A stretch of 64,000 nucleotides of DNA from Roseovarius sp. SCSIO 43702 (GTDB taxonomy: Bacteria > Pseudomonadota > Alphaproteobacteria > Rhodobacterales > Rhodobacteraceae): positions 2,068,501 through 2,132,500 of the forward strand of contig NZ_CP080623.1 in NCBI RefSeq assembly GCF_019599045.1, in the 5' to 3' direction. The notes beneath the pieces are model-generated. The model saw nothing but the letters and a program-made list of their open reading frames with translations. It had not been told where the DNA came from and searched no databases. Shown here piece after piece: positions 1 through 64,000 of this stretch. How positions within the stretch are numbered: the stretch's first letter is position 1; each line of letters begins with the position of its first letter. The position numbers and the translations under genes were made by a program.

Positions 1-261
1 CCACGCCAGCCACATGATATAGACCACCGAGGCCCATTTCAGCATCTCGAACACCGCCGGATACGCGGCGAGCCAGCCCATGATCCCGAACCCGATGGGC
101 CAGATGATGAGCTGCTTGCCGAGGATCACGCCCCCCACGAAGGGCAGCGCCCGGCGGAACCCATAGCGCGCACCCGTCGCCATCAGCGCCATGTTGGCCG
201 GTCCCGGCGTGCCCACCTGGCTTGCCGCGAAGGCCGCGAAACTGGCTATGGCAAGACCCAT
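1..261 (-). CDS. LysE/RhtB-family amino-acid exporter, N-terminal part
   Basis: The first 87 residues of an inner-membrane exporter are visible; the rest lies beyond the left edge of the window. Near the N-terminus it has the motif QVGTPGPANMALMATGARYG, which matches the conserved first-helix region of the LysE/RhtB translocator family. Two further hydrophobic segments follow. Members of this family export amino acids or similar small metabolites, but the substrate cannot be read from this fragment. The ATG at 261 is the only sensible start, and the gene is transcribed away from rpmA's terminator. Confidence 0.8.
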   Translation of the reverse strand, partial: MGLAIASFAAFAASQVGTPGPANMALMATGARYGFRRALPFVGGVILGKQLIIWPIGFGIMGWLAAYPAVFEMLKWASVVYIMWLAW

Positions 262-305
262 GCTAGGGGCTCCCTGAATTTACGCAACGTCATGTGACAC
301 CGACG

Positions 306-337
306 AAAAAGGGGGACCGGTCCGCGACCGATCCCCC
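306..337 (-). terminator. Rho-independent terminator of rplU-rpmA
   Basis: Bases 311-322 and 326-337 form a 12-bp stem with one G-T wobble and a 3-base loop. Read on the minus strand, the stem is followed by five T residues at 310-306. It lies 30 bases downstream of the rpmA stop codon, so it should end the rplU-rpmA transcript. Confidence 0.8.
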
Positions 338-366
338 CTGAGTATGCTGAAACTCTTTAGATCGGC

Positions 367-636
367 TTACTCGGCGGCCTCCGCGGCTGGCAGCACCGAG
401 ATGAAGGTGCGGCCCTTGAGGCCCTTGTGGAACTTCACATGGCCTTCGACCGTGGCGAAGATCGTGTGATCGCGCCCCAGGCCCACGCCTTCGCCCGGCC
501 ACATCTTGGTGCCGCGCTGACGCATGATGATGTTGCCCGGAACGACGCTCTCGCCGCCGTATTTCTTCACGCCAAGGCGACGGCCGGCCGAGTCGCGACC
601 GTTACGGGAGGAACCGCCTGCTTTCTTGTGTGCCAT
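367..636 (-). CDS. rpmA: 50S ribosomal protein L27
   Basis: This 89-residue protein begins [20 protein letters not shown], the standard L27 N-terminus, and has the usual length. L27 sits near the peptidyl-transferase centre of the large ribosomal subunit, where its N-terminal tail reaches toward the tRNA ends. The tail starts directly with Met-Ala-His, with no cleavable leader of the kind seen in Firmicutes. It lies 11 bases downstream of rplU on the same strand, the usual rplU-rpmA operon, and is followed by a strong terminator. Confidence 0.97.
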
Positions 637-647
637 GGTGTCTCTCC

Positions 648-1391
648 TTACCCTTTGCTGAGTTTCTTGGCCTGGGCGACCCAGTCCTCACGTTCGATCC
701 GGCCCTTGAAGTCGAGCTTCTCGTCCATCTCCTCGATGTCCGACTTGCTCCACGAGGCGATCTGGTCGAACGTCGTGATCCCGGCCGAGTTCAGTTTCTT
801 CACGATGACCGGACCGACGCCGTTGATCTGCGTGAGGTCGTCACCCTTGTCGGCCTTGGCGGCCTTCTTGGGCGCGGCCTTGGTCTCCTCGGCCTTCTTC
901 GTGTCAGCCTTCTTCGTGTCGGCTTTCTTGGTCTCGGCCTTCTTGGCCTTGGCCTCGCCTTCCTCGACGCGTTTCTTCATCTCGGCCTGCTCGGCACGGT
1001 TCATCGCATAGCGGCCATCCGATTTCACCGCGATCGACCCCGCGCCCACGGCGGCCTTCACGCCCGACTTGTCGGCACCCTTCTCGAGGATCTCCGTCAC
1101 GCGCAGCACCGTGAGCTGCTGGCGGTGGCCCTTCGTGCGCTGGCTGCCATGCTTCCGGCGGCGCTTCACGAAATGGATGACCTTGTCGCCCTTGATCTGG
1201 TCGACGACCTCGGCCTGCACGGCCGCGCCTTCCACGAGGGGCGCACCGAGGACGGGCTTGTCGCCGCCCAGCATCAGCACCTCGTTGAACTGAACCTTTT
1301 CGCCGGCATCCGCCGCAATCTTCTCAACCTTCAGCGTGTCGCCGGATTGAACCTTGTATTGCTTGCCGCCGGTCTTGAGAACCGCAAACAT
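648..1391 (-). CDS. rplU: 50S ribosomal protein L21 with long C-terminal extension
   Basis: Residues 1 to about 103 are a standard L21 domain ([14 protein letters not shown] through [14 protein letters not shown]), which binds 23S rRNA in the large subunit. The protein is 247 residues long, against about 103 for most bacteria. The extra part holds an Ala/Lys/Glu-rich stretch with repeated KKADT units around residues 155-190. It ends in a compact domain ([20 protein letters not shown]) that resembles the helix-hairpin-helix fold used for nucleic-acid binding. The reading frame is continuous, so the extension looks genuine. It is the first gene of the rplU-rpmA operon. Confidence 0.95.
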
Positions 1392-1608
1392 CTCTTGCTT
1401 CCTTCGTCTTTGCCGCGTTCTGCGGTCCCCCTTGCGGGGCGTTCACGGACCGGACCGGCCCACCTCGAACAGCGCGCCCCCGCCGGGACGATATGTCATG
1501 AACCCCGCGCGGGGCATGGGCCTCGCCGGGTTGCGCGCTTATCAAGGAGCCGGGCGTCGAAGTCAAGAGCCCCCTGACCTGCCGGCCGCAGCTTTTCGCC
1601 ATCCCGTC

Positions 1609-2427
1609 TCAAAGCTGCTCCGCTCCCACATGCCGGGCCAGCGCGCGCCCGGTCAGATAGCTCGTCTCGTCGATCATCCGGTTGAACGCGAGGAAAAGCG
1701 CATCGTTGAGCGCGCGGCCCTCGTCGCTGCGGAAAAACTCCGCGTAGCCGTCGAGCACGTCGGGATCGAGCGGCTGATAGGCCAGAAGCTGGAACGTCCC
1801 CAGCCAGTCGGCCAGTTCTTCGCGCAACTCGTCCTCCTGCGCCCAGACGTCGCGCGTCATGTCCGACAGATCGCCCTCGTATCCGCCGCCGTCGGCCATG
1901 CCGCGCAGGAACATCAGGTTGCTGTTGAGCGCGCCGGCCACGTTTCGTTCGAGCAGGTCACTATCCTCGGTCATCCGGTCGATCACCTCGAGGATCGGCG
2001 CCCCGTCCGCGCGCGCCTCGTAATAGGCGGCCCGCGCCGCCTCTTCCGCCACCGGATCGCCCATCACGCGCCGCGCGGCCAGTTCCAGCTCGATGATGCG
2101 CTGGCCCTCGGGGCGGTCGAAGAAGGCGATCATGGCCTCCACGTCCTCGCCCTCGAGCCGCGCCGCCAGCTCCTCGCGCAGCAGGGCGATCATCCGCTCG
2201 GGCGCGTTGATCCGCTCAAGCTCCGCGATCCACGTCTTGCTCGCCGGATCGCCGAGGTAACCAAGCGAGAGGTCATGGCCGTTCGCGATGGCTTCCTCGC
2301 GCATGATCTCCACGGTTTCGCCAAGACGCAGCGCATCGCTCAGCGCCGCGATGCGGTCCTGTGCCTCCACGGCGACCGCTTGAAGCGCGGTCCAGAGCAC
2401 GACACCGGTGATCAGCAACGCCCGCAT
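1609..2427 (-). CDS. Secreted DUF2059-type protein
   Basis: A 272-residue protein with an N-terminal signal peptide (MRALLITGVVLWTALQAVAV) and a mature part rich in acidic helices. Repeated patterns such as AMIAFFDRPEGQRIIELE and YAEFFRSDEGRALNDA are typical of DUF2059, a periplasmic helical domain of unknown function. The ATG at 2427 is preferred over one 39 bases upstream, because it starts the signal peptide and overlaps the stop of the preceding gene by one base (TGATG). The protein is paralogous to that neighbour, so the two are probably made together. Confidence 0.75.
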   Translation of the reverse strand: MRALLITGVVLWTALQAVAVEAQDRIAALSDALRLGETVEIMREEAIANGHDLSLGYLGDPASKTWIAELERINAPERMIALLREELAARLEGEDVEAMIAFFDRPEGQRIIELELAARRVMGDPVAEEAARAAYYEARADGAPILEVIDRMTEDSDLLERNVAGALNSNLMFLRGMADGGGYEGDLSDMTRDVWAQEDELREELADWLGTFQLLAYQPLDPDVLDGYAEFFRSDEGRALNDALFLAFNRMIDETSYLTGRALARHVGAEQL

Positions 2428-3269
2428 CAGATCTCCTGCCCTTTCTTCAGGTCGGCCAACCGCCATGCCAGCGACTCGAGCCGGTTCGCCGTGATCTCGA
2501 ACTGCACCGCGTTCAGAAGCTCGTAGACCTGGCGCATCTTCGGCGTCTCGAGCGCGCGGACATAGGCCGCAAGCTCCTCGTTATCGAAATCGCGGTAGGT
2601 ATAGGCGGCGCCGACAAGGCCCGCGCGGTCCATCTCGGCGCGCATTTCGTCGCGATTCTCGGCCATGAGCGCCCGCAGCGCCTGCTCGTCGAGCGGGCCG
2701 TCGAGCACTCCCGCCTCCGACGCGGCCATGAGGAATCGCACCTGGATCTCCTCGATCGCCCGGACCGAGATCCCCTCGGGGTCGATCGCGTCGCCCATCC
2801 GCTCGAGGATCTCGCGCCGCTCCGGGTCCGCCTCGTCCAGCAGGCGCGCGCCCTGGGCCTCCTCGGCCTCGTCATCGTCCGAGCGATGCGCGGCATTCTC
2901 CACCTCGACCAGCCGCTCGCCCAGGGCCGAGCCATAGAACGCCTCGGCGTGATCGAGCATCTCCTTGGTCAGCGTGGTCTCCAGCAGGTCGAGGGCGATT
3001 TCGTGCAGCTTCTCCTCCGAGTAGAGATCCGCCACCGCGTCCTTCCAGCCGGGACCGAAATCCTCGTCCGTCATGCCCAGCATGACGGGCGCGCTGTCCA
3101 CCCCGTCGCCGATGGTGGCCAGGGCCACGTCGAAGCCGGTGACTTTCAGGAAATCGCGGATCTCGGCCCGGTCGGCGGCCCGTGCGGCCGGGACAAGAAC
3201 CAGCGCCAGGAGAAGGGCCGCAACGACCCCCGCGATCCGGTGTCCGGTCATCCATGCAATCTGTCTCAT
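2427..3269 (-). CDS. Secreted DUF2059-type protein, paralogue of the next gene
   Basis: A 280-residue protein with a signal peptide ending near AARAADR at about residue 32, so it is expected in the periplasm. The motif MLDHAEAFYGSALGERLVE matches the DUF2059 pattern, where a helix precedes a short 'S/P-x-G-x-x-L/I' turn. It is cotranscribed with the downstream paralogue through a TGATG stop-start overlap, and an AGAGG ribosome-binding site precedes the ATG. The molecular function is unknown. The pair may have arisen by tandem duplication, since the two share length, signal peptide and helical pattern. Confidence 0.75.
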   Translation of the reverse strand: MRQIAWMTGHRIAGVVAALLLALVLVPAARAADRAEIRDFLKVTGFDVALATIGDGVDSAPVMLGMTDEDFGPGWKDAVADLYSEEKLHEIALDLLETTLTKEMLDHAEAFYGSALGERLVEVENAAHRSDDDEAEEAQGARLLDEADPERREILERMGDAIDPEGISVRAIEEIQVRFLMAASEAGVLDGPLDEQALRALMAENRDEMRAEMDRAGLVGAAYTYRDFDNEELAAYVRALETPKMRQVYELLNAVQFEITANRLESLAWRLADLKKGQEI

Positions 3270-3403
3270 CGCGCCTCTCTGCTCGTTTGAGTGGGTTTGC
3301 CTTCCTACTTAGGCGCTTTCGGAGACCCCGCAATGCAAAACACCGGAAATCCCCCTTGCCACCCCGCCCAAAGGCAATTAAACGCCACCCCCGTGACCCC
3401 CGC

Positions 3404-3493
3404 GGAGAGGTGCCGGAGTGGTCGAACGGGGCGGTCTCGAAAACCGTTGTGGGCGCAAGCCCACCCAGGGTTCGAATCCCTGTCTCTCCGCCA
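3404..3493 (+). tRNA. tRNA-Ser (anticodon CGA)
   Basis: The sequence folds as a class II tRNA. GGAGAGG at 3404 pairs with TCTCTCC near 3483-3489, giving a 7-bp acceptor stem with one G-T pair. A long variable arm (GTGGGCGCAAGCCCAC) and a normal T arm are present. The anticodon loop reads CTCGAAA, giving anticodon CGA, which decodes UCG. CCA is encoded at 3491-3493. Confidence 0.95.
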
Positions 3494-3587
3494 CACTTCC
3501 CCATCCCGATCGCGGAATCGCCCGATCTTCGGACGATCTTAACGCCTTTCATCCAGTATCTCGCGGTGAACCGAGACCAGGGGACCG

Positions 3588-3803
3588 ATGGATCCGCGTG
3601 CCGAGCATCGTCAGGGACGACCCGACCCGCGCCGCGCGCGGCTTTTCGAGTTGATCCGCCAGGGCACGCTTGCCCGCCATGTCACCGATCAGATCGAGGC
3701 GGCGGAGCCTGCGCCGGTCGAGGCGATGGAGGCCGTGCGCCGCGCCGCCCTCGCGTCGCTGCGGCCTCGCCCCACCTCCCGGCGGTCACATCCTAGCCCC
3801 TGA
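3588..3803 (+). CDS. Small hypothetical protein
   Basis: An ATG at 3588 follows an AGGGG ribosome-binding site and opens 71 codons. The product is basic and Arg/Ala-rich. A central part ([20 protein letters not shown]) reads like a normal helix, but the C-terminus is low in complexity. The last 11 bases overlap the 3' end of the convergent rlmE. No family is recognised. It could be a real short gene or a chance open frame in GC-rich DNA. Confidence 0.35.
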
Positions 3804-4512
3804 ACCCGGTCGCCACGACGAATTTCTCCGAACTGTCCGACCGGCTGCTCGGCGGCTTCACGTTCGCCACCTTGTCGAAGCGCTGCTTCAGAAGCTTCTG
3901 CAGCTCGCCCTCGGCCCCGCCGGCCAGCACCTTGGACACGAATGTCCCGCCCTCCTCCAGAACCTCGAAGGCCAGATACGCCGCCGCCTCGCAGAGCGCG
4001 ATGATACGCAGGTGATCGGTCTGCTTGTGCCCCGAGCTCGCCGCCGCCATGTCCGACATCACCACGTCGGCCGGCCCGTCGAGCCATTCCTTGATCCGCT
4101 CGTCCGCGCCCTCTTCCATGAAGTCGAGCTGGTGAAACTCCACCCCCGCAAGCGGTTCGATCTCCTGCAGGTCGACGCCGATGATCCGCCCCACCGCCTT
4201 GCCGCTCTTCTCGCCCAGGGCATTCACCCGCGGCACTGCCACCTGGCACCAGCCGCCCGGCGCCGAGCCGAGATCGACCACCCGCGCGCCCGGCAGGAGG
4301 AACCGGTACTTGTCGTCGAGCTCCATGATCTTGAACGCCGCGCGCCCGCGATAGCCTTCGGCCTGCGCCCGTTTGACATAGGGATCGTTCAACTGCCGCT
4401 GGAGCCAGCGGGTCGAGGAATTGCGCCGGCCGCGCGCCGTCTTGACCTTCACCGTCAGGTCGCGGCGCCCCCGTCCCGAGGTATTCTTGCCATCCGGCCC
4501 TTTCGCCATCAT
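3793..4512 (-). CDS. rlmE: 23S rRNA 2'-O-methyltransferase RlmE (FtsJ)
   Basis: This 239-residue SAM-dependent enzyme methylates the 2'-OH of U2552 in 23S rRNA and helps late assembly of the large subunit. The SAM-binding motif [10 protein letters not shown] lies at residues 79-88. The K-D-K-E catalytic tetrad typical of the family is visible as K61 (RAAFKIME), D154 (VMSDMA), K194 (FVSKVLAG) and E229 (SSEKFVV). The first ATG overlaps the stop of the upstream phosphatase gene by four bases (ATGA), so the two are probably translated together. A second ATG follows immediately. Confidence 0.95.
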
Positions 4513-5624
4513 CCCGCCCCCCGGTCCAGCACGCCATCGGCGGCCATCTGCGCATAAAGCATCCCCTCGCGCAGCCCCCGATCCGCGACCGAAAGCCGGT
4601 CGGTGGGCCAGCAGCGCAGGAGCGCCTGGAGAATCGCCGCACCCGACATGATGAGCGCATGCCGATCGAGCCCGATGCGCGGGTCGCGGCGCCGCCCCTC
4701 GGGACCCAGGTCGAGATAGCTGCGGATCACGCGGTCGATCTCGTCGCTCGTCATCCGAAGCCCGTCCACCCGGTTGCGGTCATAGCGTCTGAGGCCCAGG
4801 TGGCTCGCCGCGACCGTGGTGACGGTGCCGCTCGTGCCGACGATCTGGAACCCCTCGCGCATCTGCTCTTCCTTGTAGGGCGCGAACTCGGCCAGGTTCT
4901 CCTCGAAGAACCAGCTCATGAGCGCGAAGCGCGCCGCGTCGTCCTCCACGTCCTGGAACTGGTCGCGCAGCGTCGCCACGCCAAGCGGCACGCTGATCCA
5001 GTCGACCACCCGCGCCCTCGGACCCTCGTCACAGGGGCCCTCGAACCCGTTGCAGAGCCGCATGATCGAGCGCACGCGCTCGTCGCGCGGCACCTCGGTC
5101 AGGTCGATCCAGACAAGCTCGGTCGAGCCGCCGCCGATATCCACCACCAGGAGCTGATCGGTGCCCGGGCTGACCAGCGGCGCGCAGGAGACCACGGCAA
5201 GCTGCGCCTCCTCCTGCGGGCGGATGATATCGAGCCTGAGCCCCGTCTCGCGCGCCACGCGGTCGAGGAACTGCGTCCCGTTATCGGCCCGCCTGCACGC
5301 CTCGGTCGCGACGAGGCGCATCCTCGTGACCCTGTGCCGCCTGAGTTTCTGCTGGCAGATGCGAAGCGCCTGGATCGTGCGCGCGATCGAGCCGCGCGAC
5401 AGCCGGCCCGACTTCTCGAGCCCCGCACCGAGCTGCACCGATTTCGAGAAGCTGTCCACGACACGAAACTGCTCGCCCTGCGGTTCGGCGATCAGCATCC
5501 TGCAACTGTTCGTTCCCAGGTCCAGCGCCGCGTAAAGCGGCCCCGAACGGGGTTTCATCGGCGCGGTGCTCTCGACCGGCGGTTTCGGGAGTGCGCCCGC
5601 ACCATCGGGACGCTTGGGCGCCAT
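4509..5624 (-). CDS. Ppx/GppA-family phosphatase
   Basis: A 371-residue member of the exopolyphosphatase / guanosine-pentaphosphatase family (ASKHA fold). The phosphate-binding motif [14 protein letters not shown] is near residues 32-45, [12 protein letters not shown] further on, and [11 protein letters not shown] in the second lobe. Such enzymes split inorganic polyphosphate or pppGpp; the sequence does not tell which. Only the two core domains are present, without the C-terminal HD domain of long Ppx proteins. The start at 5624 is chosen because GGAGGG lies about 9 bases upstream; an open frame continues further upstream without a good site. It is coupled to rlmE, a frequent arrangement in alphaproteobacteria. 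Confidence 0.88.
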
Positions 5625-5870
5625 GACTACACGCCCTCCATTTCGAGTTGCCTCCAAGGTAGGGCGTATGACGCCTCCGCGCAAGCGCTGCCCCGCCCCG
5701 CTCATCTTCTTCATGAGAATTTCTCGACCCCGCCCGTCTGGAAATCGACGGCGCGATCGCGCATCGTCGGGCGCGTGTCGGTCAGTCGCGCAAAGTGGTC
5801 GAAAAATGACGAAGCGGCATCCGGCCGCTCCTTTAGAGAGAGCCAACGGCACCCGTGGGGGGAATCAATC

Positions 5871-6167
5871 ATGGCGGATGTAACAATCGTATACTGGCGC
5901 GACATCCCGGCGCAGGTGATCGTCGGCAAGGGCCGGCGCGGCACCAAGAAGCCGCTCCCCGAGCGGTTCGAGCAGGCGATCGACCGTGCCGCCATGAAGG
6001 TCAACGCGCGCGACAGCGACGCCTATCTGGCCGAGTGGCGCAAGGCCGCGCCCTTCGAGGTCGAGGGCGATCCCGCCGAGATCGCCGAGGCCCAGGCGGC
6101 CCGGCTCGATGCCGAATACGATCAGGAGCGTCTCAAGCAACTGATCGGCAATGATGGCTGGGCATGA
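5871..6167 (+). CDS. Small 'virulence factor' domain protein of the C1 cluster
   Basis: A 98-residue soluble protein (MADVTIVYWRDIPAQVIVGK) that matches, as I recall the family, the short domain annotated 'virulence factor'. That name is historical and does not establish a role in disease. Its stop lies four bases past the first ATG of the next frame and 26 bases before the preferred start of the reductase, so it heads a three-gene operon with a methylenetetrahydrofolate reductase and a methyltetrahydrofolate methyltransferase. A run of G just upstream of the ATG serves as ribosome-binding site. A role in transfer of one-carbon groups is inferred from context only. Confidence 0.7.
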   Translation: MADVTIVYWRDIPAQVIVGKGRRGTKKPLPERFEQAIDRAAMKVNARDSDAYLAEWRKAAPFEVEGDPAEIAEAQAARLDAEYDQERLKQLIGNDGWA

Positions 6168-6193
6168 CGCCCCGCTCGCTATGGGAGGCCGCG

Positions 6194-7123
6194 ATGGCTC
6201 TGTTGAACTTCCGCAAGCGTGAGAAACCGGACACGCCCCCCGTCAACGGCCAGATCGAGGCGCTGCTCCGGGGCTACTCGATCGAGGTGATGCCCCGCAC
6301 CGCCGAGAAGGTCGAGGATTTCCGCGCCCTTCTGCCCCAGGGCACCCGCGTCTACATCGCGCATATCGAGGGCACGCCCATCGAGGACATGGTCGCCACC
6401 GCCAGCCGCATCGCTGCCGAGGGCTACCCGGTCATGCCGCATTTCCCGGCGCGCATCATCCGCGACCGCGCCACCCTCGCCGACTGGATCGCGCGCTACC
6501 AGGGCGAGGCCGGCGTCGACCAGGCGCTCGTGCTCGCCGGTGGCGTGACGACACCCCACGGTGACTATGACAGCGCCATGCAACTCCTGGCCTCGGGCGA
6601 GTTCGACCGCGCGGGGTTCAAGCGGCTCCACGTCGCCGGCCACCCCGAGGGCAACCGCGACATCGACCCCGACGGGTCCATGACCAACGTGAGCGCCGCG
6701 CTGAAATGGAAGCAGGAGTTTTCCGAGCGCACCGATGCCGAGATGGCCATCGCCACGCAATTCGCCTTCGACGCCAAGCCCATCATCGCCTGGGCCGACG
6801 CGCTCCGGGAGGCGGGGATCACCCTGCCCATCCATATCGGCATCGCCGGCCCCGCCAAGCTCCAGACGCTCATCAAGTTCGCCATCGCCTGCGGCGTCGG
6901 GCCGTCCCTCAAGGTGCTGCAGCGGCGCGCGATGGACGTCACGAAACTGCTGTTGCCCTACGAGCCCACGGACGTCCTGGCCGAGCTTGCCGCGCACAAG
7001 GCCGCGAACCCCGATTTCAACATCACGAACGTGCACTTCTTCCCGCTGGGCGGGATCAAGGCCAATGCAACCTGGGCCATCGACCACGGTGGCGCGTCCA
7101 CCCGGCCCGCAAACCCCGCCTGA
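6194..7123 (+). CDS. Methylenetetrahydrofolate reductase-family protein
   Basis: A 309-residue protein of the MetF-type TIM-barrel family, which interconverts 5,10-methylene- and 5-methyl-tetrahydrofolate with FAD. Family features include RVYIAHIEGTPIEDMV near the N-terminus, LVLAGGVTTPHGDYDSA, LHVAGHPEGNRDIDPDG (the HPE region) and IATQFAFDAKPIIAW. The start at 6194 is preferred because GGGAGG lies 7-8 bases upstream; an ATG at 6164 overlaps the previous gene. The gene sits between the small upstream gene and a corrinoid-dependent methyltransferase, so it probably oxidises methyl groups taken from a methylated donor rather than serving methionine synthesis. That direction is an inference. 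Confidence 0.88.
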   Translation: MALLNFRKREKPDTPPVNGQIEALLRGYSIEVMPRTAEKVEDFRALLPQGTRVYIAHIEGTPIEDMVATASRIAAEGYPVMPHFPARIIRDRATLADWIARYQGEAGVDQALVLAGGVTTPHGDYDSAMQLLASGEFDRAGFKRLHVAGHPEGNRDIDPDGSMTNVSAALKWKQEFSERTDAEMAIATQFAFDAKPIIAWADALREAGITLPIHIGIAGPAKLQTLIKFAIACGVGPSLKVLQRRAMDVTKLLLPYEPTDVLAELAAHKAANPDFNITNVHFFPLGGIKANATWAIDHGGASTRPANPA

Positions 7124-7133
7124 AGGAACCCAT

Positions 7134-8195
7134 ATGACCCGCACCATCGTCGAGAGCAAAACGAAAACCGCCATCATCGGCTTCGATCAGCCGTTCTGCG
7201 TGATCGGTGAGCGGATCAACCCGACGGGCCGCAAGAAGCTCGCGGCCGAGCTCGAGGCAGGTGACTTCTCCACCGTCGAGGCCGATGCCGTGGCCCAGGT
7301 CGAGGCCGGCGCCACGGTGCTCGATATCAACGCGGGCGTGGTCTACAACTCGAACCCCAACCCCAACGAGACCGAGCCGCCGCTCATGACGAAGATCGTC
7401 GAGCTGGTGCAGGGGCTCGTCGATGTGCCGCTCTGCATCGACAGTTCCGTGCCCGCCGCGCTCGAGGCCGGGCTGCAGGCCGCTCATGGCCGCCCGCTCC
7501 TGAACTCCGTCACGGGCGAGGAGGACCGTCTCGAATTCGTCCTGCCGCTCGTCAAGAAATACAACGTGCCGGTGGTGGCCATCTCGAACGACGACACCGG
7601 CATCTCCGAAGACCCCGAAGTGCGCTTCGCGGTGGCGAAGAAGATCGTCGAACGCGCGGCCGATTTCGGCATCCCGGCGCATGACATCGTGGTCGATCCG
7701 CTCGTCATGCCCATCGGCGCCATGGCGACCGCGGGTCAGCAGGTCTTCACCCTCGTGCGCAAGCTGCGCGAGGAACTTGGCGTCAACACCACCTGCGGCG
7801 CGTCGAACATCTCCTTCGGCCTGCCCAACCGCCACGGCATCAACAACGCCTTCCTGCCCATGGCCATGGGCGCGGGCATGACCTCGGCCATCATGAACCC
7901 CGTGGCGCTCCCGGTGAAGCCTTCCGAGATCGAGGCCAAGAAGGCCGAGGTCGCCGCGCTCGGGATCGAGCTTCCCGCCGACATGGATGACGAGACCTTC
8001 TGCCAGCTTTTCGGCCTCGGCTCCACCAAGCCGCGCGCGGGCAAGGAGATGGAGGCGATCCTCGCCGCCAACTTCCTCACCAACAACGACCCGCACGGCT
8101 CGAACTGGATCCGGTTCAACAAGGCCCCGCCCAAGGCCGGCGAGGAAGGCCGCGGCCGCGCCGGGCGGACCGGCGGCCGCCGCCGCCGCGCCTGA
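7134..8195 (+). CDS. Methyltetrahydrofolate:corrinoid methyltransferase (pterin-binding, MtrH/AcsE-like)
   Basis: A 353-residue TIM-barrel protein of the pterin-binding methyltransferase family. Early motifs are CVIGERINPTGRKKLAAEL and GATVLDINAGV. They are followed by PLCIDSSVPAALEAGL, LLNSVTGEE and TCGASNISFGLPNRHGINN, the folate-site blocks shared with MetH, AcsE and MtgC. It should pass a methyl group between tetrahydrofolate and a corrinoid protein. AAGGAA lies just upstream of the ATG at 7134, ten bases after the reductase stop. The C-terminal 20 residues are Arg/Gly/Ala-rich and probably disordered. A strong terminator follows. Confidence 0.88.
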   Translation: MTRTIVESKTKTAIIGFDQPFCVIGERINPTGRKKLAAELEAGDFSTVEADAVAQVEAGATVLDINAGVVYNSNPNPNETEPPLMTKIVELVQGLVDVPLCIDSSVPAALEAGLQAAHGRPLLNSVTGEEDRLEFVLPLVKKYNVPVVAISNDDTGISEDPEVRFAVAKKIVERAADFGIPAHDIVVDPLVMPIGAMATAGQQVFTLVRKLREELGVNTTCGASNISFGLPNRHGINNAFLPMAMGAGMTSAIMNPVALPVKPSEIEAKKAEVAALGIELPADMDDETFCQLFGLGSTKPRAGKEMEAILAANFLTNNDPHGSNWIRFNKAPPKAGEEGRGRAGRTGGRRRRA

Positions 8196-8200
8196 CATGA

Positions 8201-8235
8201 GGTCCGGCCCCGCCCCCACCCGGCGGGGCCGGACC
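8201..8235 (+). terminator. Terminator of the folate/corrinoid operon
   Basis: A perfect 14-bp GC-rich stem (8201-8214 with 8222-8235) closes over a 7-base loop, five bases after the methyltransferase stop codon. The T-rich tail is short (two T's), so termination may be partly Rho-assisted. Confidence 0.7.
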
Positions 8236-8445
8236 TTCCGCTATCGGAGCCGCCCGCGCCGGTCATCCCGCCGGCTCGGCATCCGCGCGGTTCATCCCGC
8301 CTGATCCGAGCGGGGCGTGATGGCGGCCCGGCGGAGGATGTCCGGTCGCGCGACCGCGCCGGGATACCGTGCCACGAACTCTCCCGAACCTTGCCCCCAC
8401 CGCGCGCCGCGTGAACGATTGGTGCGACTCACCTTCCACCGACGC

Positions 8446-8481
8446 GATACCGACATGGATACCGACGTGGATACCGACGTG
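8446..8481. repeat. Three tandem copies of a 12-bp unit
   Basis: Three head-to-tail copies of GATACCGACRTG occupy 8446-8481; the first differs at one base. The repeat lies in the 310-base space between the C1-operon terminator and the convergent dehydrogenase gene. No protein-coding frame is convincing here. It may be a simple slippage repeat. Confidence 0.75.
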
Positions 8482-8505
8482 GGGTTCGGGCCGTTAACCT
8501 TTCGC

Positions 8506-9378
8506 TCAACCCAGCTTGCGGAGCCGCGCGAAAAGGCTCGACGTGTCCCACCGCCCGCCGCCCATCTTCTGAACGTCCTTGTAGAACTGGTCCACCAGCG
8601 CCGTGACCGGAAGCGACGCGCCGTTCTCGTCGGCGGTATCCAGGCAGATGCCCAGGTCCTTGCGCATCCAGTCCACCGCGAACCCATGCTCGAACTCGCC
8701 CTCGAGCATTGTTTCGTAACGGTTTTCCATCTGCCAGCTTCCGGCGGCGCCCTGGCTGATCACCTCCACCACCGCGCGCCCGTCGAGGCCGGATTTCTCG
8801 GCGAAATGAAGCGCCTCGCTCAGCCCCTGAACAAGCCCCGCGATGGCGATCTGGTTGCACATCTTGGTCATCTGTCCCGCGCCGCTCTCCCCGATGCGGC
8901 GACAGATGCGTGCATAGGCCGCGATGATCGGTTCGGCCTTGTTATACTGGTCCTCGCACCCCCCGCACATCACCGACAACACCCCCTTCTCGGCCCCCGC
9001 CTGCCCGCCCGAAATGGGCGCGTCGACAAAGCCCAGGCCGGCTTTCTCGGCCGCCGCGTTCAACTCGGCCGTGACCCGTGCCGAGACGGTGGTGTGATCG
9101 ACGAAAACGGCGCCTTTCTTCATCCCTTCGAAGGCCCCGTCATCGCCCAGGCAGACGGCCCTCAGATCGTCGTCATTGCCCACGCATGCCATCACGAAAT
9201 CGGCGCCCGCCGCCGCCTCCCGCGGCGTCGTGGCCATGGCGCCGCCGTGTTTCTCGACCCAGGCTTCGGCCTTCGACGCGGTGCGGTTGTAGACGGTCAC
9301 GTCATGCCCCTTGGCCTGCAAGTGGCCCGCCATCGGATAGCCCATCACACCAAGGCCCAGAAACGCCAGTTTCGCCAT
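8506..9378 (-). CDS. NAD(P)-dependent beta-hydroxyacid dehydrogenase (3-hydroxyisobutyrate dehydrogenase family)
   Basis: A 290-residue cytosolic oxidoreductase. The Rossmann motif LGLGVMGYPMAGHL is at residues 7-20, the family signature FVDAPISGGQAGAEKG is central, and the catalytic Lys lies in GAGQMTKMCNQ. Members oxidise 3-hydroxyisobutyrate, tartronate semialdehyde, glyoxylate or related acids. The substrate cannot be assigned, although the sequence is closest in feel to the 3-hydroxyisobutyrate or glyoxylate/succinic-semialdehyde reductase groups. It is transcribed alone and divergently from the acylase gene. Confidence 0.85.
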   Translation of the reverse strand: MAKLAFLGLGVMGYPMAGHLQAKGHDVTVYNRTASKAEAWVEKHGGAMATTPREAAAGADFVMACVGNDDDLRAVCLGDDGAFEGMKKGAVFVDHTTVSARVTAELNAAAEKAGLGFVDAPISGGQAGAEKGVLSVMCGGCEDQYNKAEPIIAAYARICRRIGESGAGQMTKMCNQIAIAGLVQGLSEALHFAEKSGLDGRAVVEVISQGAAGSWQMENRYETMLEGEFEHGFAVDWMRKDLGICLDTADENGASLPVTALVDQFYKDVQKMGGGRWDTSSLFARLRKLG

Positions 9379-9456
9379 ATCTCACACCCTTTCCATTGTC
9401 TCGCCACGGATTTCTGACTATGCCCTCACTCGATTGCAAGGGCAACGAGGCGGGGC

Positions 9457-11934
9457 ATGGCGGCTGTGCTGAAATGGTTGGTGCGCGGTGTGGGGATCGT
9501 GCTGGCACTCGCGCTCGCCGCGGCGCTCGGGTTCTATTTCCTGCTCTCCCGGTCGCTTCCCGAGTATGACAAGGACCTCGCGGTCGAAGGCCTTGTCGCG
9601 CCGGTCGAGATCGTGCGTGACAACGCGAACGTGCCGCATGTCTTCGCCAGCCGCGACGCAGACGCGTTCTTCGGACTGGGCTATGCCCACGCGCAGGACC
9701 GGCTGTGGCAGATGACCACGCTGCGCCGCACCGCCCAGGGCCGGCTCTCGGAAGTGTTCGGCACGCGAACGCTCGCCATCGACAAGCTCTTGCGCAGGCT
9801 CGATCTCTATAGCGCAGCCCGCGCCTCGGTGGGCTCGCAGGACGCCGAGACACTGATCGCGCTCAATGCCTATGCGGCCGGGGTGAATGCCAGGCTGGCC
9901 GAGATCAACGAGGGCGCGCTTGGCCGCGGTGCACCTGAGATGTTCATCTTCAATGCACCCATCGCGCCATGGCAGGCGGCCGATTCCATCGCCATCGTCA
10001 AGCTCATGGCACTTCAGCTTTCGGCGCATCTCCCGGCCGAGGTGCGGCGCGCGCGGGTATCCCTCGCCCTCGACGATCCGGCGCGGCTCGAGGACATCCT
10101 GCCCGACGCACCGGGCGACGGGATCGCGGCCTTGCCAAGGTATTCCTCGCTTTTTCCCGACCATCCCCTGCCACGTTTCGCCGGCGGGACCGAAAGGTCC
10201 AGCGACCCGCTTTCGCCCTTTTATCCGCAGGAGCTGGCGGGTGCATCGAACGCCTGGGCCGCCGCCCCCGCCCGCTCGGCCTCGGGCGGGACGCTTCTCG
10301 CCAACGATCCGCATCTGGGGTTCTCGGCGCCCGCCATCTGGTATCTCGCACGCCTCGAACTGACCACCGGTGGCGTGATCGGCGGCACGATCCCCGGCGT
10401 TCCGGCCATTCTCGTCGGTCGCAGTGCCGAACTGGGATGGGGCATCACGTCGGCCTACATGGACGACCAGGACGTCTATATCGAGCGGCTCAATCCCGAG
10501 AACCCCGAGGAATACCTGACGCCCGGCGGCTACAGACCTTTCGACACCCGCCAATCCATCATCGAGATATCGGACGCGGACCCGGTGACCCTGACACTGC
10601 GCTGGACCGAGAACGGCCCTGTCCTGCCCGGATCGCACTACGATCTCGAAGAGGTCACACCGAAAGGCCATGTGGCCAGCATCGCCTGGACCGCCCTCAG
10701 CCGACGCGACACCACGATGAGCGCAGCCATGGCATTGATGCGCGCGGAAAGCGTCTCCGAAGCTCTGGAAGCGGGCGAGCGCTACGTTGCGCCGGCGCAG
10801 AACCTCACGCTCGTCGACCAGGAAACCATCGCGATGAAGGTCATCGGCGCGATGCCGAAGCGTGACGAGAACCACGAAAGCAAGGGGCGCATGCCGTCGC
10901 GCGGATGGATTGCCGCGAACCGCTGGGACGGGCGCCTTCCCTATTCCGACAACCCCGAATTCGTCTCTCCGGTGGGCGGCATTCTCGGCAACACCAACAA
11001 CAAGACCGTGGACCGCCCCTTTCCCCGCCATGTGAGCTATGTCTGGGGCGACACGCAGCGCATCAATCGCTGGCAACGCCTGATGCAGAACCGCGAGGTG
11101 CATACCCGCGACAGCTTCATCGAGGCACAGCTCGACACCGTGAGCTTTACGGCACGGTCGATCCTGCCGCTCATCGGCGCGGACCTCTGGTTCACCGGCG
11201 ATCCGGCCACCGAGGGCACACCCGAGCGGCTTCGGCAAGATGCGCTGGCGCTACTGGCCGACTGGAACGGAGAGATGAACGAACATCGCCCCGAACCGCT
11301 CATCTACGCCGCATGGCTGCGGGCCCTGCAACAGAGGCTCACCAAGGACGAACTCGGTCCGCTGGCCGAAGAATTCACACACGCCGACCCGGTTTTCATC
11401 GAGAGGGTCTATCGCGATGTCGACGGCGCCGGGGTCTGGTGCGACGTGCGCCAATCAAGTCCCGTCGAGACCTGCACCGATGTCGCGCGCCAGGCGCTGG
11501 ACGATGCGCTGGTGTGGATCTCGGATCGCTATGGCACCGCGCTCGAATCGCTTCGCTGGGGCGATCTGCACCAGGCGACGCATGACCATCCCGTGCTGGG
11601 CGAGGTGCCGCTGCTGCGCCATTTCGTGAACATCCGGCAATCCACTTCGGGTGGCGATCATACGCTCCTGCGGGGCCGCACGAGCGGCACGGGCGCAAAC
11701 CCCTTCGCCAACGTGCACGGCGCAGGATATCGCGGCGTCTACGACTTCGCCGATCCCGACAGCAGCGTCTTCATGATATCGACCGGGCAATCGGGGCATT
11801 TCCTGAGCCGTCACTACGACGACATGGCACAGCTTTGGCGGCGCGGAGAATACATCCCAATGTCCCTCGATCCCGACCTCGCCCGTGCGGCATCCGTGGG
11901 CATCACGCGGCTGGCGCCGCGGACCCCGCAATAG
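9457..11934 (+). CDS. Penicillin acylase-family N-terminal nucleophile hydrolase
   Basis: An 825-residue precursor with an N-terminal membrane or signal segment at about residues 6-30, so it is expected to be exported. Residues around 65-90 (FFGLGYAHAQDRLWQM) are the alpha-subunit signature. GASNAWAAAP places the predicted nucleophile at Ser264, where autocatalysis would cut the chain into alpha and beta subunits. LANDPHLGFSAPAIWYL and NNKTVDRPFPRHVSYVWGD are further family blocks. Family members cleave amide bonds in penicillins, N-acyl-homoserine lactones or lipid amides. The physiological substrate is unknown; quorum-signal cleavage is only one possibility. Confidence 0.9.
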   Translation: MAAVLKWLVRGVGIVLALALAAALGFYFLLSRSLPEYDKDLAVEGLVAPVEIVRDNANVPHVFASRDADAFFGLGYAHAQDRLWQMTTLRRTAQGRLSEVFGTRTLAIDKLLRRLDLYSAARASVGSQDAETLIALNAYAAGVNARLAEINEGALGRGAPEMFIFNAPIAPWQAADSIAIVKLMALQLSAHLPAEVRRARVSLALDDPARLEDILPDAPGDGIAALPRYSSLFPDHPLPRFAGGTERSSDPLSPFYPQELAGASNAWAAAPARSASGGTLLANDPHLGFSAPAIWYLARLELTTGGVIGGTIPGVPAILVGRSAELGWGITSAYMDDQDVYIERLNPENPEEYLTPGGYRPFDTRQSIIEISDADPVTLTLRWTENGPVLPGSHYDLEEVTPKGHVASIAWTALSRRDTTMSAAMALMRAESVSEALEAGERYVAPAQNLTLVDQETIAMKVIGAMPKRDENHESKGRMPSRGWIAANRWDGRLPYSDNPEFVSPVGGILGNTNNKTVDRPFPRHVSYVWGDTQRINRWQRLMQNREVHTRDSFIEAQLDTVSFTARSILPLIGADLWFTGDPATEGTPERLRQDALALLADWNGEMNEHRPEPLIYAAWLRALQQRLTKDELGPLAEEFTHADPVFIERVYRDVDGAGVWCDVRQSSPVETCTDVARQALDDALVWISDRYGTALESLRWGDLHQATHDHPVLGEVPLLRHFVNIRQSTSGGDHTLLRGRTSGTGANPFANVHGAGYRGVYDFADPDSSVFMISTGQSGHFLSRHYDDMAQLWRRGEYIPMSLDPDLARAASVGITRLAPRTPQ

Positions 11935-11944
11935 CCCGGGGTCA

Positions 11945-12883
11945 TCAGCTCAGCACGAAGAGCCACCCGAGATATCCCGCGTAAAGCGCCACCATGATCG
12001 CTCCGCCGGCACGACCGATCCCGCCAGCGGCCCGTGCAAACGCGAGCAGGAAAATCGTCACCGCAAGCATCACCCAGATGTCGAAACCCGCGATCTGCTG
12101 CGGCACTTGCATCGGCTGGACCAGGGCCGTGACGCCCAAGATTCCCAGGATGTTGAAAATGTTGCTTCCCAAGACGTTGCCGAGCGCAACGTCGCCATGC
12201 CCCTTGCGCGCGGCGACAAGCGCCGTGACGAGTTCCGGCAGCGACGTGCCGATGGCCACGACCGTGAGGCCGATCACCGCGTCGCTCAATCCCGCGGCGC
12301 GCGCGATGCCGCTGGCTCCGGTGACAAGCAGGTTCGCGCCTCCAACCAGCGCAACAAGCCCGATCCCGGCAAGGCCCAGCCCCGACCAGACAGCACCCGG
12401 CGCCGCGGGCACGGCCTCGACCTCGGTCACCGGCCCGCTGCCCGATCGCAGCGTCACGGTGAGATATGCGGCCAGCCAGATCACGAACCCCGCGCCGACG
12501 AGGCGGCCCATGTCCGCCCCGACCAGGACGACGGCCGCGAGGGCAAGCGCCGAGGCGAGCATCACTCCTCCGTCGCGGCCCAACCCGACGGCCGGCAGGA
12601 CCACCGGCCGGAGCAACGCCGCCGCCCCGAGAATGAGCAGTATATTGCCGATATTGCTCCCGACCACGTTGCCGAGCGCGATGCCCGGCGAGCCCGAGAG
12701 CGCCGCACTCAGGCTTGCGGCAAGTTCCGGCGCGGACGTGCCGAAGCCCACGAGCGTCACGCCGATCACCATTTGGCTCAGCCCCAGCCTTTGCGCCACG
12801 CCGACCGCGCCCCGCACCAGCAATTCACCGCCGAGGACGAGACCCACGAGCCCGGAAATCACGAGTAATATGTCGGTGGTCAT
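11945..12883 (-). CDS. Calcium/sodium antiporter (CaCA family, YrbG-like)
   Basis: A 312-residue inner-membrane protein with about ten hydrophobic segments. It contains both inverted alpha repeats that define the CaCA superfamily: GFGTSAPELAASLSAAL with ALGNVVGSNIGNILLI in the first half, and AIGTSLPELVTALVAA with ALGNVLGSNIFNILGI in the second. The acidic residues in these repeats bind the transported cation. It probably exchanges Na+ or H+ for Ca2+. It is a single gene convergent with the acylase, with only 10 bases between the two stops. Confidence 0.92.
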   Translation of the reverse strand: MTTDILLVISGLVGLVLGGELLVRGAVGVAQRLGLSQMVIGVTLVGFGTSAPELAASLSAALSGSPGIALGNVVGSNIGNILLILGAAALLRPVVLPAVGLGRDGGVMLASALALAAVVLVGADMGRLVGAGFVIWLAAYLTVTLRSGSGPVTEVEAVPAAPGAVWSGLGLAGIGLVALVGGANLLVTGASGIARAAGLSDAVIGLTVVAIGTSLPELVTALVAARKGHGDVALGNVLGSNIFNILGILGVTALVQPMQVPQQIAGFDIWVMLAVTIFLLAFARAAGGIGRAGGAIMVALYAGYLGWLFVLS

Positions 12884-12959
12884 CTGTCGCCCCGTCGCCC
12901 CGCGAGGGGCCGAATGTGGTGCAATTGGGCGGGGGACGAACGGCTTTCAAGGTCCGGGA

Positions 12960-14237
12960 TCACAATTCCCCGAAGGCCCCTTTTTGCCGCGCTGTCCAGC
13001 GCAGGTCGAGCTCCCAGCCATCCTCGCCCTGCCGCTCCGCCTCGACCACCCCCTGCTCGAAGAGCCAGGCCCTCTTGCGCCCCTCTTCGAAGGAAAGCGC
13101 GATCGTCTCGTCCACCTGCGCAGCCGTGAGCGCCTCGGTCGCCTTGTCGACGAACTGGGCCAAGCCTTCGCCCGTGACGGCGGAAAGCACGACCACATCC
13201 GGCCGCCGGGCCGCCCGCGCGCGGACGGTTCCCGCCTCCTCGGACGACAGGAGATCGATCTTGTTCCACACCTCGAGCCGTGGCGTCGCGTCGCTTACCT
13301 TCAGCCCTTCAAGGATCGCCTCGACATCCCGCGCCTGCTCCTCGGTTTCGGGATGCGCGATGTCGCGCACGTGCACGATCAGGTCGGCGCTCAGCACCTC
13401 CTCGAGCGTGGCGCGGAAGGCCGCGACAAGCTCGGTCGGCAGGTCGCTGATGAAACCCACCGTGTCCGACAGGATCACGTCCGGCCCACCATGCGGCAGC
13501 GAAACGCGGCGCATGGTCGGATCAAGTGTGGCAAAAAGCATGTCCTTGGCCATCACCTCGGCCCCGGTAAGCCGGTTGAAGAGCGTCGATTTCCCGGCAT
13601 TCGTGTAGCCCACAAGCGCCACGATGGGGAATGGCACCTTCGCGCGGGCGGCGCGATGAAGGCTCCGGGTCTTGACCACCTTGTCCAGTTGCCGGCGCAG
13701 GCGGACGAGTTGGTCGTCGATGGCACGCCGGTCGGCCTCGATCTGCGTCTCGCCGGGCCCTCCGACGAACCCCAGGCCGCCACGCTGCCGCTCGAGGTGG
13801 GTCCAGGCGCGGACCAGACGCGTGCGCTGATAGCTGAGCGCCGCCATCTCGACCTGCAGGACGCCTTCGCGCGTGGCGGCCCGGTCGCTGAAGATCTCGA
13901 GGATGAGCCCCGTGCGGTCCAGAAGCTTGCAGCTCCACGCCTTTTCCAGATTGCGCTGCTGCACGGGCGTCACGGGTCCATCGATCAGGACCAGGCCGAT
14001 CTCGTTCTCCTCGAGCCGCGCTTTCAGCTCCTCGATCTTGCCCGATCCGAAGAGTGCGCCCGGATGGGGGCGCGGCAGGCGCACGATCTCCGAGCCCACC
14101 ACCTCGAGCCCAGGCAGCGCGTGGGCCAGTGCGACGGCCTCCTCGAGCGCGCGCGCAGGCTCGCGCGCGGCGTCTTGGTCACGGATGTCGGGGTGAAGCA
14201 CCCAGGCGCGGGTTGCCTCGGACTCGGTCGAGGTCAA
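12960..14237 (-). CDS. hflX: Ribosome-associated GTPase HflX
   Basis: A 425-residue GTPase. An N-terminal nucleotide-binding domain ([20 protein letters not shown]) and a helical linker precede the G domain, which has [14 protein letters not shown] (P loop), [10 protein letters not shown] (G3) and NKIDLL (G4). HflX splits stalled or stressed 70S ribosomes. The start is a TTG whose last bases overlap the hfq stop (TTGA), so expression is likely coupled to hfq; no ATG lies close by. The hfq-hflX order is conserved in many proteobacteria. Confidence 0.93.
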
Positions 14238-14473
14238 TTGTCCTCATCACCATCGTAGAGGTTGATCGGCTGCGCCGGCATGATCGTCGAGACGGCATGC
14301 TTGTAGACGAGCTGCGACTGTCCATCCCGGCGAAGCAGGATGCAGAAATTGTCGAACCACGTGATGACACCCTGGAGTTTGACCCCGTTGATCAGGAACA
14401 CCGTCACGGGTGTCTTGGTCTTGCGCACCTGGTTGAGAAACGCATCCTGCAAATTTTGACGGTCAGAAGCCAT
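14234..14473 (-). CDS. hfq: RNA chaperone Hfq
   Basis: A 79-residue Sm-like protein that forms hexameric rings and pairs small RNAs with mRNAs. The N-terminal helix ([15 protein letters not shown]) is followed by the Sm1 strand region ([20 protein letters not shown]) and the Sm2 motif [10 protein letters not shown]. The C-terminal tail is short and acidic. The ATG at 14473 gives the family's usual N-terminus MASDRQNLQ; an open frame runs upstream but has no match to Hfq. Confidence 0.97.
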
Positions 14474-14622
14474 GTGTCCCCAAAGCCTTTGTTCTTGTCT
14501 GGTGCCGCGTACCGGCCCGTTGCGTGAATCTCGCCCGAGTATGGACAGCATTCGCCGGTGTTTCCAGCCCCAAAATCAATTCCTTGCCCGCCCCGCCGTT
14601 TCCTATCGGCGTCGCGTTCGTC

Positions 14623-16143
14623 CTAGGTGCGCCAGAGCCCGGGATTGAGAAGCGCGATAATCGCGAGCGTCTCGAGGCGACCCACCACCATCGCCATCGC
14701 CAGCACCAGCTTGGCCAGCGGTGCGATCTCGGTCAGCGTCAGGGGCACCTCCGCCGCGACCGTGATCAGCGGACCGGTCGTCGAGAGCGCCGCAATTGCC
14801 AGAACCACGGCGTTCTCGAAGTCGATGCCGAACCACGAGAATAGCACCGTCACCAGTGACAACGACAACGCGAAGAGCATGAAGAATATCCAGGCGACGA
14901 AAGCGCCTTGCCGGCGAATCCGGCGGCTCCGCGCACCTGCGCGTCCGACCGAGTTGGGATGCACCAGCCGCTCCATCTCGCGCTGACCGGCAAGGTAGAG
15001 CGTGTAGACCCGCAAGAGTTTCACCCCGCCCGCCGTCGTGGCGACACCCCCTCCGACAAGGGCGAGTCCCATCAGGATAAGCCCCGGTGTCCTCAGACCG
15101 GACCAGCCCTGCGCCACGTCCCAATGCGCGCTTTCGAAGCCGGTGGTGGAGAGAAACGACAACACGCTGAACGCGGCGCCCCAAAGCGCGCGCAGGGCAT
15201 TGCCGAGGTTCTCGTCACCCGACACATCGAGCGCTCCGATCCAATGGCGCAGGAAAAGAAGCAGCGGCACGCCGAGCACCAGCGCCCCGCCCAACCGGAA
15301 CTCGGGATCGTGGATCAAGCCCGGCCGCGCCTGTGTCATTGTGTCGGACGAAAAGGTGAGCCGCGAAAGCGCGAAGCTGAGAAAGAGAAAGATCACCATC
15401 TCGCCCGCCACGCCGGAGCGCGCCTCGGCAAGGCCGCCGACCGGCGAGATACCGCTTGTCGCCATGGTCGACATGGCGTGGACCAACCCCACGAGCGGCC
15501 GGTCGCCGCCCACCACGAGGCACAGCCACAGGACCATCGTCAGCCCGGCATAGACGTGCGCCAGCGTCGCCGCCGCGCGGCCAAGGCGCTTGGCGGCGTT
15601 TGCCCGCTCGAACCGGTCGAACCGCGCACCTTCCTGGCCAGGTTCGGCCGTCGCCGTGACCTCGAAGCCGCCGAGGTTCAGTTGCGCCAGCACCGCCGAG
15701 GCCGCAACCCACATCAGAAGACCGCCCATCCACCCCACGAGGCCCCGCCACAGGTGAAGACTGTCGGCCAGCCGCGACGGATCGGCGAAAAGCGTCGCGC
15801 CCGTGGTGGTGAGAGACGACACCATCTCCACATAGGCATTCAGGAAGCTCGTGGTTCCAAGCGCTTCCTGGAAGGGGAGCGCCAGAAAGACGGGAAGCAG
15901 CGTGAAGGTCATGAATAGCGACAGCAGGTTGGCCAGGTCCGACGAGCGGCGCTCGCGGTTCGCGCTGATGGCCAGCCCCACCAACCCGATCAGCACGAAG
16001 CCGATGAGCCCCCAATAGAGAAAGCTGCGCGCGATCGTGTGATCTTCGTTGAGAAGTGCATGCAGGGCCGGCACCATCATCGACAGCGACGCGATCGCCG
16101 CGAGGATCAGGAAAAGCGGAAGCCGTGCGAGATGCGCGATCAT
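14623..16143 (-). CDS. trkH: Trk potassium uptake system membrane subunit TrkH
   Basis: A 506-residue integral membrane protein with many transmembrane segments, made of the four M1-P-M2 repeats typical of the TrkH/KtrB family. Filter-like segments include SSLTTTGATLF, STMATSGISPVGG, FLSTTGFES and ALSTTGPLIT. It is the potassium-conducting pore and works with the NAD-binding regulator TrkA, encoded nine bases upstream on the same strand. Transport would be coupled to ion gradients and serve osmotic adaptation, fitting a marine bacterium. Confidence 0.95.
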   Translation of the reverse strand: MIAHLARLPLFLILAAIASLSMMVPALHALLNEDHTIARSFLYWGLIGFVLIGLVGLAISANRERRSSDLANLLSLFMTFTLLPVFLALPFQEALGTTSFLNAYVEMVSSLTTTGATLFADPSRLADSLHLWRGLVGWMGGLLMWVAASAVLAQLNLGGFEVTATAEPGQEGARFDRFERANAAKRLGRAAATLAHVYAGLTMVLWLCLVVGGDRPLVGLVHAMSTMATSGISPVGGLAEARSGVAGEMVIFLFLSFALSRLTFSSDTMTQARPGLIHDPEFRLGGALVLGVPLLLFLRHWIGALDVSGDENLGNALRALWGAAFSVLSFLSTTGFESAHWDVAQGWSGLRTPGLILMGLALVGGGVATTAGGVKLLRVYTLYLAGQREMERLVHPNSVGRAGARSRRIRRQGAFVAWIFFMLFALSLSLVTVLFSWFGIDFENAVVLAIAALSTTGPLITVAAEVPLTLTEIAPLAKLVLAMAMVVGRLETLAIIALLNPGLWRT

Positions 16144-16152
16144 CGCCGGCCC

Positions 16153-17529
16153 CTAGAAGAAATCAATCGAGACCTGGAGCAAGCGCTCCACCGCCGGCAC
16201 ATCCGACGCGAGCGCGAAGATCACGAGCACGTCGCTCTCCTCGATCCTGAGACCGCCCCTCGGCTGATGGATCTCGTCGCCTTTCTTCACCGCGCCGACC
16301 AGCACACCCTCGGGAAAGTCGATGTCCCGGATGAGCGCGCCCGCCAACGAGGAGGTCGAAAGAACCTGCGCCTCGATCACCTCCGCCTCGCTGTCGCCGA
16401 TGGAATAAACGCCGCGCACTCGCCCGTGCCGGATGTGCCGCAGGATCGAGCTGACCGTGGTGGCCCGCGGGTTGATATAGGCGTCGATGCCCATGGGCTC
16501 CATCAGGGGCACGAGGGTCGGATCGTTGATGAGCGAGATGGCGAGCGGGCATCCCACAGCCTTGGCGCGCACCGCGGCGAGAAGGTTGGTCTTGTCGTCA
16601 TCCGTCACGGCGAGAACCGCATCGGCCCGGTTGACCCCCGCCTCGTTGAGCAGCGTCACATCGAGCGCATCACCGTTCAGGACGATGGTCCGCTCGAGCG
16701 CGTCCGCGGCCCGCTCCGCAATCTGGCGGTTGCGTTCGATCACCTTGGCACGGATGCCCCCGCCGCGCTCTTCCAGCGCCTGCGCGACCGTCAGGCCAAC
16801 GTTTCCGCCGCCGAGGATCACGACGCGTTCCTGTCGCTTCGATTTCTTGCCGAAGACCTCGAGCATCCGTGGCACGTCCTCGTTCGGCGCGAAGAGATAG
16901 GCCTCGTCCCCGGCGAAAAGCTGATCGCCCGCCTCGGGCGCGAAGAGCCGTCCTTCGCGCCTCACGGCCAGCACGATCACCCGCAGCGTCGAGAAGAGAT
17001 CGCTCAACTGCCGCAGCGGCGTGTAGAGAACCGGGCAATCCTCGTCGAGCCGCAGCCCCATGAGCTGCGCCTGATCGTCGAGAAAGCTCTCGCTGTCGAA
17101 GGCCGCGGGCGCCTTGAGCCGCCGAAGCGCCGCCTCGGCAACCTCGCGCTCGGGGCTGATGACGACGTCGATGGGCATGTGGTCGCGCCGGTAGAGGTCG
17201 GAATAGATCGCGTCGAGATAGGACTGGCTCCGCAGCCGCGCGATCTTGCGCGAGATGTTGAAGACCGAATGCGCCACCTGGCAGGTCACCATGTTGACCT
17301 CGTCGGAATGGGTGGCGGCGATGATCATGTCGGCATCCCGGGCGCCCGCCCGGTCGAGCACGTCCGGGTAGCTCGCGAACCCGGCAAGTCCCTGCACGTC
17401 GAGCGTGTCGGTGGCCCGGCGCACGAGATCGGCGTTGTTGTCGACCACGGTCACATCGTTCTTTTCGCCCGAAAGATGGCGCGCGATCTGCCAACCGACC
17501 TGCCCCGCGCCACAAATGATGACCTTCAT
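16153..17529 (-). CDS. trkA: Trk system regulatory subunit TrkA
   Basis: A 458-residue cytoplasmic protein with two RCK modules. The first nucleotide-binding motif is at residues 1-16 (MKVIICGAGQVGWQIA) and the second in the middle (VVILGGGNVGLTVAQALEER). Each is followed by a TrkA-C regulatory domain, as in full-length TrkA. It binds NAD(H) and gates TrkH. The trkA-trkH pair is an operon here, in the order A then H. Confidence 0.96.
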   Translation of the reverse strand: MKVIICGAGQVGWQIARHLSGEKNDVTVVDNNADLVRRATDTLDVQGLAGFASYPDVLDRAGARDADMIIAATHSDEVNMVTCQVAHSVFNISRKIARLRSQSYLDAIYSDLYRRDHMPIDVVISPEREVAEAALRRLKAPAAFDSESFLDDQAQLMGLRLDEDCPVLYTPLRQLSDLFSTLRVIVLAVRREGRLFAPEAGDQLFAGDEAYLFAPNEDVPRMLEVFGKKSKRQERVVILGGGNVGLTVAQALEERGGGIRAKVIERNRQIAERAADALERTIVLNGDALDVTLLNEAGVNRADAVLAVTDDDKTNLLAAVRAKAVGCPLAISLINDPTLVPLMEPMGIDAYINPRATTVSSILRHIRHGRVRGVYSIGDSEAEVIEAQVLSTSSLAGALIRDIDFPEGVLVGAVKKGDEIHQPRGGLRIEESDVLVIFALASDVPAVERLLQVSIDFF

Positions 17530-17632
17530 GGAAGAAGCCCTAGATTTATCTTCGTTGGTGAATGACAGATGGGTCGGGCATGGTCAATCGCACAGACCGC
17601 GCGAGCCCGGCCCCCGTGCGGAGATGATTTCG

Positions 17633-18100
17633 ATGCCAAAGCCCCTTTTTCTGCTTGCTCTGGTCCTTGGTCTCGGCAGTTGCGCGCCCCTTACCGTCTG
17701 GCACAAGCCCGGCGGCGCGGTCGCCGAGATGGAGCGCGCGCTCACGGCCTGCGAGGTCACCGCGCTGCGGCAGGTGCCGCGCGACATACGGCGCCGATAC
17801 ACCCCGCCCACCCGTGCGCCCTACACGGCCTGTGACGGCACGGGACATTGCTGGACCACCTGGCGCGTCGTGTCGCCCGGCCGCTGGGAAAGCTGGGACG
17901 CGAACGAAGGTCTGCGCAGCCGCGTGGCCCGTCAGTGCATGATGGACAAGGGATACCGCCGTGTCGAGGTTCCGGCCTGCGACCCCGAGATCACCCGCGC
18001 GACCGACCTCGCCGTCACCCGCGTCATGCCGCCGCTCACGTCGCAGAGCTGCGCAATCCGCTTCAAGACCGGCCGCTGGCAGATCGTGACGCCGGAATAG
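17633..18100 (+). CDS. Hypothetical lipoprotein
   Basis: A 155-residue product with a lipoprotein signal (MPKPLFLLALVLGLGSC), where the lipobox LGSC puts the lipidated cysteine at residue 17. The mature part is rich in Arg and Cys, with paired cysteines such as CDGTGHC. It should be anchored to a membrane facing the periplasm. The ATG at 17633 is chosen because GGAG lies about 10 bases upstream; another ATG nine bases earlier sits too close to that site. No family is recognised. Confidence 0.75.
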   Translation: MPKPLFLLALVLGLGSCAPLTVWHKPGGAVAEMERALTACEVTALRQVPRDIRRRYTPPTRAPYTACDGTGHCWTTWRVVSPGRWESWDANEGLRSRVARQCMMDKGYRRVEVPACDPEITRATDLAVTRVMPPLTSQSCAIRFKTGRWQIVTPE

Positions 18101-18109
18101 ACCAGCGTG

Positions 18110-18430
18110 TCATCCGACCCAACCATAGAGCAGCACCAGCGCGCCCGCGGCCATCATGATCGCGATGAAACGCTCAGGTCCGAGGCTCCACTCGACAAAG
18201 GCCGACGCGAGCGCCTGCAACGCGAGGATGGACGCGATCCCGCCCACGACCAGACCGCCCCAGACCACCTTGTGCCAGATCGTGCCGCCTTCGGGCGGGT
18301 AGTAGAGTCCGCCAACGAAGAATAGCCCGAGGCCCACAAGCGCGAGGACGAGAAAGAAGAGGAAAACGAAAAGCCAACCGATCGTCTCCTCGCGTTTCTG
18401 TCTCGGATCGCGCGGAGGAAAAAATCGCAT
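18110..18430 (-). CDS. Small membrane protein downstream of ntrX
   Basis: A 106-residue protein with a charged N-terminus and three hydrophobic segments at about residues 18-40, 55-75 and 85-103. It is expected in the inner membrane. Its ATG overlaps the ntrX stop by one base (TGATG), so it is translated with the ntr operon. No known domain is recognised. Its role may have nothing to do with nitrogen control. Confidence 0.7.
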   Translation of the reverse strand: MRFFPPRDPRQKREETIGWLFVFLFFLVLALVGLGLFFVGGLYYPPEGGTIWHKVVWGGLVVGGIASILALQALASAFVEWSLGPERFIAIMMAAGALVLLYGWVG

Positions 18431-19836
18431 CAGCCGGCTTCGCTCTCGCTGACCTTGGCCATGCGCGCGCCCGCTTTCGAGCCGGTGACGACACCGAGCG
18501 ACTTGAGCTTGCGGTGCAGCGCGCTACGCTCCATCCCGACGAATTCCGCGGTACGGCTGATGTTGCCTCCGAACCGGTTGATCTGGGTGAGCAGGTATTC
18601 CCGCTCGAACGCCTCGCGCGCCTCGCGCAGCGGCATCGTGGCCAGCGATCCCGACAGCACCACGCGCCCATCCTCCACCACGGCATCCGTCTCGCCGGGA
18701 AGCTCGTTCGCGTCGATCTCGTCGCTGCCGTCGCCCAGGATCAGCACCCGCTCGATCACGTTGCGCAACTGCCTCACGTTGCCCGGCCACGGCATCGTCT
18801 GGAGCAGCGCCGCCGCCTCCGCCGAGAGCTTGCGGAGCGGCAGACCCTGGCTCTTGTGAAGCGTCTCGATGAAATGCGTGGCCAGCAGCGGAATGTCGTC
18901 GCGCCGCTCCTCGAGCGCTGGCACCGCGATCGGCACGACGTTAAGACGATGATACAGCTCGCGCCGGAACCGTTCGGCGGCGATCTCGGCCTCGAGATCG
19001 CGGCTCGTGGACGAGATGACGCGCAGATCCACCTGCACCTTGTCGGCGCCGCCCACCCGCAGGAATTGCTGATCCACGAGCACGCGCAGGATCTTGGATT
19101 GCGTGCCGATGGGCATGTCGGCCACTTCGTCGAAATAGATCACGCCGCCATTCGCTTCTTCGAGCAGACCGGGCTCCACCCCCCGCTCCTCGCTCTCCCG
19201 TCCGAACAGGACCTCTTCCATACGGTCGGCCTCGATCGTCGCGCAACCCACGCTGACGAAGGGCCCGTCGGCCCGGTTGGAATTGGCATGGATGTAGCGC
19301 GCGGCCAGTTCCTTACCCGCCCCCGCCGGTCCGGAAAGCATCACGCGCCCGTTCGAGCGCGTCACCTTGTCGAGCTGACCCAGAAGCGCGCGGAAGACCG
19401 AGCTCTCGCCCAGCATTTCTGCAGGTCCGCTGTCGCGCCGCTTGAGCGTTTGAACTTCCCGCCGCAGCCGGCTCGTCTCCATGCCGCGCCGGATCACGAC
19501 AAGAAGCTGGTCGATGTTGAAGGGCTTCTCGATGAAGTCATAGGCCCCCTGCTTGATCGCGGCGACCGCGATCTCGATATTGCCGTGACCCGAGATGATG
19601 ACCACCGGGACGTCGGGATAGTCGCGCTTCACGGCCTTGAGGATGTCGATGCCATCCATGTGGCTGTCCTTGAGCCAGATATCGAGGATCAGGAGGCCCG
19701 GTTGCTCGGCTTTCACGGCCGCCATCGCCTCGTCCGAATTTCCGGCAAGGCGGGTGGTGTAGCCTTCATCCTCGAGAATGTCCGAGATCAGTTCCCGGAT
19801 GTCCCGCTCGTCGTCGACAATCAGAATATCACTCAT
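18430..19836 (-). CDS. ntrX: Nitrogen-related response regulator NtrX
   Basis: A 468-residue AAA+ response regulator and partner of the sensor NtrY. The receiver domain has its phosphoacceptor Asp52 in LLILDIW. Walker A is GPAGAGKE at residues 169-176 and Walker B VIYFDE at 232-237. The loop between them (about residues 211-230) has no GAFTGA motif, which sigma-54 activators need. The C-terminal helix-turn-helix (ISRTAEFVGMERSALHRKLK) binds DNA. It probably acts with sigma-70 polymerase or as a repressor. It lies 12 bases after ntrY. Confidence 0.93.
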   Translation of the reverse strand: MSDILIVDDERDIRELISDILEDEGYTTRLAGNSDEAMAAVKAEQPGLLILDIWLKDSHMDGIDILKAVKRDYPDVPVVIISGHGNIEIAVAAIKQGAYDFIEKPFNIDQLLVVIRRGMETSRLRREVQTLKRRDSGPAEMLGESSVFRALLGQLDKVTRSNGRVMLSGPAGAGKELAARYIHANSNRADGPFVSVGCATIEADRMEEVLFGRESEERGVEPGLLEEANGGVIYFDEVADMPIGTQSKILRVLVDQQFLRVGGADKVQVDLRVISSTSRDLEAEIAAERFRRELYHRLNVVPIAVPALEERRDDIPLLATHFIETLHKSQGLPLRKLSAEAAALLQTMPWPGNVRQLRNVIERVLILGDGSDEIDANELPGETDAVVEDGRVVLSGSLATMPLREAREAFEREYLLTQINRFGGNISRTAEFVGMERSALHRKLKSLGVVTGSKAGARMAKVSESEAG

Positions 19837-19848
19837 GTTCTTGCTCCC

Positions 19849-22110
19849 TCAAACCGCTTCTTTCTCCGGCTGCGTGACCATCGGCCGGCCGACAAGATCG
19901 AGCGTGATGATTGCCATCGCGCCCTGATGCGTGTCGGAGCCGAAGGCCGGCGCATCCTCGAGCACGAGCGTGCCGCCGTGCTCCTCGATAATTTTCTTCA
20001 CGATGGGCAGGCCGAGCCCAGTACCCTCGTCGCGCGTCGTCACGTAAGGCTCGAAAAGCCGGGCGCGATCCTCGGGCAGGCCGATGCCGTTATCCGAGAT
20101 CGTGATGCGGGCACACCCGTCCTCGATCGTGCTTTCGATGCGGATGATCGGCTCGAAATCTTCCCCGAGCTTTTCCTTTCGGGTTTCAATGGCTTCGCCC
20201 GCGTTCTTGATCAGGTTCGTCAAGGCCTGGCTGATCATCGTCGCGTCGAGATCGGCGCGCATGTCGTCCTCGGCCAGATCGACCTCGAACCTGACATCAG
20301 GCTGTCCCGCCTCCTGCAACATCGCGGCCTCGCGCAGCAATTGCGTCAGGCTTTCCTGCCGTCGTTCCGGCTCGGGCATGCGGGCGAATTTCGAGAACTC
20401 GTCCACGATGCGGCGCAGATCGTCGGTCTTGCGGACGATTACGTCGGTCATCTGGGTCAGCGCCTCGGCATTCTCGGCATCGAGCAGCTTCGAGAATTTC
20501 CTCCGCGTGCGTTCGGCGCTGAGCTTGATCGGCGTGAGCGGGTTCTTGATCTCGTGTGCGATGCGCCGCGCCACGTCGCCCCAGGCCGCCATCCGCTGCG
20601 CACTGACGAGGTCCGTCACGTCGTCGAAGGCCACCACGTAGCCCTCTCGCCTGCCCTCCTCGTTGACACGTTCCGACATGCGGACAAGCAAGTTCTCCTG
20701 CGCCCCGCTTCGGCTCACGCGGATTTCCTCCTGCAGGAAACCGCTTCGGCTTTCGCGCAGGCGCTCGAAAAGTTCGGCGAATTCGGGCACGGCGAGGGAG
20801 ATGGGCACGCTCTGCCGGTCCTGCTGCCAGTCCAGAAGCCGCTCGGCCGCACGGTTCACGAATGTGACGCGTCCCTTCGCATCAAGACCGACGACCCCCG
20901 ACGATACCGATCCCAGAACCGAATCGAAAAGCCGCCGACGCCGCTCGATCTGCTCCGAGCGGTTGAGCAGATCGTTGCGCTGACGCTTCAACTGGCGGGT
21001 CATCTGGTTGAAATACCGCCCCATCATGGCGATCTCGTCATCACCATCCTCTTCGCGTACCTGCACATCCAGATCGCCGTTGCCCACCCGCTGCGCCGCA
21101 CTGGCAAGCCGCCCGACCGGGCGCGACAGTCTCTCGGCGAACCACATGCCAAGCCATATCGCCGCAAGGATGAGGATCACCGCGAAGCCCACGTAGACGA
21201 GGCCGAACTCGAAAAGCACGCGCCCCCGCTCGCTCTCGCGCTGGCGATAGAAACTGGCGGTCTCCTGCGTTTCGTCGAGCAGGTTGAGGATCTCGCCGTC
21301 CACGTTCCGACTGACGTACAGATAACGGTCAGGGATCGTGACAAGAGGCATCAGGGCCCGGAATTCATTGTTGTCCCAATCCTGGATGACGATGACGCCC
21401 TCCTCCTGCGCCGCCTCGATCTGTTCCTGGGTCGGTCGCTCGAAATCGAAGAGATAGGAATTCTCGCCCCGCGCCCGGATCGCACCGGTGCCATCGACGA
21501 CGAACGCCTCGCGCAGGCCACGCTGTATTCCACGCTGACCATCGGACAGGACCTTGCGGATATCTCCGTCGTCGAGAAACACGGTCGCCCGTTTCGTCGC
21601 GTTCAGGATCGAGGCCAGCGCGCGCGCATCGGTGATGAGGTCGCGGCGGTGCTCCTCCTCGTAGGCCTGGGCCGCGGCCACCGAACTGCTCACCACCCGG
21701 CCCACGCGGTCCGAAAACCATGCCTCGAGGCCCATGTTGACGCTGAGCGTGGCGAAGACCGCCACCGTGACCGTGGGAATGAGCGCCATGATCGCGAAGA
21801 CGCCCGTCAGCCGCAGGTGCAGCCGCGATCCGGCGGAATGGCGTCGCCGCGCGGCCACCATACGCGCAACCCGTTGCAGGACGAGCGCCGCCACGATGAT
21901 CACGTAGATGAGGTCGGTGAGCAGCACGATCCGAAGCACGCTCGACGACGCCCCCTGGTCGAGCGGGCCCATCACCAGGTAGGTCATGAGTGCCAGCACC
22001 GGCCCGAGCGTGAAAAGCCCCACGGTTGCCAAGGTCTGCACACGCTGAATGCGGCGCAGGCGGACGATCCTGTCCCAACTGGGCTTGCGTGTCTTGACGG
22101 CCACCTGCAC
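19849..22110 (-). CDS. ntrY: Membrane sensor histidine kinase NtrY
   Basis: A 753-residue sensor kinase. Three N-terminal membrane segments lie at about residues 28-48, 58-80 and 100-123, a periplasmic region at 125-300 and a fourth segment at 302-323. HAMP, PAS and kinase domains follow. The phosphorylated His is H519 in [15 protein letters not shown], and the ATP-binding boxes are NLIKNAGEA, DNGIGLPED and GTGLGLPIVKKI. It starts at a GTG behind a G-rich ribosome-binding site. It should phosphorylate NtrX, encoded immediately downstream. Confidence 0.94.
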   Translation of the reverse strand: MQVAVKTRKPSWDRIVRLRRIQRVQTLATVGLFTLGPVLALMTYLVMGPLDQGASSSVLRIVLLTDLIYVIIVAALVLQRVARMVAARRRHSAGSRLHLRLTGVFAIMALIPTVTVAVFATLSVNMGLEAWFSDRVGRVVSSSVAAAQAYEEEHRRDLITDARALASILNATKRATVFLDDGDIRKVLSDGQRGIQRGLREAFVVDGTGAIRARGENSYLFDFERPTQEQIEAAQEEGVIVIQDWDNNEFRALMPLVTIPDRYLYVSRNVDGEILNLLDETQETASFYRQRESERGRVLFEFGLVYVGFAVILILAAIWLGMWFAERLSRPVGRLASAAQRVGNGDLDVQVREEDGDDEIAMMGRYFNQMTRQLKRQRNDLLNRSEQIERRRRLFDSVLGSVSSGVVGLDAKGRVTFVNRAAERLLDWQQDRQSVPISLAVPEFAELFERLRESRSGFLQEEIRVSRSGAQENLLVRMSERVNEEGRREGYVVAFDDVTDLVSAQRMAAWGDVARRIAHEIKNPLTPIKLSAERTRRKFSKLLDAENAEALTQMTDVIVRKTDDLRRIVDEFSKFARMPEPERRQESLTQLLREAAMLQEAGQPDVRFEVDLAEDDMRADLDATMISQALTNLIKNAGEAIETRKEKLGEDFEPIIRIESTIEDGCARITISDNGIGLPEDRARLFEPYVTTRDEGTGLGLPIVKKIIEEHGGTLVLEDAPAFGSDTHQGAMAIITLDLVGRPMVTQPEKEAV

Positions 22111-22203
22111 TCCCCCTCACCTCGCGGCTATCGCACCTGCACACACCAGATATGGTGGCGCGGCGCGCGACTGCTCCCTTTTCGCCACAGGCCTGTTGCC
22201 CTT

Positions 22204-23526
22204 TTACATCAATTTCCGGCGGCGTGTCACGCGAATATCAAGGTCGGTGATCTTCTTGCGCAGGGTATTGCGGTTGATGCCAAGCAACTCGGCGCATTTG
22301 GCCTGATTTCCGCCCGTTGCCTCCAGCGCGATCTCGATCAGGGGAAGCTCCACCTCCCGCAAAATTCGCGGGTAAAGTCCGGCCGGCGGGAGCAGCGCGC
22401 CATGCATCTCGAAATACCGGCCAAGATGCCGGGCAACCGAATCGGAAAGGGTCTCGCCCTCCGCCGTGGTCCCTGCCGGGGCGTCGGGTTGCACACTCAG
22501 GAACGGCTCGATATCCGCCCGCCGCAGCATTTCGCCACGCCCATCGAGCGCGGCATGACGCAACAGGTTCTCCAATTGCCGCACGTTACCGGGCCAGCCA
22601 TACCGCCGCAGAAGCTCGGTCGCATCCGGCTCGAGCCGCCGCGCCGCGCAACCGGCCGTTCTGAGCACGTGTTCCGCAAGCGCGTCGATATCTTCGCTTC
22701 GGTCCCGCAGAGGCGGCATGTCGATGATCGCCCCGGCCAGCCGGAAATAGAGATCGTCACCGAGATCGGCGTGATCGCTTGCCTGCAGCGTGGCGAGGAT
22801 ACGCGTGCCTTCCACCGCCTCGATGAGCCGCAGCGCGCGATGCTGCGCCTCCGCATCGAACCGTTCCACTCCATCGAGAAGGATCGTGCCTCCCCTCGCC
22901 TTCGACGAAAGCACGGCGACATCGTTCAGATCGGCGGCACCCAGCATGACGAACGCCTCGCCGCGTCTTTCGGAAAGATCGTGGATCGCCCGCGCGAGAA
23001 GCGTTTTGCCCGTTCCCGTCTCGCCCCGTATCAGCACGGGAAGCTCCGTGTTCAGCACGCGGGCGACGGAATGATAAAGTTTCTGCATGACCGGCGTGCG
23101 CCCGACAAGCGGAAGGTCGTCGGGCCGTTCGGGCAGCGTGTCCTTCGACGTGCCCCGCCCCCGCGACGTGCCGAGGGCCGCTGCCGTCCGTTTCATCAGA
23201 TCGGGAAGATCGAAGGGCTTGGGGAGATAGTCGAACGCCTCCGCCTCGTTCGCGCGGATCGCCGTCATGATGGTGTTCTGCGCCGAGATCACGATCACCG
23301 GAAGGCCGGGTCGCACCTGAGCGATACGCGGAATCATTTCCAGGCCGTTGCCATCCGGCATGACCACGTCCGATATGACCGCGTCGCCCCGGCCCTCCTC
23401 GACCCACCGCAGAAGCGTGGTCAGCGACGAGGTGGCATGAACCTTGCACCCTGCGCGCGTCAATGCCTGCGTGAGGACGGTGCGGATGGTCCGGTCGTCA
23501 TCGGCCACGAGAACGGTTCCGTCCAT
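22204..23526 (-). CDS. ntrC: Nitrogen regulation response regulator NtrC, divergent AAA+ form
   Basis: A 440-residue regulator with a receiver domain (Asp53 in [10 protein letters not shown]), an AAA+ domain (Walker A GETGTGKT at 168-175) and a Fis-type helix-turn-helix at the C-terminus ([20 protein letters not shown]). The stretch at about residues 195-212 that should hold the sigma-54 contact GAFTGA is shortened and lacks it. The Walker B region reads ILLDGVE, so the usual Asp-Glu pair is Asp-Gly. Rhodobacter capsulatus NtrC is known to be of this kind and to activate sigma-70 polymerase. Its ATG overlaps the ntrB stop by one base. Confidence 0.93.
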
Positions 23527-24608
23527 CAGGCGGCCTCCACGCGATCGCGCGCGGCCGCGCGGAGTGACATGCGAAAGACGGTACGGCCCGGACGGGTTTC
23601 GACTCCAATCATCCCGCCATGCGCCGCGACGATCTTGGCCACGAGCGCAAGGCCAAGCCCGGTGCCGTTCTCGCGCCCGGAAACGAAGGGATCGAACGCA
23701 TCTTCCACGATGTCGTCGGGCAGGCCCGGCCCGTCATCCTCGACCTCGATCTGGAGGGGCGCGGCGACGGGCGTGCCGTCGGCGCCCCGCACGCGCATCC
23801 CGCCGTCATAGTAACTCCGAAGCGTGATCGTGCCTCCCCCGGGACCGGCCGCTTCGGCGGCATTCTTCACGAGGTTGAGAATCACCTGGATGAGCTGGTC
23901 CGCGCTCCCGGCCGCGGCGGGAAGCGACGGATCGTAGTCGTTCACGAACCGCATCGCACCCGCAACCCCGAGCCGCGCGGATTGCTTCGCGCGTTCGAGC
24001 ACGTCGTGCAGGTTGACGGCTTCGGGTATCACCATGCGCACATCGCCGAACTGCTCGACCTGCTCCAACAGCGCGGCCACGCGGCGGCTTTCCTCGACGA
24101 TGAGATCGGTCAGTTCGCGATCCTCCGGCCCCAGCGACATGGCGAGCAATTGCGCCGCGCCGGTGATCCCCGCCAGGGGGTTCTTGATCTCATGCGCCAG
24201 CATCTCGGCCATTCCGATTGCCGATCTCGCATGGGACCGGATCGTGCGGACCGATCCACTCCGCCCCGCGCCCTCGTGGGGCACCACGAAGACAAGCATA
24301 TGGCCCGCTCCCTCCTGGTCGTGCGGCGCGATCTGAATGGTGGCGGGAACCGTCTCCCGCTGACCCGCAGCGATCTCGGCATCGTTGAGAACGAGCGTCG
24401 CTTTCTGGACCCGAGCCCGTGCCACGGCGGCACGGGGCGGATGGTCCAGACGCAGGACATCCCAAAGCGGCCTGCCGGACAGGCTGCGCGCGGAGATGTT
24501 GAAGAACATTTCCGCGGCCGGATTCGCCGCGCACACCCGGTCATCGGCGTCAATCACCAGGACCGGCGAGGGGATCGCGGCCCAGAGCGATGCGTCCCCG
24601 GGGTTCAC
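23526..24608 (-). CDS. ntrB: Nitrogen regulation sensor kinase NtrB
   Basis: A 360-residue cytoplasmic kinase with no membrane segment. A PAS domain occupies about residues 10-115. The phospho-accepting His139 is in [14 protein letters not shown], and the ATP-binding boxes [18 protein letters not shown] and [10 protein letters not shown] follow. It should phosphorylate NtrC when nitrogen is short, under control of a PII protein. The start is a GTG that overlaps the dusB stop by four bases (GTGA), so dusB, ntrB and ntrC form one operon. Confidence 0.94.
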
Positions 24609-25600
24609 GCGGCGATCTCCGCGCGCAGCCCGAGCGCATCAGGCAGACGTGCCAAGACCTCGTTCGGCGAAGGGGCCGTCAGGACAAGGCGGCGCAGCCC
24701 CGCGTCGGTGTCCGCGACATCCATGTACCAACCCAGGTGCTTGCGCGCGACGCGTGTTCCGAGGGCTTTCCCGTAGAACCCGAGCATCGCTTCGTAATGG
24801 CCCGCGACCATGTCCACGAAGCGCGCGCCCACCGGCCTCATCGGCGCGGGCGCGCCGGCCAGCGCCGAGGCGATCTCGGCCAGCAGCCAGGGCCGGCCCT
24901 GCGCACCGCGCCCGATCATCACGCCGGATGCGCCGGACCGTCTCAAGGCCTCTCCCGCCGTCGCGATATCCACCACGTCACCATTCGCGACCACCGGGAT
25001 GCGCACGGCCTCGCGAACCGCCCGGATCGCCGACCAGTCGGCCCGACCCTTGTAGAATTGACAACGCGTGCGCCCGTGGATCGTGATCATGCGCACCCCC
25101 GCCGCCTCGGCCCGCCGGGCCAGTTCCGGAGCATTGAGGCGGTCATGATCCCATCCAAGCCGCGTCTTGAGCGTCACCGGCACGTCAACCGCGCCCACAA
25201 CCGCCTCGATCAGGCTGGCCGCGTGATCGAGGTCCTTCATCAGCGCCGAACCGCTCGCCCCCGTGCCACCTCCACTCGTCACCTTCTTTGCCGGACAGCC
25301 CATGTTGATGTCGATGATGCGTGCCCCGTTGGCCTCGACCATGCGCGCGGCCTCGGCCATCCACCGCGCCTCGCGCCCTGCAAGCTGCACGGCGGTGTTC
25401 TCGATGCCGAATCCCAACTCAGCCCGTTCGCGCACGCCGGGCTTGGCCTGGACCATTTCTTGGCTGGCGACCATCTCGCTCACCACGAGCCCCGCTCCGA
25501 AGGACGAGACCAGGTTTCGGAACGGCAAATCCGTGATTCCCGCCAGCGGCGCGAGGAAGACCGGCGGATCGAGACCGAGATCGCTGAGGGAGTTGACCAA
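24605..25600 (-). CDS. dusB: tRNA-dihydrouridine synthase DusB (NifR3)
   Basis: A 331-residue FMN enzyme that reduces uridine to dihydrouridine in tRNA. The TIM-barrel motif [15 protein letters not shown] is at residues 15-29. [15 protein letters not shown] contains the catalytic Cys, and [15 protein letters not shown] and [12 protein letters not shown] belong to the FMN/phosphate site. It opens the dusB-ntrBC operon, called nifR3-ntrB-ntrC in Rhodobacter capsulatus. The start is a TTG with AAGGAA about 10 bases upstream; no ATG fits the conserved N-terminus. Confidence 0.95.
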
Positions 25601-25758
25601 GCGCCTATTCCTTGTGCATCGGATGCAACACTCGAGACCACCCGTCTCTTCTCAAGAAACTTCACGTTTCTCGGCGGGTCATACCGGCTTTCTGCCCAAA
25701 GTTTAAGCAGAAACGACACCAGTTGCGCAGCAAAGCGACAGCGCGCTATCACATCGGC

Positions 25759-26889
25759 ATGACGAACGCCGCGTTGATCGTGGCCGCAGGCCGGGGAACC
25801 CGCGCCGGAGGCCCCGTGCCGAAGCAATGGCAAGCCCTTGGCGCGCGCCGCGTGGCCGACCACACGGTGGCGCGCTTCGTCGATCATCCCGACATCACCC
25901 ACGTGGTCCTCGTGCTCCACCCCGACGATCTGACGCTTGCACCCGATCTACCCGATCTCATCGTCTCGACGGGCGGATCGACACGGGCCGCGTCGGTCCG
26001 GGCCGGTCTCGAGGCGCTCGAGCGAAGCGGCACTACCCGCGTGCTCATCCACGATGTCGCCCGGCCCTGCGCGAGCCCTGCGCTCATCTCGCGCGTGCTG
26101 GCCGCGCTCGACCACGCCCCCGGCGCCGCACCTGCGCAACCCGTCACCGATGCGCTCTGGCGCGCGGCAGCCGGGCGCGTGACCGGCACAGAAGATCGCA
26201 GCGGTCTCTGGCGGGCCCAGACGCCGCAGGGGTTTCACTACGACGCGATCCTCGCCGCTCATCGCGCCAACAGCGATGACGCCGCCGATGACGTGACCGT
26301 GGCACGCGCCGCCGGGCTTGACGTCGCTGTCGTCGAGGGCGAAGAGGACAATATCAAGATCACCCATCCCGGCGACATCGCGCGCGCCGCCCGCATCCTT
26401 GGAGGATCCATGCAGATCCGTGTCGGTAACGGCTTTGACGTCCATCGCTTCGGGCCGGGCGATCACGTGGTGCTCTGCGGCGTCAGCGTTCCCCACGCGC
26501 GCGCGCTCCAGGGGCATTCCGACGCCGATGTCGGGATGCACGCCCTGACCGACGCGATCTACGGCGCGTTGGCGGAGGGTGACATCGGACGGCATTTTCC
26601 ACCCAGCGACCCGCAGTGGAAGGGCGCCGACAGCCGGATCTTCCTCGATCATGCGGTTGCCCTCGTCCACGAGCGAGGGTTCGAGATCGGCAATCTCGAC
26701 GTCACCCTCGTCTGCGAAGAGCCCAAGATCGGACCACACGCCTCGGCCATGCGCGCCAAGCTTGCCGGGATCTGTGGCCTCTCGCTCGACCGCGTTTCGG
26801 TCAAGGCGACGACGTCCGAGCGATTGGGGTTCACCGGACGAGGCGAAGGCATTGCCGCACTCGCCACCGTGAGCCTGGTCGCGCCATGA
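25759..26889 (+). CDS. ispDF: Bifunctional IspD/IspF enzyme of isoprenoid synthesis
   Basis: A 376-residue fusion that carries out two non-consecutive steps of the MEP pathway. Residues 1-220 are the IspD cytidylyltransferase ([20 protein letters not shown], then HDVARPC). Residues 222-376 are the IspF cyclodiphosphate synthase, with [15 protein letters not shown], the zinc-site [17 protein letters not shown] and [19 protein letters not shown]. The ATG at 25759 fits the family's N-terminus and lies in the divergent promoter region shared with dusB. It is followed by pgpA and pncC through ATGA overlaps. Confidence 0.96.
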
Positions 26890-27377
26890 GGGCAAGCCAT
26901 CTCATCGCGACATTCGGCGGCGTGGGGCTTTTGCGCCCGGCACCGGGCACCTGGGGCTCGCTGGCGGCTCTGCCGGTGGCTTGGCTCCTGCTGGTCCTGG
27001 GCGGCCTCCCCCTCCTCTTGATCGGCATCTTTCTTGCCATCGCGTCAGGAATATGGGCCACGCAGGTAGAGACGAAGGGCAAATCCGACAAGGACCCCGG
27101 CGAGATCGTCATCGACGAGGTCGCCGGCCAGTGGATCGCGCTTCTTCCCGTGGCTGTCGGCGCGGCTCATGCGGGTGCCGCGTGGCTTGCGCTCTGGCCC
27201 GGATGGATCGCCGCGTTCGTCCTTTTTCGCCTCTTCGACATCTGGAAACCCGGCCCCGTGGGCTGGGCCGATCGGCGGGGCGGCGCGACGGGCGTCATGC
27301 TCGACGATGTGATCGCGGGGCTTTTCGCCGCCCTTTGCACCGGGGTGCTGGGTGCGCTCTGGCACGCGATCGCATGA
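26886..27377 (+). CDS. pgpA: Phosphatidylglycerophosphatase A
   Basis: A 163-residue inner-membrane enzyme that removes the phosphate from phosphatidylglycerophosphate to give phosphatidylglycerol. The N-terminus [19 protein letters not shown] and the central [17 protein letters not shown] are signature blocks of PgpA. The conserved acidic residues lie in the second block and in [14 protein letters not shown]. Three to four hydrophobic segments are present. The ATG overlaps the ispDF stop by four bases and its own stop overlaps the next ATG. Confidence 0.94.
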
Positions 27378-27859
27378 CATCGTCCGCCGCGCATATCGTC
27401 AAGATGGCCACTGCGTCGGGCGTCACGATCACGACCGCCGAAAGCTGCACCGGCGGCATGGTCGCGGCCGCGCTCACCGATGTTCCGGGTGCATCGAACA
27501 TTTTCGAACGCGGCTTCATAACCTATTCGAACGCCGCGAAATCGGACCTCCTGGGTGTTTCGCCACGCACCCTCGAGGCCTTCGGCGCCGTCTCCGAGGA
27601 CGTCGCGCGCGAAATGGCCGAGGGCGCGCGCCGGGTGGCGGGGGCCGATTTCGCCATCGCTGTAACCGGCATCGCGGGCCCGGGCGGTTCCGAGCACAAA
27701 CCCGAGGGCCGTGTCTGCTTCGGTTTGTCGAGCGTTCACGGAATTCATACCGAGACACGTGATTTCGGCGCGCAAGGCCGGCGCGACGTGCGAAGACTGG
27801 CCCGCGATCACGCGCTCGCGCTTGTCGAGACGGCGCTCAGCAGGTCAGAAGCGCGCTGA
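27374..27859 (+). CDS. pncC: CinA C-terminal-type nicotinamide-nucleotide amidohydrolase
   Basis: A 161-residue stand-alone version of the CinA C-terminal domain. TTAESCTGGMVAAALTDVPG contains the catalytic Ser and Cys region, and IAVTGIAGPGGSEHKPEG is the second conserved block. It should hydrolyse NMN to nicotinate mononucleotide and ammonia in NAD salvage. The N-terminal CinA domain is absent, as in E. coli YgaD-type proteins. It is the last gene of the ispDF-pgpA-pncC operon, and its 3' end overlaps the convergent MmgE/PrpD gene by 23 bases. Confidence 0.92.
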   Translation: MTSSAAHIVKMATASGVTITTAESCTGGMVAAALTDVPGASNIFERGFITYSNAAKSDLLGVSPRTLEAFGAVSEDVAREMAEGARRVAGADFAIAVTGIAGPGGSEHKPEGRVCFGLSSVHGIHTETRDFGAQGRRDVRRLARDHALALVETALSRSEAR

Positions 27860-29111
27860 ACGCTTCGATCGGACCGTCATGCGAAATCACGTCCCACGCG
27901 GTGCCGGCCGCCGCGTCGCCGACAAGCAGCGCGGCTTTCTCGCGAACCCGCTTCTCGCGCGTGGCCGGAACGATGGGCACGCTCAGGTCGTGCTCCGCCT
28001 CTTGCATCTCGCCCTCGACGGACACCCGCACGCGCGATTGCGTCTCGCTCATCCCCTCGTCAAAGACGACCTCCACCCGCTGCATGAGTTCACGGACCGG
28101 CGCCTCGTTCACGGGGCCATCCTCGAAGGTCGCGAGCGCCGCCGTCTCGTATCCCAGAAGCCGCAACGCCATCACGGCGCGATAGCTGAACTTCGCCCCG
28201 AGGCCGGTTTCGGGCGCCTTCTGGTTGCAGACGTTCATCCACCGCGGATGCGTCGTCACCTGCACCCGCTCGACCTTGTGGGCATCGAGGGGCAAAAGTG
28301 TTGCCAAGGCCTCGAGCGCGGCGTGCAGACCGTGACAGCAAGCGTGGAACTTGTGGCTGACATCGCGCATCAGGAAGCCAGTCGTCGTGGCCGGCCGGCC
28401 ATCTGCATGATGTGTCGCCAGAAACCCCGATTGACCGGTGATGGCGTCCGGGTTCGATACGAAGCCGCGCGCGGCGAGATCCGCACATTCGAGACCCGTC
28501 GTCGCCGCCAGACCGGCATTGTAGGGTTTGCCCATCGTGCCGAATTGCGCCTTGAGACCCGCCGCGCGTGTCGCCGCAAGCCCGAGCGCATGCCCCGTCT
28601 CAACCTCGTCGAGCCCCAGGACGAGGGCGGCCGCCACCGTCGCGCCGAAGGCCCCGGCTGTGGCGGTCTGATGGAACCCGGCCTGATAATGGCCGCGCCC
28701 GAACAGAATGCCGAACCGGATCGACGCCTCACAGCCGGCCAGGGCTGCCCCCAGCATCTCCTGTCTCGTCCGCCCTTCCCGTTCGGCAAGCGCCAGCGCG
28801 GCGGGGATCACGGCGACCGACGGGTGGCCGATATGGGCAAAATGCGTATCGTCGTAGTCGAGCGCATGCGACGTCGCCCCATTGACGAGCGCCGCGGCGC
28901 GCGGCGGTACCCGTCCGCCCCCGACGAGCGTCGCCTGTCCCTCGCCGCCTTCCTCGATTACCATCTCGCGCGTGATCCGCGCCACGGGTTCGCCGCGACC
29001 GGCCAACGCCACCGCCAGCCAATCGAGAAGCGAAAGCCGCATCACGGTGATGTCGGCCTCCTCGGGCCGCGCCCGGGCTGCGTCCAGGATGTCAGTGACC
29101 GTTTTGTCCAT
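27837..29111 (-). CDS. MmgE/PrpD family protein
   Basis: A 424-residue protein of the 2-methylcitrate dehydratase / cis-aconitate decarboxylase fold. Family blocks include LDWLAVALAGRGEPVAR near the N-terminus, VNGATSHALDYDDTHF, HIGHPSVAVIPAALALAE, FHQTATAGAFGATVAAAL and YNAGLAATTGLECADLAARG. The substrate cannot be told from sequence, since the family covers several dehydratases and isomerases. Two ATGs (29111 and 29120) are possible, and both overlap the upstream START-domain gene by about 20 bases. Confidence 0.88.
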   Translation of the reverse strand: MDKTVTDILDAARARPEEADITVMRLSLLDWLAVALAGRGEPVARITREMVIEEGGEGQATLVGGGRVPPRAAALVNGATSHALDYDDTHFAHIGHPSVAVIPAALALAEREGRTRQEMLGAALAGCEASIRFGILFGRGHYQAGFHQTATAGAFGATVAAALVLGLDEVETGHALGLAATRAAGLKAQFGTMGKPYNAGLAATTGLECADLAARGFVSNPDAITGQSGFLATHHADGRPATTTGFLMRDVSHKFHACCHGLHAALEALATLLPLDAHKVERVQVTTHPRWMNVCNQKAPETGLGAKFSYRAVMALRLLGYETAALATFEDGPVNEAPVRELMQRVEVVFDEGMSETQSRVRVSVEGEMQEAEHDLSVPIVPATREKRVREKAALLVGDAAAGTAWDVISHDGPIEAFSALLTC

Positions 29112-29550
29112 AGAGCTCATCCGCCCGCGCCTCGAAGGCCCGAACGATCCTTTGCATCGCTTCGTAAAAGAAAAGTCCCGCGGCCTTCTGAAGAATCCGG
29201 TTCCGAAACTCGAAATCCACGTGGAACGACACCTCGCAACCGTCATCGCGCGGATGAAAGGACCAGTTGGAGACGAGGTATTTGAAAGGCCCGTCCAGGT
29301 ACTCGGTATCGATCTTCCTGGCCTCGGGCCAAAGCGTGACGCGACTCGTGAATCGCTCACGAAAGACCTTGAACGACACGACGAGATCCGCGGTCATGAT
29401 TTTCGATCCGTCCCCCTGCGGCTCCACCGACTTCACCCGCGCCGCCGCTGTCCAGGGCAGGAATTCCGGGTAGGAGCCGACATCGGCGACGAGATCGTAC
29501 ATCTGATCGGCCGCGTGAGGCACCCGGCGGGTTTCGGAATGGGTGGTCAT
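29092..29550 (-). CDS. Coq10/RatA-type START-domain protein
   Basis: A 152-residue single-domain protein of the SRPBCC fold. MYDLVADVGSYPEFLPWTAA is the characteristic N-terminal block of the Coq10/RatA group, followed by strand-rich segments and a C-terminal amphipathic helix. Mitochondrial Coq10 binds ubiquinone and supports respiration. Bacterial RatA has been reported to bind the large ribosomal subunit, so annotations as a 'toxin' need caution. A ubiquinone role is likelier in an alphaproteobacterium. It overlaps the MmgE/PrpD gene downstream. Confidence 0.85.
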   Translation of the reverse strand: MTTHSETRRVPHAADQMYDLVADVGSYPEFLPWTAAARVKSVEPQGDGSKIMTADLVVSFKVFRERFTSRVTLWPEARKIDTEYLDGPFKYLVSNWSFHPRDDGCEVSFHVDFEFRNRILQKAAGLFFYEAMQRIVRAFEARADELYGQNGH

Positions 29551-29623
29551 GTGTCAGTATCGGCTAGGGACATGTCCCGGTCGTTGTCCTTGATGGGCAG
29601 ACGGAATTCAAGGGGCGGAGACT

Positions 29624-29806
29624 GTGAATCAACGCTGGCTGTTCAGGATGAAGCGATGGGCACAGAACCCGCCGAGCCCCGCGCGCGTGAAATTCGTCTT
29701 CGTCATCATCATGCTCTGCCTCGCCCTCTTCGCCTATGAGGCATTCTTCGGCTGGCCGGACGCACTGACCCCCAACCGCACCAAGGGCGGTGGCTGGCGA
29801 CCATGA
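29624..29806 (+). CDS. Small single-span membrane protein
   Basis: A 60-residue protein with one hydrophobic helix at about residues 24-41 (FVFVIIMLCLALFAYEAF), between an Arg/Lys-rich N-terminus and a short C-terminal tail (WPDALTPNRTKGGG). The start is a GTG behind GGGGCGGAG. The sequence reads like a real conserved small protein and, from memory, similar short proteins occur in related Rhodobacterales, but no function is known. Confidence 0.65.
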   Translation: MNQRWLFRMKRWAQNPPSPARVKFVFVIIMLCLALFAYEAFFGWPDALTPNRTKGGGWRP

Positions 29807-29828
29807 TCGGGCAGTGAGAGGAAGAAAA

Positions 29829-29905
29829 TGGCGCGGTTGACGGGGCTCGAACCCGCGACCCCCGGCGTGACAGGCCGGTACTCTAACCAACTGAGCTACA
29901 ACCGC
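29829..29905 (-). tRNA. tRNA-Asp (anticodon GTC)
   Basis: Read on the minus strand, GCGGTTG pairs with CAACCGC in the acceptor stem, TAGCTCAG opens the D arm, and the anticodon loop CTGTCAC gives GTC for Asp. The T loop (GGTTCGAGCCC) is normal and CCA is encoded at the 3' end. Confidence 0.96.
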
Positions 29906-30174
29906 GCGTGAGGGGCTGATTAAATGAGGTCCGCGCCCCCGTCAATGCCGAAATGACCACCAATTCACCCCTGGGTCCGAATTTTTCCGGTGGCCGCCCG
30001 GCCACGCCCGGGCCGGTATGCGGATGGCAATGCCCCACCTTGCCACGCGCGACGTTTCGAACCGCATCGAGGCCCCGCCGACACGCAACCGGCTGGCGGG
30101 CGGCAATTGATGGCATCTTGATCTTGACGCCATCCCGGTCAGGCCAAGATCACGAGGCGAAATCATGCCACGTC
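29906..30174. other. Intergenic region with no recognised feature
   Basis: These 269 bases lie between tRNA-Asp and the 3' end of the sensor kinase gene. I see no open frame with a good start, no strong hairpin with a T tail and no RNA gene. Confidence 0.5.
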
Positions 30175-31467
30175 TCAGCGCGCGATGACGATATCGGCCC
30201 GCAACCCGCCCAGTCGCGCGCTCTCCCCGAGGCGCAGCGCGCCCCCGTGGGACCGCGCCACGTCCATCGCGATCGACAGGCCTAGACCCACGCCGCCGCC
30301 CTTGTTCGGATCGCGCCCGGGATCGAGCCGTGCGAAAGGCTTCAACGCCTCCTCGCGGCTTTCGGGGGGGATGCCGGGGCCGTCATCCTCCACGCTGATC
30401 CGCAGGCTACGTTCCAGCACGGCAACCGACACTTCCGCGCGGCTGCCATACCGAACCGCGTTCGAGACGAGGTTCTCCACCGCGCGCCGGATCGCGCTTT
30501 CGCGGAGCGGGATCTCGACCTCCTCGTCGCCCTCGACCTCGCCCAGCGTGACGTCCATTCCCGCGCGCGCGCAGTCGTCCACGATCCGCCGGATCAGCGG
30601 GACGGGCGCAACACCCGTCGTCTCGTCCCCCGCGGCACCCCTCGCGAAATCGAGGAATTCGTTGAGAAGCCGCTCCATGTCGCGCACGTCGCGCAGCATG
30701 TCGCGCGCCTCCTCGTCCTCGATCATCTCGAGGCCGAGCTTCAGCCGCGTCAGCGGCGTGCGCAGGTCATGGCTCACCCCCGAGAGCATCAGGGTCCGCT
30801 GCTCCATCTGCCGCTCGATCCGCGCGCGCATGTCGAGAAAGGCACTACCCGCCGCGCGCACCTCGGTCGCGCCGCCCGGCCGATAGTCGACCACGCGACC
30901 GCGCCCGAACGCCTCGGCCGCCCGCGCCAGCCGCGTGATGGGCCGCAACTGGTTGCGCAGGTAGACATAGGCCACGAAGGTCATGATCGCACCGAACACG
31001 ACCATGTTGACCAGAAGCTGGTGCGGGTTCGACGCCGAAACACGGCGCCTGTCGAAGCTCAGCGCGACCGGCCCGCCGGGTTGGTCGAAATACATCCGCA
31101 CCCGGCTGTCGTCGGGAAGCTCGACGGCCAGGAGCTCGGGGAGCGCCCGCTCGAACTGCCGGATGACCAGGATGCCGGTCACATCGTACCACCGCCGCTG
31201 ATGGGTCTCGGGTACAACGTCCGTGGCCACCCTCTCGAACTCGATATCGAGCGGATCCGCGACCTCCCCGGCCCCGCCGGTTTCGAGCACGAGCTGGATC
31301 TCGCGCGTGGCCGCCCGGGTCATCTGCGCCGTCACACCCTCGAAGAGCCGTTGCACCGACACCACCGAAACGACCAGCGTCACCGAGATCACCGGCAAGA
31401 GCAGGATCAGCAGCGCCCGGCCCGACAGGCTGCGCGGCATGTAGCGTTTGAGCCATGCGAACGACAT
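30175..31467 (-). CDS. EnvZ-like membrane sensor histidine kinase
   Basis: A 430-residue kinase. The first membrane segment spans residues 18-38 and the second about 152-170, enclosing a periplasmic loop of some 110 residues. A HAMP linker follows (LRPITRLARAAEAFGRG). The phosphorylated His233 is in SGVSHDLRTPLTRLKLG, the form typical of EnvZ. ATP-binding boxes are VSNAVRYG, DDGPGIPPE and GGVGLGLSIAMDVA. No response regulator lies beside it, so its partner must be encoded elsewhere unless it lies outside this window. Confidence 0.88.
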   Translation of the reverse strand: MSFAWLKRYMPRSLSGRALLILLLPVISVTLVVSVVSVQRLFEGVTAQMTRAATREIQLVLETGGAGEVADPLDIEFERVATDVVPETHQRRWYDVTGILVIRQFERALPELLAVELPDDSRVRMYFDQPGGPVALSFDRRRVSASNPHQLLVNMVVFGAIMTFVAYVYLRNQLRPITRLARAAEAFGRGRVVDYRPGGATEVRAAGSAFLDMRARIERQMEQRTLMLSGVSHDLRTPLTRLKLGLEMIEDEEARDMLRDVRDMERLLNEFLDFARGAAGDETTGVAPVPLIRRIVDDCARAGMDVTLGEVEGDEEVEIPLRESAIRRAVENLVSNAVRYGSRAEVSVAVLERSLRISVEDDGPGIPPESREEALKPFARLDPGRDPNKGGGVGLGLSIAMDVARSHGGALRLGESARLGGLRADIVIAR

Positions 31468-31514
31468 GCGCTACATCTATCGCCAGCCCGCGCACAGCGA
31501 AAGGAAAACCGCCC

Positions 31515-32420
31515 GTGACCGATGACTTCGACCCGCCCCCCGGAATGGCCGAGACCCTCGTCCCGGGGCTGCGCCGGATCCTCGCGCCGAATCCCTCGCC
31601 GATGACCTTTCGCGGGACGAACACCTACCTCCTCGGCGAGACGGATCTTGCCGTGATCGACCCCGGCCCCGCCGATCCGCGGCACGTCGAGGCGATCCTG
31701 GCCGCCATCGGCCCGGATCAGCGCGTCAGCCACATTCTCGTGACCCACGCCCATCTCGACCATTCGCCCCTCGCGCGTGAGCTGGCGCAGGCCACCGGCG
31801 CGCCTGTCCTCGCCTATGGTGACGCGACGGCGGGGCGAAGCGCGGTGATGACCCGTCTTGCGGCCGCCGGGGTAACTGGCGGTGGCGAAGGTGTCGATCG
31901 CGCGTTCGTCCCCGACATCACGCTCGAGGACGAGGCGCGCATCGACGGCGCCGGCTGGTCGCTTACCGCGCTCTGGACACCGGGCCATTTCGGCAACCAT
32001 CTCTGTTTCGCCTGGGGCGATCACGTCTTTTCCGGCGACCTGGTGATGGGCTGGGCCAGCTCGCTCATCTCGCCGCCCGATGGCGACCTAGGCGATTTCA
32101 TGGCCTCCTGCCGACGCCTTCGCGCACGGGCGCCGCGCGTGCTTCATCCCGGTCACGGGGCACCGGTCGTCGACGCGATGGAGCGGATCGACTGGCTGAT
32201 CTCCCACCGTCTCGCGCGCGAGGCACAGGTTCTCGAGGCCCTCGCCGTCGCCCCGGCCACCGCGGCGGAACTTGCCCGGCGTCTCTATGGCGACACACCG
32301 CCTGCGCTCCTGCCTGCCGCCGCGCGCAATGTGCTCGCGCATCTCGTTGATCTCACGGAGCAATCCCGCGTCACCTGCTCCGGCCCGCTCACCGAAACCG
32401 CCCGCTTCCGCCTCGCCTGA
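31515..32420 (+). CDS. Metallo-beta-lactamase-fold hydrolase (LACTB2-like)
   Basis: A 301-residue hydrolase with the zinc motif THAHLDHS, a later HFGNHLCF histidine, the Asp in FSGDLVMG and the terminal GHGAP. A winged-helix-like C-terminal region of about 50 residues (ATAAELARRLYG) is typical of the LACTB2 subgroup, which includes RNA nucleases and thioesterase-like enzymes. The exact substrate is unknown. The GTG at 31515 is chosen because AAGGAAA lies 8-10 bases upstream; the frame upstream has no site and overlaps the promoter of the divergent kinase gene. Confidence 0.85.
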   Translation: MTDDFDPPPGMAETLVPGLRRILAPNPSPMTFRGTNTYLLGETDLAVIDPGPADPRHVEAILAAIGPDQRVSHILVTHAHLDHSPLARELAQATGAPVLAYGDATAGRSAVMTRLAAAGVTGGGEGVDRAFVPDITLEDEARIDGAGWSLTALWTPGHFGNHLCFAWGDHVFSGDLVMGWASSLISPPDGDLGDFMASCRRLRARAPRVLHPGHGAPVVDAMERIDWLISHRLAREAQVLEALAVAPATAAELARRLYGDTPPALLPAAARNVLAHLVDLTEQSRVTCSGPLTETARFRLA

Positions 32421-32502
32421 CCCATCGCGTGCAGCACCTCGAAAAAAATGCCCGCCCCCTCTGGACGCCCCTCCACCCTGTTGCTATATCCGCCCCCGGT
32501 AT

Positions 32503-32577
32503 TCCGGCGTAGCTCAGCGGTAGAGCAGTTGACTGTTAATCAATTGGTCGTAGGTTCGATCCCTACCGCCGGAGCCA
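32503..32577 (+). tRNA. tRNA-Asn (anticodon GTT), integration target
   Basis: TCCGGCG pairs with CGCCGGA in the acceptor stem, the D arm is TAGCTCAGCGGTAGAGCA, and the loop CTGTTAA gives anticodon GTT for Asn. CCA is encoded. The last 47 bases are repeated at 41334-41380, so this gene is the attachment site of the 8.8-kb element that follows. The gene stays intact because the incoming element restores the 3' end. Confidence 0.97.
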
Positions 32578-32579
32578 AA
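32531..32579 (+). repeat. attL, 49-bp direct repeat within tRNA-Asn
   Basis: Bases 32531-32579 are identical to 41334-41382. The repeat covers the anticodon arm to the CCA end of tRNA-Asn plus two A's. Identity stops right outside at both ends, as expected for the two products of site-specific integration. Confidence 0.95.
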
Positions 32580-32615
32580 AATCCCAAAGAAAGCAATAAG
32601 TTAGCTTAAACCGCA

Positions 32616-32810
32616 TCAAGCGGTCTTTGGCCCAATTGGCTTCTGGGGAACGCTGGGGGAACAGGTCGGCCCGCGATGCCTCTTCCGTGGCCCGCGCCAT
32701 TGTTCGCGCGGGTTCCGCCCGTTTTTGTGCAGGGTCAAACCTAAATTGTTGCGGTTTATGGCAGGTAGGCTTGGGCCGCCGGTCCCCACATGGGCCCGCC
32801 AGAGTTTCAC
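32616..32810 (-). CDS. Small unknown protein with AHVGTGG motif
   Basis: A 64-codon frame starts at a GTG behind AGGGGG and begins MKLWRAHVGTGGPSL. A very similar segment (KVYSAHIGTGGHTL) lies in a minus-strand frame between the capsid and terminase genes at about 33550-33590. The two differ partly at third codon positions, which suggests selection on protein. The rest is Arg/Lys/Pro-rich and runs over the GGGGAAC repeats near attL, so the 3' end may not be coding. No function is known. Confidence 0.4.
   Translation of the reverse strand: MKLWRAHVGTGGPSLPAINRNNLGLTLHKNGRNPREQWRGPRKRHRGPTCSPSVPQKPIGPKTA
32645..32662. promoter_or_regulatory. Two GGGGAAC repeats near attL
   Basis: GGGGAAC occurs at 32645-32651 and 32656-32662, 11 bases apart. 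The same heptamer occurs four more times within 62 bases near the opposite end of the element. Placement close to both att sites suggests binding sites for the integrase or excision factor. Confidence 0.5.
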
Positions 32811-33016
32811 CGGCCCCCTATCACTGTCGCCGCGCGCCTTGGGTTTCCAGCCGCATCACGTAGCTTGCGCGCCTCGTGGATTTCGTCGCGGCGCAGTCCA
32901 AGGTCGGCGGCGGTGGCGGGAACCTCGTTGCCATTCCCAACGAGGTCAGATCGCGAACCGCTTTGCCCGACCTCCCCCCGCTCCTGCGCGGCGTCGTATT
33001 CATCGGCCAGCCGCAT
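32807..33016 (-). CDS. Small unknown phage-type protein
   Basis: A 69-residue hydrophilic product (MRLADEYDAAQERGEVGQ, later DLGLRRDEIHEARKLRD). It reads like a helical regulatory or adaptor protein. It follows the small terminase on the same strand after 32 bases and overlaps the next small frame by four bases, so it belongs to the same transcript. The frame is open further upstream into terS, so the true start could lie a few codons earlier. No family is assigned. Confidence 0.55.
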   Translation of the reverse strand: MRLADEYDAAQERGEVGQSGSRSDLVGNGNEVPATAADLGLRRDEIHEARKLRDAAGNPRRAATVIGGR

Positions 33017-33048
33017 CTCGGCGCGGGCGGCGGGCGGCAGGTGGCCGG

Positions 33049-33513
33049 TCAGCTGAAATAGTCCAAAGCATCGAAAGGGTTTTCTTCCGCAGGGTTGCGC
33101 GCGCTCACCTTCGCGCGCGTTGCCGGGGTCAATCCGAATTCCGACAACAGGCTTTGCGCATGGCGCATCGCCTCATTGCGCATCGCCACCTCGGGCCGGG
33201 CGCGCACCAGCTTGTCGCCGCTGGTCGCCGTGGTGCAGTAGGTGCGGCCCGCATCCTCGATAACTGCCGTGCAGATTTCGATTTCTTCCAACCGGCTCGC
33301 CAACAGCGCCAGCGCCGCCTGGTCGTCAGGCGATGCGATCCCCATGCCTAGAAGCGTAGCCGACAACTGCGCGAAGATTTCCGCCGCGCGTTCGCTCAGC
33401 CATTCGGACGGTTCCGCCGTGCCGATATTCGCGGGCGGTGCGTCCGGGTTCATCCGGTCGGGCCGGGCGGTTCCGGCGATGATTTTCAGGTGATCCGGTG
33501 TTCGTTTTGCCAT
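33049..33513 (-). CDS. Phage small terminase subunit (P27 family)
   Basis: A 154-residue protein whose opening (MAKRTPDHLKIIAGTARPDR) matches the P27-type small terminase, with a helical body (AAEIFAQLSATLLGMGIASP, then DDQAALALLASRLEEIE) typical of that family. Small terminases recognise the packaging site and load the large terminase. A near-perfect AAGGAGGT ribosome-binding site precedes the ATG. There is no large terminase in the element. In phage satellites such a protein diverts a helper phage's packaging motor to satellite DNA, and I infer the same here. Confidence 0.82.
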   Translation of the reverse strand: MAKRTPDHLKIIAGTARPDRMNPDAPPANIGTAEPSEWLSERAAEIFAQLSATLLGMGIASPDDQAALALLASRLEEIEICTAVIEDAGRTYCTTATSGDKLVRARPEVAMRNEAMRHAQSLLSEFGLTPATRAKVSARNPAEENPFDALDYFS

Positions 33514-33798
33514 TGCCCGAAAACCTCCTTCGATGTGACGGCGTAAGAAACAAGGTGTGGCCGCCGGTCCCGATATGGGCGCTGTAGACTTTTGCCGCCG
33601 GGGGTGGGGAAGGCGCGAACGCCTCCCCCTCGACGCTGGTGACGCCGCGCCCGGCCATAAAGGACACCGGGCCGCGCCTGTCGGGGTTTTGCGACACTCT
33701 CCGACTTGCCGGGTTGCTTTGCCGCGAATGCGGAAGATGCAGCGGGCGCAACCTGCCCTGTCTGGTGAAGGCCTGGGTCATGCCCCGGCCCTCTTGGA
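33514..33798. other. Spacer between capsid and terminase genes, with possible micro-gene
   Basis: This 285-base stretch has a minus-strand frame opening at the ATG at 33781 (MTQAFTRQGRLRP) behind GAGGG. It contains the segment KVYSAHIGTGGHTLFL and continues into terS until 33326. The overlap of almost 190 bases with terS argues against a full-length product. A short product or a decayed gene is possible. Confidence 0.35.
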
Positions 33799-34983
33799 TC
33801 AAGTCGCCGGATGTTCCAGCAGCTTGATCGCGTTGCTGTCCATGACATGCCCGCCGACGCGGTGATGCACATAGAACCGCACCCAGCCGGGCCGGGTGTA
33901 GGGGTCGCGCAGCGTGCGCATTCCCGTCCGGTCAACGATCAGATAACCGCGCGACCAGTTGCCGAAGGCGACGGAAACGTTGCTCGCCCCGATGCCCGGC
34001 ATTTCCTCCGCCTCGGCCACCGGATAGCCCAGCAGGGTCGGCGGCGCATCTGCCGAAAGGCTCTCGATCCAAAGCGGGCGCCCGTCAGTGTCCTTCAACC
34101 GCCGGATCGCCGCTGCTGTGGTGCGGCTCATGAGCCATGCGCATTCCCCCCGGACACGGTAGGGCGTGCGCAGCGCCGTCATGAGGTTCACCAGGTCGTC
34201 AACCTCGATTGCCGCCGCTGCCTGCGCGGGAACGGTCTGCAACGTGCCGAAGGGGCGCGTGTCATCGTCCGTAGCGGCCTGCGGCGCGGTCAGGAAGCCT
34301 TCGGGCTTGTCCACTCCGTCGCCGTTCACGAAAGCCCCGGCTTCCTGCAAGGCAAACTCGCTGGCGATATTCTCATTCAACCAGGTTTCAAGGTCGAATT
34401 GCGAATCTTCCAGCACCCAGGTTGTCGCCTCCGCATAGCAGAACAGTTCCCCCATGGGCGGTTTGATTTCGCCCATTGCCGGGGTCTGGGTCACGGTGCG
34501 CGGGTCCGTTTCGGCGGCCCAGCCCGACGACGCCCCGCGAAGCCCGACGATCTTGGAAAAGTCGCCGCTGGTCGCGGTCTCGACCGATGCAAGGCGGCGA
34601 AGCGGGTTCACATCAAGCATCTGGTCGAGGATCACGCGCGAGATTTGCCCCGGCACGCTTGCCCCGCCGTCCTGGCTCGATCCGGTCTGCATGGACGCCT
34701 GCGGCTTCATGCCGTCGCTCATGGTGCCATTGCGCAGGAAGTCGGTGAATTGCGATGCTGCCGAAGGCGACAAGCCCCGCGAATGGGTCGGCCCCGCCGC
34801 GCTGATGGACATTGCCGCCAGCCGGGCGTTGGCGTCATCCGCCGCTGCGCGCAGATCGGCCATTTCGGCCTTGCTGGACGCCTTGAACGCCTGCCAGTCG
34901 GTGTTGAGGTCTTGAAGAAGGGATGCCACGTCGCCGCCTTGCGCGCGAACGGACTGAATCCCACGGAATTTTGCGTGTTTCAT
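33799..34983 (-). CDS. HK97-fold major capsid protein
   Basis: A 394-residue protein of the HK97 capsid family. The N-terminal 90 residues form a helical scaffold-like region (VASLLQDLNTDWQAFKASSK). The shell domain follows, with DGGASVPGQISRVILDQMLD, PLRRLASVETATSGDFSKIV, the E-loop/P-domain segment ETWLNENIASEFALQEAGAF and a C-terminal VRFYVHHRVGG. The ATG at 34983 has GAGGT seven bases upstream; an open frame continues upstream but lacks a capsid match. No prohead protease gene is nearby, so the scaffold region either stays attached or is removed by a helper-phage protease. Confidence 0.88.
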   Translation of the reverse strand: MKHAKFRGIQSVRAQGGDVASLLQDLNTDWQAFKASSKAEMADLRAAADDANARLAAMSISAAGPTHSRGLSPSAASQFTDFLRNGTMSDGMKPQASMQTGSSQDGGASVPGQISRVILDQMLDVNPLRRLASVETATSGDFSKIVGLRGASSGWAAETDPRTVTQTPAMGEIKPPMGELFCYAEATTWVLEDSQFDLETWLNENIASEFALQEAGAFVNGDGVDKPEGFLTAPQAATDDDTRPFGTLQTVPAQAAAAIEVDDLVNLMTALRTPYRVRGECAWLMSRTTAAAIRRLKDTDGRPLWIESLSADAPPTLLGYPVAEAEEMPGIGASNVSVAFGNWSRGYLIVDRTGMRTLRDPYTRPGWVRFYVHHRVGGHVMDSNAIKLLEHPAT

Positions 34984-35159
34984 TTGAACACCTCGTGTCA
35001 TGCCCCGAGGGGCGATTTCGATTTTGGGATATGTGCGCAGCGTCTCGCGTGCGGGTTCCGGGCGGGTCCGGGCGAAACGGAAAGCAGCGTCGCGCGTGCT
35101 TGCGTCTCGGGCGACGGGCGCAGCGTCGTGCAATGCGCCGGTCACGGTATGATGATACC

Positions 35160-35396
35160 TCATTGCAGCCCGCCGCACAAGGCTTCGCCGCGCTCGACTT
35201 CATCGGCCATGTCGCGCAGCCATTCCGCCGCAGCCACCGGCCCGCCTATGTGCTGCGCCAGCGTCACGCCCACCGCCAGGAAGGCGACGGTGATCTGGTG
35301 ATCGGTCATCGCCCCGCCTTGGCGGATGCTCTCGGCGGTCTCGGTCAGCTTTTGAAAAAGGTGGTCGCGGATTTCATCTCGGGTTGCCGTGGTCAT
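35160..35396 (-). CDS. Unknown 78-residue protein upstream of the capsid gene
   Basis: A small helical protein (MTTATRDEIRDHLFQKLTET, then WLRDMADEVERGEAL) with AAGGAA seven bases before its ATG. It sits between the origin-like repeat and the capsid gene on the same strand. No family is recognised. The position before a capsid gene would suit a morphogenesis or size-determination factor, but nothing in the sequence shows this. Confidence 0.6.
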   Translation of the reverse strand: MTTATRDEIRDHLFQKLTETAESIRQGGAMTDHQITVAFLAVGVTLAQHIGGPVAAAEWLRDMADEVERGEALCGGLQ

Positions 35397-35452
35397 GTCA
35401 GGTTCCTTTTGTGGTGGTGGTTTCGTGCCATGCGGGCGGCGATATGACGGAT

Positions 35453-35538
35453 ATGACGCTTCGCCCTATATCGGACGTATGCGCGCGCGCATGTGCGCGC
35501 GTGCGCGCGTATACGGTGGATAAGGGGCGAAGCGTCAT
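35453..35538. repeat. Origin-like inverted repeat with alternating GC core
   Basis: ATGACGCTTCGCCC at 35453-35466 is repeated in inverse orientation at 35525-35538. Each arm has one more copy of the ATGACG core (left at 35444-35449, right inverted at 35541-35546). The 58-base centre contains about 30 bases of alternating purine-pyrimidine (GCGCGC, GTGCGC), a sequence type that opens or forms Z-DNA easily. It lies just past the primase-helicase stop codon, where satellite replication origins are often found. A transcription terminator or regulator site are alternatives. Confidence 0.5.
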
Positions 35539-35547
35539 AAGCGTCAT

Positions 35548-37848
35548 TCATCGGGTTTTAAGTCCTATGAAGCCCCGGCCATGCGGGCGGCGATGATCCT
35601 GAAAGCCGCGCGATTTCAATTCCTTGCGCAGCGTGTGGAGCGTCCAGGCGTGAAGCCCCTGCCGTTCGCACCAGAATTTGAAACGGTCGTGCAAGTCGGT
35701 CGTCGTCACGAAACCACCCGGATCGGTCACGGTCTCGTCGATCAGGAATTGCCCCAGCGTGTCTTCGTCATCCATGTATTCGGTGGATGCCGCCGCCACC
35801 TTGGCGGGCACGTCCAGGCCGCGCTCCTGCCATTGCAGCGCGCCCTCGATAGCCCAGCGCAGGATTTCCGGCCCCTCGGCCATCAGCTTGTCGGGCAGGC
35901 TCTTGTCGCGCCGCTCGGGCGGGATGGTGACAAGGAACGGCACCAGCACCACGCGGGCGCGGATCGCTTCATCAACGCCTCTGAAAGACGGCTGATTGTT
36001 CCCGGCAATCATCAGCGTCAGTTGCGGGTCGAAGTCGAAGAAGTCGCCGCGCATGAAGCGGGCGGTCATGCGGTCGCCGCCGGTCAAATCCTTGATCGTG
36101 CTTTCATCCCAGGTCTTGCCCACCGGCAATTCGCTGCCCGCCACCAACCGCGCGCCCTGCAACCCGGCAAGCCCGGTGGAATGCTTTTCAACCGCGCTGT
36201 TGAGGAAGGTTTCAGCCGCCGCGCGCCGGGCGTAATCGGCCCAGATATGGGTCAGGGTGTTCAGGAAAACCGATTTGCCGTTGCGGCCCGTGCCGTAGAG
36301 AAACAGCAACTTGTGTTCGGTGGTCAGCCCGGTCAGCGCATAGCCCGCCGCCCGCTGCATGAACGCCACCAGGTCGGCGTCGTCGTCGAATATCTCGTGC
36401 AGGAAGGTCAGCCAGCGTTCCGGCCTCGATCCGGGCGCGGCGGGCGCGCAGGCGGTCGCCTTGGTGATCATGTCGCGCCGGTCGGCGGTGCGCAGGTGCC
36501 CGGTGCGCAGATCCACCGTGCCGCCCGGCGTGCCCAGCAGCAGGCGGTTTTCGTCGAAGGCGTCGGCGCGTGCCACGCTCGCCGGGTTCGATCTGGCGAG
36601 ACTTTCGACGCTGGCAACCGTGATCTTGTTGCGCAGCCACCGCGATTGATCCTTGCCCCAGGCGCGCAGCTTGTCAGCTTCCTTGTCGTCGAGCGCAGCG
36701 GCCTTGCGTTCGGCCCATCCTGTCAAATCCTCGGCCCGGTCGCGTAGATAGGTGCGGGTGCGGGTCAGGTGCTCCAGGCGGTCGTCGATCTGCCAGCGCG
36801 TGCCTTCCCAAAACAACCACTTGCCCCAGGTGGCAACGTGCCGCGCGTCCCGGTCGAAACTGCGCGCGCCCAAATCGGTCGCAAGCGCGTCGTGGCTCAG
36901 GTCGAGTTCGTCGGGCGTGTTCGGGCGGGGCTGTCCATCGGCTGTTGCCGCGCGCGCTCCGGTGGTCCGCTCTTTCGGCCCTCGCGGCGTCTGCGAGCCC
37001 GCCTGAAAGCCGCTGTCGATGGTCGCGACAATCTCCCCCGGTTCCAGCCCGATGCCCGCTCCGGCGGCGCTCAGCCGCGCCTTGACGGTATCTTCGGCCA
37101 GCCCGCCCCCTGCCACGATCTGCGCCAGATTGAAGGCGGCGCTATTCAGCGCGCCATTGCGCTTGCCCTCGGGCGCGGCCAGCAGCTTGGCGAGTTCGTC
37201 TTGCAACGCCTTGTCGGCCCATGCCGATGCGCCGCCGGTGTCGATCTGGACACGCGCGGCGGGCGCGGCGCGCTCCGACAACTTCTTGCGGCGCGGCAGA
37301 AGGTCGAGGATCCACTGCGGCGCGGTGGCCACCTCGAAAAGGCCGGGCGGGTTCTTCCAGCGATAGGGATTGTCCGAGCCGGGCTTGATCGAAGGCGCGG
37401 CCAGCACCATCCCGCCATGCCCGCGCACATCAACGCCGGGCGCAATCTCGCCTTCGCAGGTCTTCGGGTCAAAGTCCCCCGGATACCGGAAATAGACGTG
37501 CCAGCCGCCGCTCGGGCTGGTGGCCTCGATGGTATGCGGCAGGTCGCCATGCGCCTTGATCTTTTCCAGCAGCCAACCGATGCCGTCCACGTTGTTCTTG
37601 CGGTCAAGGTCCAGAACGACAAGCCCGCTTTCCTGTGTGGCGATTCCGATATTCGCGTGCGGATGCTTGGCGAAAAGCGCGGCGACAAGATCGGGGTCAT
37701 TGGTCGCGCCCCAGCGGCGGCCATCGTGATCCTTTGCGCCTTCGTATGACTGCTTCTTTCCAGGCGGTGCCGGAAACACATGCCAGCCGCGCGCCGCGTA
37801 TTCGAGCGCAGCGTCGGCGATGGTCGGGAAGCTGTCCTGCATGTTCAT
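35548..37848 (-). CDS. Primase-polymerase / SF3 helicase (satellite replication protein)
   Basis: A 766-residue protein with two enzymatic parts. Residues 1-185 are a bifunctional primase-polymerase domain: FAKHPHANIGIATQESGLVV, then LDLDRKN with the metal-binding Asp80 and Asp82, then SPSGGWHVYFRYP. Residues 430-740 are a D5-type N-terminal region followed by a superfamily 3 helicase, with Walker A GTGRNGKS at 519-526, a Walker B-like acid region in ARLVAGSELPVGK and the sensor LMIAGNNQPSF. It should start and drive replication of the element after excision. Its ATG overlaps the stop of the preceding micro-gene by one base. Confidence 0.9.
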   Translation of the reverse strand: MNMQDSFPTIADAALEYAARGWHVFPAPPGKKQSYEGAKDHDGRRWGATNDPDLVAALFAKHPHANIGIATQESGLVVLDLDRKNNVDGIGWLLEKIKAHGDLPHTIEATSPSGGWHVYFRYPGDFDPKTCEGEIAPGVDVRGHGGMVLAAPSIKPGSDNPYRWKNPPGLFEVATAPQWILDLLPRRKKLSERAAPAARVQIDTGGASAWADKALQDELAKLLAAPEGKRNGALNSAAFNLAQIVAGGGLAEDTVKARLSAAGAGIGLEPGEIVATIDSGFQAGSQTPRGPKERTTGARAATADGQPRPNTPDELDLSHDALATDLGARSFDRDARHVATWGKWLFWEGTRWQIDDRLEHLTRTRTYLRDRAEDLTGWAERKAAALDDKEADKLRAWGKDQSRWLRNKITVASVESLARSNPASVARADAFDENRLLLGTPGGTVDLRTGHLRTADRRDMITKATACAPAAPGSRPERWLTFLHEIFDDDADLVAFMQRAAGYALTGLTTEHKLLFLYGTGRNGKSVFLNTLTHIWADYARRAAAETFLNSAVEKHSTGLAGLQGARLVAGSELPVGKTWDESTIKDLTGGDRMTARFMRGDFFDFDPQLTLMIAGNNQPSFRGVDEAIRARVVLVPFLVTIPPERRDKSLPDKLMAEGPEILRWAIEGALQWQERGLDVPAKVAAASTEYMDDEDTLGQFLIDETVTDPGGFVTTTDLHDRFKFWCERQGLHAWTLHTLRKELKSRGFQDHRRPHGRGFIGLKTR

Positions 37849-37943
37849 CAGCTAACCCCCCAGATCAGCGCGCAAAGCGCGGATGCCTGCGCCTCGGTCA
37901 TGCCGTGAACGCGCATCAGGAAGCGGATTTGAAGCTGTCTCAT
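37848..37943 (-). CDS. 31-residue micro-protein before the primase
   Basis: MRQLQIRFLMRVHGMTEAQA followed by SALCALIWGVS. Its ATG overlaps the stop of the gene before it by four bases (ATGA), and its stop overlaps the primase start by one base (TGATG). Such tight packing on both sides is strong evidence for translation, although the product is very short. One amphipathic helix is predicted by eye. Function unknown. Confidence 0.5.
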   Translation of the reverse strand: MRQLQIRFLMRVHGMTEAQASALCALIWGVS

Positions 37944-38182
37944 ACCGCGCCCCCCATCAGTTCCAGCGGGTCGTATTCGCCTGCGCCCTCGACGCGCGCC
38001 AAGGTGCGGCCCCGGTCGTCTTTCAGGACACGGTGCGGATCGCAGGTGCAAATCCGCTCGCGCGTGTAGATCGCGCAACCCGGATCGTGCTGGAATTCGA
38101 CGCGAAAGAGTTTGCCGCGCTTGATGTGTTTACGCTGCGCGGCGGCCCACGCCCGGCGGGCCTGCCGTTTCGATTTTGTCAT
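37940..38182 (-). CDS. Small basic protein with Cys pair
   Basis: An 80-residue protein starting MTKSKRQARRAWAAAQRKHI, with a strongly basic N-terminus and a central CAIYTRERICTCDPH that could bind a metal. GAGGT lies about 7 bases before the ATG at 38182. Its length, charge and position before the primase would suit a nucleic-acid-binding accessory protein, but no family is recognised. Confidence 0.6.
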   Translation of the reverse strand: MTKSKRQARRAWAAAQRKHIKRGKLFRVEFQHDPGCAIYTRERICTCDPHRVLKDDRGRTLARVEGAGEYDPLELMGGAV

Positions 38183-38293
38183 GCTCGTTACCTCGGGAAT
38201 TGCCGAAAGCAACGGGCGGTGCTATAAACGGTCTGACGCCTGCCAAAGCATCATCCCCAACTAACCCCCCGCCGTCGCTTTCGGTGGGGGTTT

Positions 38294-38683
38294 CTATTTG
38301 TTCAACATCGCGCGCAGGCGTTGACGCGCCTCGCGCATGTTGTTCTCGCTCGCCTGCTGCGCGTTCACCGCCGCCCGGATGATCCGGTGCAGGTGGATTG
38401 CGTCGGTGCTGTCGAAGTCGGGATTTGCCAGCGCGGTGCAGGCGACTTCCAGGACGGACGCAACGAAGCCTTGGGCGTCGTCAATGTCGATCCTCTCGTC
38501 ATTGCGGATCAGGCACGCATTCGCCGCTTTCGCCGCCTCCACCGGATCGCGCGGCAGATCGGCCATCTGCTCAACCTCGCGCATGTTGGTGGCGTCGATC
38601 GAAAGCAACTCGAAGTCGCGCCGCGAAAGCTGTTTCAGCGTCTCGACGGCTTCAGCGGGCAGGTCGGAAAGGCGGATGGTCAT
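38294..38683 (-). CDS. Unknown 129-residue protein of the satellite
   Basis: A helical acidic protein (MTIRLSDLPAEAVETLKQLS, later RIIRAAVNAQQASENNMREA). The stop of the gene before it overlaps its ATG by four bases, so it is part of the coupled chain running from alpA. A 110-base gap follows before the next gene. No family recognised. Confidence 0.6.
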   Translation of the reverse strand: MTIRLSDLPAEAVETLKQLSRRDFELLSIDATNMREVEQMADLPRDPVEAAKAANACLIRNDERIDIDDAQGFVASVLEVACTALANPDFDSTDAIHLHRIIRAAVNAQQASENNMREARQRLRAMLNK

Positions 38684-38928
38684 GCCGTGCCCTCCCCCTG
38701 CCGGGCGATGCTCATCACCTCGGCCCCGCCGTTGCGGCGGCGGGCTTCGGCGTCCAGTTCATCGGCGTGTTGCTGATACCACTCGCCCATGTCGCGGATC
38801 GCGTCGGCAATCGCGGTCACGGCCTCGGGGGTGTGCTCCAGGCGCTGCAACAGGAATTGCAGTTGAACGCCGGGATATTCGCCTGCGCCTTCCAGCGTGC
38901 GGCGAACGATTTGCTTTTCCCACGTCAT
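38680..38928 (-). CDS. Unknown 82-residue protein of the satellite
   Basis: A small helical protein (MTWEKQIVRRTLEGAGEYPG, then EHTPEAVTAIADAIRDMGEW). The segment LEGAGEYPGVQLQ resembles VEGAGEYDPLELM at the end of the 80-residue protein downstream, suggesting that both share a short motif of common origin. It is coupled to its neighbours by ATGA overlaps on both sides. Function unknown. Confidence 0.6.
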   Translation of the reverse strand: MTWEKQIVRRTLEGAGEYPGVQLQFLLQRLEHTPEAVTAIADAIRDMGEWYQQHADELDAEARRRNGGAEVMSIARQGEGTA

Positions 38929-39134
38929 GCCGCCACCTCGCCATTGCTAAGGCCGGTGGCGTAGATGTTGGCGACCAGCCAGTTGTCGCACGGCGCGATC
39001 CAACCGGCCTTTCCCGCCGGATTCACATGCACATAGATAATCGAGCGGTCGAAGCCGTCTTTATGGGTGGTGTAGTCCAGCGTGCCGCCGCACGGCAGGC
39101 TGCGCGGAAAGTTCGGTGCGGAATAGGTGCTCAT
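38925..39134 (-). CDS. Unknown 69-residue protein of the satellite
   Basis: MSTYSAPNFPRSLPCGGTLD begins a small soluble protein rich in aromatic residues (SIIYVHVNPAGKAGWIAPCD). The ATG at 39134 overlaps the alpA stop by four bases; an upstream ATG in the same frame lies inside alpA. The stop overlaps the next ATG. No family recognised. Confidence 0.6.
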   Translation of the reverse strand: MSTYSAPNFPRSLPCGGTLDYTTHKDGFDRSIIYVHVNPAGKAGWIAPCDNWLVANIYATGLSNGEVAA

Positions 39135-39385
39135 GCCGCCACCTCGCGCGCTTCCAGCCATGCGATGATTTCGGCCTCGCGCCAGTAGCGGCGGCGTCCG
39201 ATGTAGATCGGGCGCGGGAAGTCCAGGGCGGGATTGTCAAGCCAGCGCCACAAGGTCATGTCGCTGATACCGCCGCACATCTGGCGAACGGTTGCGGCCT
39301 GAATCCGGCGGTGGGGGTTGCGGTCGTGTTCGGGGTCGGTCGCCCCGGCGTGACGCGCAGTCGCGGTTGCGGTTTGGGTGTTCAT
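39131..39385 (-). CDS. AlpA-like helix-turn-helix regulator
   Basis: An 84-residue DNA-binding protein. The stretch RQMCGGISDMTLWRWLDNP is a MerR/excisionase-type helix-turn-helix, and FPRPIYIGRRRYWREAEIIA is the wing and recognition tail typical of AlpA. In P4-like satellites and PICIs, AlpA switches on excision and late genes. A 95-base gap upstream can hold its own promoter. It begins a run of ATGA-coupled genes, so it may control the whole replication cluster. Confidence 0.8.
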   Translation of the reverse strand: MNTQTATATARHAGATDPEHDRNPHRRIQAATVRQMCGGISDMTLWRWLDNPALDFPRPIYIGRRRYWREAEIIAWLEAREVAA

Positions 39386-39480
39386 GGTGCCACGTCCTTT
39401 CGTGTTAGAACCGTGGCTATCTATTGGTCACATCTTTCGGCGCTGGTCCAAAGAATAGGGGTGCGAAAAACTAATTCGTT

Positions 39481-39900
39481 TTATGGACCATGGCGTTTTA
39501 GCACTCCCTCAAACCATTCCAGTTCTTCCATTTGCTCTCGGTAAGCCCTAAGCGATTCAAGGCATTTGCTTCTCCCGTTGCCCTTCACGCCAAATTTGCG
39601 CTGCACCTGATAAACCGCTTCATCGACGGTTTTTTTGTCATCATCGACAATACGAACCATTTCTCTGCCAACCGCCCAATCCGGCCCCTTCGGTCGTCCG
39701 GTGCATTTGTTCCTCAACTCCATCCTGAACCTGTCAGGTTTTCCGCTTGGACGAATTGACGCCGCTAGCATTTTTAAGAACAGTTCGGACGGCGCGCCAG
39801 TTTCCAAAACATCGGCAATACGTTCGGCCCGCGCTCGCATATCGAGCGGTTCATCAACGGATTCGACCAGCAGAACCCAATCAGGCTTCTTTTCCTTCAT
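39481..39900 (-). CDS. Unknown protein after the integrase
   Basis: A 139-residue charged protein (MKEKKPDWVLLVESVDEPLD) with a middle part rich in basic residues and a C-terminal helix (SLRAYREQMEELEWFEGVLK). Its ATG overlaps the integrase stop by four bases, so it is made together with the integrase. It could be an excision or immunity factor by position, but no family is recognised. Confidence 0.6.
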   Translation of the reverse strand: MKEKKPDWVLLVESVDEPLDMRARAERIADVLETGAPSELFLKMLAASIRPSGKPDRFRMELRNKCTGRPKGPDWAVGREMVRIVDDDKKTVDEAVYQVQRKFGVKGNGRSKCLESLRAYREQMEELEWFEGVLKRHGP

Positions 39901-41147
39901 CGCGCCGCCTCGCCAATCCGCACGACGTTATCCGCCGTGCCTTCCACCAGATCACCGACAAGGCGCGCCCATGCGTCCAGCGCATCGCGCTTTTCGTCGG
40001 CATAGTCGTGGCGCTGATAAACCGACACGATCCCGCCTGCGGTGCCGCTCACATGGTTCAGCACGGCCTCGGTGACGCGCACCGGAATGCCCAGCCGCGC
40101 CATGCCGGTTGCCGCCGTGCGGCGCAGATCGTGAAACGTCCAGTGCGGGATTTCCACCGGCTCGCCCGCCTCGTCGCTGGCAATCTCTGCCATGCGTTCG
40201 GCAATGTGATTCCGGCCCTTGTGATAGCCCTGTAGCGCGCTTCTGCCGTTCGTGGTGAAGATGTAGCCCGCATCGCTCTTGAGGCGCTCCACGGCCCCCA
40301 GAACGTCCCGCGCGGCCCCTGACAACGGCACGTCATGCGCGCGCCCGTTCTTCGTGCGGTCGGCGGTCAAGTGCCACAGATCGTCGCTCACCTCGCGGTC
40401 AGTCATGTTGACAACCTCGCCAAGCCGTTGCCCGGTCAGCAACAGCATTTTGCCAAGATGCCCCCACGGCTGGCCCTCGATTGTGCAGGCTTCCCAGAAC
40501 CACCGGATTTCATCATCCGACAACACGCGGTCGCGGCTCTTTTCCTTTGCCGCCGGTTTCACGCCCATTGCGGGCGACTGGTCGATTATATCGCGCTCCA
40601 CACACCAGCTTAGAAACTTGTTTAGATAGGCCCGAACCCGGTTTGCGGTCACAACCCGCCCGCTATCCGCGATCCCGTCCAGCAGGTCGATCACGTCGCG
40701 CTTGGCAATGTCGTGAATGTCCCGCTCGCCCCAAACCGCGACCACATGCCGGTTCAACTCGCGCTTGACGGTTTCGCCGGATTTCAGTGTGGACAGGTGC
40801 CGCTTGCCGAATTGCTCCACCAGGGTCTTGATCTTGTCGCGGCCCGATTGCTGAACCTCGACGCGCGCCGCCTTTTCGGCCTCTCTCTCGCCTGCCGGGT
40901 CTTTACCATCCTGCGCCGCGATCAGGGCTTCACTGGCGCGCGCTCTGGCCTCCGCAAGCGATAGCAGGGGATATTTGCCCAGCGTCATCCGCCGGTGCTT
41001 TTCCCCGAACCGATAGCGGACCTGCCAGGCCTTCCGCCCGCTCGGCTGCACGATCAGATAAAGCCCCGTCATCAGGGTATCCGGCACCTCCTGTCGCTTG
41101 TCTGTCGCCTTCCACTTTTCAACGCCGGTTGCCGTCAGCTTCGCCAT
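39897..41147 (-). CDS. int: P4-type tyrosine integrase
   Basis: A 416-residue integrase. The N-terminal DUF4102-like arm-binding domain (PDTLMTGLYLIVQPSGRKAW, then RMTLGKYPLLSLAEAR) identifies the P4 group. The catalytic domain has the first Arg in LLLTGQRLGEVVNM, the His-x-x-Arg box in TFHDLRRTAATGM, the second His in LNHVSG and the nucleophile Tyr in SVYQRHDY. The ATG at 41147 follows GAGGGGG. It lies beside the right att copy, as expected, and would insert the element into tRNA-Asn. Confidence 0.95.
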   Translation of the reverse strand: MAKLTATGVEKWKATDKRQEVPDTLMTGLYLIVQPSGRKAWQVRYRFGEKHRRMTLGKYPLLSLAEARARASEALIAAQDGKDPAGEREAEKAARVEVQQSGRDKIKTLVEQFGKRHLSTLKSGETVKRELNRHVVAVWGERDIHDIAKRDVIDLLDGIADSGRVVTANRVRAYLNKFLSWCVERDIIDQSPAMGVKPAAKEKSRDRVLSDDEIRWFWEACTIEGQPWGHLGKMLLLTGQRLGEVVNMTDREVSDDLWHLTADRTKNGRAHDVPLSGAARDVLGAVERLKSDAGYIFTTNGRSALQGYHKGRNHIAERMAEIASDEAGEPVEIPHWTFHDLRRTAATGMARLGIPVRVTEAVLNHVSGTAGGIVSVYQRHDYADEKRDALDAWARLVGDLVEGTADNVVRIGEAAR

Positions 41148-41166
41148 GTTCGCCCCCTCAAAATCT

Positions 41167-41228
41167 GTTCCCCAATCGGTTCTGGGGAACATTCTGGGGA
41201 ACAGAAACGGTGTTTTCTACTGTTCCCC
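41167..41228. promoter_or_regulatory. Four GGGGAAC/GTTCCCC repeats upstream of the integrase
   Basis: The heptamer lies at 41167-41173 (inverse), 41184-41190, 41196-41202 and 41222-41228 (inverse). The inverse and direct copies could form small hairpins or pairs of protein-binding sites. They lie between the integrase start and attR and match the two copies near attL. Arm-type integrase sites or autoregulatory operators are likely. Confidence 0.55.
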
Positions 41229-41333
41229 ACGCAAGCAAACATTGCCGAACATATGGCGCATACGCAAGTAAAATATGGGAAATATGGCAAGCGATAGTTT
41301 TACATATTTAGGCCACGATACCCCCTAAATATC

Positions 41334-41382
41334 GACTGTTAATCAATTGGTCGTAGGTTCGATCCCTACCGCCGGAGCCAAA
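41334..41382 (+). repeat. attR, 49-bp copy of the tRNA-Asn 3' end
   Basis: It is identical to 32531-32579 and carries the anticodon arm, T arm and CCA end of tRNA-Asn but no 5' half, so it is not a functional gene. It marks the right end of the satellite and may also be the left end of a second island, since a new recombinase gene begins 176 bases further on. Confidence 0.95.
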
Positions 41383-41438
41383 TTCCCAGCAAGCCCCTGA
41401 TTTCATTGGATATGCCCCGACCGGAGTCGGAGCCACGC

Positions 41439-41486
41439 GTGCACGTGCACAAATTGGTGCACAAACAGGTGCACAAATGCGTGCAC
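41439..41486. repeat. 12-bp tandem repeats with GTGCAC cores
   Basis: The palindrome GTGCAC occurs at 41439, 41445, 41457, 41469 and 41481. The last four are exactly 12 bases apart, with units of the form GTGCACAAAYNG, though the unit at 41469 ends differently (GC). The array lies between the att copy and the start of the first recombinase gene. It could be a set of recombinase arm sites or an operator array. The frame through it (VHKLVHKQVHK) is not preceded by a good start. Confidence 0.75.
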
Positions 41487-41557
41487 GCCGACCCCCGCGC
41501 CCCGATCCGCGGCCGCGATTCCAAGATGCCCTGAAACCTGTTTCGGAGGCAGTTGCC

Positions 41558-43798
41558 ATGGCCGGAGTCGCACATACCCCCTACCTCGAAAAACGCCCCT
41601 CGGGCTTCTTTTTCCGCCGCCGGCTTCCGCGCGCGTTCCGGGAGATATCGAACCCTGGGCAGAAATCTGCCATCTGTCTCAGCCTGCGAACCGAGGTCCT
41701 CTTCGAAGCGAAGATCCTCGTCACGCGCCTGACGGCGCTCACGGACGCGGCCTTCGCGCTGACGACGGAGAGACCGATGGATCACTTGAGTGCGCAACAT
41801 GTCACGCTGCTGAGCGAACTGGCCCGGTTCCAGATCGCCGCCCACGAGGCCGCGCGGGCGATGGCTGATCCCCGCTCCGAGGTGGCTGCCAATTTCGCGG
41901 CAGAGGCCGAGCGCGCGAACCAGGACATGCTGCGCCGCGCGCTGGCGCTCGGCGATCGGTCCCCGGTCACTGATCCCCTGCGTGAGATGGCCAATCGCAT
42001 GGGCGTGACGCTGGACGAGAGCACCGCCGACTGGCGCGCGCTCGCGTTCGAGGCTCTGCGTGTGATGCTCGACGTGTCGCGCGAACGGGAAAAGCGCGAG
42101 GTGGGAACCTACGACGAGATGACGCCGATCTTCCGGTCGGTGATGGCGAGCCGGTCGGCCGCCCCGGCCGCCGCCCTGCCGGCAGTCGCGGCGCAGGCTG
42201 TGGCACCCGCTCTTGCCGTGCCGGCCGCCAGCGCGCCGACCGCGAGTCCCATGGCGGAGCCGGCCACGGCGACTGCCGCCGCGCCGGCCGAAATCGAGGT
42301 GGCGGCTCCTGCCCAGGCGCCCGCCGGGTCCTTCGCGGCCCCGGCCGCGAATGTGGACACACCGGCGGCAGCGCCGGAACCGCCTGCGGCGGCCTCAGCG
42401 AGCGTGCTCCGGAACACCGCGACCCGCGATGACGACACCGCGTTCCGGATTAAAATGCGCCCGCCGCTCCTCAAGAACATCGACCTGAGGGATCTCTCGC
42501 CCGGAATGCAGGAGATTCTGCACACCAAGCCACGCGGCATCACGCTTCTCGAAGGAATCAGGCTCATGAAGGAGCTCAAGACCGCCGGCTACGGCGAAGA
42601 TTTCTCCCAGAAACAAACGGCCGACGCCGATGCCGGCCAGCGATGGATCAAGGACAGCACGAGCAAGGCCCGCTTCGCCGAAACCTACTGGGTCGAATTC
42701 GTCGGCGATGTCGCCTTCGAGCGCGTCGAGGAAGAGGCGATCCGGGATGCCATGAAGCTGCTGCCGCGGCTGCCGAACAAGCATTCCAAGGGAAAGGACA
42801 AGCTCCTTGCCAGGAACGGTTTCGCGGTCCTCGTGGACGATATCGATGCCGAAGAAGAGCGTGCGGAGAAGGACAACCTGAAGGCGCTCGAAGGCTGCAA
42901 AGGCATCACCGAGGCGGACCGGGAAAAGGCGGCTTTGGATGCACGCATCCCGCGTCTGCGCTCCGAAACCCGCGCAAAGCATCATCGCTTCATCAATTCG
43001 GTCGGCCGCATGCTCTTTGATCTGCAACTGATCGACAGCAACCCCTTCGCGATCTGTGCCGTCTCCAACGCCGACAAGAAACGTTGGCAGAAGATGGAGG
43101 AGAAACGCAAGCGGACCTATTGGGATGACCGGATCTACACCTTTCTGCGCTCGCCAGCCTTCCAGGGACCTTTCGCGGACCCCGGAGCGCCGCTCTACTG
43201 GATCCCGCTCATCGCGCGCCTGATGGGGTTGCGCGAAGAAGAGGCCTGCCAGCTCGGACCGGACGACTTCGGCTCCGTGCGCGGTATCCACTACCTCGAC
43301 GTGAAATGCATCGACGGCAACCGGGTGAAGACCGAAGAATCCCAGCGCCGCATTCCGGTTCATCCGATCCTGATCGAGCTCGGCCTCCTGAAGCTCGCCG
43401 AACTTCGCCGGAAGCAGGGCAAACATCGCCTTTTCCCCGACCTGACGCGCGGCAAAACCAAGGGGCGCTACTCCGAGAATTTCTCCAAGAAGTTCACCTA
43501 TTATCGTCAGACCAACAATTGCTACTGGCAGGGCCTTGATCTGCATGCCATGCGCACGTCGTTTAATTCGGACCTGATGAACCAGGACAAGTCCGACGCC
43601 TTCCGGTGCATCCTGATGGGCCATGAGGCGCCCGACACGGGAGCTCGCGACTATGATCAGGGCGTGCAGATGCAGAAGCTCCTGGAGCGTATCTGCGATG
43701 TCGAACTCGATGTTTCGATGATTGCCCGCCCGTTCGCTGACACGAAGCGCGCAAGACAGCGCGGCAATGTTATCGATCTCAGCAGCGTTGCCCGCTGA
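41558..43798 (+). CDS. Large tyrosine recombinase with Ala/Pro-rich linker
   Basis: A 746-residue protein. The N-terminus (TPYLEKRPSGFFFRRRLPRA) resembles the short N-terminal domain of integrases of the DUF6538 type. Residues about 195-295 are an Ala/Pro-rich linker, probably disordered. The C-terminal catalytic domain has the Arg in RLMGLREEEACQL, LDLHAMRTSFN as the second box and ILMGHEAP with Tyr in RDYDQG. GGAGG lies about 10 bases before the ATG at 41558. It is paralogous to the next gene in the segment LYWIPLIARLMGLREEE. Confidence 0.82.
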   Translation: MAGVAHTPYLEKRPSGFFFRRRLPRAFREISNPGQKSAICLSLRTEVLFEAKILVTRLTALTDAAFALTTERPMDHLSAQHVTLLSELARFQIAAHEAARAMADPRSEVAANFAAEAERANQDMLRRALALGDRSPVTDPLREMANRMGVTLDESTADWRALAFEALRVMLDVSREREKREVGTYDEMTPIFRSVMASRSAAPAAALPAVAAQAVAPALAVPAASAPTASPMAEPATATAAAPAEIEVAAPAQAPAGSFAAPAANVDTPAAAPEPPAAASASVLRNTATRDDDTAFRIKMRPPLLKNIDLRDLSPGMQEILHTKPRGITLLEGIRLMKELKTAGYGEDFSQKQTADADAGQRWIKDSTSKARFAETYWVEFVGDVAFERVEEEAIRDAMKLLPRLPNKHSKGKDKLLARNGFAVLVDDIDAEEERAEKDNLKALEGCKGITEADREKAALDARIPRLRSETRAKHHRFINSVGRMLFDLQLIDSNPFAICAVSNADKKRWQKMEEKRKRTYWDDRIYTFLRSPAFQGPFADPGAPLYWIPLIARLMGLREEEACQLGPDDFGSVRGIHYLDVKCIDGNRVKTEESQRRIPVHPILIELGLLKLAELRRKQGKHRLFPDLTRGKTKGRYSENFSKKFTYYRQTNNCYWQGLDLHAMRTSFNSDLMNQDKSDAFRCILMGHEAPDTGARDYDQGVQMQKLLERICDVELDVSMIARPFADTKRARQRGNVIDLSSVAR

Positions 43799-44002
43799 TC
43801 GCTCATTGCATTCCCTGCGCGCAAGTGCACCGCGCTATTCCGCGAATTGCAGGGGAGCGCCTTGGCGCTCTCTCAACACGTCCTGTTCACGCACGCGTGA
43901 TCAATTTGCGGACTCTTTCTTTGCAAAGGCTGATCTATGTCAACTCACGCCAAGAAATTCGGTGCATAGGGGGGCCATTCATATCTCAAAGAGACGCAGG
44001 AA
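43799..44002. other. Spacer between two recombinase genes
   Basis: These 204 bases have no convincing open frame. A weak inverted repeat (CCCTGC and GCAGGG) lies about 10-55 bases after the first recombinase stop and might act as a processing or termination site. Confidence 0.35.
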
Positions 44003-45226
44003 ATGCACGATATCTTCGCACCTCGCACCGCCTTCGCATCACTCCTGGTGGCTTCCTCGCGGCGTACGCCCCGATCCCTTCACGAAGCCGGGGATCTTTC
44101 GATCCAATCAAGAGCGGTTCTCGCCGGAGAGCGGCAGATCTGCCTCGAGGCCGCCTTCGACCTCTACATCGAGCTGAAGGCGCAGGGATATCGTCCTGGC
44201 AATCACCGGCTCGATGTGGCCCGTGGGCAGTCCTGGCGTCAACACAGTTCTGCAAGTACGGCCAGTGCCAAGCGCGTCTGGCAGCGGGTCTTGGGAAATC
44301 CGTTGTTCTTCGGCATCGAGCGGGCCGATGTCGCCCGCGCGCTGCAGGAAATTCGGAACCTGCCGAAATATCATGGAAAACACCAAGGCGGAGGTGATGC
44401 CGCCGATGAAAACGGCCGAATGGATCAAGACCCGTCTGCCCAAGCGCCCATCAGCGCCGCGACCTTTATGAGAATCGGTCGAACGGCGCGCCAGGTCGGC
44501 GATCTCCTGATTGATCTGGGTCTCGCAGTAGACAACCCCTTCGATCTCTGCAGCTGGTCGCTAACGGCGGAGGCTCACCTCCGGCGGCAGGATCAGCCAG
44601 GGAACCGGGCGCGCGATCTGCATGAGGTCGATGTCTACCTGTCCTTGCCGATCTTCCGTGGCATCATCGGGGAGGCTGGCGATCCGCTGTTCTGGGTGCC
44701 GCTCCTGATGCGGCTCGGCGGTTTGCGCCTCGGCGAAGCTGTCCATCTCGCGCCCGCCGATCTGCAGTATCGTGACGGCATACCGGTCATCTGCATTGCC
44801 TCCATTGATCGGGATGCGAAGACAGCCGGTTTTCGTCGGGAGGCTCCCGTAGCCCGGAGACTGCAGGATCTTGGCCTCATCGACCTGTTCGAACTGCGCC
44901 GGAAACAGAGGGAGGTGGTGCTGTTCCCGGAGTTATCGGAGCATCGGCCCAGGGCTGACATGGCGCGGTTCCGCAGGCATTTCGTCCGCTACTGCGCGGC
45001 GCATGGGATCAAAGCCTCGGCCCTGCATTTTAATGATTTCCGGAAGGCCTTGCATCGTCGGCTCCTTGAAATGGGCTGCCCGGTAGATGTCGCGCGGGTG
45101 GCCCTGGGTCACGTGGCGCGCGAGACGCAAGTTCCATTCCTCGACGACAACCTGCGCGCGGCGGTTTACGATGCGTTGGCCAAGGCAGGCGAGGATCTTC
45201 CTGACATTGTTGGCCCGTTTCAGTAA
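44003..45226 (+). CDS. Second tyrosine recombinase-like protein, paralogue of the first
   Basis: A 407-residue protein. LFWVPLLMRLGGLRLGEAVH aligns with the first recombinase and carries the box I Arg. ASALHFNDFRKALHRRLLEM supplies a His and Arg resembling box II, VALGHVARE the second His, and RAAVYDALAK a candidate nucleophile Tyr. The large N-terminal part of the paralogue is missing. Spacing in box II is unusual (HFNDFR), so activity is uncertain; it may be an accessory factor. AGGA lies just before the ATG, and a terminator-like hairpin follows. Confidence 0.7.
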   Translation: MHDIFAPRTAFASLLVASSRRTPRSLHEAGDLSIQSRAVLAGERQICLEAAFDLYIELKAQGYRPGNHRLDVARGQSWRQHSSASTASAKRVWQRVLGNPLFFGIERADVARALQEIRNLPKYHGKHQGGGDAADENGRMDQDPSAQAPISAATFMRIGRTARQVGDLLIDLGLAVDNPFDLCSWSLTAEAHLRRQDQPGNRARDLHEVDVYLSLPIFRGIIGEAGDPLFWVPLLMRLGGLRLGEAVHLAPADLQYRDGIPVICIASIDRDAKTAGFRREAPVARRLQDLGLIDLFELRRKQREVVLFPELSEHRPRADMARFRRHFVRYCAAHGIKASALHFNDFRKALHRRLLEMGCPVDVARVALGHVARETQVPFLDDNLRAAVYDALAKAGEDLPDIVGPFQ

Positions 45227-45678
45227 TCAGCGGCATTGCAAAGGCCCGGAATGAAGCTCGGGCTTTTCTTGCTATACCCCTGATCGATGCTCTCGGCGGC
45301 ACGTCGATGCTCCCGAACTTGCAGCATCTCGCGAAGGCCACGCGGATTGCAAAGACACTGGGTGATTTGATCGCCATGCATTATCAGAGCCCGTTGGTGA
45401 AGGCAGGCGGTCGCTTGGATTTGTCCGAGCGCGATGACGGGCTCTCGCGCCGATGAGCCGGGCATCGCGCTCGTTTGATGCTTCTTTCGATCTCGGCGCG
45501 CCTCGCCAGAATTGAAGCCTGTAGAACAATCCGAAAGTGATTGACGGAAGTTGAAGCAGCCCACGGAAAATGTTGATAGCGGGGCCATTCCATCCCGTGC
45601 GGGTGATGGTGCCCCGTGCTCAACACGCGACGGAAACAAGGGAAAACAAGGAAATCGGCGGCAGCCGGCAGAACGGGA
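45227..45678. other. 452-base region between convergent recombinase genes
   Basis: It holds a terminator-like hairpin (45243-45262) and, on the plus strand, a short frame ending at about 45456. That frame reads like decayed coding sequence (MLPNLQHLAKATRIAKTLGD, then LIAMHYQSPLVKAGGRLDL) but has no good ribosome-binding site. Nothing else is recognised. Confidence 0.4.
45243..45266 (+). terminator. Terminator-like hairpin after the second recombinase
   Basis: GCCCG at 45243-45247 pairs with CGGGC at 45258-45262 around a 10-base loop, followed by TTTT. It lies 17 bases after the stop codon at 45224-45226. The stem is short, so efficiency is uncertain. Confidence 0.45.
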
Positions 45679-47049
45679 TCAGAGGATCAGCTCCGCCGAG
45701 TTCGTGCGCCGCCTCTCGATGAAGTCCTCGAATTCGCCGGCGGATCTATGTCCTTCCGCATGATCATAATGCCGGAGCGTAATGGCCTCGTCGACGTGCC
45801 GAAGAAGCGTCTTCGCAGCATAGGCACCGCCGGTCAGATGTTCCGAGGCTTCCGTGGCGACATTGTCGCGAAACCGGTGGATTGGAATGCGCACGCCGAA
45901 CTCCTTCTCGGTCAGGTCGCCTGTCAACCGGCCAATCTGCTTCGCAGTGACGGCGCCGCGCTTCCCGTGGACCGATGGGAAGAGGTGGAGCCCATCGTCG
46001 AAGAGAGGTCGGAAATCCGCGCGATAAGCATGCAGGGCCTCCGCAAGCCCCGGGTTCTCGAAGATCACGGCATAGCTTTCCTGGGTTTTGCGGGCTTCCG
46101 GATATTTCAGGGCTTCGCCAGGCAGGTTCACAAGGAGATGCGTGCGGTCGATCAACGTCAGCGTCCGGTCGAATTCGAGCCATGTCAGCGCGCGGGCGCG
46201 CTCCGGGAGCGCGGCCCCCACGGCGAGGATGAGACCGTTGCGAAAAGTGGTTGCCGCCCGGATACCGCGGACGGGCCGTGAATGCGCCTCGGCCATCATG
46301 CGGAAGCCGAACCGGTAGAGTGCACTCGCCCCCACCAGCTGGCTGCCAGTCTTTGTCACGGCCCCCTGCGCCCTTGCCCGCTCCCGCCAGTCCGCAGCCA
46401 CGAAGCCGCAGGCCTCCGAATGGAAATGCCCACCTGCCGCAACGGCCAGCCCGGCCAGGATCCTCTGGAGGTAGTTCCCGGCCGTGCCTGTGGTCGTCGG
46501 CTGTCGATCGGACGTCGCCTGGACGAGGTGGCAGGCATATCGGTGAAACGCCGATGCCTTGGGAAGCAGAGGCAGACCCTTTGCGGCACAGTAGGTGACC
46601 CAGCGATCGAGTGCGGATAGGACCGATTTTGTGTAATCGACACTCCAGATCGTTTTTCCGAGAACCGCCTGTCCCTTCCTGGAGACGGCGATCTGATCGG
46701 CGAGCGGCTCCTGCCATTGGGCTGGCAGAGACGCGATCATCTGTGCCGCCGTCTCCCAGGGGCATCGGTCGGGCGCCTTGACCGAGACCCGTGCCTCCCT
46801 GAGCACGCGCGCGAAATGCGCAGTCTTCTCGGTGCCCAGGGCCTCGGCCGCCACCCGTTGAAGATGGGCGAATTCCGCAAAGGCCGCGGCACCGACCTCG
46901 TCGACCCGCGCGGCCAGATGGTCGGTCAACGCCTCGCGCGATGGAGCAGCGTCCAAGGGCGATGCATCGCGAAGCTCGCGCAAGAGCGCAAGATGATCGT
47001 TCATCATGTCATGTCCAGGAATTTGAGGGATCGCTGAACGGCCGCTCAC
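45679..47049 (-). CDS. Tyrosine recombinase, second gene of a coupled pair
   Basis: A 456-residue recombinase. The catalytic boxes are ALPERARALTWLEFD (Arg), RIPIHRFRDNVATEA (His-x-x-Arg-type) and LLRHVDEAITLRHYDHAEG (His and nucleophile Tyr). The start is a GTG that overlaps the stop of the preceding recombinase by four bases (GTGA), so the two are made in fixed proportion. Such coupled recombinases usually act together on one site, as in Tn554-type or recombinase-in-trio elements. No third member is present on this strand. Confidence 0.82.
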   Translation of the reverse strand: MSGRSAIPQIPGHDMMNDHLALLRELRDASPLDAAPSREALTDHLAARVDEVGAAAFAEFAHLQRVAAEALGTEKTAHFARVLREARVSVKAPDRCPWETAAQMIASLPAQWQEPLADQIAVSRKGQAVLGKTIWSVDYTKSVLSALDRWVTYCAAKGLPLLPKASAFHRYACHLVQATSDRQPTTTGTAGNYLQRILAGLAVAAGGHFHSEACGFVAADWRERARAQGAVTKTGSQLVGASALYRFGFRMMAEAHSRPVRGIRAATTFRNGLILAVGAALPERARALTWLEFDRTLTLIDRTHLLVNLPGEALKYPEARKTQESYAVIFENPGLAEALHAYRADFRPLFDDGLHLFPSVHGKRGAVTAKQIGRLTGDLTEKEFGVRIPIHRFRDNVATEASEHLTGGAYAAKTLLRHVDEAITLRHYDHAEGHRSAGEFEDFIERRRTNSAELIL

Positions 47050-49151
47050 GCGGCCGTTTTCGTCTTGGTTTCGAGATAAGCCTGCCAGCCATCCATGACG
47101 AGAGTCTCATCGAGCTCGGCATAGTATTCGACCGTTGTCTGCAGGCTTTTGTGGCCGAGCAGGCGCTGGACACGCGGCAGATTGTCCATGCTTTCCTTGA
47201 GCCAAATCCATCCGATAAGATGCCGGTAGAGATGTGGATTGATCTGCACCCCGACATGCTGATGAAGCAGGCGTGTCACACGTTTCAGGATCCCGCGATA
47301 AGGCGCGTCGATCTCGAACGTGCCGCCCTCCTGACGCGGAAACAGGTGTGGATTTTCCTTGTCGTCAGGGTGGACGAGTTTTGGGCGGATCTTCTCGATA
47401 TAATTCTGCATCAGCCTGCTGGCGCGTCCGCCCAGCCGAACGACGTAATCCGGGTCGCCCGCTTTCCGCCCCTTCACCTCCGGTGCCGGGATGGAAAGAA
47501 CCGCCTTTCCGTCCTGGAACGCAATCCAGTCGAGCCGCGCTTCGATGACATTCGCGCTGCGCGGCGCGCGCGTGAGCAGGATGTCATGCGCCAGCACAGC
47601 CGCGATATCGCGGGCCAAGTCGAGGTCGATTGCGGCGAGGCGATCCGGCAGGCGTCCCGTCTTCTTCCTGGCCGCCTTCCGCCGCCGATCGATCTCGGCG
47701 TTGATCCCTGTCATCACGGTCCCGGACAGGTCGATCGTCGACTGGATGCGGGCTTCGGTGAATTCCCGCAGTTTCTTCTTGTTCTTCGGAGCTATGCCTC
47801 GGCGGCCAGTTTCATAGAACCGGATCAGGGCTCTGATGTCATCGACATCCTGCTCCGAGGCGGCGGCGTAGCCGACGGCGATCTTCTTCATCGCCTTGAG
47901 CACGGAAACGAGATAGCCGGTGTCCTTCCGCCCCCCGTTGGCTTCGAAGAGGGCGGCAGCCGCCGCCTCCAGGACCTGGTAATCCGTGAGAGCACGCATG
48001 TCGGGGGCGATGATGTCGTGTGATGCTGCCAAGGCCTTCGCCAACGAGACAGTGTAGCCGCGACGGGTCGCGATGGTATCCTCGGACCAGCGGTGATCCG
48101 TGGTCAGAAAACCGTATTCCCGCATCTTCGACTCTCGGCGCTCCACGCGCTCCGCATTGGTGGATTGTCCGGGCAGCTTCGATTTCTCGGCCATGCTCTT
48201 CTGAAGCTGGGCCTTCAACTCAGAAAGCGAATCCGTGTCCTGCTGCTCCTCCCGGTCCAGTGCTTCCAAGAAGGCTTCGTAGGTCACTCCGTCGCGGGAG
48301 ATCTCTCCAACCGCCCAAGGGGCCACTCGGGTGTCGAACTCGGTCAGCAAAGCCTCGAAGAGGCCGGTGTCGACACCGAACTTGTCGCGACGATCCGAGA
48401 ATGGCGACGCCATGGCCTTGAACCCGAAATGTGAGGTGCACGGGTGGCTTTCGAGATGACGAAGAAGCGTGACCACGTTGCCGACATGCTTGCGGCATTT
48501 TGTTTCCGTCACGACCCCGGTCTCGAGCCGATGCGCGTAGTAGTCCGCCAGTATCGCGGTCGTGATCTGGCCGGGCAAGATCCCGCGATCAAACAGATAG
48601 ACGAAGAATGGCCCGGCTTTCAGTCGGCAATCCGCCGGGATATCGGACTCCTTCGCGGCCTCGTAGGCCTCGGCCCAGATGCCGCCGATATCGGTGACAC
48701 CGTGCGGGCGATTGCGAACGCCATGTTGGTCGATGGCGGCGAGGATATCAGACTTGTAGGTAGAACGGCTTCCCTTCGAGAGCCCGAGACTGGCCGCGTT
48801 GTGGTGCGCGAAGAACTCGATGACGTCGTGTCGGCAGACCGGCCGATTTGTATACCAGTTCGCCTTGCGCATGATCCAGCGGACCCGGCTTGCAAGGGTT
48901 TTCTGGCCAGCCCCTTCCAATTTCTCGACCAGTGCGCCAAAGGACAAAGCTGACGAACCGACCGCAGCACGCACGAGGTCTCGACCAGTCGCCTTCGAGA
49001 GCGCGACCAGAGTCTTGTGCCGCGGCTTCAGGCCTTCGATCGAAAGAATATCGGATACGTTTTTCTGATTCAGCCCTGCCCGCAGCGAAAGGGCGCGCAT
49101 GCTCTCGCCGGTTTCTTTCAAATGGGCCTGAAGTTCATCGCGAAGGGTCAT
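47046..49151 (-). CDS. Tyrosine recombinase with N-terminal XRE helix-turn-helix
   Basis: A 701-residue fusion. Residues 1-65 (MTLRDELQAHLKETGESMRA, then LSLRAGLNQKNVSDILS) form a Cro/cI-type DNA-binding domain. The C-terminal 200 residues are a tyrosine recombinase: Arg in LTRAPRSANVIEARLD, box II NPHLYRHLIGWIWL, and LLGHKSLQTTVEYYAELDE with His and Tyr. The middle holds SAM-like helical modules. The ATG at 49151 is chosen because GAGGA is 7 bases upstream. A recombinase that carries its own regulator-like domain is unusual. It may control its own promoter or add sequence specificity. Confidence 0.82.
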   Translation of the reverse strand: MTLRDELQAHLKETGESMRALSLRAGLNQKNVSDILSIEGLKPRHKTLVALSKATGRDLVRAAVGSSALSFGALVEKLEGAGQKTLASRVRWIMRKANWYTNRPVCRHDVIEFFAHHNAASLGLSKGSRSTYKSDILAAIDQHGVRNRPHGVTDIGGIWAEAYEAAKESDIPADCRLKAGPFFVYLFDRGILPGQITTAILADYYAHRLETGVVTETKCRKHVGNVVTLLRHLESHPCTSHFGFKAMASPFSDRRDKFGVDTGLFEALLTEFDTRVAPWAVGEISRDGVTYEAFLEALDREEQQDTDSLSELKAQLQKSMAEKSKLPGQSTNAERVERRESKMREYGFLTTDHRWSEDTIATRRGYTVSLAKALAASHDIIAPDMRALTDYQVLEAAAAALFEANGGRKDTGYLVSVLKAMKKIAVGYAAASEQDVDDIRALIRFYETGRRGIAPKNKKKLREFTEARIQSTIDLSGTVMTGINAEIDRRRKAARKKTGRLPDRLAAIDLDLARDIAAVLAHDILLTRAPRSANVIEARLDWIAFQDGKAVLSIPAPEVKGRKAGDPDYVVRLGGRASRLMQNYIEKIRPKLVHPDDKENPHLFPRQEGGTFEIDAPYRGILKRVTRLLHQHVGVQINPHLYRHLIGWIWLKESMDNLPRVQRLLGHKSLQTTVEYYAELDETLVMDGWQAYLETKTKTAA

Positions 49152-49179
49152 GTTCATTCCTCTGGTGAAACTGCGACCA

Positions 49180-49413
49180 TCACTCGTCATCGAGCTCGAG
49201 ATCCGGCCTTCCATCGTCAGAAGGCCGGGATCGATGCTCGAAGAGAACGACGTCCTCCTCCGTCGCGAACCAGCGCCGCCCCAGCTTTCGGGCGGGTAAT
49301 TTCACCCGTCCTTCTCCGGTCGGGCAGCCCTTCCTGATCCAGTCACTGATACAGCGCGGCGTGCACCTGAATCGCGCTGCAAGCTCCTCTGTCGTATATA
49401 TTTTCCTTGCCAT
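49180..49413 (-). CDS. Excisionase-like helix-turn-helix protein
   Basis: A 77-residue protein (MARKIYTTEELAARFRCTPR, then CISDWIRKGCP) with a MerR/Xis-type helix-turn-helix and a wing (RKLGRRWFATEEDVVLFEH). It is encoded 28 bases before the XRE-recombinase on the same strand, which fits an excisionase or directionality factor. AGGAG lies about 10 bases before the ATG at 49413. The C-terminus is acidic. Confidence 0.75.
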   Translation of the reverse strand: MARKIYTTEELAARFRCTPRCISDWIRKGCPTGEGRVKLPARKLGRRWFATEEDVVLFEHRSRPSDDGRPDLELDDE

Positions 49414-49541
49414 TTCCGCCTTCTCCTTGCTCGGCATGAACGGAAATAGGCAAACAGGGACGGCGAACCCAAACGCCGCAACAGAAATTTTCTGCCGCAG
49501 CGTCGAGATACTGCTGACTGGTGGGGCGTACGCCTGACGGG

Positions 49542-51095
49542 TCACTCCGTGCCTGTCATGGGCAGATGGAACTGGACCACGTTGCCCTCCAGACCATTGT
49601 CGGCTTCCAGATCACGGCTGGTCGCTGGCATATCGCCCTGACCACGACGCAATTCGCGTAGGCGGCGCTCATTGCGCTTGCGTTCGTTCAGCAGGAGCCG
49701 CGCCTGTATCTCGTCCCGGCGCGCCTGGATAGCCGAGGTTTTCTCCCGCGCATCGCTCGCCGCATCGAACAGCCCCGGCATTTCCTCGATCTGGTTCAGC
49801 ACCGAGAGGATCTCGGCGATCTCGCCTTTATCGAACTGCGCCCGCTGCTGCTTGCTGAGAGCCCGGCTGACCTCCCGGCCTGTCACGGCCTTGCCCGCTT
49901 CCGACACGCGAGTACTGGCGTCGGAAATGATCTGGATCCGAGATGTGTTCGGCTGGTCGTATTGCTGAACGATATTGAGGGCGCTGACGAAGTGATATTC
50001 CGCGAAGCGAGTGGCGAGATCGGCTGTTTCCACGTCGATCGGCCGACGCGACTTGCCGAGCAGGAAATGCAATATCATCAGGTAACGCAACACGGCGAAT
50101 CCGATCCTCCGGATGAACGATGCCGGAAGCGCGCTCTGGCCCCAAGATTTGCGCAGGCTGCCCCACCATGCCCTGAGAAAGGGTAGGACCTCGTCATTCA
50201 GGGTGTAGGGATCGCAGGCGCCGTCCTGCGCACAGAGAGCCTCCCAGGTATCAGAAAGCGCGTTTCGGCGCAGCTCCACGCGCTCTCCTTCGAAGTAGAG
50301 GAAGTGATCGAAGAGGTCGGCGTCGTCGCGTGGAACGGCCACGTAATAGCCGAACCTCTGGCAGAACCCATCGAGCATGCTCGTGATATCGATATCGGAG
50401 CGCCAGGTATCGACAACCGTCAGGCCATGAAACGTGAAATATGGCCGCTCGATGACGAGCTTGTTCCTCTCGCTCTTGAGCCGGTTAGCGATGGGCTTGT
50501 GCGAATAGACGTCAAGGCACCAGGGCTTGATGCGGCGGTAGTTTCCTTCCGTGAGAATGCTTTTGAAGGTCTTTCCGACTTCATCCTGGAACCAGAACGC
50601 GCCATTGTTGTCATGCAGTTCCACGATCCACTGGGCATCAGTGCACCCGGTCGCGAGACGGTTCAGGGACGGGGCATCGCCCCGCGAGACAATGCGGTCG
50701 ATTTCCTCGGAGGCGAGCGTCTTGGAAGAACCGGAGCCTGCAAGGCCGATTGTCCACAGAGTCGGCAGAACGCGTCCGACCCCTGGAACCTCGAGGCAGG
50801 CCCCGTTCTGCGTCAGAAAGGACGCGGCGATCATGACGACATGCATGATCGGCAGGGCATACGAGATGTCCGTATCCTCAAAATGACGCACGATGCGCTC
50901 CAGAAAACTGCCTTTAGGAATCAGGCTCCGGATATCGAATTCCTCCGGTGCCGCCTTGATGGCCAGCATCTGGATGAGCGCCTCGCGTTCGGACCTGGTG
51001 AGGCGGCGGGTTCCCTTCCTGGTCTTGACGGTCAGTTCGCTGAGGAGGACGTGGTCCGCAGAGGTCGGGTTCTTTCCTGTGGTGTTCATGGTCAC
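49542..51095 (-). CDS. P-loop protein, possibly DUF3987-like replication factor
   Basis: A 517-residue protein. The segment LWTIGLAGSGSSKTLASEEI resembles a Walker A loop, but the Gly before Lys is replaced by Ser. A later acidic motif (GAFWFQDEVGKTFKSIL) fits a Walker B position. The order, with an N-terminal helical region, this ATPase core and a charged coiled-coil C-terminus (EIQARLLLNERKRNERRLRE), is reminiscent of DUF3987 proteins found in mobile elements. It may act in replication or mobilisation. I am unsure of the family. It is preceded by a conserved promoter module. Confidence 0.5.
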   Translation of the reverse strand: MTMNTTGKNPTSADHVLLSELTVKTRKGTRRLTRSEREALIQMLAIKAAPEEFDIRSLIPKGSFLERIVRHFEDTDISYALPIMHVVMIAASFLTQNGACLEVPGVGRVLPTLWTIGLAGSGSSKTLASEEIDRIVSRGDAPSLNRLATGCTDAQWIVELHDNNGAFWFQDEVGKTFKSILTEGNYRRIKPWCLDVYSHKPIANRLKSERNKLVIERPYFTFHGLTVVDTWRSDIDITSMLDGFCQRFGYYVAVPRDDADLFDHFLYFEGERVELRRNALSDTWEALCAQDGACDPYTLNDEVLPFLRAWWGSLRKSWGQSALPASFIRRIGFAVLRYLMILHFLLGKSRRPIDVETADLATRFAEYHFVSALNIVQQYDQPNTSRIQIISDASTRVSEAGKAVTGREVSRALSKQQRAQFDKGEIAEILSVLNQIEEMPGLFDAASDAREKTSAIQARRDEIQARLLLNERKRNERRLRELRRGQGDMPATSRDLEADNGLEGNVVQFHLPMTGTE

Positions 51096-51153
51096 TTCTG
51101 CCTTTCGTTGTAGACAAGACGTGCATCCATCGATTTCCCCGCGGAAATGATCA

Positions 51154-51227
51154 CCGACATATTTTTAATAAGCCTTTGTTATATCATTATTTTATTTGAA
51201 GATTGGAGCCGACATCGAGCCGACAGG
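51154..51227 (-). promoter_or_regulatory. Duplicated promoter/operator module, copy 1
   Basis: Read on the minus strand, two TGTCGGCT half-sites lie side by side (51208-51227) and a third ATGTCGG lies 54 bases further on (51154-51160), with an AT-rich core between. The same three sites with the same 54-base spacing occur at 53557-53630. It lies 59-132 bases upstream of the P-loop gene start. A shared regulator is the likely reason. Confidence 0.6.
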
Positions 51228-51433
51228 TCTTGGCCCATCAAGCATTCGCCCAAGGACTCCTGCACTGCGGACATCCAGTCCTCGGCGATGACCGGGCGAG
51301 TTTGCCGTTGGTGGCTACGCCGCAAGGAGCGCCTGGAACCCGCGTTACACAGTGCACCGAATGGAAGACCCATGCGCATGCCGGTCGGTAAGCGGGGGAC
51401 CAGGGAAATTCCTTACAACTGATCAACCTTGAT

Positions 51434-51835
51434 TTAGAGGTCGTCCATATGGTCGGTGAAATAGTGTTCTGGAATTTCCAGCAAGAGAGCATCGAGTTCG
51501 TCGGCCACGAAACAGACCTCGCGCCTAATTCGCCAGCTGGGAGGAAAAAACTTTGCCAGCGCTGCCTCAGCGCTCCTCGAGTCAGGAAGGTCGTCGAGGA
51601 ACACCAACTCAAGCAAGCGCTCAAGTTCCCTGACATGCAGACGCGTGAGGCATCTGGCCGTCCGCACGGCATCGATGAGGCAAAACACCGAACGGCTGGC
51701 CGAGCCACCTCCGAGTATGTAGGCGAAGTCGGCCAATGCCGAACCGTGAACCTCCAGGAATTCCCGAACAGAGTCGAGATCTGCGGCTGCGTGCTGAGGG
51801 TGAGAAGAAATGAGTGTCGCGTCGACTTGCACCAT
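51434..51835 (-). CDS. Unknown 133-residue protein, paralogue of 52634-53026
   Basis: MVQVDATLISSHPQHAAADL starts a helical acidic protein. AAAGGAG lies 5-10 bases before the ATG at 51835. Residues along its length match the 130-residue protein at 52634-53026: FL near the start, AL with a small-residue run, D followed by RLTR-like, LFL/VFLDD, and finally CFVADELDALL against CLLADGLEDAL. Identity is low, but order and spacing agree. No known domain is recognised. A 338-base gap with the promoter module separates it from the next gene. Confidence 0.6.
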   Translation of the reverse strand: MVQVDATLISSHPQHAAADLDSVREFLEVHGSALADFAYILGGGSASRSVFCLIDAVRTARCLTRLHVRELERLLELVFLDDLPDSRSAEAALAKFFPPSWRIRREVCFVADELDALLLEIPEHYFTDHMDDL

Positions 51836-52049
51836 CTCCATCTCCTTTCTTTTCTTGCTGGAACGCGGGAACGCGTCAGCTTCAAGCACCCGATTCCTCC
51901 TTTTTCTCGGGTTTTTCGGGGGCGGTACGCGGCTGTAGCAGCAGCATGTTCCTTACGAACCGCGGGTTGGAATTCTGGGCGCCGCATCATGCGCGCGATG
52001 CGTGCTTGGATAGCCGCGCCCGGCACACGGGCGCAGCCTGTAAGCGCTG

Positions 52050-52400
52050 TCAGCCTGCCCTTGTAAATCCGACAAGGAGTTCACTCATGCGGGCGCCATG
52101 CCAGCGGGTCGCATCGGAAGCATAGAAATTCCGCTCGCGGCCAATGCGGTCGAGCGACGAAGGTGTCTGCCCGGCCAGAACCCGCTCGATATCGCGCAGT
52201 GCGGCTTCGATGACGGTGGGTTGCGGAACGGGCTTTTCGAACTCGTTGTGCAGATCGCAGAGCGCATCGATCGCAAGAGGATCGTCGATCTCCTCGAGCA
52301 GATGGCACAGGCTGCGCCCATGTTCGCGCAAATGCTGCCCTGCGGCCGCAATGCCGCATTGGGGGGCGAGGTTGAGGGCGAGGTGGTCGGGGTTGAGCAT
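52050..52400 (-). CDS. Unknown 116-residue protein
   Basis: MLNPDHLALNLAPQCGIAAA begins a helical protein with His and Asp/Glu clusters (EHGRSLCHLLEEIDDPLAID). An AGAGGAG site seven bases before the ATG supports translation. It lies between the two paralogous small genes on the same strand, with gaps of more than 200 bases on each side. It may be a very divergent third member of that family, but I cannot show it. Confidence 0.55.
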   Translation of the reverse strand: MLNPDHLALNLAPQCGIAAAGQHLREHGRSLCHLLEEIDDPLAIDALCDLHNEFEKPVPQPTVIEAALRDIERVLAGQTPSSLDRIGRERNFYASDATRWHGARMSELLVGFTRAG

Positions 52401-52633
52401 GGTTTACTCCTCTGCATGCCGGTGGGTGGGTGGATTTGCCTGATCTGTCGGCGTCAAGTTTTCAGCATGCGTTGGGAAAATCGTGTGGGTGATGGCCTCT
52501 CCTGGTTTGCTGTTGAAAATGACATTGGCCAGATTTCGGCACGGCGAAGAAAAAATTTGGCATGGTCCAGAAATTCTCACGCCGCATGGTTTTCGCACCG
52601 CCGCTGAATGCTGGCGGCAGTGCGAGTTGCGTC

Positions 52634-53026
52634 TTATACAGCCCAATGCGGCTCTGTTCGGACCACACCGGCCTTGCGCAGGGCGTCCTCCAGGCCATCG
52701 GCGAGAAGGCATATTTCGGGAACAGCGGGGTCCTCGGGTTCGAGAAGCGCGAAGCATCCGGCATCTTCCCAAGATTCATCGAGCACATGCTCGAGAAAGA
52801 GCACATCGCGCAGCTGGAGAAGCAGGGATCGCATGCGGCGCGTCAGCCGGCCCGGCTGGCCAAGCCCGTCGAGGATCCCGCTGATGAGCCACGCGCCGCG
52901 GCGACCAGCGAGGAGAGCCGCGGCATGGCCGAGCGCCTCCGAATTCGTGGCGAGGAATTTCCGCAGCTCGAATTCGCCGCTCGACAGTACAGGAACACTG
53001 CCGTTGAAGAGATTTTCGTGATACAT
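52634..53026 (-). CDS. Unknown 130-residue protein, paralogue of 51434-51835
   Basis: MYHENLFNGSVPVLSSGEFE starts a helical protein that ends in EICLLADGLEDALRKAGVVR. A perfect AGGAGGT lies four bases before the ATG. It shares the pattern described for 51434-51835 and lies about 530 bases downstream of the second promoter module. Small helical proteins in pairs next to recombinases could be inhibitors, partners or cargo, but no function can be read here. Confidence 0.6.
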   Translation of the reverse strand: MYHENLFNGSVPVLSSGEFELRKFLATNSEALGHAAALLAGRRGAWLISGILDGLGQPGRLTRRMRSLLLQLRDVLFLEHVLDESWEDAGCFALLEPEDPAVPEICLLADGLEDALRKAGVVRTEPHWAV

Positions 53027-53369
53027 GATACCTCCTGATTGATGCGAATTTCCGGGGTTCGTCCCGGGGTCAGGAAAGTCGGAGGTCGGTGGTTGGCAGG
53101 CCGCTGGATCGTGCGCCTCACATTGAGGGCGCGCGAGGCGGCGGTCGGCATTACTATTGTTTCTCCTCTGGCCGGAAAAATCCGGCGGTTACGTTCGCTG
53201 GAAGTGAGATTGGCCGAGCTTCGGCAATACGAAACGATTTTTTGCATTTCGGGTTTTGCTTGACTGATCTCCAGCAATGGCATCTTTAGTCGTCGGGTTT
53301 TCCCGAACACACGCGGCTGCTCCAATGAGCGCAAGTAAGGCGCAGTGGAGCGGCAGGCCCGGCGAGCTC
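53027..53369. other. Non-coding spacer with motif shared upstream of two small genes
   Basis: No convincing gene lies here. Around 53211-53231 is ATTGGCCGAGCTTCGGCAAT, followed by a T-rich stretch. A similar segment (ATTGGCCAGATTTCGGCACG) lies at about 52525-52545, upstream of the 116-residue gene. It may be a shared regulatory element. Confidence 0.4.
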
Positions 53370-53510
53370 TTACAAAAGGGTTGTCAAGGCAGGCATCTGG
53401 AAGGCCTTGTCGCAACCGGGCTTCCTGAAGTGGGTAAGTGCCTTCATGCTCTCGGCGGTGAGTCCACCCAAGAGGAGATGATGTGGCGCATTTAATCAAT
53501 TCCGCCATCC
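53370..53510 (-). pseudogene. Gene remnant between promoter module and small genes
   Basis: A minus-strand frame ending at 53370 reads MKALTHFRKPGCDKAFQMPA followed by LTTLL and a stop, preceded by LLLGGLTAES. It reads like the C-terminus of a real protein but has no start with a proper ribosome-binding site, and an in-frame stop lies 41 codons upstream. It is probably what remains of a gene once driven by the promoter copy at 53557-53630. Confidence 0.35.
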
Positions 53511-53556
53511 GCGCGGGCAGGAAGTGCACCAATCGATTTCAACACAGGAATGATCG

Positions 53557-53630
53557 CCGACATCTTTTACGTAAATCATTATCTTTTCACAACTTATCGT
53601 GATTTGGTGAGCCGACATCGAGCCGACAGG
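53557..53630 (-). promoter_or_regulatory. Duplicated promoter/operator module, copy 2
   Basis: The adjacent TGTCGGCT half-sites are at 53611-53630 and the third ATGTCGG at 53557-53563, with the same 54-base spacing as copy 1 at 51154-51227. Flanking bases (TGATC beside the third site and ATCGAT about 20 bases further) are conserved as well. It faces the gene remnant and the small genes on the minus strand. Confidence 0.6.
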
Positions 53631-53639
53631 ATGCGCCTT

Positions 53640-54020
53640 GTGGACAGATCAAATGAGGCGCTGCAGAACCGGCAAATGCGGTTCAGCGGAAACGGCGGAC
53701 TATAACTGCCAGTGCCCGAGTCGCCTTGTGAATTTGGCACATGTGCCTGGCCCAGAGTACTTTTTCCCTGCGTCAGCACGTGCGCGCGATGCCAGGCCAA
53801 AGGGCCGGCATGATCGGCGGCCAAAATCAGCGTCGGCGCCGACGCAAGACCGAGCTCCGGCGCGCCTGCGTCCGCCAACCGGGGCGCGGCAATCGGCGGC
53901 CCGTCGGCATCAAAGCTGACCAAGAAGGGGTCCCGGTGAGCGGCCAACAGCAGGCCGTTGAAGACGACGAGACGTAGGGCGTCGCTCTTGCACTCGGCTC
54001 AGGACACGATGTGGATGGCG
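53640..54020 (-). pseudogene. Decayed gene of unknown family
   Basis: The minus-strand frame ALRLVVFNGLLLAAHRDPFL, then VSFDADGPPIAAPRLADAGA, reads as normal protein up to about 53700. Upstream in the same frame (GITDRVLLRAIHIVS) there is a stop codon near 54002. The only candidate start after it is a TTG at 53947. It is most likely a fragment of a larger gene; no family was recognised. Confidence 0.4.
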
Positions 54021-54127
54021 CGCAGCAGGACGCGGTCGGTGATGCCGGTCGGACTCGCCATGTCGCTCAGCGTCATCAGTGATTAACCTATCGATCCCTT
54101 GCAACAAATCTTTTTCACACCCAGAAA

Positions 54128-54232
54128 CACGCGGAGGAATCTCGTCACCTGGCGGAATTCTTGCGTCATTTCGCGGAGGAATCTCGTCATTCGGCGGAAT
54201 TTCTGCGTCAAATGGCGGAGAAATTGCGTCAG
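54128..54232. repeat. Five tandem copies of a 21-bp unit
   Basis: Five imperfect 21-bp units of the form nnnGCGGARRAATYTCGTCAn fill 54128-54232 without gaps. Read on the minus strand they translate to heptads LTQFLRH, LTQKFRR, MTRFLRE, MTQEFRQ and VTRFLRV within an open frame of 72 codons (54083-54301), which would form an amphipathic helix. That frame has no known family and its start lies inside the IS66 end, so a DNA-level role is as likely. Confidence 0.8.
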
Positions 54233-54276
54233 GGACCTCCCAAAATCTGTAAGCGGCGGCTGCGGCCCACGCGGGT

Positions 54277-55828
54277 TCAGCTTGACGGCGAGAAGTTCCA
54301 TGGCAGGAGTTTGTCGATCCTGCTTTGCGGATGACCGGCGGCGATGGCTTCGAAGGTGGCCTTGAGATAGGCGAAGGGCTCGACGCCGTTGATCTTTGCG
54401 GTCTCGATGAGCGACGCAATGCGGCCCCAGGCACGTCCACCTTCGTCATGTCCGGCGAACAATGCGTTCTTTCTGTTCAGAGCAATGGGCCGGATCAGGT
54501 TCTCGACGCCGTTGGAGTCGATCTCGACCCGCCCATCCTGCAGGAAGGTCTGCAAACCCTCCCAGTGACGGTGGATGTAGGCGAGCTTCTCTCCCAAACG
54601 CGACTTGGCGGAGATGCGCAGGCGCTGGTGTTGCAGCCACTCACCGAACTCGGCCACGAGGGGTGCGGTGCGCACTTGGCGGGCCGAGAGGCGCTGTCCC
54701 GGAGCCGCGCCGCGGATGTCCGCCTCGACCTTGTAGAACTCGGCAATCCGGCGCAGCCCCTCGGCGGCGATCTGGGAGCCGTCGCGGTCGAACACCTCCT
54801 TCAGCTTGCGCCGCACGTGCGCCCAGCAATGCGCCACGCGGACCGGATCGCCACCCTTGCGGGCGCGGCGCGTCAGGCGGTTGTAACCTTGGTAGCCATC
54901 GAGTTGCAGGATGCCGTCAAAGCCCCGCAGGAACTTCTCCGCATTCTCTCCCGCGCGGCCCGGCGCATAGAAGAAGACCACGCCCGGAGGATCATCCCCG
55001 CCCCAGGCTCGATCATCGCGGGCCAGCGCCCACAGATAGCCGGTCTTGGTCCTGCCGCGTCCCGGGTCCAGCACCGGGGCGGTGGTCTCGTCCATGAACA
55101 GCTTGGTTGATGTCTTCAGATGTTCGCCCAGTCGGTCGACCACGGGGCCGAGATGGAAGGCGGCGGTGCCGACCCAGTCGGCCAACGTGCTGCGGTGGAT
55201 GTCGATCCCGGACCGGGCGAGGATCCGGCTCTGTCGATACAATGGCAGATGATCGGCGTATTTGCTCACCAGCACATGCGCGATGGCGCCCTCGGTCGGC
55301 AGGCCGCCCTCGATGAGATGCGCCGGGGCCGGCGCCTGGATCACACCGTCGGTGCAGGCGCGACAGGCGTATTTGGGGCGAACGGTGACGATCACCCGCA
55401 GATGCGCGGGCACGATATCCAGCCGCTCGATGCGATCTTCGCCGATCTTGTGCATCTCACCGCAGCCACAGGGGGCATTGCATATTGTCCGGCGTGATCA
55501 CGCGCTCGATGCGTGGCAGATCCTTGGGCAGGTTGCCCCGGTTGCGCCGGGCCGCACGCCGGGGCCGGCGCTCAGAAGGCGCCTGCGCCTCCTGCTTCTC
55601 CTCGGTCTCGGCGATCGCGACCTCAAGGTCCTCAAAGGTCAGCTGCCGGCCATCTTCGCCGAGCTTCTCCGACCGCTTGCCGTGAACCGCGTGGTTGAGC
55701 TCGGCGACCAGATGCTCGAGGCGCTTGTTGGCCTCCTTCAGCACATCCCGCTCGCGCAGCACCGCAGCGACAGCTTCGCGCTGCGCCTCGGGGATGGCGG
55801 ATAGGTCGATGATCGATGCGGCGGGCAT
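54277..55828 (-). pseudogene. tnpC: IS66 transposase TnpC, frameshifted
   Basis: The N-terminal part (start 55828, MPAASIIDLSAIPEAQREAV) contains the leucine-zipper-like region and the linker before the zinc-finger motif. The frame breaks at a run of five G's on the plus strand (55471-55475), where four would keep the frame and give CPCGCGEMHKIGED. The remaining 392 residues are a normal IS66 transposase with KLFMDETTAPVLDPGRGRTK, GYQGYNRL, CWAHVRRKL and IRPIALNRKNALFAGHDEGG. The enzyme would be inactive unless ribosomal slippage restores the frame; a sequencing error is also possible. Confidence 0.88.
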
Positions 55829-55882
55829 GGCGCAAGGATAGCCCGAACCGGTGTCGGATGCGCGTCCTTTCATGCGCCTGAT

Positions 55883-56236
55883 TCATTCTGCCGCAGCCGG
55901 ACGGCGGGTCTCCAGCGCCTTCACCTTGCGCCAGCCCAACCCGGCAAACAGCGCCTCGAACTGCGCCCGGTTCAGCATCATCACGCCACTCCGGATCGGC
56001 GGCCAGGTGAAGGTGGTCTCCTCGAGCCGTTTGTAGGCCATCACCAATCCGCTCCCATCCCAGAACAGGATCTTCAGCCTGTCGGCGCTCTTCGCCCGGA
56101 ACAAAAACACGGTGCCGGTGAACGGGCCCTCCTCCAGGACCGATTGCACCAGCGCGGCGAGCCCGTCGTGACCCTTCCTGAAGTCCACCGGCTCGGTCGC
56201 CACCAGGATACGGACGGTATGGGACGGCATCATCAC
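55883..56236 (-). CDS. tnpB: IS66 Orf2 protein TnpB
   Basis: A 117-residue protein with VATEPVDFRKGHDGLAALVQ and FLFRAKSADRLKILFWDGSG, the two signature blocks of the IS66 Orf2 family. It is required together with TnpC for transposition, but its biochemical role is not settled. Its ATG overlaps the tnpA stop by four bases. The frame is intact. Confidence 0.95.
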   Translation of the reverse strand: MMMPSHTVRILVATEPVDFRKGHDGLAALVQSVLEEGPFTGTVFLFRAKSADRLKILFWDGSGLVMAYKRLEETTFTWPPIRSGVMMLNRAQFEALFAGLGWRKVKALETRRPAAAE

Positions 56237-56646
56237 GATGACACCCCGAGCGAACGCACGATTTCGGCAATCCGCACCGCCGAGGTATCGGCGGCGAGTT
56301 CGATCGCCACGTCACCGAAGATCAGCCGCAGCTTGTCATCTGGTTGCCGGGAGGGCTCCGGCGCTTGCGGCGGTTCCGGGTCGCACAAAACCAGCGGCGC
56401 GAAGGTCGTCGGTGCAGTCGCCGTCTCCGCGGCGGGCAGGACCAGCTTGCCCTGCTTGGCCAGGCATCGCCACGCAGAAAGCTGGTTCGGCTTCACTCCG
56501 TAACGCCCGGCTACGGCGTTCACCGTTGCCCCCGGTTCCAGCGTCTCCGCGACGGCCTGTGCCTTCACGGCCTCCGGCCATCGCCGGTGCCCGCTCTCGA
56601 AAATCTCAACCCCGAGCGATCTGAGAAACGCAGTCTGAGCATCCAT
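56233..56646 (-). CDS. tnpA: IS66 Orf1 protein TnpA
   Basis: A 137-residue protein with a helix-turn-helix (WPEAVKAQAVAETLEPGATV, then NAVAGRYGVKPNQLSAWRC) that probably binds the element's ends, and a C-terminal region (IELAADTSAVRIAEIVRSLG) typical of IS66 Orf1. The ATG at 56646 has GGGAG 11 bases upstream; one more ATG lies 21 bases earlier. The frame is intact and coupled to tnpB. Confidence 0.92.
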   Translation of the reverse strand: MDAQTAFLRSLGVEIFESGHRRWPEAVKAQAVAETLEPGATVNAVAGRYGVKPNQLSAWRCLAKQGKLVLPAAETATAPTTFAPLVLCDPEPPQAPEPSRQPDDKLRLIFGDVAIELAADTSAVRIAEIVRSLGVSS

Positions 56647-56730
56647 TGCGAAACGCACTCCCATCATAAGATGGGTATCACCTCGCAGTCCGCGCCGGGG
56701 CGAGCAACGTGTGGCTCAGCCACCGCTTAC

Positions 56731-57134
56731 TTCCGAAAGAAAAGTGATGCGAGATATCGTGGCAATGGCCCTTCGGAGCATGCACGGCGCGGCCATCCCG
56801 GACAAGAGGGTCACCGCCTCGGGCGCAGGTGGCGTGATCTTTTGAAGCCGTTGGGACCAAAGGCCGAATTCAAGCTATTCCCGACTTCGCACAGATGCGA
56901 CCACCGACATCGTCCCATGTAACCAATTCGATGCTGACTTCGGAAAATGAGTAGATCTCGAAATATCAGCGAACCACATTCGACACGATCATCAATGTCG
57001 ATTTTGCGGGCCGGACTTTAGACTTGCGATTGCCAAGTGTGGTTGTGATATTGTCCAAGCCGTCTCAAAGCTTGTTCGCTACATTACACCAGTTATTATT
57101 TCCTTGAAACATGGCAAAACAAGGGGGCAACAGT
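56731..57134. other. Leader region of the polysaccharide cluster
   Basis: These 404 bases between the IS66 end and the dioxygenase gene have no convincing open frame. The right half (from about 56930) is clearly richer in A+T than the surroundings and probably holds the promoter of the operon. A TTGCGA about 100 bases before the start could serve as a -35 box, but the spacing to an AT-rich -10 is poor. Confidence 0.4.
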
Positions 57135-57992
57135 ATGTATCCGACTGGTCTTGACACCAATGTGCTTACGCACGGTGTGGCGGAGAAGAATACGACTTCC
57201 GGCGATATTGAAAGATGTATCGAAGAGTTGCGGATCAACGGATATGCGCTTGCGCAGAGCGGACTTGGCGACAGTGAACTTGCCCAGGCCCGGGACGTAC
57301 TGGATCAGGTCTATTACCAACAGGCTGAAGAGGTCGGTGGCGAGGATAATTTGCGTCTCATGAAGGATGCAAACATCGCGCGCGCGGTCTGCGCCTATGA
57401 TCCGCTTATGCTGAAAATTGCCACATTGCCTGTCATCATGGACGTCGCTGCCGCGTTCCTGAGGCAGTATTACGTTTTGATGTCTCACAATGGCATTCTG
57501 AACCAGCCAGGGCGCGACCACTACCAATTCACTTGGCATCGTGACCTGAACTACCAGCACTACACGTCTTCGCGGCCGCTGGCCCTGAGCGCTTTGCTGG
57601 CAGTTGATCCGTTCGATGAAGTGACCGGTGGAACCTATGTGCTGCCAGTGACGCATCTCTTTGAGACGTTTCCGTCGGACGAATTTGTGCGTAACCACCA
57701 GAAGGTCGTTGAATGTCCGCCTGGGACGATCATTTTTTTCGACGCCATGCTGTACCATCGCACGGGCAAGAACAGCTCGAACGGGGTTCGGCGCGCAGTG
57801 AATCACATCATCACGCCGCCAATGCTTCGCCAGCAGTACAATTTCAAGGAGATATTCGAGCAGCGAGGAGTCGAAGTCGAGGATCCGAAGGTGCGAGACT
57901 ACCTTGGGTTCGAATACGAAATCCCAAAGAGCGTCAAGGAATGGCGTGAAGGCAAGATCGAAGCAGCCCGGGCGGCCGAGGGACGCCAATAG
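57135..57992 (+). CDS. Phytanoyl-CoA dioxygenase-family (PhyH) oxygenase
   Basis: A 285-residue Fe(II)/2-oxoglutarate-dependent oxygenase. The iron-binding triad is visible as His135 and Asp137 in FTWHRDLNYQHY and His208 in DAMLYHRTG; Arg219 or 220 (GVRRAV) would hold 2-oxoglutarate. These enzymes hydroxylate small molecules, lipids or sugar and amino-acid parts. The location in front of FkbM and glycosyltransferase genes suggests modification of a surface-polymer building block. The ATG at 57135 is chosen for AAGGGGG nine bases upstream; an ATG 24 bases earlier has none. Confidence 0.85.
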   Translation: MYPTGLDTNVLTHGVAEKNTTSGDIERCIEELRINGYALAQSGLGDSELAQARDVLDQVYYQQAEEVGGEDNLRLMKDANIARAVCAYDPLMLKIATLPVIMDVAAAFLRQYYVLMSHNGILNQPGRDHYQFTWHRDLNYQHYTSSRPLALSALLAVDPFDEVTGGTYVLPVTHLFETFPSDEFVRNHQKVVECPPGTIIFFDAMLYHRTGKNSSNGVRRAVNHIITPPMLRQQYNFKEIFEQRGVEVEDPKVRDYLGFEYEIPKSVKEWREGKIEAARAAEGRQ

Positions 57993-59146
57993 TGACCTTG
58001 TCGCGAGCGATGGAGACCGATCTGAAGGCCATCCTGTCCGAAACACCGGACGAGGCCCGGGAGCGACGCGCTCGCAGGCTTGACGCGGCGCTGCCAGACA
58101 TGGACAAAATCGCCCTCTTCGGGGCGGGCAACACCGGGCGCGAGGTCTTGAAACGCCTGCGTCGCGCCGGTGTCGAGCCGGTTGCGTTCATCGACGACAC
58201 GCCCGCCAAGCAGGGCACCACAATTGACGGGCTGCGGATCCTTGGCCGGCAGCAGGCCGCGGAAGCGCTCGAACCCGACGTGACCGTGCTGGTGACGGTT
58301 CTCAATCCCAAGCTGACTTTCGTGCAGGCACAGGCCCTTCTGGCAGAGACCGGGCTGGAGGCCGAGAGTTTCATGCTGTTGAGCTGGCTCTTTCCCGAGG
58401 AATTTTCGGGTCTGTGCAATGTAATGGCACCCGAGAATGTCCTGCACGAAAAAGACAGTATTCTGGAATGCGATGCGCTCTGGGCCGACGATATCTCGCG
58501 CGATACGTTTGCCATGCAGGTCGCTTGGCGCATGTCCCTCGACTTCACCCGGCTTCCCACTCCAAGACTGGACGATATATACTTCCCGAAGGACCTTGAT
58601 ATCAGTCTGGACCCGGATGTGGTTTTTATCGACGCAGGCGCGTATGACGGCGACACGTTGAAACACTTTCTGGACCATACCGGAGGTCTTTTCGGTCATG
58701 CGGTCTGTATCGAGCCGGACCCGCAGAACCTTGCGCGGTTGGAACAGAGCATCAAGGATCAGAGTCTCGGCCACCGCGTAACTGCGCTTAATTGTGGGCT
58801 TGGCGCGAGGGCGGATATTTTGTCCTTCAATGCCACAGCTGACATGAGCGCGTCCTTCGAAACAGGCGGCGCTACCTCGATGCCGGTAAAGAGGCTGGCC
58901 GACGTGATGCCTGCAGGGCAGCCAATCTATGCAAAATTCGATATCGAAGGTGCCGAGTGGGACGCGCTCAACGGGTCGGCGGCGCATGTGACGGACAATA
59001 ACCCCAAGCTGGCCGTCAGCGTTTACCACGCCCCCGAAGAATTGTGGCGACTGCCCCTGCTGATGGCACGACTGTTGCCGAACCGGCGCATCTACCTGCG
59101 GGCCCATGGCGTTGATGGGACGGACGTCATCTGCTACGCGCTCTGA
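57992..59146 (+). CDS. FkbM-family methyltransferase with N-terminal nucleotide-binding domain
   Basis: A 384-residue protein. Residues 35-120 hold a Rossmann-like domain (KIALFGAGNTGREVLKRLRR, then AGVEPVAFIDDTP), found in proteins that handle nucleotide-activated sugars. Residues 200-384 are an FkbM methyltransferase: VVFIDAGAYDGDTLKHFLD is the SAM-binding motif, followed by CIEPDPQNLARLEQSI and AKFDIEGAEWDALNG. It likely methylates a hydroxyl of a sugar. The start is a GTG that overlaps the previous stop by one base, with GAGGGA about 10 bases upstream. Confidence 0.85.
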   Translation: MTLSRAMETDLKAILSETPDEARERRARRLDAALPDMDKIALFGAGNTGREVLKRLRRAGVEPVAFIDDTPAKQGTTIDGLRILGRQQAAEALEPDVTVLVTVLNPKLTFVQAQALLAETGLEAESFMLLSWLFPEEFSGLCNVMAPENVLHEKDSILECDALWADDISRDTFAMQVAWRMSLDFTRLPTPRLDDIYFPKDLDISLDPDVVFIDAGAYDGDTLKHFLDHTGGLFGHAVCIEPDPQNLARLEQSIKDQSLGHRVTALNCGLGARADILSFNATADMSASFETGGATSMPVKRLADVMPAGQPIYAKFDIEGAEWDALNGSAAHVTDNNPKLAVSVYHAPEELWRLPLLMARLLPNRRIYLRAHGVDGTDVICYAL

Positions 59147-59176
59147 GCAAAAGCCCCAATTAAGGCAGGCCGCCCG

Positions 59177-60124
59177 ATGCTAAGCCCCCCGAAGGCCACG
59201 TGCCTTCTTCTTACCTATCAGCAGCAAGATCATGTTGCCGAAACGGTGCAAAGCGCGCTGCAACAGGACTCCGCACCGATGCAGATCGTTCTGTCGGACG
59301 ACGCCTCGCGCGATGATACGTTCTTGCGCATGAAAGAGGTGGTCGATCAGTATGACGGGCCGCACGAGGTCGTTCTGAACCGCAACGAGACCAACCTTGG
59401 CGTCAACGAACATCTCAAGAAAGCCCTCGGGATGTGCCGGGAGGATATCATCATCGCCGCCGCCGGTGACGACCTATATTACCCGCACCGCAACCGGCGG
59501 ATCCTCGAGGCATTCGCGGCGCACGACCCGCTATTGGTGTTCTCGCACGCGGATGTGACCACGCTGGACGGGGCCCCTGCCCCGGCGCTGTATCGCAAGG
59601 CGACGTTCTATTCGACCACGGACCCGTTGGCCGCCGCGAAATCGCTGTCGCTGTACCTCGGCGCGACTTGCGCGTGGCATCGGTCGCTTTACCGCAAGTA
59701 CGGGGCGATGATGTTCGAGAATACCTATGAAGACCTGATCCTCGGGTTTCGGGCCGCCCTCGAGGGACGCGCGCATCTTATCGACGAAGCGTTGCTGACA
59801 TACCGGACGGGATCGGGGCTGACCAACACGAAACCCCGGAAATTCACGCCGGACAGCTACCGGGCGCAGCGCCTGCGCGAGATCGAAAGCAACACCTGCG
59901 TCTATCGTCAACGCGCGGCCGACGCAAAGAACTTCGGGCTTGGCCCTGGCCACGAGATTTCCAAACTTCTGGCCGACCGCGTGGCCGATGGAGAGGTGCG
60001 CGCCGCCTTTGTCGAGAAAGGCTGGGCGGGCCTGGTACCGTATTTTGGCCGTCACCCGCTGCAGGCCATTTCGCGCGGCGTTTCCGAGACCCGTCGGCGC
60101 AAGAAGCGCATTGCCGCGACCTGA
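59177..60124 (+). CDS. Glycosyltransferase family 2 protein
   Basis: A 315-residue cytosolic enzyme of the GT-A fold. TCLLLTYQQQDHVAETVQSA begins the nucleotide-sugar-binding domain, VLSDDASRDDTFLRM follows, and AAAGDDLYYPHRN contains the acidic pair for metal and donor. A later YEDLILGFRAALEG resembles the catalytic-base region. There is no membrane segment, so it probably adds a sugar to a lipid-linked acceptor at the inner face of the membrane. Donor and acceptor are unknown. It follows the FkbM gene after 30 bases. Confidence 0.88.
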   Translation: MLSPPKATCLLLTYQQQDHVAETVQSALQQDSAPMQIVLSDDASRDDTFLRMKEVVDQYDGPHEVVLNRNETNLGVNEHLKKALGMCREDIIIAAAGDDLYYPHRNRRILEAFAAHDPLLVFSHADVTTLDGAPAPALYRKATFYSTTDPLAAAKSLSLYLGATCAWHRSLYRKYGAMMFENTYEDLILGFRAALEGRAHLIDEALLTYRTGSGLTNTKPRKFTPDSYRAQRLREIESNTCVYRQRAADAKNFGLGPGHEISKLLADRVADGEVRAAFVEKGWAGLVPYFGRHPLQAISRGVSETRRRKKRIAAT

Positions 60125-60140
60125 CGCCTGATCTCTCGCC

Positions 60141-61088
60141 TCAGCCGAGGTCCCACCGATATTGAGGAATAGCGAGGCTACGCGCGCCGAACATCTCCTT
60201 CTGACGGGACAGCCCGACATTGAGTTCGCGGCCTTCGGCCGTGGTCGAGATGCCGAAGCTGAACCAGTCGCGGTCCGCGAAGGTGTCGTTGACAAGGGAC
60301 TGCACCACGAGATCCAGCGCGCCGAGGTCGCGCCCATCTCCGGATGAGGCCATGTACTGGGAATGCACGGTGCGCCCGAAATCGAAGAGGACGACACCGG
60401 CCAGCATGCGCGCGTCCTCGAAGGCCGCAAAAAGGCGGATCCGCTGGGAAAACGCGGCGTTGAGGCGCGTGATCTCGTCCAGCGAATGGGTTGGCCGTGC
60501 GTCGTGGCGCTGATCAAGCACCTCGCCGAGGATATCCCAGAAGGCGGCGAAATCGGTGGCCTCGGAGGTTGTCAGCCCCGCCTTGGCGGCCTTCTTGGCC
60601 CCGTATTTGCGGCCGCTGCTGAACGACAGCTTGCGGCGCAGGGGAATGGCCGCGCTCAGGTCGGTGCGGACCTGCCGGGCGCCGGCGTTGCACAGCGCAT
60701 AGATATCGGCCTCGGCCGGTTGCGCGTGGAATATATGCGGCACCGGCTTGTAGTGCAGCGTCCCGATCCCCTGCCTGAGAAGTTCGTCGCGCAAGCTGGC
60801 GAAGATCTGAACCACCTGTGCGGCCGAGGTCGCGGGCTTGACCAGCAGACCGCCGAAGGTCAGGCCACCATGGGATTGCAGCGTGTCGTTCACCCGGTTC
60901 GCGGGCAGGCACGCGATAATCTTGCCGTCGCTTTCGAAGATCAGCGAGTGATCGTCGAACCGGTCGGAATGGTAGTCCATGAAGCGGCGGTCATGCAGGA
61001 ACATGCCGTTTGTCGAGGCGGCGACGAAGTCGTTCCACGAAGTCGAAAGAGCGGGCGTGTAGCGCTTGATTTCGATGTCGCCGCTCAT
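60141..61088 (-). CDS. GNAT/FemAB-like acyltransferase
   Basis: A 315-residue protein. STNGMFLHDRRFMDYHSDRF, then DDHSLIFESDGKIIACLPAN, are typical of the first half of FemAB-like GNAT proteins. MLAGVVLFDFGRTVHSQYMA and FSFGISTTAEGRELNVGLS are the second acyl-CoA/acceptor lobe. It may acylate an amino-sugar of the nearby polysaccharide. The start at 61088 overlaps the stop of the gene before it (ATGA). It is the last of three genes transcribed leftward, converging with the glycosyltransferase. Confidence 0.8.
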   Translation of the reverse strand: MSGDIEIKRYTPALSTSWNDFVAASTNGMFLHDRRFMDYHSDRFDDHSLIFESDGKIIACLPANRVNDTLQSHGGLTFGGLLVKPATSAAQVVQIFASLRDELLRQGIGTLHYKPVPHIFHAQPAEADIYALCNAGARQVRTDLSAAIPLRRKLSFSSGRKYGAKKAAKAGLTTSEATDFAAFWDILGEVLDQRHDARPTHSLDEITRLNAAFSQRIRLFAAFEDARMLAGVVLFDFGRTVHSQYMASSGDGRDLGALDLVVQSLVNDTFADRDWFSFGISTTAEGRELNVGLSRQKEMFGARSLAIPQYRWDLG

Positions 61089-62014
61089 GCCGCCTGCCAC
61101 TTCGCGAGGCCGACACCTGTCCGCCCCATGTCGTTGCCGTTGTAGAACAGATACCTGCCACCATCCGGCGCCACGAAATGCGCGGGATAACAGGTCATGT
61201 CACTGTCCCAGCTTTCAGGCGCGCCCAGCGGCAGTTCGACATCATCCGTACGGGTGAACTCCACACCGTCCGGAGAGCTAAAGCGGAAGGCCGCATATTG
61301 CTTGGCGCGGGTGTCGGAGGTTGCGCGCAATTCCCACGTGCCGTCCTCCAGCTGCGTCGCCCGGGGGCGGCCGATGCGGTATTCGTCGCCCGAGGGCGTG
61401 ATGATGCGCTGCGCGGCTGCGTTGTCGAAGGTGACACCGTCGTTGCTGGTCAGCGTCCAGCAATCGTAGCGGGGATAAAGCCGTTCGCCGATCTCCTCCC
61501 ATCCGTCGCCACGGGAAATCCACGCGCGGAAGCTGCCATCCGGCAGTCGAGCGATTGAGTGCAGCGCGCCGATGAAGGGCCCGTCGGGGCAGCGGTCGAG
61601 CACAGGGGTCGTACCAATCCTCTGAAAGCTGTCGCCGCGATCCCGGCTGATGGCGAGGCCGGTGAAGGCCAGAAATTTCGCCTTCTCCACCAGCTGGAAC
61701 CCCACGTAGTAAAGCCGCAGTTCGTCGGGCTCGACCTCGACCACATCGCCCAGGATAAGGCCGTTGTCGTCGAACATGCCCGGTGCGCCGAGATCCAGCA
61801 CCGGGGCCGTGGAGCTGGCCTTGACCCGGGTCGGGTCGTCAGCGGCGACATCGACCCAGCCGATGCGGCTGATGCCGTGTGCGTCGCGCATCCCGCCGAA
61901 GGTCCGTATCGTGTCTTCGTCGCGCAACCACGGGCACGGCGTCATGAAGGAATGCTGCGCCCAGTCGAGGCTTCCGTCCGGGCTGAAGATGTGCCCCTGT
62001 TTCACCCATGCCAT
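61085..62014 (-). CDS. Predicted beta-propeller protein, glycosidase-like
   Basis: A 309-residue soluble protein with repeated WD/GH43-like strand patterns: FDDNGLILGDVVEVEPDELR, AISRDRGDSFQRIGTTPVLD, DCWTLTSNDGVTFDNAAAQR and AFRFSSPDGVEFTRTDDVEL. Each 'S-x-D-G-x-x-F' turn resembles those in five-bladed propellers of glycoside hydrolase or sialidase-like proteins. No signal peptide is seen, so it works in the cytoplasm. The catalytic acids are not certain. It probably takes part in sugar-nucleotide or polysaccharide metabolism. The ATG at 62014 lies one base after the previous stop. Confidence 0.65.
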   Translation of the reverse strand: MAWVKQGHIFSPDGSLDWAQHSFMTPCPWLRDEDTIRTFGGMRDAHGISRIGWVDVAADDPTRVKASSTAPVLDLGAPGMFDDNGLILGDVVEVEPDELRLYYVGFQLVEKAKFLAFTGLAISRDRGDSFQRIGTTPVLDRCPDGPFIGALHSIARLPDGSFRAWISRGDGWEEIGERLYPRYDCWTLTSNDGVTFDNAAAQRIITPSGDEYRIGRPRATQLEDGTWELRATSDTRAKQYAAFRFSSPDGVEFTRTDDVELPLGAPESWDSDMTCYPAHFVAPDGGRYLFYNGNDMGRTGVGLAKWQAA

Positions 62015-62015
62015 A

Positions 62016-62690
62016 TCAGGGCTTGATCCGGTAATAGCGGTAGGAGGACACCTTGGCAGCCTCAGCCGGGTTGCCATTCAGGATCAGACCGGGGGTGTCG
62101 AAGCTCTTGGTGACGGCCGCCGCCATGCCGACGACACAATCCTCGGCCAGGTGCACATTATCGGCCAGGGCGGCGTTCACGCCCAAAAAGCTGCGTGCGC
62201 CAATATCGCAATAACCCGACACCACGATATGCGAGGACAAGAAGCTGTTTTCTCGGATACGGGTCTGATGGCCGATATGGTTGCCGGACCACAGCACGCA
62301 TCCATCGTCTATCTGTACGCCATGCTGCACCACGTTGTTCTCGAAGATAAAGACATTCTCGCCCAGTTCAGCGGTCCGCCAGACCATCGCGCGGGGGCTG
62401 ACGAAATTGGCAAGGTGGTATCCGTGCTCCTTGGTCAGCGCGATCAGACGCGCGCGGATCCGGTTGAGCTTGGTCGAAGTCACTGCGACATGCGCGTCAG
62501 TCTTGCCCGGATCGAAATGCGACGGGGCGTCTTCGAGCGGGACCACGGGCAGGTCGAACTTGACTGTTTCGTCCAGGTAGTCCCGTTCGACCGCGAACCC
62601 GACAACCGTGTAATCGCTGTCGACGGTGAAATACTCGTAGGCGATATCCGCGAACTCGCCGGCTCCCACGATCAGGATATCTTTTGACAT
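62016..62690 (-). CDS. Left-handed beta-helix sugar O/N-acyltransferase (NeuD/PglD type)
   Basis: A 224-residue protein. DILIVGAGEFADIAYEYFTV is the N-terminal nucleotide-binding motif of the NeuD/PglD family. The second half is a left-handed beta-helix with hexapeptide repeats such as VFIFENNVVQHGVQIDDGCV and LWSGNHIGHQTRIRENSFLS. Family members acetylate UDP- or dTDP-amino sugars or sialic acid. With the FdtA-like and aminotransferase genes close by, N-acylation of a dTDP-aminodideoxyhexose is plausible. It is the first gene of the leftward operon. Confidence 0.85.
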   Translation of the reverse strand: MSKDILIVGAGEFADIAYEYFTVDSDYTVVGFAVERDYLDETVKFDLPVVPLEDAPSHFDPGKTDAHVAVTSTKLNRIRARLIALTKEHGYHLANFVSPRAMVWRTAELGENVFIFENNVVQHGVQIDDGCVLWSGNHIGHQTRIRENSFLSSHIVVSGYCDIGARSFLGVNAALADNVHLAEDCVVGMAAAVTKSFDTPGLILNGNPAEAAKVSSYRYYRIKP

Positions 62691-62805
62691 TCCAAACCTT
62701 TCTGTGCCCGGGGGGCCGGGCCGTCTATCTTCGATGCCCGGCTATTTCAAATCGTCATTGCGCGGTTTATAAACACGGACCAATGCAGAAGCGAGTCGTA
62801 ATCCC

Positions 62806-63216
62806 TTGCCGCTAAGTGACTGTCGCCTAATAGATTTACCCAAGATCTCGGACGCGCGGGGCAATCTTACCTTCGTCGAGGGAAACAACCACATCCCCTT
62901 CGAGGTCAAGCGGGTCTACTACCTTTACGACGTTCCCGGCGGCGCCGACCGGGGCGAGCACGCGCACAAGGACCTGCACCAGTTCGTGATATCGATGTCT
63001 GGAAGTTTCGATCTGCTGCTTGACGATGGCTTTGATAAAAAGCGGTTTCAGCTCAACCGGCCCTATTATGGCGTCTACGTCTGCCCGATGATGTGGCGCT
63101 ACCTGGACAATTTCTCGTCCGGGTCGGTCTGCATGGTTCTGGCGTCGGGCCCCTATGACGAGACGGATTACATCCGCGACCGCGACGAGTTCCTCAAAGC
63201 CGTGGGTGCGGCGTGA
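62806..63216 (+). CDS. FdtA-type dTDP-4-keto-6-deoxyglucose 3,4-ketoisomerase
   Basis: A 136-residue cupin. [20 protein letters not shown] and [20 protein letters not shown], then HKDLHQFV, are the conserved blocks of the WxcM/FdtA/QdtA family, with catalytic histidines in [10 protein letters not shown]. It moves the keto group of dTDP-4-keto-6-deoxyglucose from C4 to C3, preparing for transamination at C3. The start is probably a TTG at 62806. The stop overlaps the aminotransferase start (GTGA), so they form an operon. FdtA and QdtA, which differ in stereochemistry, cannot be told apart by eye. Confidence 0.88.
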
Positions 63217-64000
63217 ACGTCCCCTTCCTGGATCTTGCGACAGCACGGGCGGGCATACAGGCCGAGCTGGACCACGAGCTTCTGCGTGTCGCGCATTCCG
63301 GCAGCTATGTCATGGGACCCGAACTGGAGCGTTTCGAAGCCGCCTTTGCGGCCTATGTCGAAGCCGGCGCCTGCATCGGAACGGCAAACGGGCTGGATGC
63401 GCTTCACTTGGGACTTCGCGCGCTGGGCATCGGCCCGGGCGACGAGGTTATCGTACCGTCGAACACCTATATCGCGACCTGGCTTGCCGTCAGCCAATGC
63501 GGCGCGGTGCCGGTGCCGGTCGAACCCCTTGAGGACACGCACAACATCGACCCCGAGGGCACCGCCGCGGCGATCACCAGGCGCACCAAGGCCATTCTGC
63601 CGGTGCACCTCTACGGCCAGCCGGCCGACATGGACGCGCTGAATGCGGTGGCCGAATCGAACGGGCTGAAGGTGCTGCAGGACGCCGCCCAGGCGCATGG
63701 CGCACGCTACAAGTCGCGCCGTGTGGGCAGCGATGGCACCGCCGCGTGGAGCTTTTATCCTACGAAGAATCTGGGTGCGCTCGGGGATGCCGGGGCGTTG
63801 ACCACATCGGACAACGATGTCGCGCAAACTGTCAGGTTGCTGCGAAATTACGGTTCCGAAAGGAAATACGAGAACGATATTCAGGGCTTCAACAGCCGTC
63901 TCGATCCCCTTCAGGCCGCCTTGCTGGCGGTCAAGCTGCGGGTTCTGAACGACTGGACAGAGCGTCGCCGCGCCATCGCGCGCGACTACACCGGTGCCTT
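63213..64000 (+). CDS. DegT/DnrJ/EryC1 sugar aminotransferase, N-terminal part
   Basis: The first 262 residues of a PLP-dependent aminotransferase; the rest lies beyond the window. Conserved elements are [60 protein letters not shown] and the PLP-binding Lys185 in [17 protein letters not shown]. It would use glutamate to place an amino group at C3 of the sugar made by the FdtA-like enzyme, giving Fuc3N or Qui3N. The start is a GTG overlapping the previous stop by four bases. Confidence 0.93.

Follow-up and report, generated by a model that had tools for sequence, protein, structure and literature searches.

The 8.8 kb of DNA inserted at the tRNA-Asn gene of our window (the whole 64-kb stretch of DNA that was analyzed) is almost certainly an integrated phage satellite. 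Our reading of the whole, to which we assign a probability of about 0.78, is that it is a PICI-type satellite with its own small terminase (TerS) and cos site, which would use the large terminase (TerL) of a helper phage and heads made with, or by, its own capsid protein (MCP). The MCP is central to the element; the preliminary description of this DNA had mentioned a capsid gene only in a proposed check, and an HK97-type MCP is indeed present (PF05065, E=1.4e-69).

Integration site and gene content

The integration site is a tRNA-Asn(gtt) gene that ARAGORN places at 32503-32577 on the + strand. The repeat search and ARAGORN agree with the earlier claim that the element is bounded by an identical 49-bp direct repeat of the tRNA 3′ end (32531-32579 and 41334-41382, spacing 8803), and there is no third copy within the 64-kb window. 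The span originally given, 32503-41382, needs trimming: the element is 32531-41382, preceded by the 5′ part of the tRNA gene at 32503-32530. Two genomes of the same genus represent empty sites, in which DNA homology crosses the tRNA gene and ends at window positions 32581 and 32584. Because this homology ends at the repeat, a chance repeat is excluded. At least 14 of 83 same-genus genomes carry the tRNA-Asn 3′ end a second time, as a 91-100% copy at a distance of 9-22 kb; the cargo was identified in eight of the 14 occupied sites. A specific att site together with an integrase is a trait of Gram-negative PICIs (PMC6092414), and is present here. The features are, in order of position:

32531-32579, +, att repeat on the tRNA side, 100% identical to 41334-41382
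32773-32819, -, second cos-like copy, left half only (39-nt repeat D2, 77%), not significant alone
32807-33016, -, 69-aa ORF; similar pieces in L048, L214 and L309
33049-33513, -, TerS of P27 type, 154 aa (PF05119 4.7e-17, phrog_83 2.4e-25)
33519-33597, -, predicted cos site (E=1.7e-5, profile from 30 TerL-bearing viral contigs)
33799-34983, -, HK97-type MCP, 394 aa (PF05065 as above, phrog_10 7e-70, PDB profile 6tb9 1.4e-91)
35160-35396, -, 78-aa ORF in the origin-MCP interval, kept in L047, L216, L223, L297 and L329
35444-35547, -, predicted origin; arms 35444-35488 and 35503-35547, 45 nt, 82% complementary
35548-37848, -, primase-helicase, 766 aa (PF09250 1.2e-38, PF08706 2.8e-21, phrog_1156 5e-140)
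37848-38078, -, 76-aa ORF overlapping the 90-aa ORF, kept in some relatives, no family match
37940-38212, -, 90-aa ORF, kept in L047, L216, L298 and L329
38294-38683, -, 129-aa ORF, kept in L213, L216, L297 and L298 (67-76% identity)
38680-38928, -, 82-aa ORF, kept in L214, L216 and L224
38925-39161, -, 78-aa ORF, no match in Pfam, PHROG or PADLOC
39131-39385, -, AlpA-like regulator/excisionase, 84 aa (PF05930 6.9e-4, HTH_17 2.4e-4, phrog_66 2.7e-6)
39481-39900, -, 139-aa ORF, no Pfam/PHROG match better than E=0.07, none in PADLOC
39897-41192, -, tyrosine integrase, 431 aa (PF13356 1e-20, PF00589 1.7e-15, phrog_1 8e-66)
41334-41382, +, att repeat on the integrase side, 100% identical to 32531-32579

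All recognized genes of the element run one way on the - strand, which is the unidirectional-transcription trait of a Gram-negative PICI, and family profiles recovered each member of the one-strand set claimed at the outset (integrase, AlpA-like regulator, primase-helicase and TerS). The AlpA-like call scored 19.9 bits in Pfam, under the cut-off of 21; the phrog_66 match and the expected position agree with it, and the versions in L213, L297 and L298 are 87-92% identical. The primase-helicase has Prim-Pol, D5_N, DUF5906 and Pox_D5 domains (Pfam). Within the 69-aa ORF, DNA 32969-33014 is matched in seven Bradyrhizobium plasmids.

The element has 163 stop-to-stop frames of 30 aa or more. Against these, the best E-value for TerL, portal, protease, HNH and tape-measure queries was 0.015; a second scan, over frames of 40 aa or more, gave nothing at E≤1e-3. 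No lysis family was among the PHROG matches of the 14 element ORFs scanned. The frame and PHROG scans thus found no tail, lysis or large terminase genes, which had been said to be absent, nor the portal, TerL or tail genes that had been named as evidence against a satellite. Six window ORFs tried in PADLOC gave no defence-gene match. In the relative L306, a 247-aa ORF has weak LmuB matches (5e-5, PADLOC).

Relatives with the same gene set

Other genomes in this bacterial family also contain relatives with the same small gene set. The proposed search for this gene order elsewhere was borne out: the minimal set recurs, and 15 loci carry an MCP with no TerL, portal, protease or HNH match (the window, L047, L048, L049, L213, L214, L216, L223, L224, L297, L298, L306, L307, L311, and L329). 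L325, being identical with the L047 element, was not counted separately. L255, with MCP-cos-TerS at a contig end and TerL possibly beyond it, was kept outside the 15 and may itself be a satellite. Our TerL/portal profiles miss some TerL types (L207 and L210 are negative by profile and have TerL by PHROGs), and because of this the 15 satellites were rescanned with further TerL types as queries. TerS was found in 14 of the 15 loci, and was not found in L049. The latter, from Rhizobiaceae, has an MCP, a cos-like site and tRNA-Gln repeats. Ten complete loci sit in tRNA genes and are bounded by repeats, identical or nearly so, with a spacing of 8.5-10.1 kb, and repeat-bounded relatives occupy tRNA-Asn, -Arg, -Ser and -Thr genes. 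A tape-measure gene is an additional cargo of L311, L048 and L224.

The dN/dS values against L297 are 0.14 for the integrase, 0.11 for the primase and 0.16 for AlpA; TerS gives 0.09 (against L298) and the MCP 0.26 (against L223). At the level of sequence, these values show purifying selection on the genes of the element. The phage-type genes, and the existence of phages whose TerS is 74-76% identical, could be taken to mean that the element is the deletion remnant of an ordinary prophage. However, its repeats and frames are intact, its genes are under purifying selection, and the same minimal architecture is seen at several tRNA genes. Furthermore, the MCP precedes cos-TerS in the element, whereas TerL follows terS in 71 phage loci (70 viral contigs and phage Kronos). 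The nearest relatives found are just as short as the element and have tRNA repeats of their own; they are not the complete prophages that the preliminary description had thought would point to a plain deletion. We therefore consider a prophage remnant to be very improbable.

Two same-genus loci, L328 and L331, occupy the same tRNA-Asn site and are complete capsid-forming PICIs whose integrases are related to that of our element, which may therefore descend from elements of this kind or have undergone exchange with them. The element might then be a reduced capsid-forming PICI, perhaps partly disabled, that lost TerL, HNH, protease, adaptor and portal genes from an ancestor resembling L328, L331 or L302. 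Both L328 and L331 have a related AlpA and a TerL-HNH-MCP-protease-portal set, and L302 combines a set of that type with a primase that has 57% identity across residues 316-764. Nevertheless, the L302 MCP query matches the MCPs of both L328 and L331, and the window-type profile matches them barely or not at all; the gene order is MCP-cos-TerS in the element vs TerL-HNH-MCP-protease-portal in capsid-forming PICIs; and the minimal form is seen again in 14 loci, whose MCPs fall into at least four groups and whose dN/dS is low where measurable. We judge such a reduction to be improbable.

Predicted cos site and origin of replication

The predicted cos site lies directly upstream of terS. The same 30-contig profile detects it in L213 (5.9e-11), L298 (2e-9) and L311 (8.5e-8), although all of these E-values are optimistic, the seeds of the profile having been chosen by a motif first noticed in the window and its relatives. 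Our first profile included two contigs without a TerL match (L255 and L269); without them, the E-value in the window went from 1.2e-6 to 1.7e-5 and the ranking was unchanged. An ungapped matrix missed the window site, whereas the gapped profile detects it. The partial copy at 32773-32819 has E=0.14 with the first profile and E=2 with the 30-contig profile. There was no significant match in L047, L214, L297 or L329, whose TerS types differ; L223 was borderline (E=0.01), and the best matches in L306 and L049 are upstream of the MCP gene, not terS.

Viral contig ends point to the same interval. The upstream end is visible within 10 kb of terS in 41 viral contigs; in 19 of them it is no more than 110 nt from the gene, and in nine of the 19 the distance is 47-57 nt (counted and read by eye; L246, whose stored stretch begins at contig base 493, was left out, and L287, which begins within terS, belongs to the 41 and not to the 19). 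L273 and L274 are perhaps one phage. In the similar pairs L234/L233, L229/L265 and L257/L258, the contig end, read by eye, is 13-14 nt past the start of a GACC core. The C-terminal motif NPFxxL of TerS is common to the element and phages. The sequences predict that the element has a phage-type cos, and packaging by cos and TerS is very probable.

The predicted origin, whose arms bear paired TGACGCTT-type iterons, is directly 3′ of the primase gene, and 10 of the 11 relatives examined have the same layout. In L213, the primase gene is followed by an inverted repeat that lacks the common iterons. The window copy has a GC-rich, alternating centre; that of L210, L214, L300 and L301 is AT-richer. 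Gram-negative PICIs have a replication initiator followed by an iteron origin, with two sets of iterons around an AT-rich stretch (PMC6092414). The initiator-then-iteron-origin trait appears to be present in our element.

Comparison with known satellites

The PICI-type reading of the preliminary description stood: the features of Gram-negative PICIs that can be tested on sequence are present, and nothing that it had named as speaking against the reading was found. Its P4-like label did not survive, nor did the statement that this gene set defines P4-like satellites, which integrase, AlpA, primase and terS do not. The hallmark genes of P4 are Sid, Psu and Delta, and none of these families is among the Pfam/PHROG matches of the element. 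P4-like satellites resemble it in integrase, AlpA/Vis-like protein, primase-helicase and cos, and differ from it in those three genes.

EcCICFT073 and PmCI172 (PMC6092414) likewise have an integrase, AlpA, a specific att site, genes transcribed in one direction, a primase gene with the iteron origin immediately 3′ of it, and optionally terS; PmCI172 also carries an MCP homologue, as our element does. Helper-dependent induction, transfer and interference are further traits of Gram-negative PICIs, as is an att site that temperate prophages of the species leave free (PMC6092414). Compared with them by description, our element is distinguished by its Rhodobacterales host, a size of 8.5-10 kb and a P27-type TerS adjoining its own phage-type cos. 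SaPIbov5 with Ccm (PMC5052747) likewise has a phage-type cos and an HK97-fold MCP homologue as capsid gene, and in SaPIbov4/5 the cos-bearing region replaces operon I except for the 3′ part of terS. In our element, unlike SaPIbov4/5 as described there, TerS is complete and the regulator is AlpA-like instead of Stl-type. An HK97-type MCP homologue without a portal, a trait of SaPIbov5-like cos-PICIs, is present, and the mode of action of the element is likely that of a cos-PICI whose capsid gene resembles Ccm. In PICIs of the SaPIbov5 kind, this gene redirects the heads of the helper to a small size. Capsid-forming PICIs (PMC10690885) share with it an MCP and TerS of their own, and L328 and L331 also the site, integrase clade and AlpA. 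However, such PICIs carry TerL, HNH, protease, portal and connectors (PMC10690885), none of which was found in the element, and their complete head/packaging module was likewise not found there. Vibrio PICMIs are also small satellites of marine bacteria but encode no capsid-remodelling gene (PMC10803314), whereas our element has an MCP.

The capsid protein

The MCP has ~105 residues ahead of the HK97 core, and its frame is open from 35178. The N-terminal part has a median of 123 residues in satellites (n=14) vs 145 in loci with TerL and portal (n=61; one-sided p=0.028, two-sided 0.057, with ORF starts uncorrected). Since the shortening is only modest and L214, L224 and L298 have longer N-terminal parts (150-190), a simple rule by which a short delta gives a small head is disfavoured. 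An AlphaFold model of the MCP (16 sequences) had a mean pLDDT of 39.5. The window and L297 are 90.5% identical in integrase and 92.6% in primase vs 34% in MCP; with L298 the identities are 91% (integrase), 83% (primase) and 89% (TerS), and the MCP is of another lineage. From these comparisons, the MCP appears to have been swapped between elements with integrase and primase ~83-93% identical.

We lean slightly towards the element using its own MCP to make small heads. The SaPIbov5 homologue could not make capsids without helper MCP (PMC5052747), and an own shell is therefore not implied. Concatemers of about four genomes might be packaged in normal helper heads, the MCP mainly poisoning or resizing those heads and forming no shell of its own. 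Four copies of ~9.1 kb make ~37 kb, and long viral contigs with related TerS are 37.3-42.1 kb (L232, L241, L247, L248, L253, L275). There are also precedents: EcCICFT073 is packaged in full-size heads (PMC6092414), PICMIs manage without capsid remodelling (PMC10803314), and Ccm, the capsid-gene precedent, interferes with the helper (PMC5052747). On the other hand, 11 of 14 satellite MCPs have their closest match in the compared set in another satellite's MCP, which suggests long-kept own capsid genes with a full HK97 core. We consider packaging in normal helper heads unlikely.

Proposed mechanism

In the PICI-type reading that we prefer, the helper would be a cos-packaging phage of HK97 type whose terminase is of P27 type, and which infects or is induced. 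AlpA would turn the operon on, and Int would excise a circle at the tRNA-Asn repeat, helped by an excisionase (AlpA or the product of a small ORF); the primase-helicase would replicate the circle from the iteron origin. Satellite TerS would bind its own cos and pair with helper TerL, so that unit lengths are cut. Satellite MCP would build the head, alone or with helper MCP, on the helper portal, and the helper would provide protease and tail. A genome of ~9 kb would fit a head with ~1/4 of the 37-42 kb helper capacity, e.g., T=3 vs T=7.

The same genome has two HK97-type prophages, L031 and L033, each with TerS-TerL-portal-MCP; their cos-like sites score E=2.8e-4 and E=0.087. We do not claim either as the helper, given that TerS is only 33-36% identical and the cos core is different. 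Among cultured phages, TerS matches were found in 65 records, all below 60% identity, and DNA matches in 62 records, none covering 80% of the element; the best 20 of the 62 match the tRNA only.

Implications

The satellites described in the literature compared here are from enterobacteria, Pasteurella, vibrios, staphylococci and Streptomyces, and our literature search found no paper in which "Rhodobacterales" and "phage satellites" occur together. Tentatively, and at well below even odds, we suggest a distinct class of Rhodobacterales satellite with only two virion genes (its own capsid protein, and TerS with its own cos), a small shell (T=3-like) built on the portal of a helper, and late modules exchangeable at one hot spot. 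If true, minimal MCP-cos-TerS, TerL-type and full capsid-forming sets would ride related int-AlpA-primase engines, the element would be a missing link from PICIs to capsid-forming PICIs, and the tape-measure carriers may also re-set the helper tail. Several parts of this family lend themselves to testing: the candidate cos and origin, the pairing of TerS with cos, and the exchangeable capsid genes. The gene transfer agent of this bacterial group also uses a homologous capsid protein. The family raises the questions of how few virion genes a satellite needs for a head of its own, and of whether the swapping of cassettes at one tRNA site turns minimal PICIs into capsid-forming ones and back.

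Boundaries, gene content and insertion site

The features of the window to which we refer are as follows.

32503-32577, tRNA-Asn(gtt), called by ARAGORN
32531-41382, satellite element, recognised genes all on the - strand
32773-32819, second cos-like copy, 3′ of terS
32969-33014, conserved 46-bp segment, 3′ of terS
33519-33597, predicted cos site, upstream of terS
35444-35547, predicted replication origin, after the primase gene
41334-41382, outer repeat
41477-51095, recombinase-rich island
54277-56667, IS66-type transposase and adjacent small ORFs

The outer repeat comprises the last 47 bases of tRNA-Asn and two more, at 100% identity, which bears out the tRNA-flanking repeat of the preliminary description; no third copy of the tRNA 3′ end was found in the 64-kb window. 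The genes between the repeats are arranged in the order integrase, 139-aa ORF, AlpA-like protein, five small ORFs, primase-helicase, 78-aa ORF, HK97-type major capsid protein (MCP), and P27-type small terminase subunit (TerS). Among 163 frames in the element, there was no match to the large terminase subunit (TerL) or portal (profiles), nor to protease, HNH, or tape-measure proteins (queries; best E=0.015), and the one-strand gene set lacking large terminase and tail genes, as proposed earlier, is confirmed. Composition says little, given that the GC content of the element (63.5%) is close to that of the rest of the window (64.3%).

The 701 bases ending just beyond tRNA-Asn are matched in 80 of 83 same-genus genomes. 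Two loci, L335 and L336, are empty sites: each has a single tRNA-Asn end, and homology to the window runs out there, at 32581 and 32584, respectively. In at least 14 of the 83 genomes, a second copy of the tRNA 3′ end (91-100% identity) occurs on the same contig within 25 kb. We inspected the cargo at all 14 occupied sites, that of G274 in part only.

Cargo of the 14 occupied tRNA-Asn sites (genome/locus)
Minimal satellite (5): window, G279/L213, G215/L311, G245/L047 (=L325), G248/L329
Capsid-forming PICI, cf-PICI (2): G238/L328, G233/L331
TerL-type element (1): G259/L324
Other islands (6): G209, G211, G216, G217, G222, G274 (L326, L327, L330, L332-L334)

The integrases are distant in five of the six other islands. 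In loci L328, L331, and L302, a cf-PICI module (TerL-HNH-MCP-protease-portal) is located at tRNA-Asn or close to it, together with an integrase or primase related to that of the window.

Directly past the outer repeat, the window holds a separate recombinase-rich island adjoining the satellite, with four integrase-like genes recognised by PHROGs (773 and 407 aa, + strand; 456 and 722 aa, - strand), an HTH gene, and a DUF3987 protein. The IS66-type transposase (PF03050, E=9e-99, 54277-55455) lies between this island and later genes.

Relatives with the same minimal gene set

Searches with the MCP matched 155 of 198 family genomes at E<=1e-20; many of these matches must be capsids of prophages or of gene transfer agents. 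The primase matched 15 of 84 same-genus genomes at E<=1e-20 and 9 of 394 family genomes at E<=1e-100 (own genome counted), and TerS, at E<=1e-25, matched 6 of 394 family and 4 of 84 genus genomes, own genome counted. Further loci came from scans of genome contigs and viral contigs, among the matches listed; since the loci for fetching were chosen by eye, the set of relatives is no census.

An MCP without a match to TerL, portal, protease, or HNH was present at 15 loci, 14 of which also encode TerS (window, L047, L048, L213, L214, L216, L223, L224, L297, L298, L306, L307, L311, and L329; the viral contigs L223 and L224 are incomplete). The fifteenth, L049 from a Rhizobiaceae MAG, has tRNA-Gln repeats at a spacing of 9432, and TerS was looked for there and not found. 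No flanking repeat was seen in L048 or L216. The ten complete satellites occupy tRNA-Asn, -Arg, -Ser, and -Thr genes, and their repeat spacings span a narrow range (L298, 8455; window, 8803; L307, 8959; L329, about 8960, with a 93% identical repeat; L047, 9018; L214, 9102; L297, 9139; L213, 9275; L306, 9572; L311, 10057). Integrase, AlpA, primase, MCP, and TerS keep their order wherever recognised, the order that the preliminary description suggested looking for.

Selection and capsid-gene exchange

Compared with the window, dN/dS values were 0.058/0.42 (integrase) and 0.043/0.38 (primase) for L297, 0.08/0.89 for TerS of L298, and 0.306/1.18 for the MCP of L223, many of the MCP comparisons being saturated. 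The MCP is only 34% identical in L297 and 36% in L213, and of another lineage in L298, in elements whose integrases (80-91%) and AlpA proteins (87-92%) are close to those of the window. Primase identity is 93% in L297, 83% in L298, and 52% overall in L213, where a good match (85%) is confined to the first 317 residues.

By best BLASTP hit, in a table rather than a tree, with L002 (a piece of L216) left out and L329 not included, the satellite MCPs fall together in four groups: A (window/L047/L223/L048, 58-83% identity), B (L298/L224/L214, 59-64%), C (L306/L307, 55%), and D (L213/L297/L216, 45%). The best hit is another satellite in 11 of 14 cases (exceptions L049, L213, and L311), and for all 14 the nearest MCP from a locus with TerL and portal is at most 50.5% identical.

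TerS and the predicted cos site

The TerS proteins of the window, L213, L223, L298, and L306 are 78-91% alike, and the nearest phage TerS among the loci compared reaches 74-76%. The protein collection holds 474 TerS homologues at E<=1e-3, their contexts being seen via the fetched loci alone; terS is followed by TerL in 70 viral contigs and in phage Kronos, 71 loci altogether, and other TerS types (phrog_83) occur in L297, L048, L047, L329, and L214. The C-terminal end of TerS has a putative TerL-binding role. A C-terminal NPFxxL is common to the satellites and related phages, which fits a coupling of satellite TerS to helper TerL. The 46-bp segment at 32969-33014, part of a 69-aa ORF, is oddly conserved, at 91-93% identity to seven Bradyrhizobium plasmids.

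Upstream of terS, the window reads GGCAAAAGTCT-(14 nt)-GGGACCGGCGG ... TTTCTTACGCCGTCACATC. Of the 38 viral contigs that extend far enough upstream, 33 scored >20 with an iteratively trained matrix, for which these same contigs were the training set; 32 of the 33 hits lie no more than about 115 nt from terS, and that of L269 at 546. A gapped profile of 32 non-redundant regions found the window site at E=1.2e-6 (38 sequences, 722,390 bases searched). Removal of the two training contigs without a TerL hit, L255 and L269, left 30 TerL-bearing contigs, with which the window site scored E=1.7e-5; because the seeds were picked by a motif first seen in the window and its relatives, these E-values are not fully independent. 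Seeds were chosen without the downstream TTTxTACGC..GTCAAAAT landmark and without contig ends. Ten of the 15 MCP satellites scored E<0.01 (window, L048, L049, L213, L216, L224, L298, L306, L307, and L311) and L223 E=0.01, with no significant hit to the 30-contig profile in L047, L214, L297, and L329. For L049 and L306, the top-scoring site is upstream of the MCP gene.

Upstream ends of viral contigs fall within 110 nt of terS in 19 of 41 cases, nine of them at 47-57 nt, and in three similar contig pairs the end lies 13-14 nt past the start of GACC. We take this preferred end as the probable virion end, i.e., cos. The second copy in the window (a 77% repeat over 39 nt) did not reach significance with the first profile (E=0.14) or with that of 30 contigs (E=2), and L306 has one hit on each side of the MCP gene, at E=1.9e-3 and 0.82 (pre-MCP copy at 7939-8012). 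We speculate that an exchange of cassettes at cos might have left such extra copies behind.

Predicted replication origin

Directly 3′ of the primase stop is an inverted repeat with 45-nt arms, composed of tandem TGACGCTT iterons, TATCCACCGTATACG, and a GC-rich alternating stretch, followed by the mirror image. This layout is present in 11 of 12 elements examined, namely that of the window and all but one of the 11 relatives, and iteron alleles vary jointly on both sides (GGTGACG/CGTCACC in L207, GTGACGGTT/AACCGTCAC in L214); L213 has an inverted repeat of a different kind. According to PMC6092414, PICI origins lie directly 3′ of the initiator gene and have two iteron sets and an AT-rich centre. 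The window element agrees in place and in the two iteron sets, but its centre is GC-rich, an AT-rich centre being found here in some relatives only.

Proposed mechanism and head size

By analogy with EcCICFT073 and PmCI172 (PMC6092414) and SaPIbov5 (PMC5052747), we infer that AlpA would induce the element and lead to its excision, that replication would start from the iteron origin, that satellite TerS and helper TerL would cut cos, and that the DNA would be packaged into heads containing the satellite MCP. Ccm of SaPIbov5 is an MCP homologue that resizes helper heads and forms no heads by itself (PMC5052747).

Several viral contigs with a related TerS measure 37.3-42.1 kb, of which about 9 kb is a quarter. 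The narrow satellite size is consistent either with a T=3 head, for which surface-volume scaling gives about 0.28 of the T=7 capacity, or with a full head that holds four copies. Among solved structures, the best matches to the window MCP are capsid proteins of gene transfer agents (Rcc01687, 6tb9, 6tba), whose heads are presumably T=3-derived.

Between 1.39 and 1.47 Mb of the same genome lie L031 (12632-18292) and L033 (12400-18642), HK97-type prophage regions that are related to each other and about 40 kb apart. Both have TerS-TerL-portal-MCP and cos-like sites, and are possible helpers of the satellite.

Variants and place among known systems

Three satellites carry a tape-measure gene 3′ of terS (L311, 7065-8840, phrog_9483, 5e-83; L048, 12015-14231, phrog_1538, 8e-30; L224, 4481-5548, phrog_2854, 7e-74), and may alter tails as well. 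Loci L207, L210, and L324 have TerL of another type, L210 with a Gp13-like capsid protein (phrog_247); their late modules, again joined to a related primase or integrase, form a third kind. L208 (4392-9271), related through its primase, encodes in its late region an endolysin-like protein of 656 aa and one of phrog_5880, and may be a satellite of another type of phage. L255 covers part of a viral contig of 49 kb and combines an MCP-cos-TerS end with an integrase-like ORF and tail-like genes; the contig also carries a TerL-bearing phage region (L233), and L255 is either a satellite next to a phage or the product of a chimaeric assembly.

The preliminary description had assigned the gene set to PICIs and P4-like satellites. 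Judged by sequence, the PICI part stands, the testable PICI features being present, and the P4 part does not, the element falling outside the cf-PICI, P4, and PICMI definitions. By analogy, it would function as a cos-PICI that carries a gene of the Ccm type. A full-text literature search, which leaves out most subscription papers and is no proof of absence, found no account of such elements in Rhodobacterales, and this host group looks new. So do the complete TerS beside its own predicted cos, the exchangeability of the satellite MCPs, the tape-measure genes of L311, L048, and L224, and the single tRNA-Asn hot spot and related integrases common to minimal satellites and cf-PICIs.
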